From assembly GCF_030687295.1 (NCBI RefSeq), contig NZ_CP117425.1, forward strand, positions 4,282,001 through 4,346,000: DNA of 64,000 nt. Reading direction: 5' to 3'. This document shows positions 1-64,000 of this stretch, piece after piece. Each line of letters begins with the position of its first letter. The stretch's first letter is position 1. Position numbers and translations under genes: made by a program. The notes under the pieces were generated by a model, which was not told the origin of the DNA, did no database searches, and worked only from the letters and a program-made list of their open reading frames with translations. This stretch comes from Pseudomonas beijingensis. GTDB lineage: Bacteria > Pseudomonadota > Gammaproteobacteria > Pseudomonadales > Pseudomonadaceae.

Positions 1-76
1 GGAATTGACGGTGAAACCCAACGATCCGCTGCCCAGGGCGAAACAGCCACCAGCCGCCATAGTATTGGACGATTAA
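1..76 (+). CDS. 3' end of a truncated CDS, unknown function
   Basis: An open frame enters from the left edge and stops with TAA at 74-76. The visible tail is about 24 residues, proline- and lysine-containing, ending in IVLDD. It lies 15 bp before the next start on the same strand, so the two were probably co-transcribed. The tail is too short to assign a family. The downstream neighbours suggest a type VI secretion context, but that is inference. Confidence 0.45.
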   Translation, partial: ELTVKPNDPLPRAKQPPAAIVLDD

Positions 77-91
77 CAAGCACGGGATCTA

Positions 92-1009
92 ATGAAGATG
101 AACGGAATATCAGATGCGGAGTTTATTGAAGGGGCCTTTATTCAGGAGGGTGTTAGTCCGGTCGCGGGTATCATCATCGCTGCCTGTACCATTGGCGACG
201 ACTATGACAATCCAAAGAACAGGATTGGCGTTAGAAAGCAGGATGTCTGGCTTGAGTTCGGATTGTCTGCAGAGGCTATTCTCTCGGTTGATGCCGCGAC
301 TGACGGCTCCGCTTACGTCTTGGGTGAGAACGGTTCAGTCGTGCGTTTCGACTGGAAATCGCCAACAACAAGAGAGGCGCTCAAAGCCTCGCGAAAGCCC
401 TTCGCGAACGCTGCCGTCGGTAACATCGGACCACTGCGTAGAATTCGTATCCTAGGTGATGATGTGATCTGCGCAGGATCTGTCGGCCAGGTCTATCGCT
501 TGCTCGGCGATAGGTTCGAAACGCTGCCGAAGTTAAGCGTTGGCAATCAGGATGTGACCATTGAGGATATCGCCGGAAGCAGTCGCAGCGATATGGTCGC
601 TGTAACCTCCGATGGTTACGCTGCGCATTTCGACGGTACAAGCTGGGCCGTTCTTGATCTACCAAGCAACGCGAGTCTTACCAGTATCTGTCGGCTGGAC
701 AACGGTCACTATGCCATTGCTGGCAAGAATGGAACCGTACTGATCGGCGTTGCAGATCAATGGTCCATTGTTCAGCCGATTGACACGAAAAGAAGCTACT
801 GGGGGGTGGCGGCCTATAACGATCAAATATATGCAGCCCATTTGGCCGGTGTGGACAAAGTCGCCGGACAGACTCTGATCGCCTTGGACATAGAAGAAGC
901 AGACCTCCAATTCACAGTGCTTCGAAGCAGCACCGAAGGGGTGTGGTCCTTCGCGGAGAGAACGATTGGGTTGATCCGCGATGATCAATGGCAAACGATA
1001 ATGAAGTGA
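92..1009 (+). CDS. Hypothetical protein, probable beta-propeller-like repeats
   Basis: 305 residues, not recognised as a named family. Repeated short beta-rich blocks with small-residue turns are visible, each roughly 45 residues apart (for example VLGENGSVVRFDW, VICAGSVGQVYRL, VAVTSDGYAAHFDGTSW, IAGKNGTVLIG). This resembles the blades of a WD40/PQQ-like propeller. There is no signal peptide or membrane segment. GC content is visibly lower than in the following gene (many AT-rich codons), which suggests acquisition by transfer. The ribosome-binding site is weak, and a second ATG lies two codons in. It sits just upstream of a TIGR02270 gene, a family often found with type VI secretion loci, so an effector partner or immunity role is possible but unproven. 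Confidence 0.6.
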   Translation: MKMNGISDAEFIEGAFIQEGVSPVAGIIIAACTIGDDYDNPKNRIGVRKQDVWLEFGLSAEAILSVDAATDGSAYVLGENGSVVRFDWKSPTTREALKASRKPFANAAVGNIGPLRRIRILGDDVICAGSVGQVYRLLGDRFETLPKLSVGNQDVTIEDIAGSSRSDMVAVTSDGYAAHFDGTSWAVLDLPSNASLTSICRLDNGHYAIAGKNGTVLIGVADQWSIVQPIDTKRSYWGVAAYNDQIYAAHLAGVDKVAGQTLIALDIEEADLQFTVLRSSTEGVWSFAERTIGLIRDDQWQTIMK

Positions 1010-1078
1010 CGCGTGCCAAGGGCAGGCCAAGTCATTCGAAGGTTCCTGTAGAAGAACCGCTGGAGGCGAATATTCATC

Positions 1079-2338
1079 ATGCTGGTAACTTCCATTGTTC
1101 TGGACCAACACGCCGAAGAAGCCAGCTTCCTCGCCGTCCTGCGCGACTATGCCCTGCGCGCCCCGCACTACGACATCGAGCACCTCGACAAACTCGATAA
1201 CCGCCTCGACGCCCACTTCGACGGCTTGCGAATCGCGGCCCCTGGCGGCCTGGAAACGCTACTGGCCCAGCTCGGCCCACACGCCATCGGAGAGATGTTC
1301 GCCTGCGTGGTACTGGCCTTCGAGGCGGCCAATGCAAAAGTGTTGTCGCGGCTCAGCGAGCATTTGCGCAGTGCCTTGGAAACCGAACGCGGCTACCTGA
1401 TGGCTTTGGGGTGGCTTGACTGGGAACGGGTCGCGCCCTGGATCGAACGCATGCTCTCCTCCCCCGAGCCCCTGTTCCGCCGCCTCGGTCTCGCCGCCTG
1501 CGGCATGCATCGCCACGACCCAGGCCCCGCCCTGCTGGCCGGACTTTCCGATGCCGACCTCAGCGTGCTGGCACGTGCTGCGCGCACGACGGGCGAGCTG
1601 CGCCGGCGTGACCTGCTGCCGGCGCTTCGAGCCAACCGCCAGCATGAAGACGCCGCCACGCGCTTTTGGGCCAACTGGGCCGCCACCCAAATGGGCGATC
1701 AGCAGGCCTTGGAGCCTCTGCGCTCATTCGCCGAACAACAGGGTGAATTCCAGTACCGCGCGCTCTGTGTGTTGCTGGCCTGGCAGGAACGCGAGCCCAG
1801 CATCGCCTGGATACGCCAATGGGTACAAGATCCCAGGGATCGGCGCATCGGTATCCAGGCCCTTGGGCTGCTGGGCGATCCGGTCTGCGTGCCCTGGTTG
1901 ATCCAGCAGATGAGTGACTTGCCCTTTGCCCGGGTCGCTGGCGAAGCCTTCAGCCTGATCACCGGCGCCGACCTGGCGCTACTCGACCTGGAATTGCAGA
2001 CCCTGCCGGAGTTCGATGCGGGCCCGAACGACAATCCTGAAGATCCCAATGTCGCCATGGACCCCGATGAAAACCTGCCCTGGCCCGACCCGCAGGCAAT
2101 CGAAAGCTGGTGGCAAGCCAATGGTGGACACTTCCAGGTGGGGACGCGTTATATGCTGGGACTGGCGCACAGCGAACACAGTTTTCAGCAAGCCCTTGTC
2201 CGCGGCCAGCAACGCCAACGCATCACCGCCGCCTGCGGTCTCGCCCGCTTTCGACCCGACGAGGCGCTCTTCCCGACCAGCGCACCGGCCTGGCGGCAAA
2301 AGCGGTTATTGGGCATGACAGCGGTGTTCGGGCGTTGA
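1079..2338 (+). CDS. TIGR02270 family protein, HEAT-like repeats
   Basis: 419 residues, rich in alpha-helical repeats with Leu/Ala periodicity, as in HEAT/PBS-lyase-like repeat proteins. Overall similarity is to the TIGR02270 family, which commonly accompanies type VI secretion genes and whose biochemical role is not established. A GGAGG lies 11 bp before the ATG. There is no signal sequence, so it is probably a cytoplasmic scaffold or adaptor. The upstream propeller-like gene ends 69 bp before the start. The SDR downstream has its own ribosome-binding site and is functionally unrelated. Confidence 0.75.
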   Translation: MLVTSIVLDQHAEEASFLAVLRDYALRAPHYDIEHLDKLDNRLDAHFDGLRIAAPGGLETLLAQLGPHAIGEMFACVVLAFEAANAKVLSRLSEHLRSALETERGYLMALGWLDWERVAPWIERMLSSPEPLFRRLGLAACGMHRHDPGPALLAGLSDADLSVLARAARTTGELRRRDLLPALRANRQHEDAATRFWANWAATQMGDQQALEPLRSFAEQQGEFQYRALCVLLAWQEREPSIAWIRQWVQDPRDRRIGIQALGLLGDPVCVPWLIQQMSDLPFARVAGEAFSLITGADLALLDLELQTLPEFDAGPNDNPEDPNVAMDPDENLPWPDPQAIESWWQANGGHFQVGTRYMLGLAHSEHSFQQALVRGQQRQRITAACGLARFRPDEALFPTSAPAWRQKRLLGMTAVFGR

Positions 2339-2395
2339 TCAGGGTGTATATATAGCGCGCCGACGCCGGCAATCAATTCCCCCTCTGGAGGCACC

Positions 2396-3176
2396 ATGCC
2401 AAACGCAATAGGACAGAACCCCGTGGCACTCATCAGTGGGGTTGGAAGTGAGATCGGAATCGGCATGGCGATCGCGCGCAGGCTGGGCGCGGCGGGAGCC
2501 AGATTGATCATCACCGCCAGCAGTGCCCGCATCCTTGAGCGCGTCGCAGAACTGCGTGCCGAAGGGTTCGACGTCGAAGGGCGAGCCCTCGACCTTACCG
2601 ATGAAAACCAGGTACGTGAGTTTATGCTGTGGGCAGAGTCCCTCTGGGGGGCAGGTCGATATTCTGGTGAACAACGCGGGCATGGCGATGCAAGGCAGTC
2701 CGGAGTTTTTTTCCGACTTGGCGACCATGGACCTGCACACCTGGAACCTGACGCTGGCGCGAAATCTCACCACGGCCTTTCTTCTTACACGGGCGGTTCT
2801 GCCCGGCATGCGGGCACGCCGTTACGGGCGCATCGTCAACATCAGCTCCACGACCGGCACCCGCTGCAGTAACCCCGGTGAAGCGGCTTACAGCGCCGCG
2901 AAGGCTGCGATGGTCGGCATGAGCATGAGCCTGGCGCTGGAAGTCGCCCAGCAAGGCATCACTGTAAACAGCGTCGCGCCCGGCTGGATCACCACAGGTT
3001 CGACCACTGCCGAAGAAGCCAAGGCGGCCGGTCACACTCCGATGGGTCGGGCGGGACGGCCTGAAGAGGTGGCTGCACTGGTTGCTTTCCTTGCGTCTTC
3101 AGAAGCGAGCTACCTCACTGGCGAAGTCATCGTGGTGGATGGCGGAAACTGTCTGGTGGAGAACAAGGCCCCTTGA
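2396..3176 (+). pseudogene. SDR family oxidoreductase, single-base frameshift
   Basis: The N-terminal frame (from ATG 2396) carries the Rossmann start SGVGSEIGIG. The +1 frame carries the rest: NNAG, the catalytic YxxxK as YSAAK, and a C-terminal VDGG. The frames meet at a run of six G at 2646-2651. Removing one G gives a continuous protein of about 259 residues reading LWGQVDILVNNAG, the usual SDR length and order. Such enzymes are NAD(P)-dependent dehydrogenases/reductases; the substrate cannot be inferred. A good GGAGG precedes the ATG. Every other motif is intact, so either this is a very recent mutation or the extra G is a sequencing error. Confidence 0.85.
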
Positions 3177-3361
3177 TCTGAACGTGCGCCCCAGGCATTC
3201 GTCACGATTCGCGTCATAGGCCAGTAACCGTCCTCCAGGCGCCGCAGGAAAACCGGCACCATTTCACCCCAATGCGCGCTGATGACTTGCAAATTGGGGT
3301 GCTGGTCGAACACTCCCGCGAGCAACAATCCAGAGTAAGCGTCGGCTATGAAGCGTATCCG
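3177..3361 (-). pseudogene. Remnant of an amidohydrolase (amidohydrolase-2 family)
   Basis: The minus strand encodes about 50 residues typical of the C-terminal half of gamma-resorcylate-decarboxylase-type amidohydrolases: LLAGVFDQHPNLQ, then the metal-site motif SAHWGEMVP, then FLRRLED. It is closed upstream by a stop at 3362-3364. Downstream, the frame runs into sequence antisense to the SDR end. Both the N-terminal barrel and the C-terminus are missing, so this is a truncated relic. It abuts a second relic on the opposite strand. Confidence 0.6.
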
Positions 3362-3410
3362 TTATCACAACTACGGCGGGCCGGAGGTGATGCGGCTAGC
3401 AGCCGACTTG
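3348..3410 (+). pseudogene. 5' remnant of a zinc-type quinone oxidoreductase
   Basis: From ATG 3348 the frame reads MKRIRYHNYGGPEVMRL, the characteristic N-terminus of NADPH:quinone reductase/zinc-binding alcohol dehydrogenases. After about 20 codons the similarity ends and the frame runs into REP sequence. Only the first strand of the enzyme remains. The amidohydrolase relic lies on the other strand, overlapping its start. The two look like the edges of a deletion whose middle has been lost. Confidence 0.55.
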
Positions 3411-3431
3411 CTCCATGGCCAACCTATTTCC

Positions 3432-3524
3432 CCTGTGGGAGCGAGCTTGCTCGCGATGAGGGCCACCCATCCAACATCCCTGTAACTGAACCACCGCTAT
3501 CGCGAGCAAGCTCGCTCCCACAGG
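3432..3524. repeat. REP pair (BIME), GCGAGC/GCTCGC type
   Basis: Two inverted copies of the common Pseudomonas REP: one reading GGGAGCGAGCTTGCTCGCGAT (3438-3457) and its complement at 3499-3524, separated by about 40 bp. It sits between the gene remnants and the LysR gene's 3' end. It could fold into a large cruciform or hairpin and act as a transcription barrier. Confidence 0.85.
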
Positions 3525-3588
3525 GGGGCTGGGGTGGAGATGGATGTTGTGTCTGCTGAAGATTGAAGGTGGGACATATCCCAGTGAG

Positions 3589-4470
3589 TCACTTGAACAA
3601 CTCGGTGCTCATGAAATCAATGAACACCCGCAGTTTCGGCGCCAGGTGTTTGCTTGAGGGCCAGAGCATGCGGAAGGTGCTCTGATGCCGATTGAAGTCG
3701 TCCAGGACGGTGACCAGTTCACCGGCAGCGATGGCCTCCCGCACAGTGAAATCCGGCACACAGGCGATCCCCAGCGCATCGTGCACAACGTGCAGCAACG
3801 CCTCGGTGGTGTTGCAGACCAGGGTCGCCGGCAGGTTGAGTTCCGGCTCTCCGTCCCCGTTTACCGGCCAGACTTGCATCCTGCCGGTACTGGGGAACTT
3901 GTACAGCAAGCAGGCATGACCCAGCAGGTCCGCCGGTGCGTGCGGGGTGCCGTGCTCGGCGAAGTACCGGGGCGAACCGACCACAACGAGCTTGAACGGG
4001 CCCAACGGCCGGGACATCAGTCGGGAGTCGTTCGGCTCACCCGTCCGAATGACCGCATCGAAACCCTCCTCGATGATGTCCACCAGTCTGTCGGAAAAAT
4101 CCAGGTCCAGTTCGATACTGGGGTAGCGGCGCATGAAGGCAATCAGCGTCGGCATGACCAAATCCGCAACGAGGGGCAAACTCACACGCAGTTTGCCCCG
4201 TGGCGCCTTGCGGGTTTCCGACAGTTCCAGTTCGGCTGCTTCGACCTCGCAGAGAATGCGCCGGCAACGTTCAAGAAACAGCGTCCCTTCCGCCGTCAGC
4301 GTGATACTGCGTGTGCTGCGATGAAACAGCCGCACACCCAGCCGCGCCTCAAGCCGGGCGACGCTTTTGCCCACCGCCGAAGACGAAATACCCAGCGCCC
4401 TACCCGCCTCCGAAAAGCTGCGGGTTTCGGCCGCGCGCACAAAAAAATCAATCCCGCTCAGTGATTCCAC
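3589..4470 (-). CDS. LysR family transcriptional regulator
   Basis: 293 residues from the GTG at 4468-4470. This start gives the usual N-terminus (ESLSGIDFFVRAAETRSFSEA) and has GGGAGCG upstream; longer frames add non-homologous residues. An N-terminal winged helix-turn-helix (about 5-65, with SSSAVGKSVARLEARLGVRLF) is followed by a LysR substrate-binding domain of the CrgA/DmlR-like type. It is divergent from the MFS exporter gene across about 150 bp, the usual layout in which a LysR protein controls its neighbour. The inducing ligand is unknown. Confidence 0.88.
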   Translation of the reverse strand: MESLSGIDFFVRAAETRSFSEAGRALGISSSAVGKSVARLEARLGVRLFHRSTRSITLTAEGTLFLERCRRILCEVEAAELELSETRKAPRGKLRVSLPLVADLVMPTLIAFMRRYPSIELDLDFSDRLVDIIEEGFDAVIRTGEPNDSRLMSRPLGPFKLVVVGSPRYFAEHGTPHAPADLLGHACLLYKFPSTGRMQVWPVNGDGEPELNLPATLVCNTTEALLHVVHDALGIACVPDFTVREAIAAGELVTVLDDFNRHQSTFRMLWPSSKHLAPKLRVFIDFMSTELFK

Positions 4471-4623
4471 GCCACGCTCCCATTGCGGACATTTTTTCCG
4501 ATGTGTTGTGCACTCTAGCATTCTTGTCTCGACAAAGACGGGCACCTACCGTAGTCGACACTTATCAATCTGCGATTGACCACGTCGTTCCGGCGGGTCA
4601 GGCGCGTTCCAGGCAGGTAACAC

Positions 4624-5832
4624 ATGACGATTGCCAACACCCATATCGACGCAGAGGCCGAGGTTGTTCAAGGTACTGCACCGCTCCCCATCGGTTCACT
4701 GTTTGCCCTCGCACTGGCGGCGTTCGTGACCATCCTCACCGAAGCCTTGCCCGCCGGTCTTCTTTCGCAGATCAGCGAAGGGCTGGCGATCTCCGAGGCC
4801 CTGGCCGGCCAGTTGGTAACGGTCTACGCGATAGGTTCCTTGCTGGCGGCTATTCCATTGACGGCCGTGACCCAAGGCATGCGGCGCAGACCGCTCTTGC
4901 TGCTGGCCATCGCCGGCTTCGCCGTTGCCAATACCGTTACGACACTGTCCACTCATTATGCTTTGACGATGGTCGCGCGCTTGCTGGGCGGCGTATCGGC
5001 CGGACTGCTGTGGGCCTTGCTGGCCGGTTATGCCGCCCGCATGGTGCCCGAGCACCAGAAAGGTCGAGCGATTGCGATCGCCATGGTGGGCGCACCCTTG
5101 GCGTTATCCCTGGGTGTACCGGCCGGCACGCTGCTCGGCAACCTGATCGGCTGGCGGATGAGTTTCGCCATCATGAGCCTGTTCGCCGTGGCCTTGATGG
5201 TCTGGATACGACTCAAGGTGCCTGACTTTCCCGGGCAAACCACCCACAAACGCCTTGCCTTGAGCCAGGTCTTCAAGCTGCCGGGCGTGCGCTCGGTGTT
5301 GTTTGTGGTGCTGGCTTTTGTTCTGGCGCACAACATTCTCTTTACCTATATCGCTCCGTTTTTGACGGCGGTGGGCCTAGGCGAGCGGACGGATCTGGTC
5401 CTGCTGGTCTTTGGCGTCGCGTCGTTGCTGGGGATCTGGGTCGTCGGCGTGCTGATCGATCGCCATCTACGGGCGTTGACGCTGGCAGGCACGGTGCTCT
5501 TCGCCCTTTCGGCAATGATGCTGGGGGCGATGAGCGACAGGCCTGTAGCGGTGTATATCGCCGTGGCCGCTTGGGGAGTTGCTTTTGGAGGGGCTGGGAC
5601 ACTGTTCCAGACGGCCATCGCCAAGACTGCGGCAGAGGCGGCGGATCTCGCCCAGTCGATGCTGGTCACGGCCTGGAACCTCGCCATTGCCGGCGGCGGG
5701 ATCGTGGGAGGTGTCCTGCTCGATCACCTGGGGGTCGTTGCGTTTGCGCCTGTCCTGGTCGTTCTCCTGCTGCTGACGTTGGCGGTGGTGTGGTCTGCCA
5801 GCAAGTGCGGGTTTACACGAAGCCTTCAGTGA
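4624..5832 (+). CDS. MFS transporter, DHA1/AraJ-like exporter
   Basis: 402 residues with about twelve hydrophobic segments. The profile matches the AraJ/YdhP-type drug:proton antiporters of the major facilitator superfamily. The first helix region reads FALALAAFVTILTEALPAGLL. MFS motif C-like glycine-rich stretches occur mid-protein (LGVPAGTLLGNLIGW). It probably exports a small hydrophilic metabolite or drug by proton antiport across the inner membrane. It is divergent from the LysR regulator, which likely controls it. It ends 21 bp from the convergent end of the next MFS gene. Confidence 0.88.
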   Translation: MTIANTHIDAEAEVVQGTAPLPIGSLFALALAAFVTILTEALPAGLLSQISEGLAISEALAGQLVTVYAIGSLLAAIPLTAVTQGMRRRPLLLLAIAGFAVANTVTTLSTHYALTMVARLLGGVSAGLLWALLAGYAARMVPEHQKGRAIAIAMVGAPLALSLGVPAGTLLGNLIGWRMSFAIMSLFAVALMVWIRLKVPDFPGQTTHKRLALSQVFKLPGVRSVLFVVLAFVLAHNILFTYIAPFLTAVGLGERTDLVLLVFGVASLLGIWVVGVLIDRHLRALTLAGTVLFALSAMMLGAMSDRPVAVYIAVAAWGVAFGGAGTLFQTAIAKTAAEAADLAQSMLVTAWNLAIAGGGIVGGVLLDHLGVVAFAPVLVVLLLLTLAVVWSASKCGFTRSLQ

Positions 5833-5852
5833 CGATTGTTGGTCATCTTCGC

Positions 5853-7172
5853 TCAAGTCTCGTGCTCTGCAGTCAACCCAGGGTTAGCGCTTGCCCGGTA
5901 TTTCGACAGGCTTACCCAGGCCAGCGGAATTGCGCTCAGGCAGGCTGCGGCAAACAACCAGTGCGCTGCCGCCAGAGCATCCCCGCTCTGTCGGTAGATC
6001 AGGGTAATCAGCGTCGGCGTGGAACTGCCAAAGAGGGTCACCGACAAGGCGTAGGCCAGCGAGACCCCCAGGGCCCTGACTTGCACCGGAAACAGCTCGG
6101 CCAAGGCCGCCGAAGCCGGCCCCGTGTAAAGCACCATCAGCACTGCCAGCCCGCATTGGAAGCTGATCAACGTCTGGAGACTGGGGCTGTTGTTCAACCA
6201 TACGAACCCTGGGTATACGCAGAGCGCGACCCCCACGGAACCGATGAGCATGACGGTATAGCGCCCGATACGGTCCGATAGCAGTGCGGTCAAGGGACAC
6301 AATAGTGTGATGAGGCCTACCAGCACCAACCCCAGGTAGGCCTCGTTGCGCGGAAGCTCAAGCACCATCGATGCATAGGTCGGCATGAAATTGATCAATT
6401 GTGTCGCAACAGTCCAGAGGACGACGATCAACACCCCCATCACGAGGTTGGGCAGGTAGGGGCGCAGGCTTGTCCCCTTTCCTGGCAGTGCTTGATTAGC
6501 CTGGTCATCGAGAAAGCGGCGCAGCGGCTCGCTTTCCTCAAGGCTGCGGCGAATCTTCAGACCGGCGACCACGACCAGCAGCCCAAAGACATAGGGCACG
6601 CGCCACCCCCACTCATCCAACTGGGCTGGCGTCAACGCGCTCGACAACAGACTCGCACTTAAACCGCATAGCAGGAATGATCCGGCTTGCGCCACTTGTT
6701 GGCTGGAAGCAAATAGACCACGACGGTCGGCAGGTGCCGTTTCGACAAGATAGGCCAACGCGCCACCAATCTCCCCGCCTGCTGCAACCCCCTGCAATAT
6801 GCGCGCGACGACAATGCTCAGCGGTGCCCACCAACCAATGGCCTGATAGGTCGGGCAGACCGCAATAATCAGGGTTCCGGCGCCCATCAGCATGATGGAC
6901 AGGGTCAGCGCGGCCTTGCGTCCCCGGCGATCGGCATAGCGCCCCATCAACAGCGCCCCCAACGGCCGGGCAACGAAGCCGACCGCGAGCGCCAGGTAGG
7001 AAGCGAGCAACGACATCAATGGGTCGGAAGCCGGAAAGAACGCCGCCGCGATCTGCAAGGCAAAGATTGCAAACAGGGTGAAGTCGAACCATTCCAGCGC
7101 GGCGCCCACACTCACCGCCAGCACCAGCTTTCTGCGCTCGCGCCCCTGGTTATCCAGGGCGGTAGCGCTCAT
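5853..7172 (-). CDS. MFS transporter, metabolite:H+ symporter (MHS) family
   Basis: 439 residues, about twelve membrane segments. The MHS-type signatures are present: GRYADRRGRK (loop 2-3 motif A) and GVAAGGEIGGALAYLVETAP. The family includes ProP, ShiA and citrate/alpha-ketoglutarate symporters, which usually import zwitterionic or acidic metabolites with protons. The start codon overlaps the stop of the upstream M20 peptidase gene in an ATGA, so translation is coupled. It is the last gene of the eight-gene biosynthetic-type operon. It may take up a precursor, recycle product, or export product; the sequence does not decide. Confidence 0.85.
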   Translation of the reverse strand: MSATALDNQGRERRKLVLAVSVGAALEWFDFTLFAIFALQIAAAFFPASDPLMSLLASYLALAVGFVARPLGALLMGRYADRRGRKAALTLSIMLMGAGTLIIAVCPTYQAIGWWAPLSIVVARILQGVAAGGEIGGALAYLVETAPADRRGLFASSQQVAQAGSFLLCGLSASLLSSALTPAQLDEWGWRVPYVFGLLVVVAGLKIRRSLEESEPLRRFLDDQANQALPGKGTSLRPYLPNLVMGVLIVVLWTVATQLINFMPTYASMVLELPRNEAYLGLVLVGLITLLCPLTALLSDRIGRYTVMLIGSVGVALCVYPGFVWLNNSPSLQTLISFQCGLAVLMVLYTGPASAALAELFPVQVRALGVSLAYALSVTLFGSSTPTLITLIYRQSGDALAAAHWLFAAACLSAIPLAWVSLSKYRASANPGLTAEHET

Positions 7173-8410
7173 TGCTCACCCCCGGCGGGAAGTGGGGGCA
7201 ATGGCTCACAACACGCCAGGCGGCGCAGGAACTGCTCACAGGCCTCAAGCTGAGCCAGTTCCACATACTCGTTTGCCTTGTGCGCTTGCTTGATACTTCC
7301 TGGGCCGCAGACGATCGTGGGAATCCCAGCGGCCTGGAACAACCCGGCCTCGGTGCTGTACGCCACTCGCTGTCGGCCATGGGTCATTGAACTCGCCTCG
7401 CGAACCCACTGCGCGAATGCCTGATTGCCCTTCTCATCCAGCCCCGGGGTATGCAGCGTGTGGAAAAACTCAATGGACGCCCCCGCAGCGCGATCATTCA
7501 TCTCACTGTGCATGGCCTGGCTGGCGTCCTCCTTGATCTGTACCAACAGCTGCTCGGCATCGCACCCGGGCAGGTAGCGAATCTCGAAGTCAAAATTGCA
7601 TTGGCCAGGAATGACATTGCCTGCCACACCGCCGTTGACCCGGCAGACCTGAACGGTGGTGTACGGGACATCAAACCCACTGTCCAGCGGCCCCTTTGCC
7701 AGCCGTCTGGCCACCCGCTGAAGCTGCATCTGTACTCGCGCGGCATAGTCGATCGCGTTGACCCCCTCGCTGGGCAACGATGAGTGCGCCACCTTGCCGT
7801 GGACACAGCAATTGATTTCATGACGCCCTTTGTGGCCGATCACCAACGCCATTGAAGTCGGCTCGCCGACAATACAACCGGCGGGTTCCAACTGCGCCTG
7901 CGTGATAAATGGGGCCAGGTGTTTCGCCCCCATCGCGCCCACCTCTTCGTCATAGGACAGGGCCAGGTGAAAGCTTTGCCGTGCAGACGCCATCAGCTCT
8001 GGAACCATCGCCAGCACCACGGCGATAAACCCCTTCATATCCGAACTGCCACGACCGTACAGCCGCCCATGGTCCAGGTGGGCGCTGAACGGATCCTGCG
8101 CCCAGGCTTGGCCCGCTACGGGCACCACGTCGGTATGTCCGGACAGGATGATGCCGCCGGGGCGCGGCGGGCCGAGACTGGCAAACAGGTTCGCCTTGCG
8201 CCCGGAGACGTCCGGCAGAATTTGGGCCTGCACCCCGACGCCGTGCAGGTACCCGCTCACCCATTCGATAAGGTCCAAATTGGAGCGGTCGCTGACCGAA
8301 GGGAAACCAATCAAGGTGCGTGCGATCTCCAACGTGCGTGCCAGCACGCTGCGGCCGTCATTCGAGCAAGCGTCTGCCGCCCCCTGCGCAAAGGCCAAGG
8401 AAAGAGTCAT
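7169..8410 (-). CDS. M20 family metallopeptidase, ArgE/acetylornithine deacetylase-like
   Basis: 413 residues from the ATG at 8408-8410 (GGAG about 10 bp upstream); longer frames overlap the EamA gene. Metal-site motifs are present: SGHTDVVPV (first His and the catalytic Asp), GRGSSDMKG (bridging Asp), SYDEEVGAMG (catalytic Glu-Glu), and a late HKANE containing the last ligand His. M20 enzymes hydrolyse N-acyl amino acids or dipeptides with two zinc or cobalt ions. True arginine synthesis is unlikely given its place inside an accessory operon. It may deacylate an intermediate or hydrolyse a dipeptide product, for maturation or self-protection. It begins 23 bp after the EamA gene and overlaps the MFS gene. 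Confidence 0.87.
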   Translation of the reverse strand: MTLSLAFAQGAADACSNDGRSVLARTLEIARTLIGFPSVSDRSNLDLIEWVSGYLHGVGVQAQILPDVSGRKANLFASLGPPRPGGIILSGHTDVVPVAGQAWAQDPFSAHLDHGRLYGRGSSDMKGFIAVVLAMVPELMASARQSFHLALSYDEEVGAMGAKHLAPFITQAQLEPAGCIVGEPTSMALVIGHKGRHEINCCVHGKVAHSSLPSEGVNAIDYAARVQMQLQRVARRLAKGPLDSGFDVPYTTVQVCRVNGGVAGNVIPGQCNFDFEIRYLPGCDAEQLLVQIKEDASQAMHSEMNDRAAGASIEFFHTLHTPGLDEKGNQAFAQWVREASSMTHGRQRVAYSTEAGLFQAAGIPTIVCGPGSIKQAHKANEYVELAQLEACEQFLRRLACCEPLPPLPAGGEQ

Positions 8411-8433
8411 GGGATGCTCCAGCAAACAGAAGT

Positions 8434-9383
8434 CTATTTTTGAAGGGCGACCGGCATAGGCCCTGAATGAACAACGCGCCTGTCTCGCGAAAACCAGACG
8501 TTGGACAACAACACCGCCACGCACACCAGCGTAACCAGGACTGGCACCCAGGGGCTATGCCAGGTGGAGAGTACGAACTCGGCCGCCAAGGCAATGACCG
8601 GCACGCACGGCGTGAGAATGGACACCCGCCCGCCTCCCAAATGCTGAATGGCAAACTGCAGGGTGAACACCGGAATCAGCACGCTGACAAACGCCAGCTG
8701 GATCAATTGACCGAGCATGGCGGTATCAAGCGTGAGCAATTGGTGCAAGTTTTCCCGGCCGACCCAGCCCGTGACAATCAATAGCAGGAAGAACCTGACG
8801 CACAGAATATCCATGGCGCTGTACTTGCTGTCACGGTTCAGTCGAGCCGAGCAGAACACATAGATCCCACCGGTGATCCCGGCGACAGTGGCCAGGGCAA
8901 TGCCCTCATGCAAGTTGACAAGACTGACCTGGGCCGTGACTCCAAGCGCGAGGCGCATAAGGACCAGGGCCATCAGCGACAACAGGATCAGCAGCGCGCC
9001 CAACCACCGGGAACGACTGACTGCGGACCTCGCCACCAGCATTTCACAAACCACCACCACCAGCGGCATCCAGCCCCCTGATAGATGGCCGATTCCACTG
9101 AAGCCTCGATACGCTGCAACGCCATGAACATCAGCCACCAACTGAACAGTGTCAGCACATTGAGCAGCAGCACGCCTCGCCACTCCTCGCGCAGTAGCCG
9201 AAACGGGTCATGCCCCCGCAAGGTATGCACCAGGAAAAATACCGCCCAGGCCATCAGGAAGGTAATGAATGTCAGCGCCGCCCCACTGATACGGGTGAAC
9301 GCCACCATGACCCAGACGGCCGAGAGCGCCGTCGAGATGCAGTAGACCGCCATGCTGACGGCACCGAGTATTCCTGTCTTCAT
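8434..9383 (-). pseudogene. EamA family transporter, single-base frameshift
   Basis: The N-terminal half (from ATG 9383, AAGGAGCAGGC upstream) has about four membrane helices ending in ESAIYQG. The C-terminal half continues in another frame with GGWMPLVVVVCEMLVAR and further helices. The switch lies at a run of five C on the plus strand (9074-9078). One additional base makes a continuous protein of about 316 residues with ten helices, the normal DMT/EamA size. Such proteins usually export amino acids or related metabolites. Within this operon it is the natural exporter of the product. It is either a sequencing error or a recent inactivation. Confidence 0.82.
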
Positions 9384-9430
9384 GCCTGCTCCTTGAGAAG
9401 AACCTGTTGCTTGCCGCCCGCGGAATTTGA

Positions 9431-10714
9431 TCAAGCGGTTCCCGGCTCCAGCACTTCCACCTGGGTTGGCACGTAGTGCTGCAAGGCTTCGAAGTCGGCG
9501 CGGAGCACCTTTGGATCTGCGTTATACAAAGTCAGGATGCCCGCGGTATCGGCCAGGGACCGGGAGTCCACCACCATTCCGGGGGCGACCCTCCAGTCGA
9601 TGCTGTAAGTACTGGAAATGGGGGGTTCGTTGAGCTGGCTGATCCGACCTTTGCGCAAGGGCAACAAGGCGGACACCACGTTGTTCTTCTCGTTGGGCTT
9701 GATGTCATCAAGCGCTGCGGCCCCGGCGACGAGGTAGAGATTGGCGTCGATCAGGTTGATATCGCTGTTTTTCTCGTGGTACGGCACCCCGATACCGCCA
9801 GGCACGCGTGCGGCAATTTCCAGGAACACCGGATAACCGCGCTTGCGGTCCACGAAGACCTCGTGGTGCGTCGAACCGTTGCGAAAGTTCAGGGCTGCAA
9901 TAACATCCCGGTTGAAGGCTTCCAGGGTCGCCTTGAGCGTGGGATCGGCTACGGGAATCACGCTCAAGGGCTTGCCCTGGACAAAGTCGAAGTTGGTGCA
10001 GCCCAGTTCCAGGACGCCGCAGTAGCGGATTTGACCGTCAACCACAAACGAATCGCACTGGAACATGTCACCGTCGATGAACTCGTCCACCTCATAATCA
10101 AAATGATACGGTGAGGCCAGCACTTGTTCTCGGGCCTTGATGAATTCGGCCTCGTTGCGAATGATCGACACCTCGAAACTGCCCGCTGCGTTCACCGGTT
10201 TCAGGACCAGGGGCAAGCCCAATCGCGCCGTCAGCTCGGCGTAGTAAGCCTGCGGCTCAGCCGATAGCCGTACGTGATCCAGGGGCACGAACTCGGGAAT
10301 GCGTATTCCCTTTTCGCTGACGGCGTGTTTCATCAGCACCTTGTCGCGAAAGTTCGCCACGATCGCCTGTGTATCGCCCTCTAATCCGAACTCCTCGCGC
10401 AATTGTGCCGCCAGCTCAACGTGGCACTCTTCCTGGCAGAAAATACGCAATGACGAAGTATTGCCCTGCACGGCTCGCAACTCATCGCTGATGATGCTTC
10501 GACATTGGTCATGATCCAGCAACGGGCGAATGTTGCGCTGCAGGTCGGCATCGACGCGTGCAATCTGCGAGACGTTGCGCTCGAGTGTGGGCGGCAGGAC
10601 ATCGGCATGATAGGCGATCAGTACTGTCCGGCATTCTCGACCCAGCGTCCGCAGCGCCTTCTCGGAGGCGAAGTTAAGGTAATGGGGCGTCAGGAAAACG
10701 ATGGTCTTGATCAT
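9431..10714 (-). CDS. ATP-grasp ligase, amino-acid ligase-like
   Basis: 427 residues. An N-terminal Rossmann-like pre-ATP-grasp region begins KTIVFLTPHYLNFASEKA. The ATP-grasp fold follows: an ATP-binding Lys in LPLVLKPVNAAGS, a second nucleotide strand in YEVDEFIDGDMFQCD, and the magnesium-site segment FLEIAARVPGG (usually FLEINPRxPGG, so the Asn is replaced by Ala). The family forms amide or peptide bonds through an acyl phosphate, as in L-amino-acid ligases and BacD-like enzymes. Its position next to an aminotransferase and two oxygenases suggests it joins a modified amino acid to another amino acid or amine. It starts 9 bp after the TauD gene. Confidence 0.83.
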   Translation of the reverse strand: MIKTIVFLTPHYLNFASEKALRTLGRECRTVLIAYHADVLPPTLERNVSQIARVDADLQRNIRPLLDHDQCRSIISDELRAVQGNTSSLRIFCQEECHVELAAQLREEFGLEGDTQAIVANFRDKVLMKHAVSEKGIRIPEFVPLDHVRLSAEPQAYYAELTARLGLPLVLKPVNAAGSFEVSIIRNEAEFIKAREQVLASPYHFDYEVDEFIDGDMFQCDSFVVDGQIRYCGVLELGCTNFDFVQGKPLSVIPVADPTLKATLEAFNRDVIAALNFRNGSTHHEVFVDRKRGYPVFLEIAARVPGGIGVPYHEKNSDINLIDANLYLVAGAAALDDIKPNEKNNVVSALLPLRKGRISQLNEPPISSTYSIDWRVAPGMVVDSRSLADTAGILTLYNADPKVLRADFEALQHYVPTQVEVLEPGTA

Positions 10715-10723
10715 GGTAATGCC

Positions 10724-11581
10724 TCACTGGAAGTCGACGTTCATGCGATAAAGAAGGCGCGCATCGGCGCCCCCTTCACTTTTGGGGATTGGCGGACCTT
10801 TATGCAGCGTTGAGAGGTTGTCCCAGATCACGATGTCGCCTGGGCGGTAGGCATGCCGATAGCGCGGCGCGTTCTGGACAAGGAAGTCGACCAGACTGTC
10901 GAGAATGCGCTGGGACAGTGCTGGCGTTACCCCTTCTATTTGCATGGCCGTGGCGGCCGGTGCATAAAGCGACGTCGTGGCGGCGATTGGGTGTTTGAAC
11001 ACCAAGGGGTGAACCACGGTGTCTTCCAGTGCGCCAGCCTCCTGGGGATTGAGTTGTTGCATTGCAGCGTCGGCATTGCGCAGTGTGTCGCGATTGCCGA
11101 ACCGATGGTGAATCCGCAGGTTTTCCAGGTCTAGGCCCTTCAGGTGCTGCGGGCAATCTGGACTATCCAGCCACTGGCGAACTTGATGCAGGCCTGCGAC
11201 ACAATCGATGAATTGAGTCTCACCGTGTTGGTCCGGTACACGTACCGACAGCAGTGACGTGAACACCGTGTTCGCCGATTTGTACGACATGTCGGTGTGC
11301 CAATACCCTCCTCCCTCATGCACACCCAAGGCCTGGCCGTCCCGATAGAGATTGGTCACGGTCAGCACTTCCCGATAGTCCTCGAGGCAGTACTTGGCCA
11401 ACACATGATGCACAGGTGCCCCCAGCCTGCGCATCAACTGCACATAGGGGGCAACGCTGACGTCCTGGTTGGCGATGACCAGCACCTTGGCCCCGGCGAT
11501 GGTTTGTTTGAGCTCCGCTGGCGACTGCCCGAGCACATCGCCAAGGTCCAGGCGCAGCGGCTGGAACATCCTCACGCCCAT
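10724..11581 (-). CDS. TauD/TfdA-type Fe(II)/2-oxoglutarate dioxygenase
   Basis: 285 residues from ATG 11581, preceded by AAGGA; a second ATG four codons in is possible. The iron triad is visible as H95-x-D97 in WHTDMSY and H260 in STLHKG, with an Arg (R275 or R279) placed to bind 2-oxoglutarate. The family hydroxylates, desaturates or halogenates unactivated carbons; because Asp97 is present, a halogenase is unlikely. Many members act on free or carrier-bound amino acids in natural-product pathways. It overlaps the end of the FAD oxidoreductase gene by 10 bp, which supports co-translation. The substrate is unknown. Confidence 0.87.
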   Translation of the reverse strand: MGVRMFQPLRLDLGDVLGQSPAELKQTIAGAKVLVIANQDVSVAPYVQLMRRLGAPVHHVLAKYCLEDYREVLTVTNLYRDGQALGVHEGGGYWHTDMSYKSANTVFTSLLSVRVPDQHGETQFIDCVAGLHQVRQWLDSPDCPQHLKGLDLENLRIHHRFGNRDTLRNADAAMQQLNPQEAGALEDTVVHPLVFKHPIAATTSLYAPAATAMQIEGVTPALSQRILDSLVDFLVQNAPRYRHAYRPGDIVIWDNLSTLHKGPPIPKSEGGADARLLYRMNVDFQ

Positions 11582-12741
11582 GACCGCAGTCCTTCTTGCA
11601 GTGATGTTGTGGCACTCATTTCTGCTGCTGCGGGCACCATCGTGTTGATCGATGCATAACCTGAAGCTGCGCCCGCGAAATACAGGCCGGCGACAGGGCT
11701 TTTCCCATCCTGGTGGCAGGTAAAGCCGGTTTGCGGGTTGAGCAGTTGTGGCCAGTCGGTAGCGGGGAGTTGTGCGGTGACGCCGATGGCCGACACCAGG
11801 CATTGGTCCTTCGCCAACACATCCAAGTGCAACTCATACCCCTCGGATGCCTGGGCAGCGACCAGCCGGCCCGACTCTTGAGCCTTGCGACAAGAAGCCT
11901 GGAGCAACGAATTGCCATTGAGCGACGCCGGAAGGTCCAAGACGACCTTGTCGCCGTCCTGGCGAATGCGGCTGTAGGCATGCAGCCAGATATTGGCCCG
12001 GCCCGTGCTATTGGCGCTGTTGAGCGGCCCTTGAAAGGAACTGGACGAAGTCTTGGCAATCATTTCCAGCGTGCGCTGGCTCAGGGACCTGAGGGCAAAA
12101 CGATCATCGGTCTCTTGGGGATACAGCCCCAGGTAGGATTTGATCAGGATGGACACATTGCGGGCGAACGGGGCAAGCAGTAGTGCGATCTGAAACGCAC
12201 TGTTACCGCTGCCAAAGATGACCACATCCTGCTGCAGGAAACGGAGGCCCTGCCCCCGCGCAACCATTTGATAGATATCAAAGCAGTTCAACCAACGGGC
12301 ATTGGGCATTTCGAAGGGCGGCGCCTTCGGGCGAATCCCGGTTGCCAGGATAATCTGCCGCGCGCGCAAGGAATGACTCTGGGAGCCCGGGGCCAGGCTC
12401 ACCTCGAACACCCCCTGCACCTTGCTTACGGTGACCACCCGTTGCTGGATCTTGGCCAGAGGCAAGGCTTCGAAGTTGCTACGGATATAGGCTGCGTATT
12501 CCTCACCGGTGGGGCTGACGCACAACTTGCGCATGAATCGATGCAAGGGATAGGGAGCGCCTTCAATCTCCAGCTCATTGCAGTATGACTGCAATGGATG
12601 ATCTCCCATCATGCCCATGCACCCCCCGAATACATCGCTGATGACCGCGACTTTCAGGCCCAGGTCGATCAGCCGGATACACTCGCTAAGCCCTGCGGGA
12701 CCGCCGCCTACGACAATGACGTCGAACACTTGCTGCTCCAT
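11572..12741 (-). CDS. FAD-dependent pyridine-nucleotide oxidoreductase, FMO-like
   Basis: 389 residues from ATG 12741 with GGAGG 10 bp upstream. An N-terminal FAD Rossmann fold begins FDVIVVGGGPAGLSECIRL, and a second nucleotide fold reads VVIFGSGNSAFQIALLL. ILATG closes the FAD domain. There is no CxxC redox pair of the thioredoxin-reductase kind; FGGCMGMMGDHP sits where it might be. The pattern resembles single-component flavin monooxygenases or amine-oxidising FMOs rather than disulfide reductases. In this operon it could N-hydroxylate or oxidise an amino-acid intermediate with NADPH and oxygen. It starts 1 bp after the aminotransferase stop. Confidence 0.82.
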   Translation of the reverse strand: MEQQVFDVIVVGGGPAGLSECIRLIDLGLKVAVISDVFGGCMGMMGDHPLQSYCNELEIEGAPYPLHRFMRKLCVSPTGEEYAAYIRSNFEALPLAKIQQRVVTVSKVQGVFEVSLAPGSQSHSLRARQIILATGIRPKAPPFEMPNARWLNCFDIYQMVARGQGLRFLQQDVVIFGSGNSAFQIALLLAPFARNVSILIKSYLGLYPQETDDRFALRSLSQRTLEMIAKTSSSSFQGPLNSANSTGRANIWLHAYSRIRQDGDKVVLDLPASLNGNSLLQASCRKAQESGRLVAAQASEGYELHLDVLAKDQCLVSAIGVTAQLPATDWPQLLNPQTGFTCHQDGKSPVAGLYFAGAASGYASINTMVPAAAEMSATTSLQEGLRSWA

Positions 12742-12742
12742 T

Positions 12743-13864
12743 TCAAAAATCCTCCAGGCGGGCACAGGCTTGATCAACAATGGGTTTGGCTACCGAGAAA
12801 GAAAACCGGACATAGGTGGGGCACTGCCCCAGGTAGAAGGGCGTCGCAGGCAATGGCATGACCCCGCAACGCATGGCCAAGTGTTGACTGAACTCAACCG
12901 GAGACAATGAAGGCGCCTGCCGTGAATAGTCGGCCATGATGTAATGGCCGCCCGCCGGTAACCGGATATCCAACCCGGCAGCCATCAGCGCACCTGCCAG
13001 GCGATCACGTTTGTGCTTGTAGTGCTCACGCAAGCTATCAAGTCGCCCGACGGTCAATTCATCAAGCAAAACAGCAACGGCGGCCTGTATGGGGGTGGGT
13101 TGGCAATAGCTCAGGTACAGGTGGTGGGCGTAGGCTCGCTCCATGAAGGTTGCCTGCGCGCATAACCAGCCGATCCGGACTCCCGTCATGGACAACAACT
13201 TTGAAGCGCTGCCCGCCACCATCATGGGAATCTGCTGGTGGGGGTACTGTGCCGGGGCGTCGGTGTCGTACTGATAGTGACGATAGGCTTCGTCGACAAT
13301 CACCATGAAGTCATGGTTTTTTGCCAACGCCACCAAGTGCTGCCAATCATCCGCGGACATGCACCACCCGGTCGGGTTGTGGGGCGTATTGAGCAGCAAT
13401 ATGCGAACACCGGCACGCAATTGCCGCTCGAACATTGCCCAGTCGGGGCCGATCGACGCCCCCACCGACAACGGTAGTGCAACAAACTCCAACCCCAGCA
13501 ACGTGGCCATTCCTGGGTAATAGGGATAAAAGGGTTCAAAAAAGGCGACCCTGCTGCCGTATTGCGTGGACGCGGCATACAGGGCCAAGTACAAGGCCTC
13601 GGTACAGCCGCTGGTCACCAGCACTTCGCTGTCGGGCGCATAGCCGGCACTGTGGGCCGCAATGCTTTCGCGCAAAATCATTTCGCCGCGAGGGTCGGCA
13701 TACTGCCAGCCCGACCGCACCTGGCGGGCCAACGCCGCATTCATGGCATTGTCAAACAGGGGTTCAGGAAGTCCTTGCGACAGGTTCAACGCCCCCGAGG
13801 ATGCTGCATAGGCACTGGCATCCCTGAAGGGCGCCACTCGACCAATCAATGTCAAATCATCCAT
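12743..13864 (-). CDS. PLP-dependent aminotransferase, class I/II
   Basis: 373 residues, near the usual length for the methionine/kynurenine aminotransferase (YbdL-like) branch. Landmarks are INLSQGLP-like NLSQGLPEP near the N-terminus, SGCTEALYLAL, the substrate/PLP Asn in NTPHNPTGWC, the PLP Asp in VIVDEAYRHY, the Schiff-base Lys in GSASKLLSMTG, and an Arg in VRFSFS for the carboxylate. It would interconvert an amino acid and a 2-oxo acid, or may be recruited for beta/gamma-replacement chemistry. GGGAAG precedes the ATG. It follows the heme-oxygenase-like gene by 26 bp. Confidence 0.88.
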   Translation of the reverse strand: MDDLTLIGRVAPFRDASAYAASSGALNLSQGLPEPLFDNAMNAALARQVRSGWQYADPRGEMILRESIAAHSAGYAPDSEVLVTSGCTEALYLALYAASTQYGSRVAFFEPFYPYYPGMATLLGLEFVALPLSVGASIGPDWAMFERQLRAGVRILLLNTPHNPTGWCMSADDWQHLVALAKNHDFMVIVDEAYRHYQYDTDAPAQYPHQQIPMMVAGSASKLLSMTGVRIGWLCAQATFMERAYAHHLYLSYCQPTPIQAAVAVLLDELTVGRLDSLREHYKHKRDRLAGALMAAGLDIRLPAGGHYIMADYSRQAPSLSPVEFSQHLAMRCGVMPLPATPFYLGQCPTYVRFSFSVAKPIVDQACARLEDF

Positions 13865-13890
13865 GACTTCCCGCCCCTTGTATTGATCGG

Positions 13891-14601
13891 TCAGGCGTGA
13901 GTGGCCACTCGGTTGAGTCCTTGCCAGAATCGGGTCAACAGGTTCAGTACATCGCCAGCGCCTTCCAGAATATCGCTGCCGTTGTCAGTGTCTCGAGCGG
14001 CCTCCATGACCGCGTCACTGATCCATTGCACATGATCGGTTTCAACCAGCATGTGCAGGTAGAAGTAGGTGAAGTCTTCGTGCTTCCACCCGCTGTACAG
14101 GCGGAAACCTTCGTACAGGTTGGCGATCATCGGAAAGCCGAACTCTTCGATAACGTAATGAGCACCAATGGCGTGCTCTGTCGAACCCTCAAGGAAAATC
14201 CGACGCAGGCCGTCGACCAACTCGCTGGCTTCGGGAATGTATTCAACCTTCTTCCAGTCATCCAATGTGATGCCGACGCCGGCGAGTACACGCTCAAACA
14301 TAATGAAGTGCGCCTCGCCTACCCCATCGCCCAGCTCAGACACCACCGTGCGCGCCAACTTCATCCGAATCACTTCGCTGTCGGTGCGGTGCGAGGTACC
14401 CGCCAGGATCTGGGGGAACGTACGAATGTAATAAAAGTATTGCTGGAACACTTTCTTCAACGTTGCCTTGGGCAGCGGGGCCTGGCGAAACGTTTTGTAG
14501 AACGCATTGGTGTTGATCCCCGAAGCCGTGATCATTCCTTTAATCGAATGGATGATTTGCTCACCCGTCAGACAGCCTTGTTCCATTTGCTGAGCCGGCA
14601 T
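13891..14601 (-). CDS. Heme-oxygenase-like di-metal oxidase (HDO superfamily)
   Basis: 236 residues from ATG 14601, which has GGGGA 5 bp upstream; an in-frame TTG lies four codons earlier. All-helical. The HDO/CADD-PqqC-like metal ligands can be read: E89 (SELGDG), H98 (EAHF), E152 (IEEFG), and H183/E187/H190 in YLHMLVETDHVQW. The last three reproduce the His-x3-acid-x2-His spacing of di-iron members such as CADD, UndA and BesC. Known members use O2 for oxidative C-C cleavage, decarboxylation or N-oxygenation of amino acids and fatty acids. It is the first gene of the operon, so it is likely the committing enzyme. The substrate is unknown. Confidence 0.82.
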   Translation of the reverse strand: MPAQQMEQGCLTGEQIIHSIKGMITASGINTNAFYKTFRQAPLPKATLKKVFQQYFYYIRTFPQILAGTSHRTDSEVIRMKLARTVVSELGDGVGEAHFIMFERVLAGVGITLDDWKKVEYIPEASELVDGLRRIFLEGSTEHAIGAHYVIEEFGFPMIANLYEGFRLYSGWKHEDFTYFYLHMLVETDHVQWISDAVMEAARDTDNGSDILEGAGDVLNLLTRFWQGLNRVATHA

Positions 14602-14694
14602 AGATTTCCCCAAATACGATAAGGTAGCTTGGACGGCAGTGACGAAATGTCGCTGCGCGTTTCAGATAGTAAACAAGCGACTCATGCAAACAAA

Positions 14695-14722
14695 TTAATA
14701 GTTTCAATCGGCTATGCTTCAA
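14695..14722 (-). promoter_or_regulatory. Candidate sigma-70 promoter of the HDO operon
   Basis: Reading the minus strand: TTGAAG (14722-14717), a 16-bp spacer, then TATTAA (14700-14695), about 95 bp before the HDO start. Each hexamer matches consensus at four of six positions. Confidence 0.35.
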
Positions 14723-14743
14723 ACAATAGATTTATTTTGAAAC
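14701..14743. promoter_or_regulatory. Inverted repeat GTTTCAA...TTGAAAC, possible operator
   Basis: Perfect 7-bp arms at 14701-14707 and 14737-14743, overlapping the candidate HDO promoter. It is a plausible site for the divergent XRE regulator. Short arms in AT-rich DNA can arise by chance. Confidence 0.3.
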
Positions 14744-14901
14744 ATGAAAAACTCATTATTATTTTTGATTAAAATCATAGGCTTAATTTCATAGAAAATT
14801 TTAACGCACAAAAATAGAGCATTATTTATTTTTTGCACCGACTTGATGCGCGCCAGCCGCTAAGCTGAAATTAAATTACCCTGATCTGGAAGTCTTCTAT
14901 A

Positions 14902-15459
14902 GTGAACAACCAACCCATTGACATCGCCCTGACCATCAAAGCCGAGCGAACCGCCCGTGAATGGTCCATCGGCGAGCTCGCCCAGCTCTCCGGCGTATCA
15001 AAGGCTATGATCAGCAAAATTGAAAACGCACAGGTCAGCCCTACCTCAACGATCCTGGGCCGGTTGTCAGGTGCGTTCGGTTTACCCCTCTCCACCCTGC
15101 TGCATCGGGCCGAGGGGCGCTCGGGACTTCTTTCAAGGGCGGCGGAGCAACCGCGCTGGGTAGACCCGGAAACCGGCTATGCGCGCCAGCAAGTCTCACC
15201 CCGGGAGGGCTGGCCACTGGAACTCATCAGTGTGCAACTGCCCCCGGGCGTGCGCATCAGCTATCCCGCCACGGCTTACGCGTTCCTTCATCAGCAGGTG
15301 TGGGCCACGCAAGGTACGCTGACGTTTACCAAGGGCACCACCACCTACCTTCTGGAACAAGGCGACTGCTTGCAATTGGGACTGCCTGAAGAAGCCTGCA
15401 CGTTCGAAAACGCCACGCCGCAAGTCTGTGAATACGTCATAGCCTTGATTCGCAAGTAG
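14902..15459 (+). CDS. XRE family transcriptional regulator with cupin domain
   Basis: 185 residues from GTG 14902 (GGAAG upstream). An N-terminal HTH (about 10-65: TAREWSIGELAQLSGVSKAM, then SKIENAQVSPTSTILGRL) is followed by a C-terminal cupin beta-barrel (about 105-183; GTLTFTKGTTTYLLEQGDCLQL). This architecture is shared by regulators of amino-acid and polyamine metabolism (PuuR/SutR-like), where the cupin senses a small ligand. It is divergent from the HDO operon and is the obvious candidate to control it in response to a substrate or product. Confidence 0.9.
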   Translation: MNNQPIDIALTIKAERTAREWSIGELAQLSGVSKAMISKIENAQVSPTSTILGRLSGAFGLPLSTLLHRAEGRSGLLSRAAEQPRWVDPETGYARQQVSPREGWPLELISVQLPPGVRISYPATAYAFLHQQVWATQGTLTFTKGTTTYLLEQGDCLQLGLPEEACTFENATPQVCEYVIALIRK

Positions 15460-15640
15460 CAACAGCCCCATCGGTAACCGCCTGCAACAAAGGCTAGCCG
15501 ACGGCACGTCAATCATGCCGACCTGCAAGCAGGTATCGCGCGCCCGGAATAGCCGTCCGAGGTAGGCACCGCCAACTGACATCAAACTGTCATCACTTCT
15601 TCGCCGAAATGCCACGATTGCTGGCTACTGTCCTCGCCAA

Positions 15641-15654
15641 TGAGATCGATCTCA
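15641..15654. promoter_or_regulatory. 14-bp perfect palindrome, candidate LacI-family operator
   Basis: TGAGATCGATCTCA is a perfect palindrome ending 11 bp before the LacI-family ATG. Its centre is ATCGAT rather than the commonest CGNNCG, but length, symmetry and location suit autoregulation by the downstream regulator. Confidence 0.45.
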
Positions 15655-15665
15655 AGCGAGTGACA

Positions 15666-16685
15666 ATGACTGATTTGAAAGAAGTGGCACGTCTGGCAGG
15701 GGTTTCGCGAGCTACCGCTGCCCGCACCTTCGCCTCCCCTGAAGTGGTGCGTCCGGCTACCCGCGAGCAGGTGTTCGCCGCCGCACGGCAGCTGGGTTTC
15801 CGGCCCAATCGTCTTGGTCGTCAGTTGCGCCTGCAAGTGACCAAGCTGATCGGTGTGGTGGTCCCCAACCTGCTCAATCCCGTGTTCGCCGAACAATTCC
15901 AAGCCATGGAGCGCGCTGCGCGTTTGCGCGGCTACAACCTGCTCCTGGCGACGACCGACTACAGCAGCGAGCGCGAAAGCGTGGTGGTCGAGGAGTTGTT
16001 GCGCCAGCGGGTCGATGGCCTGGTCCTCACGGTCACCGACGCCGAGAGCAACCGCGTGTTGCAAAGCCTGGACAGCGAGGACACGCCTTTTGTGCTGGCT
16101 TATCACCAGCCGGGCAATCCGCACTACAGCGCCGTGTCGGTGGACAACCGCGCCGGCATGGCTCTGGCCACTCGTTATCTGCTGGAAGCCGGGCATTGGC
16201 GCATTGGCATGGTTGCCGGCCCGGCCCTGCAATCGGACCGCGCTCGCCTGCGTTACGCCGGTTATTGCGACGCCATGCGCGAGGCCGGCCTCGACAGCCT
16301 GCCGGTGATTGAAATGCCGGCCCATACCCAGGCGGACTTCGCCGCCATCGCGCCCTTCCTGCAAGGTCCGCAGGCCCTCAGCGCACTGGTTTGCTCCAAC
16401 GATCTGTTGGCCATCAGCCTGATCGCACAACTGCGTCGCAACGACTGGCACGTGCCCCAACAGCTCTCGGTCATGGGATTCGATGGCATCGCCCTCGGCA
16501 CTCAAATGCACCCGACATTGTGCAGCGTGGTTCAGCCCATCGAGGCCTTGGCCTGCACCGTAATCGATCAATTGCTGGCGCAGATTGCCGGCGCCACACC
16601 GGTTACCCATTGCCTGCCCTGCCATATCCGGCCGGGCGAAAGTACTCAATCCTACAAGGAGACACTTGATGATTCGCTTGCGTAA
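15666..16685 (+). CDS. LacI family transcriptional regulator
   Basis: 339 residues from ATG 15666, which gives the canonical start (TDLKEVARLAGVSRATAARTF). HTH at about 4-50 with a hinge helix region around NRLGRQLRLQ, then a periplasmic-binding-protein-like ligand domain beginning IGVVVPNLLNPVFAEQ. The C-terminal part has GFDGIALGTQMHPTLCSVVQP. It overlaps the binding-protein gene by 17 bp, so regulator and transporter form one transcript. The ligand is likely the transported compound or its breakdown product. Confidence 0.9.
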   Translation: MTDLKEVARLAGVSRATAARTFASPEVVRPATREQVFAAARQLGFRPNRLGRQLRLQVTKLIGVVVPNLLNPVFAEQFQAMERAARLRGYNLLLATTDYSSERESVVVEELLRQRVDGLVLTVTDAESNRVLQSLDSEDTPFVLAYHQPGNPHYSAVSVDNRAGMALATRYLLEAGHWRIGMVAGPALQSDRARLRYAGYCDAMREAGLDSLPVIEMPAHTQADFAAIAPFLQGPQALSALVCSNDLLAISLIAQLRRNDWHVPQQLSVMGFDGIALGTQMHPTLCSVVQPIEALACTVIDQLLAQIAGATPVTHCLPCHIRPGESTQSYKETLDDSLA

Positions 16686-17673
16686 AACCCTGGCGACGTT
16701 GCTGCTATGCGGCGCTGCCAGCCTGGCCCAGGCCGCCGAAACGGCGATTTGCTACAACTGCCCACCGGAATGGGCCGACTGGGGCACACAGCTCAAGGCC
16801 ATTGCCGATACCACTGGCGTGCAGGTCCCGCTGGACAACAAGAACTCCGGGCAGGCACTGGCGCAACTGGTCGCCGAACAGGCCGCGCCTGTAGCGGACG
16901 TGGTGTATTACGGCGTGACCTTCGGTTTGCAGGCGCAAAAAGCCGGGGTGGTCGGCACTTATCAACCCAAGGGCTGGGAACAGATTCCGGCAGGCTTGAA
17001 AGATCCGCAGGGACACTGGTTCGCCATTCACTCCGGCACCCTGGGCATCATGGTCAACGTCGATGCCTTGGGCGGCTTGCCTGTGCCGCAAAGCTGGGGC
17101 GATCTGCTCAAGCCTGAGTACAAAGGCATGGTCGGCTACCTTGATCCATCCAGCGCGTTCGTCGGTTACGTTTCCGCGGTAGCGATCAACCAGGCCATGG
17201 GCGGTAGCCTCAATGACTTCACGCCGGCGATCGATTACTTCCAGAAACTGGCGAAAAACTCACCCATCGTGCCCAAGCAGACCGCTTACGCACGGGTGTT
17301 GTCCGGGGAGTTGCCGATTCTGGTGGATTACGACTTCAACGCCTATCGGGCACGTTACAAGGACAAGGCCAACGTTGCTTTCGTGATCCCCAAGGAAGGC
17401 AGCATCAGCGTGCCTTACGTCATGAGCATCGTCGGCAACGCGCCGCATCGGGCCAATGCCGAGAAGGTCCTGGACTTCGTCCTGTCCGACCAGGGCCAGG
17501 CGCTCTGGGCCAAGGCCTACCTGCGACCGGTGCGGGCGATGAAGATGCCTGCCGACATCGCTGCGCAGTTTCTGCCAGACAGCGATTACGCCCGGGCCGG
17601 CGTGGTCGACTACCAGCAGATGGCGGCGGCACAGGAAGCCTTTTCTGCACGTTATCTGAAAGAGGTCAAGTAA
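16669..17673 (+). CDS. ABC transporter periplasmic substrate-binding protein
   Basis: 334 residues from ATG 16669 (AAGGAG upstream). A Sec signal peptide (RLRKTLATLLLCGAASLAQA, cleavage near residue 22) precedes a type 2 periplasmic-binding fold resembling the Fe(III)/putrescine/2-aminoethylphosphonate group. Segments such as HWFAIHSGTLGIMVN and SWGDLLKPEYKG are typical of that group. A CYNC pair sits just after the cleavage site. With the downstream phosphodiesterase, an organophosphorus substrate (phosphonate or glycerophosphodiester) is a reasonable guess but not shown. The next gene starts immediately after the stop. Confidence 0.88.
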   Translation: MIRLRKTLATLLLCGAASLAQAAETAICYNCPPEWADWGTQLKAIADTTGVQVPLDNKNSGQALAQLVAEQAAPVADVVYYGVTFGLQAQKAGVVGTYQPKGWEQIPAGLKDPQGHWFAIHSGTLGIMVNVDALGGLPVPQSWGDLLKPEYKGMVGYLDPSSAFVGYVSAVAINQAMGGSLNDFTPAIDYFQKLAKNSPIVPKQTAYARVLSGELPILVDYDFNAYRARYKDKANVAFVIPKEGSISVPYVMSIVGNAPHRANAEKVLDFVLSDQGQALWAKAYLRPVRAMKMPADIAAQFLPDSDYARAGVVDYQQMAAAQEAFSARYLKEVK

Positions 17674-18543
17674 GTGACCGCCTCGGTAATAAAAGCCCGG
17701 GGAGTCCCTTCGGGCCAGGCCACAGCGCCGCGTTTGCGGCTGACCGCGGCCTGGGCCCTGGCGCCTGCGGCTGCGGTGCTGTTCGCGTTCTGGTTGTTGC
17801 CACTGGCGCATCTGATCGTGCTGGGCGGGCAAAATCGCGACGGCGGCGAAAGCGGCTATTGGCAGGTACTGAGCAGTGCGCAATACCTGGGCAGTCTGGT
17901 ACAGACCTGCCTGCTGGCCTTGGCGACGACCCTGGCGGCGCTCTTGGTGGGGGGCATCAGTGGTTTTTTTCTCAGCCGCCAACGCTTCTTCGGCCGCTCG
18001 CTGCTGGTCGCCTTGTTAACGTTTCCGTTGGCATTCCCCGGCGTGGTGGTCGGCTTCCTGGTGATTCTGCTGGCCGGGCGCCAAGGCTTGTTCGCCAGCC
18101 TTGGCCTCGAGCTGGCGGGTGAACGCTGGATCTTCGCTTACTCGCTGATGGGGTTGTGCCTCGGTTATCTGTACTTCTCGATTCCACGGGTGATCCTCAC
18201 GGTGATGGCTGCTTGTGAAAGCCTCGATCGCAGCCTGGAAGAAGCTGCTCATTCCCTGGGCGCCGGCCACTGGCGAGTGGTTTGCGATGTCATCGTCCCC
18301 GGTCTGGCACCGGCACTGGTCTCGTGCGGGGCGATCTGCTTTGCGACCTCCATGGGCGCGTTCGGTACGGCCTTCACCCTCGGCACCCGCCTGAATGTGA
18401 CCCCGGTGGCGATCTACAACGTGTTCACCAACTACGCCAATTTCGCCGTGGCCGCTGCGCTGTCGGTGGTGTTGGGGGCGCTGACGTGGGCAGTACTGCT
18501 ACTGGCCCGACGGCTGGCAAAAAACTCGAGGACCGTCTTGTGA
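17674..18543 (+). CDS. ABC transporter permease (first subunit)
   Basis: 289 residues from GTG 17674, directly following the binding-protein stop. Six hydrophobic segments. The EAA loop that contacts the ATPase reads EEAAHSLGAGHWRVVCDVIVPG. It is of the binding-protein-dependent inner-membrane type (PotB/PhnU-like). It overlaps the second permease gene at GTGA, so translation is coupled and the two subunits likely form a heterodimeric channel. Confidence 0.9.
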   Translation: MTASVIKARGVPSGQATAPRLRLTAAWALAPAAAVLFAFWLLPLAHLIVLGGQNRDGGESGYWQVLSSAQYLGSLVQTCLLALATTLAALLVGGISGFFLSRQRFFGRSLLVALLTFPLAFPGVVVGFLVILLAGRQGLFASLGLELAGERWIFAYSLMGLCLGYLYFSIPRVILTVMAACESLDRSLEEAAHSLGAGHWRVVCDVIVPGLAPALVSCGAICFATSMGAFGTAFTLGTRLNVTPVAIYNVFTNYANFAVAAALSVVLGALTWAVLLLARRLAKNSRTVL

Positions 18544-19334
18544 AGCGCTCAACGCTGTTTATCGGCCAGTTGGTGTTTACCCTGCTGGTCTGCGCGTTCA
18601 TGTTGGTGCCCGTGCTGATGTCACTGCTGGCCGGGCTCACGCGCAATTATTTCCAGGGCGTCTCCAGTGGCCTGACGTTCGATTGGCTGGTGCAAGTCTG
18701 GCAGGCCTATTCGCCGACAGTCTGGCTATCCCTGCAACTGGCCGTGGCCTGTGCGCTGTGCGTCTGCGTGGTGGGTGTTCCGGCGGCTTACGCGTTGGTG
18801 CGGATGAACAACCGCTTCAGCCGTGCGTTCGAGGAACTGATGGTGCTGCCGGTGGCGATGCCTGGCCTGGCCAGCGCCCTGGCGTTGCTGCTCACCTATG
18901 GGCAATTCGGTGGGTTTCGCAGCAGTTGGCTGTTCATCCTCGTCGGCCATGTGCTGTTCACCTTGCCGTTCCTGGTGCGCCCGGTAATGGCGGTGATGCA
19001 ACGTCAGCAACTGCCTGTCCTGGAAGAAGCCGCCGCCAGCCTTGGCGCCGGGCCGCTACGACGATTCTTCAGTGTGGTGGTACCCAACTGCCGGGCGGGG
19101 ATCCTCGCTGGGGTCCTGATGGTCGTCACGCTGTCGTTGGGCGAGTTCAACCTGACCTGGATGCTCCACACCCCAATGACCAAAACATTGCCGGTAGGCC
19201 TGGCTGACAGCTATGCCTCAGCCAGGCTGGAAGTCGCCAGTGCCTACACCCTCATATTCCTGCTGATGATCGTGCCGCTGCTGATTGCGCTGCAGGCCAT
19301 CAGCGCGCGCCTTTCCCGTGGAGAAAAACGATGA
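18540..19334 (+). CDS. ABC transporter permease (second subunit)
   Basis: 264 residues from GTG 18540 in the GTGA overlap; an in-frame longer start would lie deep in the previous gene and is not credible. Six membrane segments, with the EAA loop as EEAAASLGAGPLRRFFSVVVPN. PotC/PhnV-like. The stop overlaps the ATPase start (ATGA), continuing the coupled operon. Confidence 0.9.
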   Translation: MKRSTLFIGQLVFTLLVCAFMLVPVLMSLLAGLTRNYFQGVSSGLTFDWLVQVWQAYSPTVWLSLQLAVACALCVCVVGVPAAYALVRMNNRFSRAFEELMVLPVAMPGLASALALLLTYGQFGGFRSSWLFILVGHVLFTLPFLVRPVMAVMQRQQLPVLEEAAASLGAGPLRRFFSVVVPNCRAGILAGVLMVVTLSLGEFNLTWMLHTPMTKTLPVGLADSYASARLEVASAYTLIFLLMIVPLLIALQAISARLSRGEKR

Positions 19335-20362
19335 CCGGAACCACCATTCGCCTGGCAGGTTGCCGCAAGGCGTTCTCCGACGGCACCGTTGCCGTCCATG
19401 ACCTGGACCTGACCATCAATGCCGGAGAAACCCTGGCGATCCTCGGCCCGTCCGGTTGCGGTAAAACCACGACCTTGCGCCTGATCGCCGGCCTTGAGCG
19501 TCCGGATGCGGGGCAGGTGTTTTTTGGCGACACCGACGTCACCCGCCTGCCCATCGAACGACGCGACGTGGGCATGGTGTTCCAGAACTATGCGTTGTTT
19601 CCCAACCTGGATGTGGCCGGCAACATCGTTTATGGCTTGAAGATTCGCGGCATGGCGCCGGCTGAACGGAACAGGCGCTGCTCGGAGTTGCTGGAACTGG
19701 TGGGCCTTCAGGACCATGGCAAGCGCAGCATCCACGAGCTGTCCGGCGGTCAACGCCAGCGGGTCGCCCTCGCCCGCGCCCTGGCGCCCAAGCCTCGGGT
19801 ATTGCTGCTTGACGAACCGTTGGCGGCGCTGGATGCGCAGTTGCGCGAACGCTTGCGCAGCGAGTTGGATCAGTTGCTACGCCATCTGGGCATTACGGCG
19901 GTGTTCGTCACCCACGACCAGGGCGAAGCCATGGCCCTGGGCAATCGGATTCTGGTCATGGAACACGGCCGCGTCGCACAGTTGGCCAGCCCAAGGGACA
20001 TCTACCAACAACCGGCCAACACGTTCGTCGCCAGTTTTGTCGGCAACCTCAACGCTTTTCCAGTGCTCGCCCACACGCCCCTGGGCTTGAAAGTCAGTGG
20101 CGGAGAGTTGCCGTGGCGCGGTGGCGGACTGCCTGCCACCGTCTACTGCCGGCCCGAACATTTGCGGGTGATGGACAACGAGGGGCATCTGCGCGGGCGC
20201 CTGGTAGGCCAGTTTTTCCAAGGGGCCCAAAGCCGCCTGTTGGTGGACGTCGGCGCCGCCCAGCCATTGCTGGTGGACAGCACCGACAACGTCATCCACG
20301 CCACCGGCGCCCTGATTGCCTTGGCCGTCGAGCCGCAAGTGCTGTTCACCCTGTCATCGTGA
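19331..20362 (+). CDS. ABC transporter ATP-binding protein
   Basis: 343 residues. Walker A GPSGCGKTT at about 39-47, Q-loop VFQNYALFP, signature LSGGQRQR, Walker B VLLLDEPLAALD, switch His in VFVTHDQGEA. A C-terminal TOBE/OB region (about 240-343, with YCRPEHLRV) identifies the CUT1/MOI-like subgroup (PotA, FbpC, PhnT). It energises import through the two permeases. The start overlaps the second permease stop. Confidence 0.93.
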   Translation: MTGTTIRLAGCRKAFSDGTVAVHDLDLTINAGETLAILGPSGCGKTTTLRLIAGLERPDAGQVFFGDTDVTRLPIERRDVGMVFQNYALFPNLDVAGNIVYGLKIRGMAPAERNRRCSELLELVGLQDHGKRSIHELSGGQRQRVALARALAPKPRVLLLDEPLAALDAQLRERLRSELDQLLRHLGITAVFVTHDQGEAMALGNRILVMEHGRVAQLASPRDIYQQPANTFVASFVGNLNAFPVLAHTPLGLKVSGGELPWRGGGLPATVYCRPEHLRVMDNEGHLRGRLVGQFFQGAQSRLLVDVGAAQPLLVDSTDNVIHATGALIALAVEPQVLFTLSS

Positions 20363-20387
20363 TCTTCGTGTTTTCAGAGGGCTTATT

Positions 20388-21218
20388 TTGAATCATCCGT
20401 TTCTCATTGCGCAGATCAGTGACCTGCATCTCAAGGCCGGGGAAAAACTGACCTATGGCGTCGTTGATACCCTCGCCGCGTTGCGTCGTGCCGTCGATCA
20501 TTTGAATACCCAGGTGCCGCGCCCCGACATCGTAGTAATCAGTGGCGACCTGGTCGACTTCGGTCGCCCTGATGAATACGCCGTATTGCACCCCGAACTG
20601 GCGCGCCTGCACATGCCTTGCTACCTGGTGCCTGGCAACCACGACAACCGCGAACATTTGCGGGCGGCATTTGCCGATCACGCCTACTTGCCAAGTTTGG
20701 CTGGAGCCCCCTTGGATTGGGTCGTCGAGGAGCATCCGCTGCGCCTGATTGGCCTGGACAGCACCATTCCCGGCGGTCATGGCGGTCAGTTACTGGATAG
20801 CCAATTGCGCTGGCTCGATGAACAGTTGGCCCGTCGTCCCGAGGTGCCAACGCTGCTGGTCCTGCACCATCCGCCGTTTATCAGCGGCATCGGCCACATG
20901 GACCGCGAGCCGTTCATCAACGCCTCGGCACTGGAACAGGTCATCGCCCGCCATCCACAGGTAGAGCGTTTGCTCTGCGGGCATTTGCATCGGCCGATGC
21001 AGCGGCGCTTCGGCGGTAGCCTGAGTTGCGTGTGCCCCGGCACCTCACATCAAATCGTCCTGGATCTACAGCCAAGCGCGCCCGCGCATTTCAACCTGGA
21101 ACCACCCGGATACCTGCTGCATCACTGGCATGACCAGGGTTTGGTGACCCATAACGGTGTGTTTGGCCAGTATCCCGGGCCGTATCCGTTCTATGACGCT
21201 CATGGATTGATCGACTGA
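20388..21218 (+). CDS. Metallophosphoesterase, GpdQ/CpdA-like phosphodiesterase
   Basis: 276 residues from TTG 20388 with AGAGG upstream; the frame upstream of this is not homologous. All calcineurin-like metal motifs are present: DLH (QISDLHLK), GDLVDFG, GNHDN, LHHPP and GHLHRP. The phrase GEKLTYGVVDT and GRPDEY resemble GpdQ, which cleaves glycerophosphodiesters and phosphonate monoesters. No signal peptide is present, so it would act in the cytoplasm on the imported substrate. It follows the ATPase gene by 25 bp and is probably the last cytoplasmic step of this uptake operon. Confidence 0.86.
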   Translation: MNHPFLIAQISDLHLKAGEKLTYGVVDTLAALRRAVDHLNTQVPRPDIVVISGDLVDFGRPDEYAVLHPELARLHMPCYLVPGNHDNREHLRAAFADHAYLPSLAGAPLDWVVEEHPLRLIGLDSTIPGGHGGQLLDSQLRWLDEQLARRPEVPTLLVLHHPPFISGIGHMDREPFINASALEQVIARHPQVERLLCGHLHRPMQRRFGGSLSCVCPGTSHQIVLDLQPSAPAHFNLEPPGYLLHHWHDQGLVTHNGVFGQYPGPYPFYDAHGLID

Positions 21219-21397
21219 CAACCCCAGGGACTTTTACTGATGCCGTTCTTTGGAGATTTATCCCCTACCCCACTCAATGCACTGAAGTTTTTCCAACGAG
21301 TTATTTAACGCCTCGGCCAATCATCTGATCGGTCGAGCGCTTCCTGCTGTCTTTTCAACATGCCCGGAACAGAGATTCCGCGGTGGAGTTCGCCCTG

Positions 21398-22717
21398 ATG
21401 AAAGTCCTATTTAACGTACTGAGTGTTTTAACGGGTGGTATGACGCTTGTCCTCAGCCCATTGGCGTCGGCTGATTTTATCAGCGACAGCAAGGCCAACT
21501 TGAACTTGCGCAACTTCTACTTCAATAACGATAACCGTGACGGAGCCGCCGCGCCTTCGAAGACCGAAGAATGGGGCCAGGCCTTCATGCTCAATTATCA
21601 GTCGGGGTTTACCGACGGCACCGTCGGGTTCGGCCTGGATGCCATGGGGCTGCTGGGCCTGAAGCTCGACAGTGGCGCCGGCCGTCATGTCGGTGGCTCG
21701 ATGTTTCCCAACGATGGCGACAAGGCGGCGGACCAATGGGCTCGTCTCGGTGCCACGGCCAAGATGCGTGTCTCCAAGACCGAGCTGCGGTACGGCACCT
21801 TGCAACCGAAGTTGCCGATCCTGGTCTCCAACGATGGTCGCCTGCTGCCGCAAACCTTCGAGGGCGGGCAAGTCACCAGCAATGAAATCGACAACCTGAC
21901 GTTCACCGCTGGCCAGTTGGAACACGCCACAGGGCGTGCGTCCAGCGACAGCGCCGGCCTGGCCGTTGCGGGCGGCACCCAGGAAAGCAATAAATTCACC
22001 TTTGCCGGTGGCGATTACAAACTGACCAAGGATCTGACCGCGCAGTATTACTACGCCAATCTTGAAGACTACTATCAACAGCACTTCGCCGGTTTGCTGC
22101 ATGTATTACCGTTGGGTGAATACGGTTCGTTGAAAACCGACCTGCGTTACTTCAAAACCACGTCCGATGGCAAGAACAGCAGCGCTGCCGGTCGCGCCAG
22201 TGGTTACAAACTCGGCGGTTATACCAAGGATGGCAACGGCGAGATCGACAACGACACCTGGAGCGCGGCGTTCATTTATTCGTTGGGTGGCCATGCCATT
22301 ACCGCGGGTTATCAGCGTGTTTCCGAAGACAGCAACTTTACGCAACTGAACCAGGGCGGCCTGGTGGGCAAAGGCGAAGGCGGCGCAAGTCTTTACCTCT
22401 ACACCGACCGCACCATCCAGACGTTCATCCAGGCCGGTGAGCGCACGGCATTCGCGCAATATGCCTATGACTTCGCAGCGCTTGGCGTTCCGGGTTTGAA
22501 GGCCTCGGTGATGTACCTCAAGGGCGACAACATCCAGACCGCCAGCGGCCGGGACGCCAGTGAATGGGAACGTGATATCTCCCTGGACTATGTGATCCAG
22601 AGCGGCACGTTGAAGAACGTCGGTTTCGGCTGGCGCAACGGGATGTCGCGAAGCGATATCGCCCGCGACCAGGATCAAAATCGCCTGTTTGTGAGCTACA
22701 GCATTCCGTTGATGTAA
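21398..22717 (+). CDS. OprD family outer-membrane porin
   Basis: 439 residues from ATG 21398 (TGGAG 9 bp upstream). Signal peptide MKVLFNVLSVLTGGMTLVLS with cleavage near SPLASA, then the OprD-type N-terminus DFISDSKANLNLRNFYFNND. Alternating beta strands run throughout, and the C-terminal strand ends in the OprD-like FVSYSIPLM. OprD porins are substrate-specific channels for amino acids, sugars or aromatic acids. It lies 180 bp after the phosphodiesterase and is followed by a terminator, so it probably supplies outer-membrane entry for the same ABC substrate. Confidence 0.9.
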   Translation: MKVLFNVLSVLTGGMTLVLSPLASADFISDSKANLNLRNFYFNNDNRDGAAAPSKTEEWGQAFMLNYQSGFTDGTVGFGLDAMGLLGLKLDSGAGRHVGGSMFPNDGDKAADQWARLGATAKMRVSKTELRYGTLQPKLPILVSNDGRLLPQTFEGGQVTSNEIDNLTFTAGQLEHATGRASSDSAGLAVAGGTQESNKFTFAGGDYKLTKDLTAQYYYANLEDYYQQHFAGLLHVLPLGEYGSLKTDLRYFKTTSDGKNSSAAGRASGYKLGGYTKDGNGEIDNDTWSAAFIYSLGGHAITAGYQRVSEDSNFTQLNQGGLVGKGEGGASLYLYTDRTIQTFIQAGERTAFAQYAYDFAALGVPGLKASVMYLKGDNIQTASGRDASEWERDISLDYVIQSGTLKNVGFGWRNGMSRSDIARDQDQNRLFVSYSIPLM

Positions 22718-22724
22718 CCGTGCA

Positions 22725-22768
22725 GGAGGAAGGAGCCGGAAGCACTCCCACCGCGGCTCCTTTCCTCC
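22725..22768 (+). terminator. Rho-independent-like hairpin after the porin gene
   Basis: GGAGGAAGGAGCCG pairs with CGGCTCCTTTCCTCC across a 15-nt loop, with one bulged base, starting 8 bp after the porin stop. No long T tract follows, so efficiency is uncertain. Confidence 0.6.
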
Positions 22769-22955
22769 CGCCTTCAAGGCATGCCCATTGCCCTGGCGCC
22801 GGGCCTACCGCGCTGTTGCACTGACACAGCAGCGTTGCCTTCCCGGGCACATTGATTCGCAGGATCGGGCAAGCATCAGCCCGGATCGTGCAACCCTCCG
22901 CAAATATTCCTTCCTATAGTTGATCAGAGCCAAACCATCTGGAGCTGGTCCCCCT

Positions 22956-23429
22956 ATGAGCGCCCTGAACATAAACGGCCGTGAATACACGGTCGACGTC
23001 GACCCTGGCACCCCTATTCTCTGGACCCTGCGCGACACGCTGGGCATGACCGGCACCAAGTTCGGCTGCGGCGCGGCGCTTTGTGGTGCCTGCACCGTGC
23101 ACCTGGATGGCCAGGCCATTCGTTCCTGCGTGACGCCCATCGCCGCCGCCGAAGGCAAGAAGATCACCACCATCGAAGCGGCAACCGATGGCAGCGACCC
23201 GGTTGGCAGTGCCGTGCACGAGGCGTGGGTCAAACACGACGTGGCGCAATGCGGCTACTGCCAGAGTGGCCAGATCATGAGCGCAACGGCTTTCCTCAAG
23301 GCCCAGCCCAAGGGCAAGCAGCCCACGGCGGCCGAGATCGACTCGGCCATGGCCGGCAACATCTGTCGCTGTGGCACCTACGCCCGAATCCGCGCCGCGG
23401 TGGCTGATGCCGCCAAAGCCCTTGCCTGA
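22956..23429 (+). CDS. iorA: (2Fe-2S)-binding small subunit of a molybdenum hydroxylase
   Basis: 157 residues from ATG 22956 (GGAG upstream). A plant-type ferredoxin domain has the cysteine set CGAALCGAC plus a later Cys (IRSC). A helical domain carries CGYCQSGQ and ICRCGTY for the second 2Fe-2S cluster. This is the IorA/CoxS layout, transferring electrons from the molybdopterin subunit. The large-subunit gene follows after 12 bp. Substrate is probably an N-heterocycle or aldehyde; the gene symbol is by family resemblance only. Confidence 0.88.
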   Translation: MSALNINGREYTVDVDPGTPILWTLRDTLGMTGTKFGCGAALCGACTVHLDGQAIRSCVTPIAAAEGKKITTIEAATDGSDPVGSAVHEAWVKHDVAQCGYCQSGQIMSATAFLKAQPKGKQPTAAEIDSAMAGNICRCGTYARIRAAVADAAKALA

Positions 23430-23441
23430 TCGGAGCCGACC

Positions 23442-25683
23442 ATGTTGAACGAGATTTTCCCCGACGAGTTGCCCCGCGCCTTGCAGCACACGCTGGAGCG
23501 CGATCAGGCCGACGGCCCCGCTACGCTGCCCCGCCGCAGTTTTCTCAAGATTGTCGGCATCGGTGGTCTGGCGCTCGGCGCTTTTCCCCACTTGGCCCTG
23601 GCGCAGGAGACCAACGGCGCAGTCCCAACGCCGCTCAACCCGACTCAGCAGCCCTCCGCATTTGTGCAGATCGCCCCTGACGGCGTGGTAACGGTGACCA
23701 TCAACCGCCTGGAGTTCGGCCAGGGTGTGCAGACCGCCCTGCCCATGATTCTCGCCGAAGAACTGGATGCCGACTGGAGCCTGGTGCGCAGTCGCAACGG
23801 TAACAGCGACGCCGCCTATATGGACCCGGCCTTTGGCATACACCTGACTGGCGGCTCCAACTCGATCAAGAACAGCTATACCCAATACCGCGAACTGGGC
23901 GCCCGCGCTCGCGCCATGCTGCTTGCGGCGGCAGCCGCGCGTTGGAACGTCGATGTCGCGAGCCTGAGCACCCAAGCCGGCATGGTGCTCGGCCCCGCCG
24001 GGCGTAAAGCGAGCTATGGCGAGCTGGCCGAGGCCGCGATGGCCCTGCCCGTACCGGAAACGATCACGCTCAAGGATCCCAAGGATTTCCGAATCATCGG
24101 CCAGGCCACCACGCGCATCGATGCGAAAGCCAAGAGCAGTGGCCAGCAGGAATTTGGCATCGACATGCATCTGCCGGGGCAGCTCACAGCCGTGGTGGCA
24201 CGTCCGCCAGTGTTCGGCGCCAGGATTGCCTCTTTGGATGACAGTGCGGCACGGGCAACCAAAGGGGTGAAAGCTGTGTTTCGCGTGCCGCTGGACCGAG
24301 GTGCTGAAGGCGTTGCTGTGGTGGCGGACGGTTATTGGCAGGCGAAACTGGCGCGTGATGCGCTGAAGCTGGAATGGGACTTGGCCAGCGTCGAGAAAGT
24401 GGACAGTGAAAAGCAACGGGGTCCAATACCGGGAGCTGGCCGCTCAACCCGGCCCACGACAATTCGACGCTGACATGACACCGCTTGCCAGCGCGCCGCA
24501 TCAGTTGGAAGCCGAGTTTGTGTTCCCTTACCTCGCCCACGCGCCCATGGAGCCGTTGAACTGCACCGTGCAACTCGCGCAGGGGCGCGCCCAGTTGTGG
24601 GTCGGCACCCAGTTTCCTGGCGGCGATGGCGCGGCAGCTGCACGGGTCCTGAATCTGCAACCCGAACAAGTCCAGGTCAATGTGCAGACGGCGGGCGGAG
24701 GTTTCGGCCGGCGTGGCGTGCCCACCAACGATTTTGTCGTGCTGGCTTGCGAGGTGGCCAAGGCCGCGCACGCCGCCGGGCTTGATGCTCCTATCCGCAC
24801 ACTCTGGAGCCGTGAGGACGATATCAAGGGTGGCTACTATCGCCCCATGCACCTGCACCGCGCGCGCATCGGTTTTGACGACAGCGGTAAGGTGCTGGCC
24901 TGGGACCATGTCTTGGTCGGGCAATCCATCGTCAGTGGCACGCTGTTCGAGGGGATGGTGAAGAACGGGATCGATGCCACCGCAACAGAGGGAATGCGTA
25001 ATCCTTATCCGCTGCCGATGCGCCTGACAGTCCACCACCCCAAACTCAACGTCCCCGTATTGTGGTGGCGCAGCGTCGGTTCCACCCATACGGCATTCGT
25101 GATGGAAACACTGATCGACGAGATCGCCCGCACCACCAAACAGGACCCGGTGGCGTACCGGATGAAGCTGTTTGGCGACCAGAGCCCACGGCATCGCGAA
25201 GCGCTGCAATTGGCCGTGGACAAGAGTGGGTATGGCAAGCGCCAGCTGGCGGCGGGCCGTGCCTGGGGCGTGGCGGTCCACGAATCGTTCAGTTCGGTGG
25301 TGGCGTACGTCGTCGAAGCCTCGGTGCAGGATGGTCGTCCGGTGCTGCACCAGGTGACCGCCGGCGTGCACTGCAATCTGGTCGTCAACCCACGCAGCGT
25401 TGAAGCCCAGGTACAAGGCGCTGCGCTGATGGGCTTGTCGATGTGCCTGCCAGGTGGCGCCGTCACCCTGAAGGACGGCGTCGTGCAGCAGAGCAATTTT
25501 GCCGACTTCAGCGTGCCGCGCATTACCGACATGCCGGAATTCGCCGTCCACATCGTGCCCAGCGCCGAACCACCCACGGGGATGGGTGAGCCCGGTTTGC
25601 CAGCGTTGGCTCCGGCGTTTGCCAATGCCGTGGCGAGCCTGACGGGTAAGCCGTTGCGTGAGTTGCCGTTCAAGTTGACGTGA
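23442..25683 (+). pseudogene. iorB: Molybdopterin-binding large subunit (IorB-like), single-base frameshift
   Basis: The first frame encodes a Tat signal (RRSFLKIVGIGGLALGAF, about 31-48) and the N-terminal molybdopterin region with FGQGVQTALPMILAEELD. The second frame continues EFVFPYLAHAPMEPLNC, QTAGGGFGRRG and the C-terminal GMGEPGLPALAPAFANA, holding the catalytic Glu. The frames meet in a GGGG run at 24418-24421; dropping one G joins SEKQR to VQYRELA. The corrected protein is about 746 residues, the normal IorB size. It would be exported folded with its cofactor and the small subunit. Probably a sequencing error or very recent mutation. Confidence 0.85.
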
Positions 25684-25697
25684 CAGAAACATGAGGC

Positions 25698-25722
25698 CGT
25701 CTGGCAGTTGCGCTGCCAGACG
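25698..25722. terminator. Bidirectional hairpin between convergent genes
   Basis: CGTCTGGCAG and CTGCCAGACG form a perfect 10-bp stem with a 5-nt loop, placed between the ends of the oxidoreductase (plus) and the AraC gene (minus). Confidence 0.75.
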
Positions 25723-25732
25723 TGCCTCCCTG

Positions 25733-26644
25733 TTACAAGCGAATCCGCTTGATATCCCGCTGCGGTGGCTCTCCGAACAGGCGGCTGTACTCGCGGCTGA
25801 ACTGCGAAGCACTTTCATAGCCAACCTGCCCGCCTGCGCTGCTCGCGTCGACATTCTGGGTCAACATCAAATGCCGAGCGGCTTGTAGCCTTAACTGTTT
25901 CTGGTATTGCAGCGGACTCATTCCGGTCACGGTGCGAAAGTGCTGGCGAAAGGTAGAAGGACTCATGTGCGCCTGTGCCGCCAGATCGTCCATGCGCAGC
26001 GTCAGGCGAAAATTGAGTTTCAACCAGGCGAGGGTCTTGGCGATGTGTTGGCTGGGTGAGCCTGCGGCGATGACATGCAGCAATTGCGGAGCATGGGCAC
26101 CGCTTAACAGACGAGCGATGATCTCTTCCTTGATCAGCGGGGCCACAGTCTCAAGCAGTGGCGGCTCCTTCAACAGCTCGACCAGACGCTTCAGGGCATC
26201 CAGCACACCGGCATCCAAAGCCTGCACGGTAATGGGTTTGAACGCGTCGTCTCTCATGCGTTGCGACAGCCGCATGCGCTCGGCCACTTGCATCACCGTG
26301 GTGCTTTCGAATCTCAGCATCATGCCCAGGAAAGGCTCGGCGACGCTGGCCTGGCAGATATGTGAAATGACTGGCAGATCTACGCTGGTCACCATGGACT
26401 GACCGGGTGAATAGGTCAGGATGTCCTCCCCCACCATGGCTTGCTTACGGCCTTGCAAGGTGACGCCGATACCCAGGCCGTAGATGCAGTGCATGGGCGC
26501 AGTGATCGCTTTGCGCCGATGCAGGCTCAAGCCGGGTATGGCGGTGATCTGGTCGCCGTCGCTGGGCAGCCGTTGACTGACCGAATCGGCCAGACGTTCT
26601 ATGTCGCTGAGGGTTTTGGCGCTTGTAAAAATCGGTTGGCACAT
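25733..26644 (-). CDS. AraC family transcriptional regulator
   Basis: 303 residues from ATG 26644 (AGGAGTCGA upstream). An AraC_N-type ligand domain (about 25-185, with IYGLGIGVTLQGRKQ) is followed by a C-terminal double HTH (MDDLAAQAHMSPSTFRQHF and GYESASQFSREYSRLFG). This subgroup is often found beside, and thought to regulate, oxidoreductase genes. Its convergence with the molybdenum hydroxylase genes is consistent with that, but no operator is evident. Confidence 0.88.
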   Translation of the reverse strand: MCQPIFTSAKTLSDIERLADSVSQRLPSDGDQITAIPGLSLHRRKAITAPMHCIYGLGIGVTLQGRKQAMVGEDILTYSPGQSMVTSVDLPVISHICQASVAEPFLGMMLRFESTTVMQVAERMRLSQRMRDDAFKPITVQALDAGVLDALKRLVELLKEPPLLETVAPLIKEEIIARLLSGAHAPQLLHVIAAGSPSQHIAKTLAWLKLNFRLTLRMDDLAAQAHMSPSTFRQHFRTVTGMSPLQYQKQLRLQAARHLMLTQNVDASSAGGQVGYESASQFSREYSRLFGEPPQRDIKRIRL

Positions 26645-26874
26645 TCGACTCCTGGAAACATCAGGCCTGGACGGCTCACAGCGAACGAGGTTCGCTCTGA
26701 CCGCAAGTCCGCCCACGGTGGAGTATGCTGGGCCGGTGGTTCGGCTCGCTTGCCTGATCAGCGCAATTTCTTGCACGATTCAACGAGCCATCAGAGCCAG
26801 AAGACCCTGACATCCAAGTATAACAAGATGTTTCAGAAAATAAGGATGCCCAAAGCGATGACTTCGCCTGGCAC

Positions 26875-27621
26875 CTAAAGTCTATGGAAGATGTAGCGGG
26901 CGGACGGTTGATCGTCCAACGCTACCCCTGCCTGGCCCAGTTGTTCGCGCAAAACTGGCGTGTCGACCCGGACTTTCCAATCCGCACGGGCCGGAGCCAC
27001 TGACCCGCCGTCGTAACGGCTGATCGCCTCGAACAGCTGCGTTCGGTCTGGGAGGTACACCGCCAACGCGTCGCCCTTCCACGCCGCGACATTCATTCCC
27101 AGGGCTTCACATACCTGGATTTTCGCCTGGGCATCGTCTCTATCGGCCTGGCGTGAGCGTTCGATCTGATCGGCCAGGATCGGATCGACGACCCGGTCCG
27201 TGAAGAGAATATCCCCCGCCTCCCAGACTTCGGGAGGGCAAATCTTATCGGCCGGGCGCAGGGTAATGAACGGATTAATTTCCATCGGGTAAATTCGACA
27301 GACCAGGGGGCGCTCTTCATAGATGCCGCAACGGCCGTCGTCGCCCAGGTTCTGACATTGCGTCAGGGCATTGCCGGCCAATACCGCAACGACTCGAATC
27401 TGCGCATTGCCGCTGGTTACCTCCACGGCCCGCTGGGCGCTGTGGGTGAATTGCCCAGGCGCAGAAGCCCAAGTCGTTTCATCAAACGCCTCCAGTATGA
27501 CCGCCACTTCATGCCCTCGTTGGAGCCACTGCCGTGCCTCGTTCAGCGTCAGTGGAATCAGGCGGCCCTTGCAGCAAATCCCGCAACCGTTGCAGGCAAA
27601 TCGGATAGCGCTGTTTTCCAT
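26875..27621 (-). CDS. YkgJ family cysteine-cluster protein
   Basis: 248 residues. The N-terminal cysteine cluster CNGCGICCKG and later QCQNLGDDGRCGIYEERPLVCRIYP match the UPF0153/YkgJ family, proposed to bind zinc or an iron-sulfur cluster. A C-terminal extension of about 110 residues beyond the cluster has no recognised domain. The function of the family is unknown. It is monocistronic, with no clear partner next to it. Confidence 0.85.
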   Translation of the reverse strand: MENSAIRFACNGCGICCKGRLIPLTLNEARQWLQRGHEVAVILEAFDETTWASAPGQFTHSAQRAVEVTSGNAQIRVVAVLAGNALTQCQNLGDDGRCGIYEERPLVCRIYPMEINPFITLRPADKICPPEVWEAGDILFTDRVVDPILADQIERSRQADRDDAQAKIQVCEALGMNVAAWKGDALAVYLPDRTQLFEAISRYDGGSVAPARADWKVRVDTPVLREQLGQAGVALDDQPSARYIFHRL

Positions 27622-27908
27622 ACCAAGCTCTCACACACATGTTTTCAACCGACCATCGATGTGCCCTCGAGCGGATACATCGGTGGCAGAGCCCCAGGGG
27701 CGCGAAAGTATGTGGAGCGAGAAACGGATTCGTTTGCCGGATTCGCCGGCATGTTTGCCCGATTCAAGGTGAATTCCGCTAACCGGCCCTTGAAACGAAA
27801 CTCTGTTGTGGCGAGGGAGGTTGCTTGCGCCGGCCACTCCTCACCACGGATTTCACGTCCCTAAGTAAGCACTATTGCTCTTATGACCAGTTTTTACAGG
27901 CCCCGCCA

Positions 27909-28685
27909 TCACTTCGCCGCAGCAGCGGTTTCAATCAGCCGGGCGACCGGCTCCGGATTGGAAACCATCACCACATGGGAAGCCCCCTTGACCACTTTCA
28001 CGACCTTGGCCTCGGCACGCTTGGCCATGAAGGCCATGGTCTGGGGCGGGATGTTCTTGTCCTTGTCGCCGTAGATGTACCAGGACGGAATGTGCTTCCA
28101 GGCCGGGGTCCCGGCCTGTTCGTTCAACGCCGCCTCAGTGACCGGACGCTGTGTCGCCGCCATCAATGCCGCCTGCCCGGCGGGAACATCAGCGGCGAAC
28201 TGGTCGCGGAACTTGTCCTGTTGGATGTACAGATCCTTTCCGTCGTCAGCCAGTGCGACAGGTGGAGCAAGGGTTGGCCCCAGGGTGCTTCCGGGGAATT
28301 TGCCGGCGAGCCCGGCGACGGTTTCGCCCGCCTCGGGGGCGAACGCGCTGACGTAGACCAGTGCCTTGACGTTGGCATGGTCGTTGGCCGCTTCGCTGAT
28401 GACGTTGCCGCCGTAGGAATGGCCGACCAGCACAACGGGAGATTGGATGCTGCTCAGCAAGGCGGAAACTGCAGCACCATCGCTTTTCACGCTGCGCAAC
28501 GGGTTGGCTGCGGCGACAACGGTATAGCCATCTTTCTCGAGGATCTTCACCACGCCATTCCAGCTTGAAGCGTCGGCAAAAGCGCCGTGTACGAGGACGA
28601 CCGTGGGTTTTTCAGTTTGTGCGAACGCGTTGGCCGCGATGAACAGGCCGGCGCTGCACGCCAGTGCGGTCATGACTTTTTTCAT
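27909..28685 (-). CDS. Exported alpha/beta-hydrolase, serine type
   Basis: 258 residues from ATG 28685 (GGAG upstream). Signal peptide KKVMTALACSAGLFIAANAFA, then a fold with oxyanion-hole HGAFADASSW, nucleophile elbow VGHSYGG (Ser) and catalytic His in GASHVVM. It resembles the EstA/RutD-like short periplasmic esterases, some of which act as salicylate or perhydrolase-type enzymes. It is the last gene of a four-gene minus-strand operon, 23 bp after the P460 gene. Substrate unknown. Confidence 0.87.
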   Translation of the reverse strand: MKKVMTALACSAGLFIAANAFAQTEKPTVVLVHGAFADASSWNGVVKILEKDGYTVVAAANPLRSVKSDGAAVSALLSSIQSPVVLVGHSYGGNVISEAANDHANVKALVYVSAFAPEAGETVAGLAGKFPGSTLGPTLAPPVALADDGKDLYIQQDKFRDQFAADVPAGQAALMAATQRPVTEAALNEQAGTPAWKHIPSWYIYGDKDKNIPPQTMAFMAKRAEAKVVKVVKGASHVVMVSNPEPVARLIETAAAAK

Positions 28686-28708
28686 TGGAAACTCCTTGGG
28701 TGACAGGG

Positions 28709-29215
28709 CTATTGGGCGAATCGGGTGAAGACGAAGTCGTGGTTCTGCACGCGCGCCTGATGGCAGGCGAAGCACGTCTGGTGCTGTGCCTCATCGGCGG
28801 GTTTGCCATTGATAAAGCGGCCAAAGCCCCAGCCGCCGGTGGCGGCATATTTGCTGGAGTCCTTGACCATGACCTGCACGGTGGTCGCCGCGCCGGGGAT
28901 CGAAGCCGGCTCGAACTCCGGCGACTGGACGTGTTTCCAGGCCAGCTTGACCAGCACCGCGCCGTCCGGGAACGGCAGTGTTGAATCCTGATAAGCCTTG
29001 ATCGCCAGGTCATTGCCCAATACCGCTCTCAGCTCGTTCAGGGGTTCCGCCTCCTGGGCCGGGGCTATCAGCGCCCATTGGCGATACCCATCAGGAAGCT
29101 TTACGCCATAGATCGGTGACGCCTCGCCGCTGCCGGCGTCGCCCAAGGCGATGCCGGTCGCGGTCAGTGCAGCCACTGCAATGACAGCGGAGACCGCCAG
29201 TTGCTTGAGTTTCAT
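28709..29215 (-). CDS. Cytochrome P460 family protein
   Basis: 168 residues. A signal peptide (LAVSAVIAVAALTATGIA) precedes a beta-rich domain with the single heme motif CFACHQ near the C-terminus, the cytochrome P460 arrangement. P460 proteins oxidise hydroxylamine or nitric oxide in nitrifiers and detoxify NO in others; many proteobacterial homologues have no assigned role. The family's heme-crosslinking Lys cannot be assigned without an alignment. It lies between two exported hydrolases in one operon. Confidence 0.85.
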   Translation of the reverse strand: MKLKQLAVSAVIAVAALTATGIALGDAGSGEASPIYGVKLPDGYRQWALIAPAQEAEPLNELRAVLGNDLAIKAYQDSTLPFPDGAVLVKLAWKHVQSPEFEPASIPGAATTVQVMVKDSSKYAATGGWGFGRFINGKPADEAQHQTCFACHQARVQNHDFVFTRFAQ

Positions 29216-29234
29216 CGTTGTTCTCCCCTGGGCG

Positions 29235-30311
29235 CTATTGGAGGTGATCGGCGTCGATCACGGCCTGGGCGAACGCTTGCGGAGCCTCTTGCGGCAGGTT
29301 GTGGCCGACACCGCCGTCGATCAGACGATGCTCATATTGGCCGGTGAAGCGCTTGGCATAGGCCTCGGCCGGTGGATGCGGTGCGCCGTTGGCGTCGCCC
29401 TCGAGGGTGATGGTCGGCACACTGATGGACGGAAAGGTCGCGAGTTTCTTCTCCAGCTTGTCGTACTTGGCCTCGCCCTTCACCAGGCCCAGGCGCCAGC
29501 GATAGTTGAAGATTGAGACGGCGACGTGATCGGGGTTCTGCAAAGCGGCGGCGCTTCGGTCATACGTCGCGTCATCGAAATTCCACTTCGGCGACGCCAG
29601 TTTCCAGATCAGCTTGGCGAAGTCGTGGGTGTTTTTTTCGTAGCCCAGACGGCCACGCTCGGTGGCGAAGTAGAACTGGTACCACCACTGCAACTCGGCG
29701 GCCGGCGGCAGCGGCGTCTTGCCGGCTTCCTGGCTGCCGATCAGGTAGCCACTCACCGCCACCAGGGCTTTGACCCGCTCCGGCCACAGGGCCGCGACGA
29801 TGTCGGCGGTGCGGGCGCCCCAGTCGTAACCGCCGAGCACGGCCTGCTTGATCTTCAGCGCGTCCATGAAGTCGATCAGATCGCTTGCCAGCGCAGAAGG
29901 CTGGCCGTTGCGCAGGGTCTTGGCCGACAGGAAACGCGTATCGCCATAACCGCGGGCATAGGGAATCAACACGCGATAGCCCTTCTCGGCCAGTGCCGGC
30001 GCAACGTCGGCGTAGCTGTGAATGTCATAGGGCCAACCATGCAGCAGGATGACCACCGGCCCATCGGCAGGACCGACCTCGGCATAGGAAACGTCCAGCA
30101 GGCCAGCCTTGACGTGCTTGAGCGGGCCGAACGAGGTGTGACTGCCCGGCGTGATGGAGGCGATGGTGCTGGCAGGTACATCCGCGGCGCTCGCCTGGGA
30201 CGAGGCCAGTCCCAAGGCGCCCAGTTGCATCATGGCGAACATCAGGATAGATGGGCCGAACAGGCGCCGAGGCCGCGCGGCGGATGTGTGGTTCAACAGA
30301 GTCGTGTCCAT
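29235..30311 (-). CDS. Exported alpha/beta-hydrolase, epoxide hydrolase/dehalogenase-like
   Basis: 358 residues. The N-terminus has a basic run RPRRLF before a hydrophobic stretch, compatible with a Tat or Sec signal ending near SQASA. The fold has HGWPYD (oxyanion hole), nucleophile Asp in GGYDWGARTAD and His in GVGHNLPQEA, so the nucleophile is Asp rather than Ser, as in epoxide hydrolases and haloalkane dehalogenases. It starts 60 bp after the larger epoxide hydrolase, in the same operon. Confidence 0.86.
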   Translation of the reverse strand: MDTTLLNHTSAARPRRLFGPSILMFAMMQLGALGLASSQASAADVPASTIASITPGSHTSFGPLKHVKAGLLDVSYAEVGPADGPVVILLHGWPYDIHSYADVAPALAEKGYRVLIPYARGYGDTRFLSAKTLRNGQPSALASDLIDFMDALKIKQAVLGGYDWGARTADIVAALWPERVKALVAVSGYLIGSQEAGKTPLPPAAELQWWYQFYFATERGRLGYEKNTHDFAKLIWKLASPKWNFDDATYDRSAAALQNPDHVAVSIFNYRWRLGLVKGEAKYDKLEKKLATFPSISVPTITLEGDANGAPHPPAEAYAKRFTGQYEHRLIDGGVGHNLPQEAPQAFAQAVIDADHLQ

Positions 30312-30371
30312 GGTGAATCTCCTTTGCGAACGGCGGGTGAGCGGCTCCCGTTCGGAACCGCTTGGAGAGGT

Positions 30372-31745
30372 TTATCGAGCAGTCTGGGCAAGCGTGTTTT
30401 TTGCAGCCGTGCGCAACGGCCGGAAGGCTTCGCGCAGTTCCTCACTGAACAATTGAGGCTGCTCCCAGGCCGCGAAATGGCCGCCCTTGCTGACTTCGCT
30501 GTAGTAGGACAGCGATGGATAGGCGCGCTGGGCCCAGGTTTTCGGGGCTCGATAGATCTCATGGGGGAACACGGTGATGGCCACCGGGACTTTGATGTCC
30601 GCCGTCTTTTGCGCCGCCGCACTGAAATTATTGTTGTTGTTCTCCCAGTAGAAACGGGAGGACGACGCACCGGTGTCCGTCAGCCAGTAAAGGCTGATGT
30701 CATCGAGCATTTCATCGCGGCTCAGCACGCGTTCCGGTTTGCCGTCGCTGTCGGTCCAGGCGGCGAATTTTTCGTACATCCACGCGGCTGTGCCGGAGGG
30801 CGAATCGGCCAGCAGGTAGCCGATGGTCTGCGGCCGAGTCACCATCATTGCGCCGTAGGCGGCATTGCGGCCGAAGAATGTACTCAGCGAGTTGTAGGCG
30901 CTGCGTTCCGGATCGCTCAGCCCGGCCGGTGCCGGATCGCCGCTGTTGATCGGTTTCACCAGCTCCGGTGGGACGGTCGCCGGCATATTCAAGTGGATAC
31001 CCAGTAAACCGGGAGGCGCCAGGCGGCCCAGTGCATCGGAGATCACCGAACCATGATCGCCACCCTGGGACACGTAGTGGGTGTAGCCCAGGCGCTTCAT
31101 CAACACGTCCCAAGCCTTGGCCACACGGTCGGGCCCCCAGCCCAATTCGGTCGGTTTCCCGGAAAAGCCATGACCGGGAATAGAAGGGATCACAACGTCG
31201 AACGAGTCTTCGGCACGCCCGCCGTACGCGGTCGGATCGGTCAGTGGGCCGATAGTCTTGAGAAACTCGAACTGTGAACCCGGCCAACCATGGGTAAGGA
31301 TCAGCGGCATGGCGTTGGGGTTGCGCGAGCGTACATGAATGAACTGAATGTCGAGCCCATCGATGGTGGTGATAAACTCGGGCAAGGCATTGAGCTTGGC
31401 CTCGGCTTTGCGCCAGTCGTAACCGCTGCCCCAGTACTTCACCAGCTCTTGCACTTGGGCCAGTTGCACACCTTGAGACACATCACTGACGGTTTCTTTA
31501 TCCGGCCACCGCGCATCGACAATGCGTTTGCGCAGATCAGCCAACTTCGCTTCATCAACGTGAACGCGATACGGACGAATGGCCTCCGATTGAGCTGGTA
31601 CCGTACTGGAGGATGGGTTGTCGACCACCGCAGTGGCCGCCCATGCACCATTGCTTCCAGCCAGCAGTGCGAGACCGAGCACACTGCCGATGGCGGATGA
31701 AGCCAGGCAACGCTGCCAGGCGGAAGAGGACGAAGCTGCGGGCAT
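30372..31745 (-). CDS. Exported epoxide hydrolase, EHN-domain (microsomal) type
   Basis: 457 residues from ATG 31745 (AAGGAG upstream). Signal sequence ending near SNGAWAA. The N-terminal EHN domain (about 55-165, with IRPYRVHVDEAKLADLRKRI) is typical of microsomal/juvenile-hormone epoxide hydrolases. Catalytic parts are THGWPGSQFEF, the Asp nucleophile in QGGDHGS, a Tyr in RFYWENN, and His in KGGHFAAWEQP. It opens eukaryote-like bulky epoxides to diols, here apparently in the periplasm. It is the first gene of the hydrolase/P460 operon. Confidence 0.9.
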   Translation of the reverse strand: MPAASSSSAWQRCLASSAIGSVLGLALLAGSNGAWAATAVVDNPSSSTVPAQSEAIRPYRVHVDEAKLADLRKRIVDARWPDKETVSDVSQGVQLAQVQELVKYWGSGYDWRKAEAKLNALPEFITTIDGLDIQFIHVRSRNPNAMPLILTHGWPGSQFEFLKTIGPLTDPTAYGGRAEDSFDVVIPSIPGHGFSGKPTELGWGPDRVAKAWDVLMKRLGYTHYVSQGGDHGSVISDALGRLAPPGLLGIHLNMPATVPPELVKPINSGDPAPAGLSDPERSAYNSLSTFFGRNAAYGAMMVTRPQTIGYLLADSPSGTAAWMYEKFAAWTDSDGKPERVLSRDEMLDDISLYWLTDTGASSSRFYWENNNNNFSAAAQKTADIKVPVAITVFPHEIYRAPKTWAQRAYPSLSYYSEVSKGGHFAAWEQPQLFSEELREAFRPLRTAAKNTLAQTAR

Positions 31746-32057
31746 GATGAATCTCCTTGAGTAAATGGCCGACAGGCCTGGCGATCGTTGCCGGGACAAA
31801 TCACTGGCGATGGCACGCCGTCCCGCGCGTTGGCCGCTACCGCGCCAAGGGCTAGGCGTGGCATACGCTGGGCGATGCTGGGGGTTGCGGCTCATGACAC
31901 TGTCTCCAACGTCGAATGATCCGAGACGGCGGGGGCGGTCTCGATGGGTTCATTTGACGCCGGTGAGGTATCCCGGATATGTCACGGACGGGCCTGAAAG
32001 AAACAGTCCGTATCGACAGGGGGGCTGGATACAAAGAGATACATTTGTGCGGGAAAA

Positions 32058-32082
32058 GCTCGGTCTGCCGAGCAGACCGAGC
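32058..32082. promoter_or_regulatory. Perfect 10-bp inverted repeat, operator or terminator
   Basis: GCTCGGTCTG, five-base spacer, CAGACCGAGC. It lies 132 bp past the MCP stop and about 310 bp before the hydrolase operon. No T tract follows in either direction, so a dimeric-repressor site (TetR-like) is as likely as a terminator. Confidence 0.4.
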
Positions 32083-32129
32083 GGTGAGATGCGATCATGG
32101 TTCACATCAATGTTGCCTCATCCACCGCT

Positions 32130-32156
32130 ATCGCGAGCAGGCTCGCTCCCACAGGG
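32130..32156. repeat. Single REP copy
   Basis: ATCGCGAGCAGGCTCGCTCC followed by CACAGGG; no inverted partner nearby. Confidence 0.8.
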
Positions 32157-32213
32157 ATTTGTGGTGAGCGCTGGATTTTCGACCCGAGAACCAGTGTGAA
32201 AGCCGAGCTCGAC

Positions 32214-33725
32214 TCAGGCCGCCCCGCCCTTGCCGTGAAACGCCTGCCCCAACACCGCCAAGCGCTCCGCCAACGGCGGCAAGCACTGACTGCTGCGAGT
32301 CAGGATGCCAATGTTGTCCGCATTGCGCTCAGCCACGGCCTGCACGCTTTGCAGGCGCTGGTTGATGCCCATCGATGCCTTGGATTGTTCCTGGGTGGTG
32401 CTGGCGATCAGGTCGTTGAAATGGTTGATCACGGCAATGTCTTCGACGACGGCGTGCAACAGTTGCGAAGCCAGTTGGCTGGCGGACACGCAGCGCTCCA
32501 CCCCGTCGCGGCTGTCTTGCATCGCGACGGCGGCCTGGCGGCTGCCTTGCTGCAGTTTGGCGATGATCTGCTGGATCTCGGTGGTAGACGCCGAGGTCTT
32601 TTGTGATAGGGTGCGGACCTCGTCGGCCACCACCGCGAACCCACGGCCCTGTTCGCCAGCCCGGGCCGCCTCAATGGCGGCGTTGAGGGCCAGCAGGTTG
32701 GTCTGCTCGGCAATGCCGTTGATCACATCCAGCACCTGACCGATCTGCTGTGCCTGCTCGGCCAAGACCTGCACGGTTTCGTTGGTCAGGTTGATACGCC
32801 CTGCCAGCTCGACAATCTCTTCTCGGGTCTGGTCAACCGTGCTGCGCCCGAGGGTGACCTGCTCGTTGGCCTGGCCGGCACGCTGCAGGGTCTGGTCGAC
32901 ATGGCCGGCAATGTTTTCCATGGCTTGGACCAGATGGCCGATCGCACCGCTCATCTGTGCCACTTCATCCAGTTGGTGACGGGCACCGGTTTCCAGGGTC
33001 TGGCCAACCTGGGACAGGTCCTGGCCCAGGTCCGAAAGGTTGCGGGTGTCGCGTACCACGCCGTCCACCAGTTGAGTGACCTGCTGGAGGAAATGATCGA
33101 AACGCTCACTCGAAGAGACCTTGACGCCATCGCTGTGCTGCCTGCCGGTGTCGTTGCTCAACTGCGCGGCCGCCGCCAGCACCTTGTCGAGTACCTCCTG
33201 GTTTTCCGTGGCGTCGGCCAGGCTTTGGTTCGCCAGGTAAATCAGGATCACGCTTTCCACCACCACGTAGAACGCGTGGAGAAAGACCATCGACCAGCCA
33301 CCGTGGCTACCCATGACGAACACTGGATAACCCTGGTGTTGAAGCCAGTGAAACCCCAGGTGATGAACCGCGATGGTGGCGGCGGCGACGACAATCGGCA
33401 GCCAGTCACGGTAAAACGTCAGCACGGCCAGCAGCACAAAGATCCCGAAGTGGAATTCGATCACGCCGTGGGTCTGGTTGATGTGCAGTGCCGCCATGAC
33501 CATCAGCGCGACCGCGATGACACAGCGCATGGCCCGGGTGCCGGCCAAAACGCGATAAAGCGCGGTGCTCGCCACGCAGGTGGTCGCCCCCACCAGTAGC
33601 GCCTGGGTGAACGTCGAATGCAGGAATGCCAGGCTCAGGGAATACAGCAGCGTGAGCCAAAGCAGCCCCAGCATGATGCGGTCGGCTTTACGGTGGTGAT
33701 CGTGAAAGCGCACGGGCGAAGTCAT
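32214..33725 (-). CDS. Methyl-accepting chemotaxis protein with multi-helix membrane sensor
   Basis: 503 residues from ATG 33725 (AAGGA upstream); a TTG six codons earlier is possible. Five or six hydrophobic segments occupy residues 1-180 with little periplasmic loop, including paired His motifs ([26 protein letters not shown]). A signalling domain follows, with the hairpin tip [37 protein letters not shown] and methylation-helix repeats. There is no classic periplasmic ligand domain or HAMP that I can see. It would relay a membrane-sensed cue to CheA. The gene stands alone. Confidence 0.9.
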
Positions 33726-33906
33726 GGGGGTCGTCCTTTTCAAAGACTTGTAGGTCCGTTACCAAAATGGCGTAAACGGCTTAGCGGCGTGTCGAGTGAG
33801 AACTTTAACTGATTATCATCAATTAGTAGCACTACGCCACTAAGCTTTTCTCGGCGGTCTTTGCTTTATGATGTTCGCCATCTCATGACTGACTGATGGA
33901 ACCCCC

Positions 33907-35055
33907 ATGACTTTCGATTTCGACACCGTATTGGAGCGCCACGGCACCGGCAGTACCAAATGGAGCCGCTACCCGGCCGATGTGTTGCCAATGTGGGTGG
34001 CCGACATGGACTTCCCCGCCCCGCCGGTGGTCATCGACGCGCTGCACAAGCGCCTCGAACATCCGATGCTGGGCTACAGCGTCGCCCAGGACAATCTGCG
34101 TGCGGCCATCGTCGCCGATCTTTGGGACAAATACGCGTGGCGCGTCGAGCCCCAGCAGATCGTGTTCCTGCCCGGTGTCGAGCCGGGTTTCAACATGGCG
34201 CTGCATGCCCTCGTGGAGCCCCAGCAGAATGTCGTGGTGCAAGTGCCCAACTACCCGCCGCTGCGTCACGCCCCCGATCATTGGCAGTTGAATAAAGTGG
34301 AGTTGCCGTTCACCCCGGTCAACGGTGAGTTCCATACGCCGTTGGCGGCATTGCGCGAGGCGTTGCAGGGTGGCGGCGCGCTGTTGCTGAGCAATCCCCA
34401 CAACCCGCTGGGCAAAGTGTTCGAGCGCGAAGAACTCAAGGCCGTGGCCGACATTTGCCTGGCGCAGGACGCCTGGATCATCTCCGATGAAATCCACGCC
34501 GAACTGTGCTTCGACGGCCGCGTGCACATTCCGACCGCCTCCCTCAGCCCGGAGATTGCCGAGCGCACCATCACGTTGATGTCGGCCAGCAAGGCCTACA
34601 ACATCGCTGGGCTGAAAACATCGTTCGCCATTATCCAGAACGCCAAGCTGCGCGAGCGGGTCAACAGTGCCCGGGCCGGCATGGTCGACAGCGTCAATGC
34701 CCTGGGCCTGGAAGCGACCCGTGCGGCCTATAGCGAAGCAGGTCCGTGGCTCGAGGCCTTGAAGGCGTACCTGCAAGCCAACCGCGATTACCTGGTAGAG
34801 GCGGTGAACACTCGCCTGCCGGGCGTCACCATGACTGTGCCCCAAGGCACTTACCTGGCCTGGTTGGATTGCTCCGGATTGGGGCTGGATGACCCTCAAG
34901 GGTTCTTCTTGAAAGAAGCCAAGGTCGGGCTGAGCGCCGGGCTGGATTTTGCTGACGATGCCGGGCAGTTCGTGCGCCTGAACTTCGGCTGCCCGCGGGC
35001 ATTGCTGGAGGAAGGCATCGCACGGATGGAGCGCAGCCTGAAAGCCAGGGGCTGA
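33907..35055 (+). CDS. PLP-dependent C-S lyase/aminotransferase, MalY/PatB family
   Basis: 382 residues. Typical PatB/MalY N-terminus (FDTVLERHGTGSTKWSRYP, LPMWVADMDFPAPP), PLP-binding SNPHNPLGKV, Asp in IISDEIHAEL, and Schiff-base Lys in MSASKAYNIAGLK. The family releases thiols and pyruvate from cystathionine or Cys conjugates. It is divergent from the MCP gene, and a long BIME follows the stop. Confidence 0.9.
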   Translation: MTFDFDTVLERHGTGSTKWSRYPADVLPMWVADMDFPAPPVVIDALHKRLEHPMLGYSVAQDNLRAAIVADLWDKYAWRVEPQQIVFLPGVEPGFNMALHALVEPQQNVVVQVPNYPPLRHAPDHWQLNKVELPFTPVNGEFHTPLAALREALQGGGALLLSNPHNPLGKVFEREELKAVADICLAQDAWIISDEIHAELCFDGRVHIPTASLSPEIAERTITLMSASKAYNIAGLKTSFAIIQNAKLRERVNSARAGMVDSVNALGLEATRAAYSEAGPWLEALKAYLQANRDYLVEAVNTRLPGVTMTVPQGTYLAWLDCSGLGLDDPQGFFLKEAKVGLSAGLDFADDAGQFVRLNFGCPRALLEEGIARMERSLKARG

Positions 35056-35075
35056 TCCAGCAGGCGAAGCAATCC

Positions 35076-35200
35076 CTTGTGGCGAGGGAGCTTGCTCCCG
35101 CTGGGGCGCGGAGCGGCCCCTAACTAGCAGAGCACCCAGTATTGGTGAAATCTGAGGGCTGCTCCGCAGCCCAGCGGGAGCAAGCTCCCTCGCCACACAA
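35076..35200. repeat. Long BIME, GTGGCGAGGGAGC/GCGGGAGCAAGC type
   Basis: Arms of about 30 bp read TTGTGGCGAGGGAGCTTGCT on one side and the near-complement at 35168-35200, separated by short inner REP-like arms (GGGGCGCGGAGCGGCCCC and GGGCTGCTCCGCAGCCC). It lies between convergent genes and can fold into a strong cruciform. This is a different REP family from the GCGAGC/GCTCCCACAG type. Confidence 0.8.
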
Positions 35201-35226
35201 GTGCCCTTGCCACAAGGGTTTATGCG

Positions 35227-35631
35227 TTATTCATGCATATCCGGCGCATAGACAAAACACAGCTTGTTCCCCTCCGGATCACGGCAATACGCCCCGAAAT
35301 AACCTTCGCAATACTGCGGCCTCGGACCGGGTGGGCCTTCGTCAGTACCGCCCATCGCCATCGCCTGCTCCCAGGCGGCGCGGACGGTTTGTGGGGAGTC
35401 GGCGGCGAAGCTTACTTGCATGCCATTGCCCCAGGTCGCGGGCAGCCCGTTGAAAGGCAACTGGACAAAAACCTGCGGCCAATACTTGCCGGGCTGACGC
35501 CAACCCTCCCCCGGCGGGCCCGAATCGTTTTCGCCCTCGATACGCTCCAGCCCCAGGCAGCCGAGGACGGCGTCATAAAAAGCGACCATCTTCGGCAGGT
35601 CGCGCGCGCCGATCTGTATATGGCTGAACAT
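35227..35631 (-). CDS. VOC family protein (glyoxalase-like)
   Basis: 134 residues from ATG 35631 (GGA-rich site upstream). A single vicinal-oxygen-chelate domain: FSHIQIGARDLPKMVAFYDAV at the N-terminus and FGAYCRDPEGNKLCFV at the C-terminus. Possible metal ligands are the first His and a late Glu-equivalent, which appears as N/K here, so catalytic activity is uncertain. It is divergent from the SDR gene. Confidence 0.85.
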   Translation of the reverse strand: MFSHIQIGARDLPKMVAFYDAVLGCLGLERIEGENDSGPPGEGWRQPGKYWPQVFVQLPFNGLPATWGNGMQVSFAADSPQTVRAAWEQAMAMGGTDEGPPGPRPQYCEGYFGAYCRDPEGNKLCFVYAPDMHE

Positions 35632-35820
35632 TATCCTGCTCCTTTCGACACCGGTACTGACGTTGGAGAATACCGGCTCGCCCATATTCGCCACAGCCGA
35701 CGATTCACCGACGAAACGACTTGCCGTGACGCTCATCGACTGGCAGGGCAATCCAACCGAACTCTACCCGAAAACCCAAAGTCCACCCTCCATCAACCAC
35801 ATCCAGCCTGGAGAATGACG

Positions 35821-36678
35821 ATGGTCGACTACCCTTTCCCACCTTTCCCGAAACAAAGCCAGCCGGTGCCCGGCACCCAGCGCAACATGGACCCTTACCC
35901 GGATTGCGGCGAACAGAGCTACACCGGCTCCGGACGACTGGCGAACAAGATCGCCCTGATCACCGGCGCCGACAGCGGCATCGGTCGCGCCGTCGCCATT
36001 GCCTTCGCCCGTGAAGGCGCGGACGTGGCGATTGCCTACCTGGACGAGCATGAAGACGCCCAGGAAACCGCGCGCTGGGTCGAGCAGGCCGGACGCCAAT
36101 GCCTGCTGTTGCCCGGTGACCTGGCGGACAAAGGCCTGTGCCGCAAAATCGTCGATGAGACTGTCGCCCGCTTCGGGCATATCGACGTTCTGGTCAACAA
36201 CGCCGCGTTCCAGATGACTCACGAAAGCCTCGAGGAGATTCCCGACGAAGAATGGGTGCGTACCTTCGATATCAATATCACGGCGATGTTCAGGATCTGC
36301 CAGGCCGCCGTGCCGCACATGAAACCGGGCGGCTCGATCATCAACACCAGCTCGGTCAACTCCGACATGCCCAAGCCGACGCTGCTGGCGTATGCCACCA
36401 CCAAGGGCGCCATCGCCAACTTCACCGGCGGCCTGGCGCAACTGCTCGGGCCCAAGGGCATCCGCGTGAACAGCGTGGCGCCGGGACCGATCTGGACGCC
36501 GCTGATCGTGGCGACCATGCCCGAGGAAGAAGTGCAGAATTTCGGTTCCCAGACACCCCTTGGCCGCCCTGGCCAGCCGGTTGAGGTGGCGCCGATCTAC
36601 GTGCTGTTGGCCTCGGATGAAGGCAGCTACATTTCCGGGGCCCGTTATGGGGTTACCGGGGGCAAGCCGATGTTGTGA
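35821..36678 (+). CDS. SDR family oxidoreductase, YghA-like
   Basis: 285 residues from ATG 35821; GGAG is correctly spaced for this ATG and too close for the one two codons earlier. The long N-terminal arm (FPPFPKQSQPVPGTQRNMDP) typifies the YghA/YhdF (general-stress) subgroup. Cofactor motif TGADSGIGRA, NNAA, catalytic Ser in NTSSVNSD, YATTK, and C-terminal TGGKPML. NAD(P)-dependent, substrate unknown; homologues are often stress-induced. Confidence 0.9.
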   Translation: MVDYPFPPFPKQSQPVPGTQRNMDPYPDCGEQSYTGSGRLANKIALITGADSGIGRAVAIAFAREGADVAIAYLDEHEDAQETARWVEQAGRQCLLLPGDLADKGLCRKIVDETVARFGHIDVLVNNAAFQMTHESLEEIPDEEWVRTFDINITAMFRICQAAVPHMKPGGSIINTSSVNSDMPKPTLLAYATTKGAIANFTGGLAQLLGPKGIRVNSVAPGPIWTPLIVATMPEEEVQNFGSQTPLGRPGQPVEVAPIYVLLASDEGSYISGARYGVTGGKPML

Positions 36679-36700
36679 TCAAGGCGGCTGAGCCTGTTTT

Positions 36701-36732
36701 TTGTGGCGAGGGGATAAATCCCCTCGCCACAA
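36701..36732. terminator. 14-bp stem hairpin of REP type downstream of the SDR gene
   Basis: TTGTGGCGAGGGGA and its exact complement TCCCCTCGCCACAA, four-base TAAA loop, preceded by TTTT. Positioned between convergent genes, it probably stops transcription from both sides. Confidence 0.7.
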
Positions 36733-36754
36733 TGAAGTTCGCCAGCACTCGGGG

Positions 36755-37198
36755 TTACTCCTTGGCAATCACCGAAATCTTCCCATTGCGCTCGATGATC
36801 GCAAACTTGATCTGTTCCAGGCTCTCGATGCCCTGGCTCGAGCGCGCCGCTTCCATGATGTCCGCCTCCACCAACCGCGCATGACGCATCCGGCCGCGCA
36901 GGATTCGGCCGTCCTCGACGATGATGGTCGGGCCACCGTCGATCAGCCGCGACACCCATTGGGAGCGCAGTTTGAGCAACGAGAAGCCGACATCAATGGC
37001 AATCATTGTCACGATCACCATCAGCGCGTTGGTCATCGAGAAATCATCCCCCAACAGCGCCTGTTGAGTGGCTTCGCCGATGATCATCAACAACACGAAA
37101 TCAAAAGTGGTGAGTTCTGCCAGTGAACGTCGCCCGGCGATCTTGAACAACACCATCAATGCGGCATACATCACCGCGGCTCGCAGCACCGAATCCAT
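36755..37198 (-). CDS. DUF421/YetF family membrane protein
   Basis: 147 residues. Two or three N-terminal hydrophobic segments (AAVMYAALMVLFKIAG, NALMVIVTMIAIDVGF) carry the family motif GRRSLAELTTFDFVLLMIIGE. A cytoplasmic alpha/beta domain has IDGGPTIIVEDGRIL and MRHARLVEADIMEAAR. YetF proteins are linked to spore/stress physiology in Bacillus; the function in Pseudomonas is unknown. It follows the next gene (37206-37725) by 7 bp, suggesting an operon with that membrane protein. Confidence 0.88.
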   Translation of the reverse strand: MDSVLRAAVMYAALMVLFKIAGRRSLAELTTFDFVLLMIIGEATQQALLGDDFSMTNALMVIVTMIAIDVGFSLLKLRSQWVSRLIDGGPTIIVEDGRILRGRMRHARLVEADIMEAARSSQGIESLEQIKFAIIERNGKISVIAKE

Positions 37199-37205
37199 AG
37201 GTCAC

Positions 37206-37725
37206 CTAAGGAAGAATGAATTGGTTGAAACTGACCACGGCACCGCCGGCGGTTGCGATGCGGCTGTGATAGGTCCCGAAGCCTTCGCCGAGCAATGACA
37301 GATGCAGGCTGGCCTGCCCCTGTTTATCCGCTTGGACCCAAAGCGTCATGCCCTGCCCCGCGCCCGCCGAGCGCAGCGGTGGAGGTTGCAACGCTTGCAC
37401 CTCGAACCCTTCCAGCCAGTCGCCACCCAACTCGACTTCCAGCACGGCGTTGGGTTGGCCCTTCAGACGTATGACCACGGCGTTGCTGGAGCCGTTGCGG
37501 TGGAAAGCCTCATATTCGACGCTCAGGCTACCGTCGCTGCTGTGCAGCTCCCGGCTGCTCAACGGGCCACGGGAAAACAGCCCCAGCAAGGTCAGGATCA
37601 CCAGCAGCACCAGCACGTACCAGCCGACTCGCTCGAAAACGCCAGACCTTGTGTTGGAACGCCATGTCCTCGCGTACCGGAAACTGGCGGCTACGGTGGT
37701 CGTCCTGCTCGTATGGATCGCTCAT
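37206..37725 (-). pseudogene. Small single-pass membrane protein, single-base frameshift
   Basis: From ATG 37725 the first frame reads MSDPYEQDDHRSRQF to HKVWRF. The remainder, with a membrane segment (LVLLVILTLLGLFSRGPLSS) and a beta-rich periplasmic domain ending NQFILP, is in another frame. They meet at an AAAA run (37636-37639, plus strand). Removing one base gives HKVWRFERVGWYVLVLL and a 172-residue protein, resembling the conserved uncharacterised partner of YetF-like proteins in pseudomonads. Probably a sequence error or fresh mutation. Confidence 0.7.
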
Positions 37726-37735
37726 GGTCCGTCCC

Positions 37736-38236
37736 CTATCGCCGCTCGCCGACCAAGGCACGCTGGTGAAAGCTGGGCAATTGCTGCAACGCGTATTCGG
37801 CGGCCCACAATTGCACCTGGCCACGACTGCCGAAGAACCGGACGCAGCGACTGAACAAGGCTCGCTGGCCGTTGACATCGAACGCCCAGGCAAAGCAGAC
37901 GGTACCGGCGGGTATTCCGTCCTTGTCGTCTGGCCCGAGCAGGCCGGTGGTCGCCACCGCCACGTTGGCATCGGCATCGTGCAAGGCGCCGAGGGCCATT
38001 TCCTCAGCGACTTCTCGGCTGGTGAGATTGAAAGTCTCGATGGTGCGTGGACTGACGCCGAGCAAGCGCTGCTTGGCTTCCGGGGAATACACCACATAGC
38101 CACTTTCGATCAGTGAACCGCTGCCGGGCACCTCGGCCAGCAACGTGACGATCTGCCCGGCCGTGCAGGATTCGGCCGTGGTCAGGCGCAGGTCATGATC
38201 ACGTAAATAATCAACCAGGGTTTGGGCAACAGTCAT
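37736..38236 (-). CDS. CinA family protein (NMN amidase-like)
   Basis: 166 residues from ATG 38236 (AAGGA upstream). The CinA C-terminal domain alone: TTAESCTAGQIVTLLAEVPGSG, VVYSPEAKQRLLGV, TTGLLGPDDKDGIPAGTVCFA. Stand-alone versions (PncC/YgaD) deamidate nicotinamide mononucleotide in NAD salvage. The catalytic Ser in ESCTAG is present. It ends 10 bp before the start of the membrane protein gene, so it probably heads the three-gene operon with YetF. Confidence 0.88.
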   Translation of the reverse strand: MTVAQTLVDYLRDHDLRLTTAESCTAGQIVTLLAEVPGSGSLIESGYVVYSPEAKQRLLGVSPRTIETFNLTSREVAEEMALGALHDADANVAVATTGLLGPDDKDGIPAGTVCFAWAFDVNGQRALFSRCVRFFGSRGQVQLWAAEYALQQLPSFHQRALVGERR

Positions 38237-38417
38237 GGCAGGCGGTCCTTCAGGGATGCTGATGGGTTGACCCCTGCCATTGTGTTTCATTCCCTTTATC
38301 GCGCCTCAGTGTTGGGCCAGCCAACAAAGGGGCGGCAAATAAATGAAACCCCTGTCTCTTGCTGTACCTCAAATCTACATGGGCCTCATGCGGGGCCGTC
38401 CTGATCAGGAGGTCGTC

Positions 38418-39029
38418 ATGTCTGCACCTTTCGTCAAACTGTTCACGCACCCCGAATTTGCCTGGGCCGACATCCGCGAGCAGGAACAGGCGCATCCGCT
38501 TCATTATCTGGTTCACTTGCTGTTGCTCGCATTGATTCCGGTGGTGTGCCTGTTCATCGGCACCACTTGGACCGGCTGGAGCCTGGCTGAAAACGAAACG
38601 GTACGGCTCAGCCGCGCCAGCGCGCTGCAATTGTGCGTGCTGCTGTACCTGACCATCGTAGTTGGCGTCACATTGATGGGACTGTTCATTCGCTGGATGT
38701 CCCGAACCTTCGAGGTGCGCCCAACGGTCAACCAATGCATCGGTTTCGCCGCCTACACCGCCACGCCGTACTTCCTGGCCGGGATCTTCGGGCTTTATCC
38801 GAGTCGCTGGTTGGCGGTCACGGCCTTGTTGCTGGCATCGGCCTACTCGACATTCCTGCTGTTTGTCGGCCTGCCCAAGTTCATGGGCCTCAAGAAAGAA
38901 CAGGGCCTGCTGTACTCGGCGAGTGTCTGGGGCGTTGGCTTGCTGGTGCTGGTAACGATTCTGGTGGAAATGATCTTGCTATGGTTCAACTACCTGCAGC
39001 CGGAATATCTGCGTGTTCCGGTGGGCTGA
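38418..39029 (+). CDS. Yip1 family integral membrane protein
   Basis: 203 residues from ATG 38418, with AGGAGG upstream. Five hydrophobic segments of the Yip1 domain (for example YLVHLLLLALIPVVCLFIG, LLVLVTILVEMILLWF), preceded by a short amphipathic N-terminus (FVKLFTHPEFAWADI). The prokaryotic family is uncharacterised. A BIME follows the stop. Confidence 0.87.
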   Translation: MSAPFVKLFTHPEFAWADIREQEQAHPLHYLVHLLLLALIPVVCLFIGTTWTGWSLAENETVRLSRASALQLCVLLYLTIVVGVTLMGLFIRWMSRTFEVRPTVNQCIGFAAYTATPYFLAGIFGLYPSRWLAVTALLLASAYSTFLLFVGLPKFMGLKKEQGLLYSASVWGVGLLVLVTILVEMILLWFNYLQPEYLRVPVG

Positions 39030-39044
39030 GCGTGCGGCATCATT

Positions 39045-39134
39045 TGTGGGAGCGGGCTTGCTCGCGAAGGCGGCATTACAGTCGACAATGATGTTGAATG
39101 TGCTGGCCTCTTCGCGAGCAAGCCCGCTCCCACA
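39045..39134. repeat. REP pair (BIME)
   Basis: TGTGGGAGCGGGCTTGCTCG at 39045 and its exact complement ending at 39134; 24-bp arms and a spacer of about 42 bp. Confidence 0.88.
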
Positions 39135-39226
39135 GAAGAAACGCGTTCACCCACGATCAGGTCGGCTGCGCATCCCTAAGTAGCCGTCACCGCAGCAACG
39201 GATAGATGCACCACCACACAAACACC

Positions 39227-41854
39227 TTACGCCTTCCTCATGCCGATACGCCGACGCATCTCAGCCGTAATACTCTGCCGAGTCTTCTTCAGCCCAGCCC
39301 AAGGCTCATGACCCACCTGCGCCAAACGCTCATGAACATTGTGCACATTCCACAGATTCGCCCCCTTGAGCTCAGCCATCTCCTCACGAAAGATCGGCAC
39401 TGAAACCGGCAACCCTTCCCGAGTCCGGGCGGCGTAGGGGCAGATGGTAGTGGCGCCCAACCCATTACGCAGGTAATCGATGAAGATCCGCCCTACCCGG
39501 TTCTTCGGCCCGGACACCGCCGAAAAACGGTCCGGCAGCAGCTTGGCCATATGACTGACAATCGCATGACTAAAGCCCTTGACCTCATCCCAGCCCAGTT
39601 TGCGTGTCAACGGCACCACCACATGAATGCCCTTGCCGCCGCTGGTCTTGAGGAACGCCTTGAGCCCCAGTTCATCGAGCACCGATAACGTGAGCTGCGT
39701 CGCCTCGACCATGCTTTTCCAGGGCAATGCCGGGTCCGGGTCAAGGTCGAGGACGAAGCGGTCGGGCTTGTCCAGGTCGACGGAGGTGGCATTCCAGGTG
39801 TGCAGTTCCACCGTGCTCATCTGCACCGCGCCAATCAGCGCCTCGGCGTTGTTGATGATCATCACCGGCTGCCCGGTCAGTTCCTTGTCCAGGCTGACGA
39901 TGCCGGGAATCGCCAGGCGCTCGGAGTTCTTCTGGAAAAACAGCTCACCGGCGATGCCTTCCGGCGCCCGGACCAGGGCAACCGGGCGATCCTTCAGTTC
40001 CGGCAGGATGAATTCGGCAACGCTGGCGTAGTACTCGGCCAACTGCAGTTTGGTGGTGCCGCTGCTGGCGTCGATGACCCGCTCCGGATGGGTGATGCGG
40101 ACCTTGCCGTTCATGGCCGGCGCCTTGGCTTTTGTCTGGGACTTTGCCTTGTCCTTGCTCTTGTCCGGTTTCGCGTCAGGTTCATCCTTGCTGCTGGTTT
40201 TCTTCGTCGCAGTGGTTTTTTTCACGGGTTTGGCAAGCTCCTGGGTGATGGCCTTGGCCGGCTTGTCGTTGCGCAAGCCATGGAAGACCGCATGGCGCAC
40301 CGAGCCTTCCTTGGTCATTTCGGCAAAGGCCACTTCGGCCAGCAGCGTCGGTTCGAGCCAGTGCACGCCCTTGGCTTCGTAGCCGGTGGGCGGGTTCACC
40401 ACGGCGGCCTTTTTCGTCTCCAGGGGCAGCAGTTGCTGGTAGATGCTCTTGAGGGTAGTTTCGTTGAAACCGGTGCCGACCTTGCCGGCGTAACGCAATT
40501 GGCCGCTGTCAGCGTCATGCAGCCCCAGCAGCAAGGCACCGAAGGCACTGCGGGCACCTTTGGGATCGCTGAAACCCACTACCACGAATTCCTGGCGATT
40601 CTTGCATTTGAGCTTGATCCAATCGTTGCTGCGCCTGGACACATAGGCGCTGCCGACGCGCTTGCCGATCAGCCCTTCCATCTGCATCTGGCAGGCACTG
40701 TTGAGCAGCGCTTCAGGGGGGTCCTCAAAGGCATCGGAAAACCGCAACAAGGGGCTTTGATTGGGTTCCAGCACGGCGGCCAATGCCACCCGGCGTTCTT
40801 GCACCGGCACTTTGCGCAAATCCATGCCGTTGAGATAAGGCATATCGAACAGGTAATAGGCAATCTTGCCACTGCTGCCGACCTCAAAGGCGTTTTGCAA
40901 GGCCTGGAAGTCCGGCACGCCCTGATCGTTGGCGACCACCATTTCACCGTCGAGCCAGGCCGATTCCAACCCCAGCCCAGCCAAGGCCTCGGCCTGCTTT
41001 GGCAACTTGTGGGTCCAGTCATGGCCGTTGCGGGTCAACAGCCTGACGTCGCCGTTTTCGATCCGCGCCATGACCCGGTAACCGTCGAACTTGATCTCAT
41101 AAAGCCAATCGCCGTCGGGTGCGCTGTCCACCAGCGTCGCCAGTTCCGGTTTGAGGGTTTCCGGCAGCGGCCCAGCGACCGCACCGCTGAGGGTGGTTTT
41201 CGAGGTGCGTTTCGGCGATTTCGGCTGGGCGGCTTTTTCCGGTTGCTTCACCGCTTTCGCCGCGGTGGCCTTGCCTCGACGCTTGGGCACAAGGGTGCGA
41301 TCGCTGAGCACACTGTCCGGCTCGGCTTCGACCACGTCGTATTCGCTTTCGGCACGGGCGGCCTGGTCCTGATGCTTGATCAGGAACCACTGTTCCTGCT
41401 TGCCAGGCATGTGAGTGCGCACCAGGTTCCACAAGCCGCTGAGTTTTTCGCCTTGCAGCTCGAACTTGAGCCGGCCTTTTTCATAGGCCTCGTGGGGATC
41501 TCCCTGGGGAATCCAGACACCCCGGTCCCAGACGATCACGTCACCGGCACCGTAGTGGCCTTCGGGGATGCTGCCCTCGAACGTCGCGTAGTCCAACGGA
41601 TGGTCTTCGACATGCACCGCCAGGCGCTTGGCTTTCGGGTCCAGGGAGGGTCCCTTGGGCACCGCCCAGCTCTTGAGCGCGCCGTCCAGCTCCAGCCGGA
41701 AGTCGTAATGCAATCGCGAGGCATCGTGCTTTTGAATGCAGAACTGCAAGGCGTGGGCGGTCTTTGGCGATCTGCGCGAACGTTTCGCCGCCGGCTCCGG
41801 GGTGGCGGCGAAATCTCGCATGCGGTTGTAGTCATCCAGGGTCTTGCTGCTCAT
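39227..41854 (-). CDS. ligD: Multifunctional DNA ligase D (NHEJ)
   Basis: 875 residues, all three LigD modules. N-terminal 3'-phosphoesterase (about 30-190) has the H43/H49/D51/R53 cluster (KHDASRLHYDFRLE) and HVEDHP. The ATP-dependent ligase (about 230-540) has the adenylated Lys in EIKFDGYR (K255) and LIGKRVGS. A Lys-rich linker (about 545-590) is followed by a polymerase/primase domain with the metal pair in VLDLDPDP and KTSGGKGIHV. It repairs double-strand breaks by non-homologous end joining, normally with Ku, which is not in this window. The start overlaps the YbdK stop (ATGA), in an unusual four-gene operon. Confidence 0.95.
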   Translation of the reverse strand: MSSKTLDDYNRMRDFAATPEPAAKRSRRSPKTAHALQFCIQKHDASRLHYDFRLELDGALKSWAVPKGPSLDPKAKRLAVHVEDHPLDYATFEGSIPEGHYGAGDVIVWDRGVWIPQGDPHEAYEKGRLKFELQGEKLSGLWNLVRTHMPGKQEQWFLIKHQDQAARAESEYDVVEAEPDSVLSDRTLVPKRRGKATAAKAVKQPEKAAQPKSPKRTSKTTLSGAVAGPLPETLKPELATLVDSAPDGDWLYEIKFDGYRVMARIENGDVRLLTRNGHDWTHKLPKQAEALAGLGLESAWLDGEMVVANDQGVPDFQALQNAFEVGSSGKIAYYLFDMPYLNGMDLRKVPVQERRVALAAVLEPNQSPLLRFSDAFEDPPEALLNSACQMQMEGLIGKRVGSAYVSRRSNDWIKLKCKNRQEFVVVGFSDPKGARSAFGALLLGLHDADSGQLRYAGKVGTGFNETTLKSIYQQLLPLETKKAAVVNPPTGYEAKGVHWLEPTLLAEVAFAEMTKEGSVRHAVFHGLRNDKPAKAITQELAKPVKKTTATKKTSSKDEPDAKPDKSKDKAKSQTKAKAPAMNGKVRITHPERVIDASSGTTKLQLAEYYASVAEFILPELKDRPVALVRAPEGIAGELFFQKNSERLAIPGIVSLDKELTGQPVMIINNAEALIGAVQMSTVELHTWNATSVDLDKPDRFVLDLDPDPALPWKSMVEATQLTLSVLDELGLKAFLKTSGGKGIHVVVPLTRKLGWDEVKGFSHAIVSHMAKLLPDRFSAVSGPKNRVGRIFIDYLRNGLGATTICPYAARTREGLPVSVPIFREEMAELKGANLWNVHNVHERLAQVGHEPWAGLKKTRQSITAEMRRRIGMRKA

Positions 41855-43014
41855 GGACCACCTGCCACCTGTTGCAAGGCTGGGTCGGCGACCGGCATCC
41901 CGGCGGTTTCCGCGAGCAATTGATCGACCACGCGGCTCAAGGCCTGTTCGACCGAATCGCCCAGCAGCAGGCCTTGTTCGTAGAGCACGATTTGCCGATC
42001 GGCGCTGGTGCCTTCCTGCACGATCCGCCGGGCCTGCTTGAACACGTCCTGGACGCCCAGTTGGGCCGCGGTTTCACCGAAGGTCTGCTCCGCCAGGGTC
42101 AGCCATTCACCGATCAGCATCGGTTGGTCCTGCCCCTCGACGATAAACTCCGCGAGAATCCCGTGGCGCTTGGCCCGCCAGCGGTTTTCCTTGAGGATCC
42201 ACTGGGACATCTGGCTGTAGTGGGCGCCGGACCGGCGCTGCGCGACGGCATGGGCCACCATCAGGCGAAACAGCGAGACCAGGCAAAGGACGTCCTCTGC
42301 CCGAGGGCAGGCATCGCAGATGCGCAGCTCCAGCGTGGGATAACGTGACGAAGGCCGTATCACCCACCAGCAATCGCTGGCTTGGCGAATGGACCCGGTG
42401 CGCATGAGCATGTCGACGTAGCCGGCGAACGCCGACTCATCTTCGAAGTACTCCGGCACGCCCATGCGCGGCCATTCATCGCAGGCCACTTGTCGATAGC
42501 TGCTGAAGCCGCTGTAGCCACCGTTCCAGAACGGCGATGACGCGCTCAGGGCCAGGAACATCGGCAACCAGGGCAGGATTTCATTCATGACCCGCACCCG
42601 ATCCTGGGTGGCCGGGACTTCCACGTGTACATGCAGGCCCGAGAGCACGCTACGCCGCGCCACCCGCTGATAATCATCGAACAGTTGCTGGAAATGCAGC
42701 TCATCGGTGGGTTGCAGCACAGGGGTGGCCATTGGGTGTGAACCGGCACTGAGCAGGCCCAGGCCATAGGGCGCCAGCCGCTGGTTCAGGCCCGTACGCA
42801 CCTGGCTGAGGTAGTCGGCGGCCTCGGGCAGGCTGCGAAAGATGGGCGAGGCCATCTCCACCTGGCATTGAAACATTTCATGGGCGAAATGCTTGCCCAG
42901 CTCGGCCTGGCACGCGGCGACAGCCTCCGCGGGTGGCTCACCCGGCATGCACCGGGTGTTCAGGTCGGTGATGAAATACTCCTCTTCAACGCCGAACTTC
43001 ATGCGTCTGTTCAT
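41851..43014 (-). CDS. YbdK family carboxylate-amine ligase
   Basis: 387 residues from ATG 43014 (GGAGGGA upstream). The GCS2 fold is marked by FGVEEEYF at residues 7-14, LSGLHVHVEVP, and the Arg/Glu-containing TLELRICDACP. The family has weak glutamate-cysteine ligase activity; natural substrates are unknown. ATP-dependent formation of an amide between a carboxylate and an amine is expected. Overlaps the methyltransferase end by 29 bp and ligD by 4 bp. Confidence 0.88.
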   Translation of the reverse strand: MNRRMKFGVEEEYFITDLNTRCMPGEPPAEAVAACQAELGKHFAHEMFQCQVEMASPIFRSLPEAADYLSQVRTGLNQRLAPYGLGLLSAGSHPMATPVLQPTDELHFQQLFDDYQRVARRSVLSGLHVHVEVPATQDRVRVMNEILPWLPMFLALSASSPFWNGGYSGFSSYRQVACDEWPRMGVPEYFEDESAFAGYVDMLMRTGSIRQASDCWWVIRPSSRYPTLELRICDACPRAEDVLCLVSLFRLMVAHAVAQRRSGAHYSQMSQWILKENRWRAKRHGILAEFIVEGQDQPMLIGEWLTLAEQTFGETAAQLGVQDVFKQARRIVQEGTSADRQIVLYEQGLLLGDSVEQALSRVVDQLLAETAGMPVADPALQQVAGGP

Positions 43015-43999
43015 CGATAGTCCCTCCGATAACCCCGCCGAGACCTGCGCCAATGCGGGTTACAACCAACGCCACCACGGCGATCCTTTCCACGTCCTGA
43101 TAACCCGGCGTGAGCAGTTCTTCACCGAACACATCCGGGTCCAATTCCTTGTAGGTCCAGCCGAAATCCGCCGAGTCACGCCATTGCCCCAGCGCTTCGA
43201 GGAACGGGTCGCGCCCGTCCACCATGGCCACGCCGGTGTAGAGCACCAGCGAGCCGCCCGGTGTAAGCCGGGGCAAGGCCTGCTCGACGATGCGCAGCGA
43301 CAGCCCGGCGCCCAGTGTGCCGCCGCCATGGCGATAGGCGCGCTCGGAGGGGTCGGCCATGTACGGCGGGTTGGCGACGATCAGGTCGAACTGGCCTGGC
43401 ACATCCTGCAGCACGTCGCTGCGGGCGACCTCGACGTTGGCCACCTCCGCCAGCGCAGCGTTCACGGCGCTCAGGCGCAGGGCTTGGGGGTTGATGTCCA
43501 CGGCCAGCACTTGCGCTTCACGGCGGGCGCGGGCAATCACGATGGCGCCGACACCGGCGCCACAACCGATGTCCACGGCGCGCTGCACGGCCGTGAAGTT
43601 CTGTTGTAGATGAGTATGGATCAGTTGGGCGAAACGGTAGCTGTCAGGGCCGAAGAACACCGCGTCGGTGGCTTGCGTGGGGAACTGCGAATGGGCAAAC
43701 AGCAAGCCATCCAGGCTCGACCAGCGCACCCGGCTACGCAACAAGCCGTCGTGTGCTTCCAGCACCTGGGCGTCTTGCAGTTGCCGCTGTTCGTCGGTGC
43801 TGATCAGCCCCGGCGCAAACGGCCGTGACCAGCCAAATACGTCCCGCAAGGTCTTGGCGCGCTCATTGCCGGGTCGCTGGTTGACCCGTTCATGGGTCAA
43901 CGGCGTCGGGGTGATGAAACGATAGCCGTCGGCTTGCAGGCGTCGGCCCAGTTGCAACAGCGCAAGGTCCGGCTCGGACAGGCGTTCTTCTTCATTCAT
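42986..43999 (-). CDS. Class I SAM methyltransferase, PrmC/HemK-like
   Basis: 337 residues. The SAM-binding motif DIGCGAG is at about 143-149 and NPPY at 210-213, the N/Q-methyltransferase signature for amide nitrogens of proteins or bases. An N-terminal domain of about 110 residues (with WSSLDGLLFAHSQFP) differs from PrmC. GGAGG-like site upstream. It sits 10 bp after the heme-oxygenase-like gene and overlaps the ligase gene, implying a shared pathway. Target unknown. Confidence 0.87.
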   Translation of the reverse strand: MNEEERLSEPDLALLQLGRRLQADGYRFITPTPLTHERVNQRPGNERAKTLRDVFGWSRPFAPGLISTDEQRQLQDAQVLEAHDGLLRSRVRWSSLDGLLFAHSQFPTQATDAVFFGPDSYRFAQLIHTHLQQNFTAVQRAVDIGCGAGVGAIVIARARREAQVLAVDINPQALRLSAVNAALAEVANVEVARSDVLQDVPGQFDLIVANPPYMADPSERAYRHGGGTLGAGLSLRIVEQALPRLTPGGSLVLYTGVAMVDGRDPFLEALGQWRDSADFGWTYKELDPDVFGEELLTPGYQDVERIAVVALVVTRIGAGLGGVIGGTIDEQTHEVRR

Positions 44000-44009
44000 G
44001 CAGGGCTCC

Positions 44010-45395
44010 CTAGCGAAGTGCGGATTTGAGTTCGATGAACCGGCGCGTCGCCAGCAGCCCGGCCGGGTGGCTGTGGCAGCGGGCGCAGAGCCAGGGCATC
44101 AGGACTTGCATCTGCTCGTCCGGCGTGCGGCCTTGCAGCGCCTGTTGCAGGCTTTGCACATCGGGATCGTCCATCGGCGTGGCGGCCTCGCAAGCGGCAA
44201 CCGGACTACGCCGCACGCCAGACTTCGTGCCCTCGTCCAGCCAGTCACCGGCAATCCAATCGTGCAGCAGCTGTTTTTCGTAAGGGCTGAACACCCCGAA
44301 CATGGCCGCCCCTGCGCCATCGATCAATGTCCAGAAGCGGCTGTTTTGCGGGTCTTCATGGCGCTTGATCCAGCCTTTGTTCTGCATGGCCGCCAGGAAC
44401 CCTTCCAACTGACCCGGCGCCGCGAGCCACTGGTTGACGGTCTTGCCTTCGAACTTGCAGTAATCGGAATGCATGTGCTGGCCGAACGGGCGTTTGCGTT
44501 CGAGCATGTCCAGCACTTCGCGATCCAGGTCGAACGAGCCGATGATGGCCCGGCTGCCCTGCCCCAGGTCATTGAGGCGATAGCCCAACGTGACCCGCTG
44601 CCAGAAGGCCTCACGGTCCGCTTCCATCGGCATCAGTTGCAGCAGTGCTTGCACGGCCTTGTGGGCGTGGCCGGTGCTGGCGTTGTCGATGGTGACGTGG
44701 AGGGTGAAATAGTATGGATCGATGTCCAGTTCGCTCAGCTCATAGGCACTGATCAACAGATGCAGGGGCAATTGTTCATAGCCCAGGTTGTAGCCGATAA
44801 CCTCCGGCAAGTACTCGTCGCCAGCATAGCCCAGGGCCAGTTGCACAGCGCCTTGCAGATAAAGGTCGTCGTCGATGTCCGGGGCGTCCACCAGGTCGTA
44901 TTCGGCGAGCAACTTGCGATAAAGCACCACATGGTTCTGCGCGGGATGACCGTCCCCCAGTTCTTCCAGGTAGGTGCACAGCAACCCTTCGAAACGGTGG
45001 TCGTGCCAGTGCTTGACCACGCCATACAGCCAGGCGCCGTCGACCCTTTTGGTCGGGGCTACCGCCTGGAGGAAGTACAGCGCGTGGGCTTTGCTGCGGA
45101 AGAACTCCCGCGGGCCGCCGGTTTTGCGCCGTTGCAGATAGTCAGCGTATTGCCGGGCCACGCCGGCGCTGTGTTGTTCGACCCAGGCCTGTAGCGCCGA
45201 GGGGTCAGCAGGCATCTCCTGGGGGAGCGCCTCAGCCTTCGTGAGGCATTGCTGGAGGAACGCTTGGGCGACGTCTTGCTTGTCAGCGTCGTCGGGGCCC
45301 TGGAACAGCCGTTCATAGCATTGGCGCACCTGCCCGTTATGGATAACAGGGTGCACGGTGGCCGGCTGGGATTGGAGGGGTGTCAGCGCAGTCAT
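44010..45395 (-). CDS. Iron-containing redox enzyme family protein (heme-oxygenase-like fold)
   Basis: 461 residues from ATG 45395; longer frames run through non-homologous REP-containing DNA. Residues about 95-260 form an HDO-type domain (Haem_oxygenas_2): E145 (LEELGDG), H155 (QNHVVLY), E207 (GYEQLP), H233 and D237 (TLHVTID), H243. A C-terminal region of about 200 residues includes an oddly placed CARCH (CxxCH) near the end. There is no signal peptide, so this would be cytoplasmic and not a normal c-type heme site. First gene of the operon with a methyltransferase, YbdK and ligD. Reaction unknown. Confidence 0.82.
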   Translation of the reverse strand: MTALTPLQSQPATVHPVIHNGQVRQCYERLFQGPDDADKQDVAQAFLQQCLTKAEALPQEMPADPSALQAWVEQHSAGVARQYADYLQRRKTGGPREFFRSKAHALYFLQAVAPTKRVDGAWLYGVVKHWHDHRFEGLLCTYLEELGDGHPAQNHVVLYRKLLAEYDLVDAPDIDDDLYLQGAVQLALGYAGDEYLPEVIGYNLGYEQLPLHLLISAYELSELDIDPYYFTLHVTIDNASTGHAHKAVQALLQLMPMEADREAFWQRVTLGYRLNDLGQGSRAIIGSFDLDREVLDMLERKRPFGQHMHSDYCKFEGKTVNQWLAAPGQLEGFLAAMQNKGWIKRHEDPQNSRFWTLIDGAGAAMFGVFSPYEKQLLHDWIAGDWLDEGTKSGVRRSPVAACEAATPMDDPDVQSLQQALQGRTPDEQMQVLMPWLCARCHSHPAGLLATRRFIELKSALR

Positions 45396-45783
45396 AAGGG
45401 CCTCTCGGGTTCTTGGCGGACGCTGAATCAGAACGTCTCTTCTGTTGCAGAGCGCCAGGAACGGCGAAAAATTCCGTTGGATTGAATGGCAGGCGGATAA
45501 ACGGGAGTCTGCTGCATTGGTGGGAACCCTCGCTTCGCTCTGGGCCTCGAATGAGTGACAAGTGCACCAATACCAGCAAGTGAACACCTTGTGACGAGGG
45601 GGTTTATCTGTGGGAGCAAGGCTTGCCCGCGATAAAAACACCGCGGTCTCTCTGGAACCGAGGCGACTGCATCGCGAGCAAGCTTTGCTCCCACAGCGAG
45701 GCGGTGCGACGTTTCGCTAAATCCCCTCGCCACACAATTGTGCTTGGCGGTCATGCAAAGTGTTGCGCATCCAAGGAGCAACG
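45396..45783. other. 388-bp intergenic region, divergent promoters, one BIME
   Basis: Lies between the HDO-ligD operon (minus) and the antiporter gene (plus). Apart from the BIME at 45608-45696 I see no gene. The minus-strand frame stays open to 45641 but lacks homology and a ribosome-binding site there. Confidence 0.6.
45608..45696. repeat. REP pair (BIME), diverged
   Basis: CTGTGGGAGCAAGGCTTGCC at 45608 and ATCGCGAGCAAGCTTTGCTC ending in CCACAG at 45696; the second copy has an extra TT in the stem. Confidence 0.8.
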
Positions 45784-47121
45784 ATGACGTTCACAGTATG
45801 GGTAGCGGTACTCGGCGCGGTGTTGCTGACCCTGGCCCTGACCTCCTCTTATCTGCGCTGGATGCCGGTCACCACCTCAGCGATGTGCCTGGTGCTGGGC
45901 GTCGCCATCGGGCCGCTGGGGTTGGACGTACTGAAACTGGACGTCAGCGACTCGTCGGTCTGGATGGAACACCTCACGGAAGTCGCGGTTGTGTTTTCGC
46001 TGTTCGTCAGCGGCCTCAAGTTGCGCCTGCCTCTCAAGAACCGCACCTGGCGTGTGGCCTATGGGCTGGCCGGGCCGGTGATGATCCTGTGCATCGCCGG
46101 CCTGTGCCTGGCGTTGCACTATCTGTTGGGCCTGAGTTGGGGCGTGTCGATGCTGATTGGCGCGATACTGGCGCCCACCGACCCGGTGTTGGCGGCGCTG
46201 GTGCAGGTCAATGATGCGCGGGATGACGACCGGGTACGGTTCGGCCTGTCGGGTGAAGCGGGACTGAACGACGGCACGGCGTTTCCCTTTGTGATCCTGG
46301 GCCTGTTGATGCTGCGTGAAGACGGCAGCGGTTTTTTCGGTGAATGGCTGCTGCGCGACGTCCTGTGGGCCGTGCCAGCCGGGTTGTTGGTCGGTTACTG
46401 GATGGGCCGCGGAATTGGCAAGCTGACCTTGTCGATGCGCATCAGGAATGCCGACAGCACCCTGTCCCCCAACGATTACCTGGCCCTGGCGCTGATTGCC
46501 CTGGCCTACGTCGTGGCCGAGTGGATCCAGGGTTACGGTTTTCTCTCGGTGTTCGCCGCCGGACTGGGCCTGCGCCAGGCCGAGGTCAAGTCCACCGATG
46601 AAGCGGGACCGCCGGCGGAACACCTGGTGCAACCGGTGGTGGGCCACGAAACCGTCGATCCCCAAGAGGCTGTTCTGGGCGATACCGAGGCGCTGGACGA
46701 TGGTCAATTGGCCGCCGGAGTCATGATGAGCGACATGCTGGCGTTCGGCAGCTTGGTGGAGCGGTCGATGGAGGTGTTCCTGGTGACCCTGCTGGGGGTC
46801 GTGCTGGCCAACCATTGGGACTGGCGGGCCTTGGTAATCGGTGCCCTGCTGTTTCTCGTGATTCGCCCGCTGAGTGTGCTGGTGGTGCCCTGGGGGCGAT
46901 TGCTCGACGGACCGCAACGGCTGCTGATCGGCTGGTTTGGTATTCGCGGGATCGGCAGCCTGTTTTATCTGTTCTTCGCCTTGAACCATGACCTGCCGCC
47001 AGAGGTGGCGCAACTGTGCATCAACCTCACCCTGTCGGTGGTGGCCTTGAGCATTCTGGTTCATGGCGTCACCACACAGCCCACGTTGGCATGGTACGAG
47101 CGCCGTAAGCATCCGGATTAA
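45784..47121 (+). CDS. Cation:proton antiporter, CPA1/NhaP type
   Basis: 445 residues from ATG 45784 (AAGGAGCAACG upstream). About twelve membrane helices. Ion-binding motifs are LAPTDPVLAALVQ and GEAGLNDGTAFPFVILG (the ND pair), as in NhaP-type Na+/H+ antiporters. A soluble loop (about 265-310, acidic, EAGPPAEHLVQP) interrupts the helices mid-protein. Probably exchanges Na+ or K+ for H+ in the inner membrane. A BIME follows. Confidence 0.9.
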   Translation: MTFTVWVAVLGAVLLTLALTSSYLRWMPVTTSAMCLVLGVAIGPLGLDVLKLDVSDSSVWMEHLTEVAVVFSLFVSGLKLRLPLKNRTWRVAYGLAGPVMILCIAGLCLALHYLLGLSWGVSMLIGAILAPTDPVLAALVQVNDARDDDRVRFGLSGEAGLNDGTAFPFVILGLLMLREDGSGFFGEWLLRDVLWAVPAGLLVGYWMGRGIGKLTLSMRIRNADSTLSPNDYLALALIALAYVVAEWIQGYGFLSVFAAGLGLRQAEVKSTDEAGPPAEHLVQPVVGHETVDPQEAVLGDTEALDDGQLAAGVMMSDMLAFGSLVERSMEVFLVTLLGVVLANHWDWRALVIGALLFLVIRPLSVLVVPWGRLLDGPQRLLIGWFGIRGIGSLFYLFFALNHDLPPEVAQLCINLTLSVVALSILVHGVTTQPTLAWYERRKHPD

Positions 47122-47147
47122 GGCACTGTGGCAGGAGATGAACGCTG

Positions 47148-47269
47148 TTGTGGCGAGGGGATTTATCCCCGCTGGGGCGCGAAGCGGCCCATGGAGCTGA
47201 CGCTTCGGTGTATCAGATGAATGAGGGGGCCGCTTCGCAGCCCAGCGGGGATAAATCCCCTCGCCACAA
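47148..47269. repeat. Long BIME, GTGGCGAGGGG type
   Basis: Outer arms TTGTGGCGAGGGGATTTATC and the complement GGATAAATCCCCTCGCCACA, inner arms around GCGAAGCGGCCC and GGGGCCGCTTCGC. Between convergent genes. Confidence 0.85.
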
Positions 47270-47295
47270 TGATGTCCCACTTCAACGCGTGTGTC

Positions 47296-47832
47296 TCAAC
47301 CGCCAGGATCGCTCACTTGGATAAAGACCGAATACACCCCCAGCAGCACCCAGAACGTGGCGAAGATCCAGGGTGTACGCAGCGAGAACAGCAACGACTT
47401 GCGGTAGCCCTTGTGGGTCGACTCCCGTTTGCTGAACAGCGGCGATTCGTCGTAGGCCAGGCCCATCAAGGGTTCGGCGCGCAATAACTCGCTCTGTTTG
47501 AAATGCCAATGATCAATGATTTCGTAGGCCGCCTTGATCCCCGGCCAGGCGTTGAGCGAACTCAGGAATCCCAGCAAGGCCAGGAATGGCGGCACGATCA
47601 GCGTGAACAACTTGCCCCACTCCGGGTTCAGGTTGGCCATGCATGAGGCAAAGGCGATCACCAGGAACGATTGGGCGGCCAGGTAAGCATCGGTTCGATT
47701 GGCCAGGATACTGGTTTCGTACTGGATCTCCCGGCGATAGAAATCCAATCGCTCCTTGGGCGAGCCAAACAATTTGGCATTGTGTTCTGTCAGTTCTTCG
47801 TCCGGGGTCGGCCCGGTGAGTATTCTGGGCAT
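47296..47832 (-). CDS. Hypothetical membrane protein
   Basis: 178 residues, not recognised. A charged N-terminal 45 residues (DEELTEHNAKLFGSPKERLDFYRREIQYETS) is followed by three hydrophobic segments (AAQSFLVIAFASC, LFTLIVPPFLALLGFL, WIFATFWVLLGVYSVFI). A cytoplasmic loop of about 60 residues lies between the second and third. The layout resembles small RipA/YtxH-like orphans, but no function can be assigned. Stands alone, convergent with the antiporter gene. Confidence 0.75.
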   Translation of the reverse strand: MPRILTGPTPDEELTEHNAKLFGSPKERLDFYRREIQYETSILANRTDAYLAAQSFLVIAFASCMANLNPEWGKLFTLIVPPFLALLGFLSSLNAWPGIKAAYEIIDHWHFKQSELLRAEPLMGLAYDESPLFSKRESTHKGYRKSLLFSLRTPWIFATFWVLLGVYSVFIQVSDPGG

Positions 47833-47983
47833 TGCGCAGGCGTGCCTCGGTGATGATTCGAACTCATTAGAAGAACCCGATGCGCGGCAAGTTCAAGCCA
47901 ATGGACCGCAGGTGCAGTGAAGTCCGAGGAAACGCTGCCCCACCGTCAGGGTCTCTAGGATGTAAGGGCAAGAGGACGGTTAT

Positions 47984-48214
47984 GTGGATTATCTTGGATG
48001 GGTGCAATGGCCGGCGATGGTCGTCACGGTGCTGGCGGCCTGGTTGATCGGCTCACGCCAACCCCGACGCAGGGTGGCGGGGTTCAGTTGTTTTATCGCG
48101 AGCAACATTTTGTGGGTGGTCTGGGGGCTGCATACCCACGCCTATGCATTGATCGTGTTGCAGTTCTGCTTGTGTGCGATGAATTTGCGGGGGTTCAAAA
48201 AGAACACTGAATAA
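47984..48214 (+). CDS. Small hypothetical membrane protein
   Basis: 76 residues from GTG 47984, with AGAGGA 7 bp upstream. Two or three short hydrophobic segments (WPAMVVTVLAAWLIGS, FIASNILWVVWGLHTHAYALIV) in the style of small PnuC-like or amino-acid-transporter fragments widespread in pseudomonads. Function unknown. Confidence 0.65.
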   Translation: MDYLGWVQWPAMVVTVLAAWLIGSRQPRRRVAGFSCFIASNILWVVWGLHTHAYALIVLQFCLCAMNLRGFKKNTE

Positions 48215-48283
48215 GCCCATTCCTTTGCGGGCAGGCATATACCCCTGTGGCCAGGGGAGCTGCATTCAACCTGGGATCCGTAT

Positions 48284-50212
48284 CTATTTCATCGTCTGCC
48301 CAATGATCTGCATCAGGTCAATTTGCTTGAACGGTTTGATCAATCGAGGCAGTTGCGTGGCGAACCCTTCCAAGCGTTCGGCATAACCGGTGGCCAGGAT
48401 GATGGGCAGGCTCGGTTGGCGGTCGCGCAACAATTTCGCCAACTGCGCGCCGTCCATCTGCGGCATGGCCATGTCGGTGATCACCAGGTCGATGTCCTGG
48501 TTGCGCTCGTGCAGTTCCAGTGCCTGAGCCCCCGATGGCGCACAAAGGACGCGGTGCCCCAGGTCTTCGATCAGCAGTCGCGTGCTGGTCAGCACCAGGC
48601 TGTCATCGTCGACCACCAGCACTTTCAACTCATGGACCGGCAGCGCCGCCGCCTCGATTGCCGCCTTGCCAACCGCCGGATCGTCAGCCACAGGCAACCA
48701 CAACTCGGCAGTGGTACCGAGGCCTTTCTGGCTCTTGAGCATCAGTCGGCCGCCCAGCTGTTCCGCCAGGCCATGCACCATGGACAGTCCCAGGCCCGTG
48801 CCCTTGCCAACGCCCTTGGTGGTGAAGAACGGGTCCACGGCCGAGGCCAGCGTGACGCCGTCCATGCCCTCGCCTTCATCGGTAATCGTCAGGCAAACGT
48901 AGCGTCCGGTAGCCATCGACTTGTCCAGCCCGGCATCAGATCCTTGCCGCTCATCGGCGGCAATGATGATCTGGCCCCCATGGGGCATGGCGTCCCGGGC
49001 ATTGGTCGCCAGGTTGAGAATCGCCAGTTCCAGTTGGTTGACATCGGCCAGCACCGGCGACAGCGCCTCGGCGAAACGGGTCTGGATGTGTATCGACGGG
49101 CCCAGGGAGCTTTGCAGCAGGCCGCTGATACCCTGCACCAGGGTCGACAGCTCGACCGATTCATAGGTCAGTTTCTGCCGGCGGGCAAACGCCAGCATAC
49201 GTTGGGTCAGCGAAACACCGCGCAGCGCGCCTTGGGTCGCGTTATCCAGCAGTTGGGTGAGCTTCGGATCGCCGGGCATGCGCTTACGCAAGATTTCCAG
49301 GTTGCCGAGGATGACCGTCAACAGGTTATTGAAATCATGGGCGATACCGCCGGTGAGCTGACCGATGGCTTGCAACTTCTGGGATTGGAACAGCGCCTCA
49401 CGGGCCTGCTCAAGGGCCTGCTGGGCCTGGGTGGCATCGGTGATGTCGCGGGTGATCTTGGCAAACCCCAACAGTGTACCGGTATCGCTGCGGATCGCAT
49501 CGATGACCACATGGGCCATGAAGCGTGTGCCGTCCTTGCGCATGCGCCAACCTTTTTTCTCGAAACGCCCTTCGCTGGCAGCGATGCTCAACGCGCGCTG
49601 CGGCTCGCCGGCATCGCGATCCTCGGGGGTGTAGAACATCGAGAAATGCCGGCCGATGGCTTCCACCGGAAGATAACCCTTGATCCGCTGCGCCCCCAGG
49701 TTCCAGTTGGTGATCTGACCTTGCGGGTCGAGCATGTAGATGGCGTAATCGGTGACGCTTTGCACCAGCAGGCGAAACTGCTGCTCGCTTTGCTTGAGGA
49801 TTTCCTCGGCCATCTTGCGGTCAGTCAGGTCGCGGGTGATCTTGGCGAAGCCGAGCAAGGTGCCGGTCTGGCTGTCGATGATCGGATCGATCACCACATG
49901 AGACCAGAACAACGTGCCGTCCTTGCGCACCCGCCAGCCCTCGCCTTCGAAACGCCCCTCATGCAGGGCGGTGTCCAGCGCCCGTTGCGGCAGACCGGCG
50001 GCGCGGTCCTGATCGGTGTAGAAACGGGAGAAATGCTGGCCGAGGATCTCGGACTCATCATAACCCTTGAAACGCTTGGCACCGGAGTTCCAGCTGGTGA
50101 TGATGCCCGACGGGTCGGTCATGTAGATGGCGTAGTCGACCACCGCGTCGATGAGCAGGCGAAAGCGCTGCTCCTCGTTGATGAGTGGGGTCTTGGGGGC
50201 ATTCTCAAGCAT
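48284..50212 (-). CDS. PAS-PAS hybrid sensor histidine kinase
   Basis: 642 residues from ATG 50212. Two near-identical PAS/PAC units (about 15-130 and 145-258), each with DYAIYM, RFYT or MFYT, and GFAKITRD. HisKA has the phospho-His at H292 (GGIAHDFNNLL). HATPase_c has NLATNARDAMP and GTGLGLSMVHG. The C-terminal receiver has D580 in VITDMAMPQMDG. There are no membrane segments, so it senses a cytoplasmic signal (light, redox or ligand through PAS). Duplicated PAS domains suggest recent internal duplication. No partner regulator is adjacent. Confidence 0.92.
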   Translation of the reverse strand: MLENAPKTPLINEEQRFRLLIDAVVDYAIYMTDPSGIITSWNSGAKRFKGYDESEILGQHFSRFYTDQDRAAGLPQRALDTALHEGRFEGEGWRVRKDGTLFWSHVVIDPIIDSQTGTLLGFAKITRDLTDRKMAEEILKQSEQQFRLLVQSVTDYAIYMLDPQGQITNWNLGAQRIKGYLPVEAIGRHFSMFYTPEDRDAGEPQRALSIAASEGRFEKKGWRMRKDGTRFMAHVVIDAIRSDTGTLLGFAKITRDITDATQAQQALEQAREALFQSQKLQAIGQLTGGIAHDFNNLLTVILGNLEILRKRMPGDPKLTQLLDNATQGALRGVSLTQRMLAFARRQKLTYESVELSTLVQGISGLLQSSLGPSIHIQTRFAEALSPVLADVNQLELAILNLATNARDAMPHGGQIIIAADERQGSDAGLDKSMATGRYVCLTITDEGEGMDGVTLASAVDPFFTTKGVGKGTGLGLSMVHGLAEQLGGRLMLKSQKGLGTTAELWLPVADDPAVGKAAIEAAALPVHELKVLVVDDDSLVLTSTRLLIEDLGHRVLCAPSGAQALELHERNQDIDLVITDMAMPQMDGAQLAKLLRDRQPSLPIILATGYAERLEGFATQLPRLIKPFKQIDLMQIIGQTMK

Positions 50213-50332
50213 CTGGCCGGGGCATCCGTATGGATTTTTTGCGGAGTATGGAACAAGTCTGGCGTCAGGAAAAATGATTGAGCGAATCAGCAAGTCTTCA
50301 GACTGCTCACAACCCAAGTCCTACTCAATTCC

Positions 50333-50425
50333 CCTGTGGAAGCGAGCTTGCTCGCGATAGCAGTGTTTCAGCCAGCCTTCACGTCACTGACAGACCGCTA
50401 TCGCGAACAAGCTCGCTCCCACAGG
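50333..50425. repeat. REP pair (BIME) overlapping the end of the helicase gene
   Basis: CCCTGTGGAAGCGAGCTTGC at 50333 and ATCGCGAACAAGCTCGCTCC ending CACAGG at 50425. The right copy lies inside the helicase coding sequence and supplies its last codons. Confidence 0.85.
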
Positions 50426-52709
50426 TGGCGGAGTGTGCTTCCTGAGTGACAGACCACCAGCGCGGCAATAAGTGCTGCACCCTGGCCTCGCCAAACCGAT
50501 CATCGATCAGCATCACCACCCCGCGATCCTGCTGGGTGCGGATGACGCGGCCAGCCGCCTGCACAACTTTTTGCAGCCCGGGGTACAGGTAGGTGTAGTC
50601 ATAGCCATCGCCAAAGATCGCCGCCATGCGTTGTTTCATCTGCTCATTGACCGGGTTGAACTGCGCGAGCCCCAAGGTGGCGATGAAAGCGCCGATCAAG
50701 CGAGAGCCCGGCAAATCGATGCCCTCACCGAACGCTCCGCCCAGCACCGCAAAGCCAATACCTTGGCTGTGTTCCATGAAGCGTTCGAGAAATGCCTGCC
50801 GAGGGGCTTCGCCCATGCCGCGCGATTGCGTCCAGAGAGCAATCTGCGGGTGTCGCTCGGCCAACAGCGCGGCCACTTGCTGCAAGTAATCGAAGCTGCT
50901 GAAAAAAGCCAGGTAGTTGCCCGGACGCTCGCTGAACTGGCGGGCCATCAACGTGACAATCGGCTCCAGGGACGCCTGGCGATGGGTAAATCGCGTGGAA
51001 ATGCGGCTGACAACCTGTACGTCCAACTGCTCGGCCTTGAACGGTGATTCGACATCGATCCACACCGTGTCGCCCGGCGTCCCCAGCAAGTCTGCATAGT
51101 AATGCCGAGGGCTCAGAGTCGCCGAAAACAGCACGGCGCTGCGGGCCGCCGTCAACCTGGGTCGCAGGAACGCGGCCGGTACCACGTTGCGCAGGCACAG
51201 CGTCGACAAGCTTCGCTGGCGACCGAGCTCGCGCTTGTGGATGTCGAACAGGAAGTGCTCGTCGAAGGTCTCCGCCACCCGGCCAAACTGCAAGGCGTCG
51301 AAGTAGAACGCCTGCAAGCCGCTGTCCAGGCCCTGGGGATGATCGTTGAGATAATCGCCAATGGTGGTGGTACAGGTGGCCAAAGCCTGGAGCAGCTTTT
51401 CCGGCAGTTTTCCATAGGCCTGATAGGCCGCCACCTGAGGCGTGTGCAAGGCGTTCCACTGGCGATTGACCCGCTCCAGGGATTTCTTCAGCGGTTCGGG
51501 GGCGGTTTTGCGCACGCTGCTCAGCGTGGCCTGGTCAAGGGTCGCGCTGTACATCTGCCGTCCGCGCTCCACCAGGTTATGGGCCTCGTCCACCAGGGTC
51601 GCGACGGTCCAGCCGTTGGCCTGGGCCAGACCAAAGAGCAAGGCGCTGAAGTCGAAGTAATAGTTGTAGTCGGCCACCACTACGTCGACCCAACGGGCCA
51701 TTTCCTGGCTGAGGTAATACGGGCACACCTCATGGGCCAGGGCAATCTCGCGCAACGCCGCCTGATCGAGCAAGGTGACCCGGCTCGCCGCTGCCCGGGC
51801 GCCCGGCAGGCGGTCATAGAAACCCCGGGCCAGCGGGCAGGATTCACCATGGCAGGCTTTGTCCGGGTGTTCGCAGGCCTTGTCCCGGGCGATCATTTCC
51901 AGCACCCGCAACGGCATCGACGGCGCGCTGTCGGTGATCACGCGCGCCGCGTCCAGGGCCAGCTTGCGCCCTGGGGTTTTCGCCGTGAGAAAGTACACCT
52001 TGTCCAGTTGCTGCGGTGCCAGGGCCTTGAGCATCGGGAACAAGGTGCCAACGGTCTTGCCGATGCCAGTGGGCGCCTGTGCCATCAGGCAGCGGCCGGT
52101 ACTGACCGCCTTGAACACCGACTCGGCCAAGTGCCGTTGCCCGGGCCTGAAACCCGCATGGGGAAAGACCAGCGCCTGCGCGCCGAGGTTGCGCGCCTGT
52201 CGATGGGCCATTTCCTGCTCGGCCCAGGCCAGGAACAACGCGCATTGCCCTTCGAAGAAGGTGTGCAACTGCGCCGCCTCAAAGCCTTGGGTGATGCAGG
52301 TTTCCTTTTCGCTGACGATATCGAAATACACCAGGGCCACGTCGATGTGCGGCAACTGCAGCTTCTGGCACATCAGCCAGCCATAGATCTTCGCCTGGGC
52401 CCAATGCAACTGGCGATGGTTGGCCGGCTGTTTGCTCAGGTCACCCCGATAGGTCTTCACTTCTTCAAGGCACTGGCGGACGGGGTCATAGCCGTCGGCT
52501 CGGCCTTTGACCGTCAATGTTTGGTAGTGACCTTCGAGGGCCACTTCAGCCTGATAACCCTCGTTTCGCCGCGAGGCAACGGTGCGATGGCCGGCGATGC
52601 CTTCCAGGGCTGTCGGCGAGGGGGTGAAGCGCAGGTCGAGGTCGCCCACCTTGGCGGTGAACTCACACAGCGCTCGTACGGCGATGCTGTAGCTGGGTGC
52701 CAGGCTCAT
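50379..52709 (-). CDS. DinG/Rad3-like ATP-dependent DNA helicase
   Basis: 776 residues from ATG 52709. An N-terminal PD-(D/E)xK-like region (about 50-170, with CLEEVKTYRGDL) precedes a superfamily 2 XPD-type helicase: Walker A QAPTGIGKT, DEAH box LVDEAHNLVE, ATP-site LFSATLSP, GxFGEGIDLPG and QAAGRVIR. Cysteines in DKACEHPDKACHGESC may hold an iron-sulfur cluster as in XPD/DinG. The last residues (SATCGSELVRDSGLSVT) are REP-encoded. The start overlaps the FAN1-type nuclease stop (ATGA). Nuclease and helicase likely act together in replication-fork or crosslink repair. Confidence 0.9.
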   Translation of the reverse strand: MSLAPSYSIAVRALCEFTAKVGDLDLRFTPSPTALEGIAGHRTVASRRNEGYQAEVALEGHYQTLTVKGRADGYDPVRQCLEEVKTYRGDLSKQPANHRQLHWAQAKIYGWLMCQKLQLPHIDVALVYFDIVSEKETCITQGFEAAQLHTFFEGQCALFLAWAEQEMAHRQARNLGAQALVFPHAGFRPGQRHLAESVFKAVSTGRCLMAQAPTGIGKTVGTLFPMLKALAPQQLDKVYFLTAKTPGRKLALDAARVITDSAPSMPLRVLEMIARDKACEHPDKACHGESCPLARGFYDRLPGARAAASRVTLLDQAALREIALAHEVCPYYLSQEMARWVDVVVADYNYYFDFSALLFGLAQANGWTVATLVDEAHNLVERGRQMYSATLDQATLSSVRKTAPEPLKKSLERVNRQWNALHTPQVAAYQAYGKLPEKLLQALATCTTTIGDYLNDHPQGLDSGLQAFYFDALQFGRVAETFDEHFLFDIHKRELGRQRSLSTLCLRNVVPAAFLRPRLTAARSAVLFSATLSPRHYYADLLGTPGDTVWIDVESPFKAEQLDVQVVSRISTRFTHRQASLEPIVTLMARQFSERPGNYLAFFSSFDYLQQVAALLAERHPQIALWTQSRGMGEAPRQAFLERFMEHSQGIGFAVLGGAFGEGIDLPGSRLIGAFIATLGLAQFNPVNEQMKQRMAAIFGDGYDYTYLYPGLQKVVQAAGRVIRTQQDRGVVMLIDDRFGEARVQHLLPRWWSVTQEAHSATCGSELVRDSGLSVT

Positions 52710-54568
52710 GGGGCCCCATCGCGAGCAAGCTCGCTCCCACAAGTGATCGGTGATGGTTCGTCCCCGATCTCACTGCCACAGGTGACCGGTGATGGTTTGT
52801 CCCCGATCTCGCTCCCACAAATGATCGGTGATGGTTCGTCCCCGACCTCACTGCCACAGGTGTGCTGGGATGGTTCACCCTCTGTGGGAGCGAGCTTGCT
52901 CGCGATGGGGGACTCTGCCCATTGCACATAACAAACGGCGATGGGCATCCGGTGCTCGTGACAGAACTCCAGCCAGCGCAGTTGGTTGTCTTGCAGGCGA
53001 TCGCCAGGGCCTTTGACTTCGATCATGCGGTAGGTCTTGTGCTGCGGCCAGAACTGGATCAAGTCCGGCATGCCGGCGCGGTTGGCCTTGATGTCCAGCA
53101 GTAGGCGCTGGAACCAATGCTTGAGATGCTCGGCCGGCAGGCAATCGAGAGCCTGCTCCAGCAAAGGCTCGGACAACGCGCCCCAGAACACGAACGGCGA
53201 TTGCACGCCCCACTTTTCGACGTAACGGCGGTAGATGGTCTGCCGATAGCGGCCATCGTCCAACTCCGCCAGGCAGGCCACGAACAACTCGGCGCGACGA
53301 GCATGGAAATCCTCATTGAGCAGGTCGACCGGCCCGCGCTGGAACGGGTGGAAAAACGCGCCCGGCAGCGGCGCGAAGATCGCCGGCCAGCACAGCAGGC
53401 CGAACAGTGAATTGATCAGGCTGTTCTCGACGTAATGCACCGGCGCGGCTTCATCGTGCAGGTGGGCCTGGACGTGGTATTCCACTGACAAGCTAGGATC
53501 GACGCGAGACAAGTGCAGTTCCAGACGCTCCACTTCCCGGGCCATGGCCCGTGGCACCGGCGGGCCGCCCAGCTTGCGCCGCAGGCGAGGCACGATCCGA
53601 AGCAGAGCCTGGGTCTCGGCGGCGCTTTGCGGTGCCTGCGCCGCCGCCTCGCTCAGTTCAAGGGCCAGGGCGAACTCGCCGATACGTTCCAACACCCGGA
53701 CCCTTCGCAACCGGGCGCCCGGGTAGGTGCAATCGCGATAGATGCACAAGGCCAAGGCAAAATCACCGATGCGCTCGCCGTGCTGGCCGATCTGAAACAA
53801 CAACTTGCCCCGGCGCCGCTCCAGCCAGGGATTATCCAAGGACAACTCGTTGACCTGGGCGACGACAGCTTCCAGGGGCTCGCCGGCTTCGAAGCGTTGC
53901 TGGCAGTCGTGCAGGAACAGACAGGCATCGACGTCTTCACGACTGCGCAAGCCCCGTGACTCGGCACTGAACTCAACGGTTTCGTAGGTGAAGATCCCCA
54001 GGTCCGCCAGGACGAATTCCGACCAATCCTGGTAAAGGTTGCCGAAGAACATCAAGCGCAGCCTGTCGCACAGAGTCATGATCGTCAGGCTGTACAAACG
54101 GTCGTCGAGCTGCGGACACCAGGCCCGGAACGGCTGAAAGTGGTTTGAGTGATCATCCAGCGCCTGGAGCCATTCGGTCTTTTTCGCCTTGGGGTGTTCA
54201 ATCAAGTGGCCAAGGCACAGGAGGATTTCCGCCTTGAGCAGCACTTCGAACAGTTCAACGAGCCCGATGGGCGCCTGTTCCTCAACCCAACCCAGCGCCA
54301 GCAGCGGCGTGACGGCGGCATCGATGTCACCGATTTCCGGGTAACTCAACTTGCTATGACGGAACCGCAGCCCCTTGCGCATCACCATCCGCACCAGCAA
54401 GGCTTGGGAGGCACGGGGCAGCATTGCGAAATCGTCAATGAAGCGCTGTTCTTCGCCGCTGAGCACATCGGTATAACGCTGGGTCAACCAGGCGAGCACT
54501 TGCTGGAAGTTGATCAGGTAATAAAACGGATCGTCGAGAGAACGGGTTGCCACGGGAAGAAACGCCAA
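52706..54568 (-). CDS. VRR-NUC nuclease, bacterial FAN1-type
   Basis: 620 residues, start uncertain: TTG 54568 or GTG 54553, both with weak ribosome-binding sites. The N-terminal helical region (DDPFYYLINFQQVLAWL) and TPR-like middle match bacterial FAN1. The VRR-NUC site near 490-530 reads GMPDLIQFW...MIEVKGPGDRLQDNQ. FAN1 cuts 5' flaps and unhooks crosslinks. The native protein should end near residue 551 (VCYVQWA). The remaining 70 residues are REP-derived, with three 13-residue repeats (CGSEIGDEPSPIT-like) plus a partial one. Coupled to the helicase gene by ATGA. Confidence 0.88.
   Translation of the reverse strand: MAFLPVATRSLDDPFYYLINFQQVLAWLTQRYTDVLSGEEQRFIDDFAMLPRASQALLVRMVMRKGLRFRHSKLSYPEIGDIDAAVTPLLALGWVEEQAPIGLVELFEVLLKAEILLCLGHLIEHPKAKKTEWLQALDDHSNHFQPFRAWCPQLDDRLYSLTIMTLCDRLRLMFFGNLYQDWSEFVLADLGIFTYETVEFSAESRGLRSREDVDACLFLHDCQQRFEAGEPLEAVVAQVNELSLDNPWLERRRGKLLFQIGQHGERIGDFALALCIYRDCTYPGARLRRVRVLERIGEFALALELSEAAAQAPQSAAETQALLRIVPRLRRKLGGPPVPRAMAREVERLELHLSRVDPSLSVEYHVQAHLHDEAAPVHYVENSLINSLFGLLCWPAIFAPLPGAFFHPFQRGPVDLLNEDFHARRAELFVACLAELDDGRYRQTIYRRYVEKWGVQSPFVFWGALSEPLLEQALDCLPAEHLKHWFQRLLLDIKANRAGMPDLIQFWPQHKTYRMIEVKGPGDRLQDNQLRWLEFCHEHRMPIAVCYVQWAESPIASKLAPTEGEPSQHTCGSEVGDEPSPIICGSEIGDKPSPVTCGSEIGDEPSPITCGSELARDGAP
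52718..52906. repeat. REP/BIME with 39-bp tandem repeats inside the FAN1 gene
   Basis: REP copies at 52718-52742 and 52882-52906 flank three direct 39-bp units (52742-52780, 52781-52819, 52820-52858) and a partial fourth. Units share GGTGATGGTT and CCCCGA with a REP half (CTCxCTxCCACA). The period is divisible by three, so the frame stays open across the array. Confidence 0.9.
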
Positions 54569-54776
54569 GGGGTGTCGGGGTACTGGTTATGCATACAGAT
54601 AACAGCTGTAAACCACTCAGGCAACCGCAAAAGATGAACGGTCTCCTATATTTAAGGTGAAATCCTTCAGCTAGCGATGAACTTTCCTACGGCAAGCGAG
54701 ACCAATGGCGGTTAGCTAATGTGATGGCGCGGTCGAATCAGCTGCTCCGTGTCCTTTTGATTGAGAGGTTATGGTT

Positions 54777-55001
54777 ATGAACATCAGGTTTCTGGGCCTG
54801 CCCCTGGTCGCCGTGGCATTTATGGCTTTGGCTGGCTGCGCGTCGCCCACGGTAGTGACCTTGCAAAACGGTACCCAGTATTTGACCAAGGACACCCCCA
54901 ACACCCGCACCGCCGACGGTTTCTACGAGTTCGAGGACATTTCCGGCAGGAAAGTCCGGGTCCGCGCCGATGATGTGGCGACCATTCGCAAGGAAGACTG
55001 A
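54777..55001 (+). CDS. YgdI/YgdR family lipoprotein
   Basis: 74 residues from ATG 54777; an ATG two codons earlier is too near GAGAGG. The lipobox is LAGC (MALAGCASP), so the mature protein starts at Cys about 19-21. The SH3-like domain has TVVTLQNGTQYLTKDTPNTR and DGFYEFEDISGRKVRV. Small outer-membrane-anchored lipoprotein, role unknown in this family. It is divergent from FAN1, and repeats follow the stop. Confidence 0.88.
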   Translation: MNIRFLGLPLVAVAFMALAGCASPTVVTLQNGTQYLTKDTPNTRTADGFYEFEDISGRKVRVRADDVATIRKED

Positions 55002-55029
55002 TTCCCTGTGATTCGCCTGGTAGGCCGCC

Positions 55030-55253
55030 ATCGCGAGCAAGCTCGCTCCCACAAAAGACCGGTGGTGAACACAAATACTGCGTACACCCGAAGTCCCCTG
55101 TGGGAGCTTGCTCGCGATAGCGGTGGATCAGCTTGCAATGATGTTGAATGTTCAGGCCCCTTCGCGGGCAAGCCCGCTCCCACACAGCTTCGGGGGTGAA
55201 CACAAATCTTGCATACACCCGAGATCCCCTGTGGGAGCGAGCTTGCTCGCGAT
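55030..55253. repeat. Cluster of four REP copies with an internal duplication
   Basis: REP copies at 55030-55053, 55097-55118, 55161-55184 and 55228-55253 in alternating orientation. A 43-bp segment (GGTGAACACAAAT... to CTGTGGGAG) occurs at 55064-55106 and again at 55195-55237 with a few differences, so the BIME was duplicated with an offset of 131 bp. Confidence 0.88.
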
Positions 55254-55260
55254 AGCGATA

Positions 55261-57114
55261 TCAGGCGAATACGATCCCGTCGCCGCCAACCTGACCGATA
55301 CCAACCCCTACCAGGGTCACGGAACTGTCGCCGACCTTAAGCAGCGTGTCATTGCCCACTTGTGACAGGTAATCGCTGTAGTCGTGGCCTGCCCCGGCGC
55401 CGGGTACGCCAAGGAACACCAGCTTGTCCCCCGCCCCATAACCACTGATCCGGTCCTGGCCGAACGCACCGTTGAAAAGGAAGGTGTCGCTGCCACCGCC
55501 CGATTGCATCAGGTCGTTGCCCGCACCTCCAACGAAGGTGTCGTTACCCGCGCCGCCCACCAGCACATCGTTGCCGTCGTGACCGAACAGCCAGTCCCCC
55601 TTTGCTCCCGCCACCAGGGTGTCGTTGGCCGCACTGCCCTTGACCGAAGACGCATACGCGGTCAGATTGCCGCCCGCCACCAAACCATTGGCGGTGACGC
55701 TATGGCTCACCTCATTCTTGAGCAGTCCCCAGAATAATCCGGGCTCTTTACTGACCAAGGTACCGATGTCGCGGGTGATGCTGATCGCGCCATGGGCATC
55801 GCGCATGTACAGCGTTCCGGCCCCGTCATGGGCAAAGCTGAAATCCTTCACCGACTGCTGCAGTTGCAGGCTGTTGCTGCCCTGCCCGCCCAGTATCACG
55901 TTGTAACCACCACCATCGCGGAAGGTGTCGTTGCCGGCGCGGCCTTCCAGGTAGTCGCTGCCCTTGCCGCCCTGGATCAGGTCATTGCTGTCGCTGCCGA
56001 TGATGAACGTGCTGCCGGTGTGGGCTTCGGCGTTGCGGTTGAGGTCCTGCACCCAGGTATTGGCGCGCGCGGGGTCTGACAGGTTGGCGACGATAACGGT
56101 GGAGTCTTTTTCGGTGAGGTCGTAGAACGCCGAGCTCATGATCCGGCCCATGCCATCGCCGTAGCCGCTGGGCAAGTGGGAAATCCAAGTGGGGATGTTG
56201 AGAATCGAGAACGGCAACACGTTCCATGCCGCCGAAGCGTAGTGGTCGTTGAAGCTGACGATGTTGTTGGTGGCCGACTCCTGTTGCCCATCGTGCACTC
56301 CCAACGACGCGAGGTTGAACGTCGAACCATCCAGGACGCGGAACACCGGATCGTTCTCGTAACCGATATTCAAGACCTTGTCGGTACTGCTCTGGGTTGG
56401 CGAAGCGTAGGCGATGTAGTTGGCATCGGCGTAGAAGCCCGACCATTGGCTGGTGCTCAAGTCCGCCAGACTGTTGACCGCCAGCCCACCCAGGCTGTGA
56501 CCGCTGACCAGCACGTCCGCGCCGGTCAGGCCATGGGCCTGGGCAAACTTGGCGACGTCTGCGAGCAGATTGCCGAAGGCTTCGCCCGCGTAGTTTTTGG
56601 CGTAATCCTTCGGTCCGAAGGCCGCCAGTAAATCGCTGATCGCATCGCCTATGGAGTCAACGATCAAGTTCTCTCTTGGGCCGCTGGTGCCACGAAACGA
56701 CACACCGATTTCCGTCAGATGCCCATCGGCGTCGTACTTGCCAAGGATCTCCGCCTGCGCCGTGGTGTAGCCGGCCTTCTCGCCGAAGAACGTCCCCCGT
56801 CCATCGACCTTGCCGGTATAGCCCAGTTGCGAGGCGCTGATGGGCGTCCAACCGGCCTTTTGCACCGCTTCCAAGGCGAGTTTTTCCGAGTCGGGGTTCC
56901 ACGGCACGCCGGGGATCACCCCTTGGGAATCAGTGCCGCCGAACAGCGCGGTGACCAGGGTCGCCGGCAATCCGGCGCCGAAACCGTTGTCCTGGTACCC
57001 GGCGGCAAAGCCGTTGTCGAGGTTGTGATAGGAATACAGCATGATTGCCATCGCATCGCTGACCAATGCTTTGGATTCGGTGGTGCCGAAGTTCTTGTAG
57101 TCGTAGATACCCAT
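55261..57114 (-). CDS. pueA: Secreted family I.3 lipase/polyurethanase with RTX repeats
   Basis: 617 residues, the exact usual length of Pseudomonas I.3 lipases. N-terminal catalytic domain with nucleophile Ser about 207 in SGHSLGG, Asp about 254 (YENDPVF) and His about 312 (WISHLPSG). RTX nonapeptides (GGXGXDXUX: GGKGSDYLE, GRAGND, GGAGNDTFVGGAGND) bind calcium in the second half. No cleaved signal; the C-terminal end (GGDGIVFA) serves type I secretion through AprDEF next door. Hydrolyses triglycerides and polyester polyurethane. Confidence 0.92.
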   Translation of the reverse strand: MGIYDYKNFGTTESKALVSDAMAIMLYSYHNLDNGFAAGYQDNGFGAGLPATLVTALFGGTDSQGVIPGVPWNPDSEKLALEAVQKAGWTPISASQLGYTGKVDGRGTFFGEKAGYTTAQAEILGKYDADGHLTEIGVSFRGTSGPRENLIVDSIGDAISDLLAAFGPKDYAKNYAGEAFGNLLADVAKFAQAHGLTGADVLVSGHSLGGLAVNSLADLSTSQWSGFYADANYIAYASPTQSSTDKVLNIGYENDPVFRVLDGSTFNLASLGVHDGQQESATNNIVSFNDHYASAAWNVLPFSILNIPTWISHLPSGYGDGMGRIMSSAFYDLTEKDSTVIVANLSDPARANTWVQDLNRNAEAHTGSTFIIGSDSNDLIQGGKGSDYLEGRAGNDTFRDGGGYNVILGGQGSNSLQLQQSVKDFSFAHDGAGTLYMRDAHGAISITRDIGTLVSKEPGLFWGLLKNEVSHSVTANGLVAGGNLTAYASSVKGSAANDTLVAGAKGDWLFGHDGNDVLVGGAGNDTFVGGAGNDLMQSGGGSDTFLFNGAFGQDRISGYGAGDKLVFLGVPGAGAGHDYSDYLSQVGNDTLLKVGDSSVTLVGVGIGQVGGDGIVFA

Positions 57115-57167
57115 GGTTGTTGCCCTCTTTTTGTTGTTGGAATGCTAGAACCGGGTGGTACAGCTTT

Positions 57168-57260
57168 TTGTGGCCAGAGATTGCTCCCGCTGGAGTGCGA
57201 AGCGCTCCCAGGCTTTTTGGGGCCGCTGCGCAACCCAGCGGGAGCAATCCCTGGTCACAA
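57168..57260. repeat. BIME, GTGGCCAGAGATTGCTCCC type, possible terminator
   Basis: Outer arms TTGTGGCCAGAGATTGCTCC and GGAGCAATCCCTGGTCACAA, inner arms near GCGAAGCGCTCCC and GGGGCCGCTGCGC. Between aprF and the lipase gene on the same strand, so it may damp read-through. Confidence 0.75.
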
Positions 57261-57274
57261 AGGCAACGCGCTGG

Positions 57275-58624
57275 TCATTGAATTGCCCCCTGGGACACAA
57301 ACGCCTCGTCCACCTTCGCCAAGTCCTGCGGGCCAAGAGTGCCGGCGTAGTAATGCAGCTTGGTCCAGGCCATGAGGTAGTCGTAGCGGGCCTGGGCCAG
57401 GTCGCGGCGGGTGGTGTAGAGCTGTTGCTCGGCATTGAGTGCGTCAAGGTTGACCCGTTCGCCACCAAGGATGCTTTGCCGGGTCGATACCACCAGCGCC
57501 TCGGCGGAGCTGAGGGCCTTCTGGTAGGCGCGCAGTTTGTTCATCCCCGACACGCAAGCGCTGAACTGACGGCGCAGTTCAATCAGCGTCTCGCGGGTCT
57601 TGGCCTCCAGCTCGTATTCGGCCTGCTCCATGTTGCGGCTGGCCTGACGGGTCGACGCCGAGACCCCACCGCCGGCATACAGCGGCACGCTGACTTCCAG
57701 GCCGATGGTGTTGGTGTCGTAGCGCTGGTTGTAGGTGTTGCCACTTTCCGATTCGTTCTGGCGCATCGTCGCGTAGGCACTGACCTTGGGCAGGTGTCCG
57801 GCGCGGTTGCGTTCGACCTCGAAGCGCGCCACATCCACCGCCTGGCGCTGGGACGCCAGGCTGGGGTTATTGCTCACGGCCAACTCATGCCAGGTGTCGA
57901 AACTGGCCGGTTGCAAGACAAAGGTCTGGAAGGTGTCGTGCAACGGGGCCAGGTCGCCGATATCCAGGGCCGGGACGCCTATCAGCGAGCCGAGCTCACG
58001 CAAGGCGGCGTCCTGCTCGTCCCTCGCCTCGATTTCTTCGGCGATTGCCAGTTCATAGCGCGCCTGCGCCTCGAGGATGTCGGTGCGCGTGCCTTCGCCC
58101 TGGCGAAACAGCTGTTCGTTTTGCTGGAATTGCTGCTCAAACGCCTTTTTCTTGGCCTGGGCAATGTCGATCTGGTCCTGGGCAAACAACGCCTGGGTGT
58201 ACTGGCCCAGCACCCGCACCAACAGCGCCTGGCTCTTGTCCCGAAAACTTTCGTCGGCGAACAACGCCTGGGCCACGCCCTTTCGGTAGGCCGCGTATGC
58301 CTCGTAGTCCAGCAAGGGTTGTTGCAGCGTCAGACTGGAGCCGTAGCTGCTGTAGTTGCGATCGTCATGCTGGCTGGCACCACGGTCATTGAGGTACGTG
58401 ACCTTGGATTGGTTGCGGCCCTTGTTGTAGCTATAGCCCAAATGCGGCAACAGCCCGGCGCGGCCAATGGCGCGGTTCTCCAGGCCCGCATCGCGCTCCT
58501 TGATCGCGCCCAGGTAGGCCGGGTCATTGCGCAGCGCCTGCTCATAGAACTCGAAGGGCCCCATGGCCCAGGCGTTGTTGCACACGGAAACGGCCAGCAC
58601 GGCCACCCAATAGAAACGCTTCAT
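57275..58624 (-). CDS. aprF: TolC-family outer-membrane protein of the protease/lipase exporter
   Basis: 449 residues. Signal peptide (YWVAVLAVSVCNNAWA), then the TolC-type alternation of two long helices and beta hairpins, with GPFEFYEQALRNDPAYLGAIKERDAG and SLTLQQPLLDYEAYAAYRKG. Forms the outer-membrane channel of the type I system. It follows aprE by 14 bp in the aprD-aprE-aprF order. Confidence 0.93.
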   Translation of the reverse strand: MKRFYWVAVLAVSVCNNAWAMGPFEFYEQALRNDPAYLGAIKERDAGLENRAIGRAGLLPHLGYSYNKGRNQSKVTYLNDRGASQHDDRNYSSYGSSLTLQQPLLDYEAYAAYRKGVAQALFADESFRDKSQALLVRVLGQYTQALFAQDQIDIAQAKKKAFEQQFQQNEQLFRQGEGTRTDILEAQARYELAIAEEIEARDEQDAALRELGSLIGVPALDIGDLAPLHDTFQTFVLQPASFDTWHELAVSNNPSLASQRQAVDVARFEVERNRAGHLPKVSAYATMRQNESESGNTYNQRYDTNTIGLEVSVPLYAGGGVSASTRQASRNMEQAEYELEAKTRETLIELRRQFSACVSGMNKLRAYQKALSSAEALVVSTRQSILGGERVNLDALNAEQQLYTTRRDLAQARYDYLMAWTKLHYYAGTLGPQDLAKVDEAFVSQGAIQ

Positions 58625-58638
58625 ACCGCCAGGCTTCC

Positions 58639-59955
58639 TTATTCTTCGGTCAACGCAGAGCCTGCTCGGTCGAGCAGCGGCTTGAACAGGTAGTTGAGCA
58701 ACGAGCGCTCGCCGGTGCGTACGAACATTTCGGCCGGCATGCCGGGTTTGATCACCAAGCCGTTGAGCTTGTCCATCGCCACGTCGCTGACGCTGCTGCG
58801 CAGCACGTAGTACGGCGCGCCGGTCTTCTCATCGAGCATCTGGTCGGCGGAAATCAGGCTGACTTCCCCAGGCACCCGCGGCGTGCGGTTCTGGTTGAAG
58901 GCGGTAAACAGGATGTCCACCGGCAAATGCGGGCCGACCTTGTCGATCAGGTGCACCGGTAGATGCCCTTCCACTTCCAGCCGCGTGCCCTGGGGGACGA
59001 TTTCCAGCAAGGTGTCGCCCTGGCGCACCACCGCGCCTTCGGTGTGCACCCCCAGGTTCACGGCGATGCCGTCGGCGGTGGCGAGGATCTCGCTGTGTTG
59101 CAGCTCGAACCCGGCGGATTTCAGTTGCTGTTGCAGGGTTTCACTCTTGAGCTGGGCCTCGGCCAACTGACTGCGCACCTCTTTCTGGTATTCCTCGTTG
59201 TGCTGCTGCAGCTTCAGGCGCGACTCGACGATCCCCTGCTCCACTCGCCCGCTTTCGCCGCTGTTCTGCGCCAGTTCCTGCTGCACTTGCGACAGCTGGC
59301 GTTGATAGTCCAGCAGGCGGTTGCGCGGGATGTAGCCGTTGTCCGCCAAGGGTTGCAGGTTGCCCAGTTGCAGGCGCAGGGAGTCAGCCTGGGCGGTCAA
59401 GTCGCTGCGGGCCCGGCGCATGCCTGCCAGTTGCGCCGTGGCCCCTTCGATGTTGGCGCGCAACGCCGCCTGCTCCCGGGCGAAGGCTTCGCGGCGACTG
59501 CTGAACAGTTGCCGCTGGCCTTCGAGCACCAGGGCCAGGCGTGGATCGGGATCGCGACTCAACTCTGCCGGGAAGCTCACCTGCAACAGGTTGTCCCGCT
59601 CGCTTTGCCAACGCGCCAGGCTGGCCCAGGTCATCCGGTACTGCGCTTGCAGCGATTGCACATCGGCGGCGGCCTGGGTCTGGTCCAAGCGGAACAGCGG
59701 CTGGCCCTGCTTCACCACCTCGCCTTCGCGCACCAGGATCCTGCTGACCACACCACCGCTCATCGACTGCACGGCCTTGCGCTTGCCGGAAACCACCACG
59801 GTGCCTTGCACGGGGATGCCCTGGTCCAGCGGCGCCAGGCTGGCCCAGGTGAAAAAACTGCCGGCCCCCACCAACGCCAGTACCCAGCCCATGCGAGTGA
59901 AGAAACGGGCGTCGCGCTCCGGGCGCTCGAAGTCCTGGGCCAATTCGAGATTCAT
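58639..59955 (-). CDS. aprE: HlyD-family membrane fusion protein of type I secretion
   Basis: 438 residues from ATG 59955 (AAGGAGTGCGAG upstream). One N-terminal transmembrane helix (MGWVLALVGAGSFFTWASL), a lipoyl-type half motif (GGVVSRILVREGEVV), a long periplasmic coiled coil (about 100-290) and a C-terminal beta domain with PVDILFTAFNQNRTP. Bridges AprD and AprF. Confidence 0.94.
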   Translation of the reverse strand: MNLELAQDFERPERDARFFTRMGWVLALVGAGSFFTWASLAPLDQGIPVQGTVVVSGKRKAVQSMSGGVVSRILVREGEVVKQGQPLFRLDQTQAAADVQSLQAQYRMTWASLARWQSERDNLLQVSFPAELSRDPDPRLALVLEGQRQLFSSRREAFAREQAALRANIEGATAQLAGMRRARSDLTAQADSLRLQLGNLQPLADNGYIPRNRLLDYQRQLSQVQQELAQNSGESGRVEQGIVESRLKLQQHNEEYQKEVRSQLAEAQLKSETLQQQLKSAGFELQHSEILATADGIAVNLGVHTEGAVVRQGDTLLEIVPQGTRLEVEGHLPVHLIDKVGPHLPVDILFTAFNQNRTPRVPGEVSLISADQMLDEKTGAPYYVLRSSVSDVAMDKLNGLVIKPGMPAEMFVRTGERSLLNYLFKPLLDRAGSALTEE

Positions 59956-59969
59956 CTCGCACTCCTTGC

Positions 59970-61769
59970 TCATACGCCACCCGGTTTGCCGACTGCCTGG
60001 TACTGGCGACTCATGCTCAGTCCGTTGGGGGTCGCCGGGGGGCCGTTTGGCGGTGAATGGCGCGGCGCGTTGCCCTGTGAATCCGGCTGCCCGGACAGTG
60101 CCCGCAGCACCTGCTGGCTCGGGCCGAAGGCCTGTAGCCGACCTTCATCAAGCACCAGCAACTTGTCGGCCTGGGCCAATACCGAGGAACGATGGGTGAT
60201 CAGCACGACGCTGGTGCCTTGGGCCTTCATCTGCGCAATGGCCCCGGCGAGCGCGGCCTCGCCAACCGTGTCGAGGTTGGAGTTGGGCTCGTCGAGCACC
60301 ACCAGGCTCGGCCGGTCGTACATCGCCCGGGCCAGGGCGACCCGTTGCTTCTGCCCGCCGGACAAACCGCTGCCGTCTTCCCCCAGCACGGTGTCGTAGC
60401 CCTGGGGCATGCGCAGGATCAACTCATGGACGCCGGCCTGTTGCGCGGCGGCGACGACTTTTTGCGGGTCGGCCTCGCGAAAGCGGGCGATGTTCTCGGC
60501 GATGCTGCCGCTGAACAGCTCGATGTCCTGGGGCAGATAGCCGATATACGGGCCGAGCTGGTCGCGATTCCAGCGATGAATATCCGCCCCATCGAGCCGC
60601 ACCTTTCCCCCCAGTGTCGGCCACACGCCGACCAGCACACGAGCCAGGGTGGATTTACCGGAGCCCGAAGCCCCCAGAATCCCGAGGACTTCCCCCGCCG
60701 CCAGGCTGAAGCTGACCTGCTGCAGGGTGGCATTGCGTTGCCCCGGCGGGCCAGCGCTCACCTGCTCGAAACTCAGCTGGCCCTTGGGCGGCGGCAGCGC
60801 CATCGCATCATCCTGTGACGGGTAAGCCTGCAACAGCGCATCGAGGCGGCGATAGGCGAGCTTGGCTCCGCTCCACTGCTTCCACACGGCAATCAACTGG
60901 TCGATGGGGCTCAACACCCGGCCCATCAGGATCGAGCCGGCAATCATCATTCCGGCGGTCATCTCGCCCTTGATCACCAACAGCGCGCCCAACCCCAGCA
61001 CCAGCGACTGCAAGCACAGACGCAGAGTCTTGCTCAAGGCACTGATCACCGCGCCGGTGTCACTGGCCTGGTTTTGCAGACCGAGAAAACGCGAGTGCAC
61101 GGCGAACCAGCGGCTGCGTAGCGCGTCGAGCATGCCCATGGCCTGGATGGTCTCGGCATTGTGCAAATGGCTGGTGGCCAGTTGGCTGGACCGTTGTGAG
61201 TAGACACTGGCCTGCCCCAACGTTTTTTTGGTCATGGCTTCGTTCAGGCAGGCCAGGCCGATCAGCAGCAGTGTGCCGACGGTGGCGAATACACCGAGCC
61301 AGACGTTGAACAGATAAATCACGAGCAAGTAAATGGGGAACCATGGCGCGTCGAAGAACGCGAACAATGCAGGTCCCGTGACAAATTGGCGAACATGGGT
61401 AAGGTCGCCCAGGGACTGCCCTGCATTGCCCTCGCCCTGACACAGATTGCGCTCGAACGCAGCTTTGTACACTTGGAGGTTGAAGCGTCTTTCCAACTGA
61501 CTGCCGATGCGGATGACAATGAAGCTGCGCACTATTTCCAACAGTCCGATGAACACAAAGAACCCGACCACCATCAACGACAACATCGCCAGGGTGGTTT
61601 CGTTTTGGGATGACAACCCGCGGTCATACACTTGGAGCATGTATATCGACGGCGCAAGCATCAAGACGTTAATCAATGCAGTAAAACAACCGACACTGAT
61701 CAGAATGTGTTTATAAGCGCCCAGCGCTTTAAACAACGGCACGGCGACAGCGCCCCGGCTCTTAGTCAT
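59970..61769 (-). CDS. aprD: Type I secretion ABC transporter (permease-ATPase)
   Basis: 599 residues. N-terminal six-helix membrane domain (about 20-300), then the ATPase: Walker A GASGSGKST, signature LSGGQKQR, Walker B LVVLDEPNSNLD, H-loop ITHRSSV. A Pro-rich C-terminal tail (HSPPNGPPATPNGLS) is unusual and may be dispensable. Recognises the C-terminal signals of AprA and the lipase. Starts aprDEF, about 135 bp after the inhibitor gene. Confidence 0.94.
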   Translation of the reverse strand: MTKSRGAVAVPLFKALGAYKHILISVGCFTALINVLMLAPSIYMLQVYDRGLSSQNETTLAMLSLMVVGFFVFIGLLEIVRSFIVIRIGSQLERRFNLQVYKAAFERNLCQGEGNAGQSLGDLTHVRQFVTGPALFAFFDAPWFPIYLLVIYLFNVWLGVFATVGTLLLIGLACLNEAMTKKTLGQASVYSQRSSQLATSHLHNAETIQAMGMLDALRSRWFAVHSRFLGLQNQASDTGAVISALSKTLRLCLQSLVLGLGALLVIKGEMTAGMMIAGSILMGRVLSPIDQLIAVWKQWSGAKLAYRRLDALLQAYPSQDDAMALPPPKGQLSFEQVSAGPPGQRNATLQQVSFSLAAGEVLGILGASGSGKSTLARVLVGVWPTLGGKVRLDGADIHRWNRDQLGPYIGYLPQDIELFSGSIAENIARFREADPQKVVAAAQQAGVHELILRMPQGYDTVLGEDGSGLSGGQKQRVALARAMYDRPSLVVLDEPNSNLDTVGEAALAGAIAQMKAQGTSVVLITHRSSVLAQADKLLVLDEGRLQAFGPSQQVLRALSGQPDSQGNAPRHSPPNGPPATPNGLSMSRQYQAVGKPGGV

Positions 61770-61905
61770 GGATCTTCCTGCTGTTGGCTTCGCCGGATAT
61801 CCGGCTGTTATGCACTACCAATCTTTAATTATTCAATCGGCCCCGGCCGATGCGCACGCCTGATTGAACATACGCGTCTCGCCCTGGGACAATCGTAACA
61901 ATTTG

Positions 61906-62334
61906 TTAACGCTGGATCGGCCGCTCAAGCCTGAGTGTCAGGCCGGACTTCAAAGTGACCTGATAATGATGTTCTTGGCGCAACCCCAGGTGCACTCTAG
62001 AGTTCTGTCTGCCAATCAGGGAAAGACCATCGGGTTCGGTAAACCAATGGACCGGTTCATCCCCCAGCCAGTGGCCCAGGCATTCGGTTTGTCCGCCCAG
62101 GGTTTGGTCCGCCTTGAGCTCGACAAGGCAGGTGTTGGATGGTTTGTCCTGCATCGCCTGGCTTTGCGCAGTGTCCTGCGGGCTCGACAGAACGGCCTGC
62201 CACTGACCGGCCAACTGCGAGGGTTCTGCTAACAACAGGCTGCGCGCCATGGCGACTTCTCCACAAAACATCATCAACGTAGCGAGCAACCCGGCGGTTG
62301 CCTGAACGCTACAGGGCATCGATTCTCTACGCAT
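61906..62334 (-). CDS. aprI: Alkaline protease inhibitor (Inh/AprI family)
   Basis: 142 residues from ATG 62334; ATG 62319 is an alternative. Signal peptide then an eight-stranded lipocalin-like domain: LAGQWQAVL, CLVELKADQTLGG...C (the conserved disulfide pair), LTLRLERP. Periplasmic inhibitor that protects the producer against AprA. Lies between aprA and aprD as in other Pseudomonas. Confidence 0.87.
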   Translation of the reverse strand: MRRESMPCSVQATAGLLATLMMFCGEVAMARSLLLAEPSQLAGQWQAVLSSPQDTAQSQAMQDKPSNTCLVELKADQTLGGQTECLGHWLGDEPVHWFTEPDGLSLIGRQNSRVHLGLRQEHHYQVTLKSGLTLRLERPIQR

Positions 62335-62354
62335 TGGCTTGATCCTGGCTGGGT

Positions 62355-62449
62355 CCTGTAGGCGCTGTCGAGCGAAGCGAGGCTGCGATCTTTCCCCTAG
62401 CACTTGAGTCTCAAGCGAAAAGATCGCAGCCTGCGGCAGCTCCTACAGG
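62355..62449. repeat. Inverted repeat, GCAGCCTGCGGCAGCTCCTACAGG family
   Basis: CCTGTAGGCGCTGTCGAGCG with GGCTGCGATCTTT at 62355 and the near-complement AAAGATCGCAGCCTGCGGCA with GCTCCTACAGG at 62449. A third REP family in the window, between aprA and aprI; possible partial terminator lowering inhibitor expression relative to protease. Confidence 0.78.
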
Positions 62450-62459
62450 GATTTCAGCA

Positions 62460-63914
62460 TTACGCCACGATGTCCGAAACGGCTGCCTGGCCGACGGTGC
62501 TGACCAGGAAGTCAGCCACGCCGTGCCCGGAGAAGTCCACCGACAACAGGCTGTTGCCACCCGATGTCGACAGCACCGTATCCCCCGCCGCACCGGTGAA
62601 GGCGCTGACAAAATGCAGGCCCGCACCCTTGGTGATGCCCGTCAGATCGATCTTGTCCAGGCCGCTGACGAAATCGAGGATCTGGTCCGTCGCCCCCGGC
62701 CGTGAGTCGGAACTGGCGGCGAACACAAAAGTGTCCGAACCCGAGCCGCCCCAAAGCTTGTCCGAGCCACCGGCGCCCCAAAGGATATCGTTGCCGGCAC
62801 CGCCCTTGAGTTCGTTGGCCACCGCATTGCCGATCAGCAAGTCGCTGCCCGAACCGCCGATAGCATTTTCGATGACTGCCCCTTGGGCGATGGACACGTT
62901 ACCCACCATGCCCCCCACGTCGGAGAACGAGGCGTCATTGAGGTTGATTTTCTGGTTCTGGGTAAACCCGGAGAAATCCAGGGTGTCGCGGCCGCCCGCG
63001 TCCCATACCGAAAACACCACTTTGTCCGACGACGAAGAGGCACTGAGAAAATCGCGGCCGGTGTTGGAGTTGAAACCGTAGGTCGAGTCGCCGGTACGGG
63101 TCGTGGTGTTGGCACCGTAGAGCTTCTGGATGGCCGCGATGTCATCCATCAGCGGGCCCGAGGCGTAGGCTTCGACGCCGCCCTTGCTGAAGTTCTGGTT
63201 GGTATTGCTTTCGCTCCAGTAGCTCATGACGCTGTAGCCACGGGTATCCTGGCCATAGGTGGCGTCATCGTAGCTCGGACTGCCTTCACCTGCGTTGTAG
63301 TCACCCGGGTGGGCCAGGCCGAGGGTGTGACCGATTTCGTGGGTCAGGGTCTGGCGGCCGTAATTGTTCAGGTCCGGGTTCTTGTTCTGGGTGTAGCTGC
63401 TGTTGATCAGGTACCAGGACGTCCCGTCATAACCGGCGCCAGTCCCCGGCAGATAAGCGAACGCCGCGGCGCCATCCTGGCCGCCGCTGTAGTTGCCGAA
63501 GGTCATGTGACCGTCGCCACCGCTGGTTTTTTCGGTGAAGGTGACATTGGCCACGTCCGCCCAGGATTGCATGGCCAGGGCGGCCTGGCCTTTCTGCTGG
63601 ACGCTGAACTGGCTGAAGCCGCTGATCCCATGCTTGTTCATGGTGCTGGAAGAGGCAGACGTCAGGAAGGTATAGGTCAGCTCGATCTTGCCGCTGCCGT
63701 CCCGGTCCTGGTAAGCCGCGCCGTCGCGCAGCAATTGAGTGGCCGCCTCGTCGACGGAGTACGACGGTTTGCCGTTGACGGTCAGGTTGCCGCCGCGGTC
63801 GTATTGATGGCTGAAACTATTGATCTGGTTGAACGCATTACTGGGCGCCGCCAATTGCGGAGCCCAGAGCAGTTGTTCGGCAGAATCAATAGCGCTGTTT
63901 TTGACTTTCGACAT
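62460..63914 (-). CDS. aprA: Serralysin-type alkaline metalloprotease
   Basis: 484 residues from ATG 63914, with AAGGA 9 bp upstream; a GTG two codons earlier is less well placed. Zinc site [11 protein letters not shown] (H192, E193, H196, H202) and Met-turn SVMSY (228-232) of metzincins. RTX repeats ([36 protein letters not shown]) bind calcium. A C-terminal secretion signal ends in SDIVA. Secreted through AprDEF; degrades proteins including host defence factors. A propeptide is self-cleaved after secretion. Confidence 0.95.
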
Positions 63915-64000
63915 AAACACACTTCCTTGTTTGCTAATGGAACAGTTTTAGTCAGACAGGCGATCTCTGGCGAGATCGTCCTATCACTCGCCCAATGAGG
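63915..64000 (-). promoter_or_regulatory. Partial upstream region of aprA
   Basis: 86 bp to the window edge. It contains a small hairpin (CGATCTC/GAGATCG, 63961-63978) and the aprA ribosome-binding site. The aprA locus is known to be under Gac/Rsm control in this genus; no clear extra RsmA GGA-loop could be defined in the part visible. Confidence 0.4.

Follow-up and report, generated by a model that had tools for sequence, protein, structure and literature searches.

A cluster of genes in Pseudomonas beijingensis, a soil-type pseudomonad, encoding oxidative enzymes, an amino-acid ligase and transporters, raises the question of whether it builds a small molecule or degrades one. In a window of 64,000 nucleotides (the whole stretch of DNA analysed here), a first-pass annotation had proposed an eight-gene operon of biosynthetic and export type, divergent from a cupin-XRE regulator. 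Open reading frame and Pfam analysis across the window confirmed eight minus-strand genes and a divergent regulator, as follows.

14601-13891, minus strand: HDO (haem-oxygenase-like dimetal oxidase, 236 aa), putative first step
13864-12743, minus strand: PLP aminotransferase class I/II, 373 aa (Aminotran_1_2, E 3e-45)
12741-11572, minus strand: FAD/NAD(P)H oxidoreductase, 389 aa
11581-10724, minus strand: TauD-type Fe(II)/2-oxoglutarate dioxygenase, 285 aa (TauD, E 5e-37)
10714-9431, minus strand: ATP-grasp amino-acid ligase, 427 aa (ATP-grasp_4)
about 9383-8434, minus strand: EamA/DMT exporter, frame interrupted (pieces 9383-8988 and 9183-8434, with an EamA match in each)
8410-7169, minus strand: M20 metallo-amidohydrolase, ArgE-like, accessory (NF005710, TIGR01892)
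7172-5853, minus strand: MFS transporter, metabolite:H+ symporter type, accessory (MFS_1/Sugar_tr)
14902-15459, plus strand: XRE-family regulator, divergent (N-terminal HTH_3, Pfam E 5e-12)
14659-14674, minus strand: candidate operator GTTTACTATMTGAAAC, 57 bp 5' of the HDO start
5826-15574, no strand: whole presence/absence unit of about 9.75 kb (regulator and eight genes), with an empty site in relatives L059 and L060

The genes are closely packed, with intergenic spacings from HDO to MFS of +26, +1, -10, +9, +47, +23 and -4 bp, and seven of the eight are full open frames, the exception being EamA. As originally claimed, no NRPS or PKS domain was found by Pfam among the operon genes. The regulator is XRE-type as annotated, but the cupin part of that description did not hold: no Pfam cupin match appeared even at E ≤ 1, and the C-terminal half has no Pfam match. 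This gene is present in the seven Pseudomonas-type named loci (L010-L016) and was not found in the other six named loci.

Between the regulator and the HDO, GTTTACTATMTGAAAC is identical in eight of the nine aligned intergenic regions, the ninth (L014) having one mismatch. Across the 6.45 Mb genome it occurs exactly only at the operon, with two further places at two mismatches, a number also given by the reversed control. We treat it as a candidate operator for the operon. Scans of sigma-70 promoters (3 found versus 3.7 ± 2.3) and terminator-like elements (13 versus 9.3 ± 3.0) were near the shuffled level, and no known RNA reached the gathering threshold in window 5-16 kb.

The operon is genuine, with sharply defined limits. 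In one relative (L059), window positions 3587-5825 are joined to 15575-17552, and in a second (L060) 3570-5816 are joined to 15573-18000, with 52-53 bp in place of the 5.83-15.57 kb unit. No transposon was seen among the ORFs at the edges of the unit, nor do the two edges share a repeat pair of ≥ 16 bp. The cluster is carried, patchily, by 11 of 398 Pseudomonas genomes. The core also occurs, with its order mostly kept, in Burkholderia (plasmid), Pantoea (phage-like plasmid), Mixta, Prodigiosinella and Catenulispora, and is partly present in Streptomyces; the copies of Burkholderia glumae and Pantoea are plasmid-borne. The phages collection and viral contigs held no match to the cluster, the Pantoea plasmid being the sole phage-like carrier seen. 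The HDO tree points to inter-phylum transfer. The cluster is horizontally mobile and resides elsewhere on plasmids, a property absent from the first-pass annotation.

Comparison of thirteen named loci reduced the conserved unit from eight genes to six: HDO (a BesC/HrmI-like diiron oxidase), aminotransferase, FAD oxidoreductase, TauD, ATP-grasp and EamA. The first four are found in all thirteen loci, and ATP-grasp and EamA in twelve each. All five enzymes stand together on the same strand in 12/13, the thirteenth being L018 (Streptomyces durbertensis), where neither ATP-grasp nor EamA lies within 13.2 kb, through either a contig edge or real absence. The Mixta contig (L017) ends inside the ligase, and both L017 and L018 stop shortly past the core. 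M20 and MFS, which accompany the core in 8 of the 11 Pseudomonas carriers and 5 of the 13 named loci, are lineage-specific and outside the conserved set; M20 was not found in 8/13 loci (L017 and L018, which end early, among these), and a full MFS likewise not in 8/13. Hydrolytic release or immunity, which had been proposed for the M20 enzyme, is therefore unlikely to be a central step.

Of 58 in-family ATP-grasp matches, 17 pair with at least one of the 120 HDO matches listed (by identical longest-contig size), against 0.12 after shifting the lengths, while 0 of 11 out-of-family ATP-grasp matches pair with those HDO matches. Same-strand recurrence and this co-occurrence together indicate that the genes are grouped beyond chance. 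Pairwise distance correlations between core genes range from 0.66 to 0.91 (10 loci, with the carriers' own kinship uncontrolled), and the FAD and ATP-grasp families look nearly confined to the cluster among the matches listed. The homologues thus recur together rather than scatter independently, and no close match to a characterised cluster was found in the searches made, the opposite of what the first-pass annotation had named as grounds for abandoning it. Its view of a biosynthetic and export unit is supported, and the unit is co-inherited.

The HDO has the alpha7 haem-oxygenase fold of its superfamily. A ligand set of three histidines and three carboxylates (E89, H98, E152, H183, E187, H190) is invariant in 50/50 sequences and is predicted to bind metal; these residues were placed through a HMMER alignment with BesC/CADD, using what we take to be the CADD ligand positions. 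The nearest solved relative by sequence is BesC (profile search of solved structures, with HrmI not among its 11 rows), and by fold HrmI, CADD and BesC, with tied ranks (VIA). Identity to HrmI is 19% over the fold. MboA, VarO and AetD are not among the fold-comparison rows shown, which excludes nothing. The protein scores 72.8 bits on the BesC equivalog NF042919 (cut-off 500), and is 61-62% identical between the Pseudomonas-type loci and S. durbertensis. According to a 2026 review (PMC13108848), about a dozen HDOs had been validated at that time, with very varied reactions; BesC takes 4-chloro-lysine as substrate and HrmI takes lysine, and HDOs sharing identical primary ligands diverge. Given this divergence and the tied ranks, a shared fold does not identify the substrate.

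The FAD enzyme has a two-dinucleotide-binding-domain fold with FAD and NAD(P)H motifs, of the flavin monooxygenase/YpdA type. Annotation of some homologues as thioredoxin reductase was rejected, CxxC being absent in 13/13 members. In TauD, H95-x-D97...H260 and R275 are invariant in 13/13, giving an HxD...H triad plus Arg. As a rule, Fe/2OG halogenases lack the Asp carboxylate ligand, and the intact HxD rejects a bes-type halogenase. The aminotransferase retains K222, D191, Y194, N163, R230 and R353 in 12/12. It matches the model of the guanitoxin enzyme GntC (NF041364) at 207.3 bits, far short of the 415-bit cut-off and with no advantage over ordinary aminotransferase models, so assignment as a GntC cyclodehydratase was rejected.

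Searched as a profile, the ligase best matches a solved L-amino acid ligase (4wd3, E 9e-16), followed by BL00235 and BacD. The matches include 3vot (3e-9), BacD (1e-7) and 30vh (1e-6), all six rows being of L-amino-acid-ligase type, and at E ≤ 1e-6 the profile finds L-amino-acid ligases and BacD only. By best match, the enzyme appears akin to L-amino-acid (dipeptide) ligases. As a counterpoint to dipeptide ligation, the single ligase sequence places D-Ala-D-Ala ligases first (E 1e-7) and L-amino acid ligases next (2e-6). Equivalence to DdaF (40.8 versus 840 bits) or BacD (19 versus 850) was rejected.

How does this enzyme set compare with known systems? The bes cluster employs an HDO, a PLP enzyme, a Fe/2OG enzyme and an ATP-grasp enzyme. 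The operon shares these types with the bes pathway to beta-ethynylserine in Streptomyces cattleya, as the first-pass annotation recognised, its HDO lying nearest to BesC. It differs in that this HDO falls below the BesC cut-off, the Fe/2OG enzyme keeps its Asp, and a FAD enzyme and EamA are added. Hormaomycin and belactosin, whose pathways use NRPS, combine the lysine N-oxygenases HrmI/BelK with Fe/2OG partners, whereas the operon has no NRPS. Dapdiamide (DdaF) and bacilysin (BacD) share stand-alone ATP-grasp dipeptide ligation with the operon, whose ligase profile reaches BacD; neither pathway is known to include an HDO.

The mangotoxin cluster mboABCDEF of P. syringae combines an HDO having a dedicated redox partner with NRPS-free ATP-grasp amino-acid ligation, and HDO + ATP-grasp clusters are a recognised kind, with at least 25 in one survey (PMC13185094). 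In mangotoxin synthesis, MboA acts on an ATP-grasp-made peptide with MboB as dedicated flavin partner; the authors remark that no such pair may have been known before MboAB. The operon is not an mbo cluster: the mangotoxin genes encode two ATP-grasp enzymes together with a flavin/Fe2S2 reductase and an arginine deiminase, while the operon has one ATP-grasp, a CxxC-less FAD enzyme, TauD and an aminotransferase, and no deiminase-like gene. No description of the cluster was found in the literature searched, which for that survey covered passages of its article text. PNP-1 is, as far as the consulted text goes, a different cluster (PMC4010436), and the main text of the P. brassicacearum 3Re2-7 genome paper does not mention ATP-grasp, heme oxygenase, TauD or dioxygenase (PMC6722718). 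The original view of the cluster as uncharacterised agrees with this and with the missed equivalog cut-offs (BesC, GntC, DdaF, BacD). Its membership suggests an apparently undescribed variant among HDO + ATP-grasp clusters, distinct from bes and mbo.

What the analysis observed is the gene content, its conservation, the catalytic residues, traces of transfer and the empty site; from these we infer a step order, substrate, product, bioactivity and direction of transport. It is very probable that the cluster serves to produce and export a small molecule, either a modified amino acid or a short peptide. On balance, we consider it probable that it is a mobile six-gene cassette whose exported product is a short peptide, with a dipeptide as the likeliest form, that includes a non-protein amino acid modified by oxidation. 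Support comes from co-inheritance, invariant catalytic residues, BesC/HrmI kinship, the ligase profile and the mangotoxin precedent. The HDO would start the pathway by O2-dependent C-H or N oxidation of a basic amino acid, with lysine or a close analogue as first guess. The flavoprotein may donate electrons to the HDO or perform a second (mono-oxygenase) oxidation, TauD would hydroxylate or desaturate, and the PLP enzyme may set the alpha-amino group or drive elimination or cyclisation. The ligase would then couple the oxidised product to an ordinary amino acid, with EamA as putative exporter and the divergent regulator controlling the block. In one Pseudomonas lineage, the ArgE-like amidohydrolase and MFS symporter would most plausibly serve intracellular peptide hydrolysis in the producer and/or transport. 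Between the non-proteinogenic amino acid and the dipeptide antimetabolite offered by the first-pass annotation, the ligase profile favours the dipeptide; 'antimetabolite' stays a conjecture.

The enzyme set could also give an N-oxygenated product, with the HDO as an N-oxygenase (HrmI/RohS-like), the flavoprotein as an N-hydroxylase and the ATP-grasp enzyme making an amide. A nitro, oxime, hydroxamate, diazeniumdiolate or isonitrile group, possibly a metal ligand or electrophile, would result; we judge this somewhat unlikely.

Compatible with the peptide cassette, though unlikely, is that the copy in this genome is now a functionless, decaying island. EamA is divided between two ORFs that are out of frame with each other (9434-8988 and 9183-8434), whereas in relatives it is a single open frame; four alignments to three relatives (L010 and L032 being the same contig) each place a frame-shifting change in length within the gene. 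Genes are also interrupted in the copies of P. amygdali (L014), P. syringae pv. cilantro (L016) and Mixta (L017), so that some cluster copies may be dead. Against decay, the seven other genes are intact, the operator-like site is kept, and ligase and HDO are 97-99% identical to those of L010 and L011. Furthermore, an SDR gene 6 kb away (2396-3176) is likewise split across two frames, which makes assembly indels a real possibility.

A catabolic or scavenging operon, importing a plant-derived N-acyl amino acid or peptide for M20 hydrolysis and degradation by the oxygenases and transaminase, appears quite improbable. M20 and a symporter would fit catabolism too, and divergent regulators are common among catabolic operons. 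The M20 protein is an ArgE-type deacylase exceeding the acetylornithine-deacetylase cut-offs (NF005710, 490.3 bits versus 412; TIGR01892, 374 versus 297.7), with 76% identity in carrier G051 and ≤ 48% in other rows of a 99-genome sample. The MFS best model is the symporter-type TIGR00883, at 350.1 bits, below its cut-off of 443.45. However, M20 and a full MFS were each found in a minority of the named loci as described above (B. glumae has an MFS remnant), the conserved part holds a ligase and an EamA transporter and is shared with actinobacteria, and narrow degradation needs no amino-acid ligase. A 45% MFS piece follows the B. glumae ligase, but it does not make MFS an ancestral member: within this genome a different MFS matches it best (50%), and the operon MFS ranks third (46%). 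A role for M20 as ArgJ-bypass self-resistance, in which, on the model of mangotoxin's proposed target, an acetylornithine deacetylase protects arginine synthesis, is not supported as specific, because the genome already holds two other NF005710 proteins above cut-off (three including the operon M20) and one ArgJ.

That the genes are unrelated neighbours merely resembling an operon has nothing in its favour beyond general risk, and virtually no probability in view of same-strand recurrence across phyla, the exact presence/absence unit and the co-occurrence statistics.

Returning to the peptide cassette, a bolder form is possible but doubtful: a peptide-type antimetabolite family new to the literature, on a cassette complete for synthesis and export that crosses phyla and travels in part on plasmids, one of them phage-like, with the flavoprotein as a second, Fe-S-free donor of electrons dedicated to the HDO (or a partner oxygenase), alongside MboB. 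If the flavoprotein is indeed a dedicated HDO partner, the two would form just the second pair of this sort, judging from the MboAB authors' remark (PMC13185094). HDOs are a young enzyme class, and the one in this cluster is unusually constant between distant bacteria. Together with an apparent whole pathway in six NRPS-free genes, and relatives with the empty site as a natural on/off comparison, this should make the product directly findable. That Burkholderia glumae and Pantoea carry the cluster on plasmids suggests that the molecule is worth exchanging, through some benefit against competitors or during contact with a host.

Eight genes run along the minus strand from 14601 to 5853, with successive gaps of +26, +1, -10, +9, +47, +23 and -4 bp. 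Their Pfam/NCBIfam domains are, in gene order, Haem_oxygenas_2 (the haem-oxygenase-like dimetal oxidase, HDO), Aminotran_1_2 (aminotransferase, AT), Pyr_redox_2/Lys_Orn_oxgnase (FAD enzyme), TauD (Fe/2-oxoglutarate dioxygenase), ATP-grasp_4 (ligase), EamA, M20 and MFS. The M20 protein is ArgE-type, above the NCBIfam cut-off, and the five core enzymes matched no NCBIfam model at its cut-off among the models listed (AT: best 25 of 74). Divergent from the eight genes lies the regulator:

14902-15459, plus strand, HTH regulator

The first-pass annotation had described an eight-gene operon with a cupin-XRE regulator. The gene run stands; EamA, however, lies in two frames, and the regulator gave no Pfam match to a cupin domain at E ≤ 1. 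A candidate operator, GTTTACTATMTGAAAC (14659-14674, minus strand), lies in the 300 bp between HDO and regulator; it is exact in 8 of 9 loci and with one mismatch in Pseudomonas amygdali ICMP 3918. Its exact match is unique in the genome, with two more places at 2 mismatches, against two for the reversed control. Promoter and terminator scans did not rise clearly above shuffled sequence.

The two EamA halves occupy different frames, and in Pseudomonas relatives EamA is a single frame of 315-351 residues. In four alignments covering three relatives (L010 and L032 being one contig), the spacer differs by one base, and within EamA there is a difference that shifts the frame. A short-chain dehydrogenase gene at 2396-3176 (plus strand) is likewise split (ORFs 2396-2872 and 2523-3176), which makes base-calling or assembly indels near the operon plausible. 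Interruptions were also observed in P. amygdali ICMP 3918 (locus L014: HDO end 7222-7928, AT 7959-9077, MFS 14648-15939), P. syringae pv. cilantro (L016: FAD gene 11871-13032) and Mixta (L017: AT 3325-4400); decay or misassembly seems to affect several of the cluster's copies.

The regulator and eight genes form a discrete presence/absence unit. The flanking genes were sought in 76 relatives at E ≤ 1e-130, giving LacI in 12 and the flanking MFS in 10. The two adjoin in two relatives, G039 and G035; a third, G017, has both but far apart, its MFS just 62% identical. In G039, window 3587-5825 is joined to 15575-17552 (89-92% identity, 52 bp between), and in G035, 3570-5816 to 15573-18000 (87-88%, 53 bp between); these junctions therefore delimit the segment. 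No flanking repeat explaining it was found. Within the DNA examined, these flanks were not seen round the other Pseudomonas-type carriers (L012-L016, L035-L038), and the unit thus occupies more than one site. Adjoining the operon at 15609-20362 (plus strand) are a LacI-type regulator, an SBP_bac_6 binding protein, two permease-like ORFs and an ABC ATPase-like ORF; the LacI and binding-protein genes are chromosomal flanks, present in relatives too.

Across 13 named loci (L001, L002, L010-L020), HDO, AT, FAD enzyme and TauD were present in all. ATP-grasp and EamA were found in 12, Streptomyces durbertensis being without both within its 13.2 kb contig; the Mixta locus stops inside the ligase. The order HDO-AT-FAD-TauD-ATP-grasp holds in 11/13, the FAD gene lying upstream in the two actinobacterial loci, and EamA follows the ligase in seven Pseudomonas-type loci and precedes HDO in the remaining five that have it. 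For this core the first-pass reading holds, once its EamA frame and cupin are corrected. The regulator (7/13) and M20 (5/13) are confined to Pseudomonas-type loci. The Catenulispora locus carries a MerR-type regulator (L020 14433-15413) behind the ligase, with no match to the XRE regulator, and cluster regulators seem to differ between lineages.

In the genus survey, M20-MFS accompanied the core in 8 of 11 Pseudomonas carriers (the MFS of L014 interrupted) and was missing from G349, G362 and G420; carriers were read through named loci by matching contig coordinates (G051 = L012, G248 = L014, G362 = L016; the M20 of G423 via L013). In a 99-genome sample, the operon M20 has 76% identity in carrier G051 and ≤48% in other rows. 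This gap in identity suggests that the gene is a private partner of long standing in that Pseudomonas lineage rather than a stray housekeeping copy.

The enzymes also co-occur beyond these loci. The HDO protein search gave 165 rows at E ≤ 1e-10, of which 120 were listed. At least 58 ATP-grasp rows (≥385 bits; next row 203) and at least 15 FAD rows (≥288 bits; next row 76) are in-family, both lower bounds from about 8000 scored candidates. Matched on the exact size of the longest contig, 17/58 ligase and 6/15 FAD rows have a counterpart among the listed HDO rows, against 0/11 and 0/8 out-of-family rows; shifted ligase sizes gave a mean of 0.12 coincidences versus 17 observed. Among the five enzymes, pairwise distances show correlations of 0.66-0.91 (10 loci; carriers' kinship uncorrected).

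The window holds a second Haem_oxygenas_2 protein, which hhalign relates only weakly to the operon HDO (35% probability, E 4e-4), with these neighbours:

44010-45641, minus strand, the protein itself, 543 aa, with its Haem_oxygenas_2 domain spanning residues 189-356 (E 1e-27)
42986-43999, methyltransferase adjoining it
41851-43053, YbdK-type carboxylate-amine ligase beside it, above cut-off
39227-41854, LigD, also beside it

Text searches of an open-access library found no description of the cluster. A 2026 study (PMC13185094) counted 25 or more types of cluster that pair an HDO with an ATP-grasp enzyme and solved mangotoxin; the operon described here may belong to those 25.

The cluster is rare (11/398 Pseudomonas genomes), and the window's own genome is the sole carrier in both the class (369 genomes) and phylum (398) surveys. 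That genome (6.45 Mb, one contig) is close to P. brassicacearum: its HDO shares 98.7% identity with the protein of strain CCUG 51508 (L010). In a midpoint-rooted HDO tree of 50 rows, several of its branches long, Enterobacterales, Vibrio, Marinobacter and actinobacteria form one 25-row set (support 100/99), separate from Pseudomonas and Burkholderia. The identities agree: Pantoea, Mixta and Prodigiosinella are 67-71% identical to the two actinobacteria versus 54-61% to Pseudomonas-type loci. The cluster matched nothing in the phage collection. In two cases the carrier is a plasmid: p19s1p of Burkholderia glumae, where it lies among many IS elements, and that of Pantoea sp. CCBC3-3-1, where the six-gene core (L002 14021-20069) is cargo. 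The latter is phage-like by annotation of its neighbours, which include portal, head-processing, holin and tail-fibre-assembly genes (phage structural and lysis functions); with the core lying amid such genes, a phage-plasmid may therefore spread the cluster.
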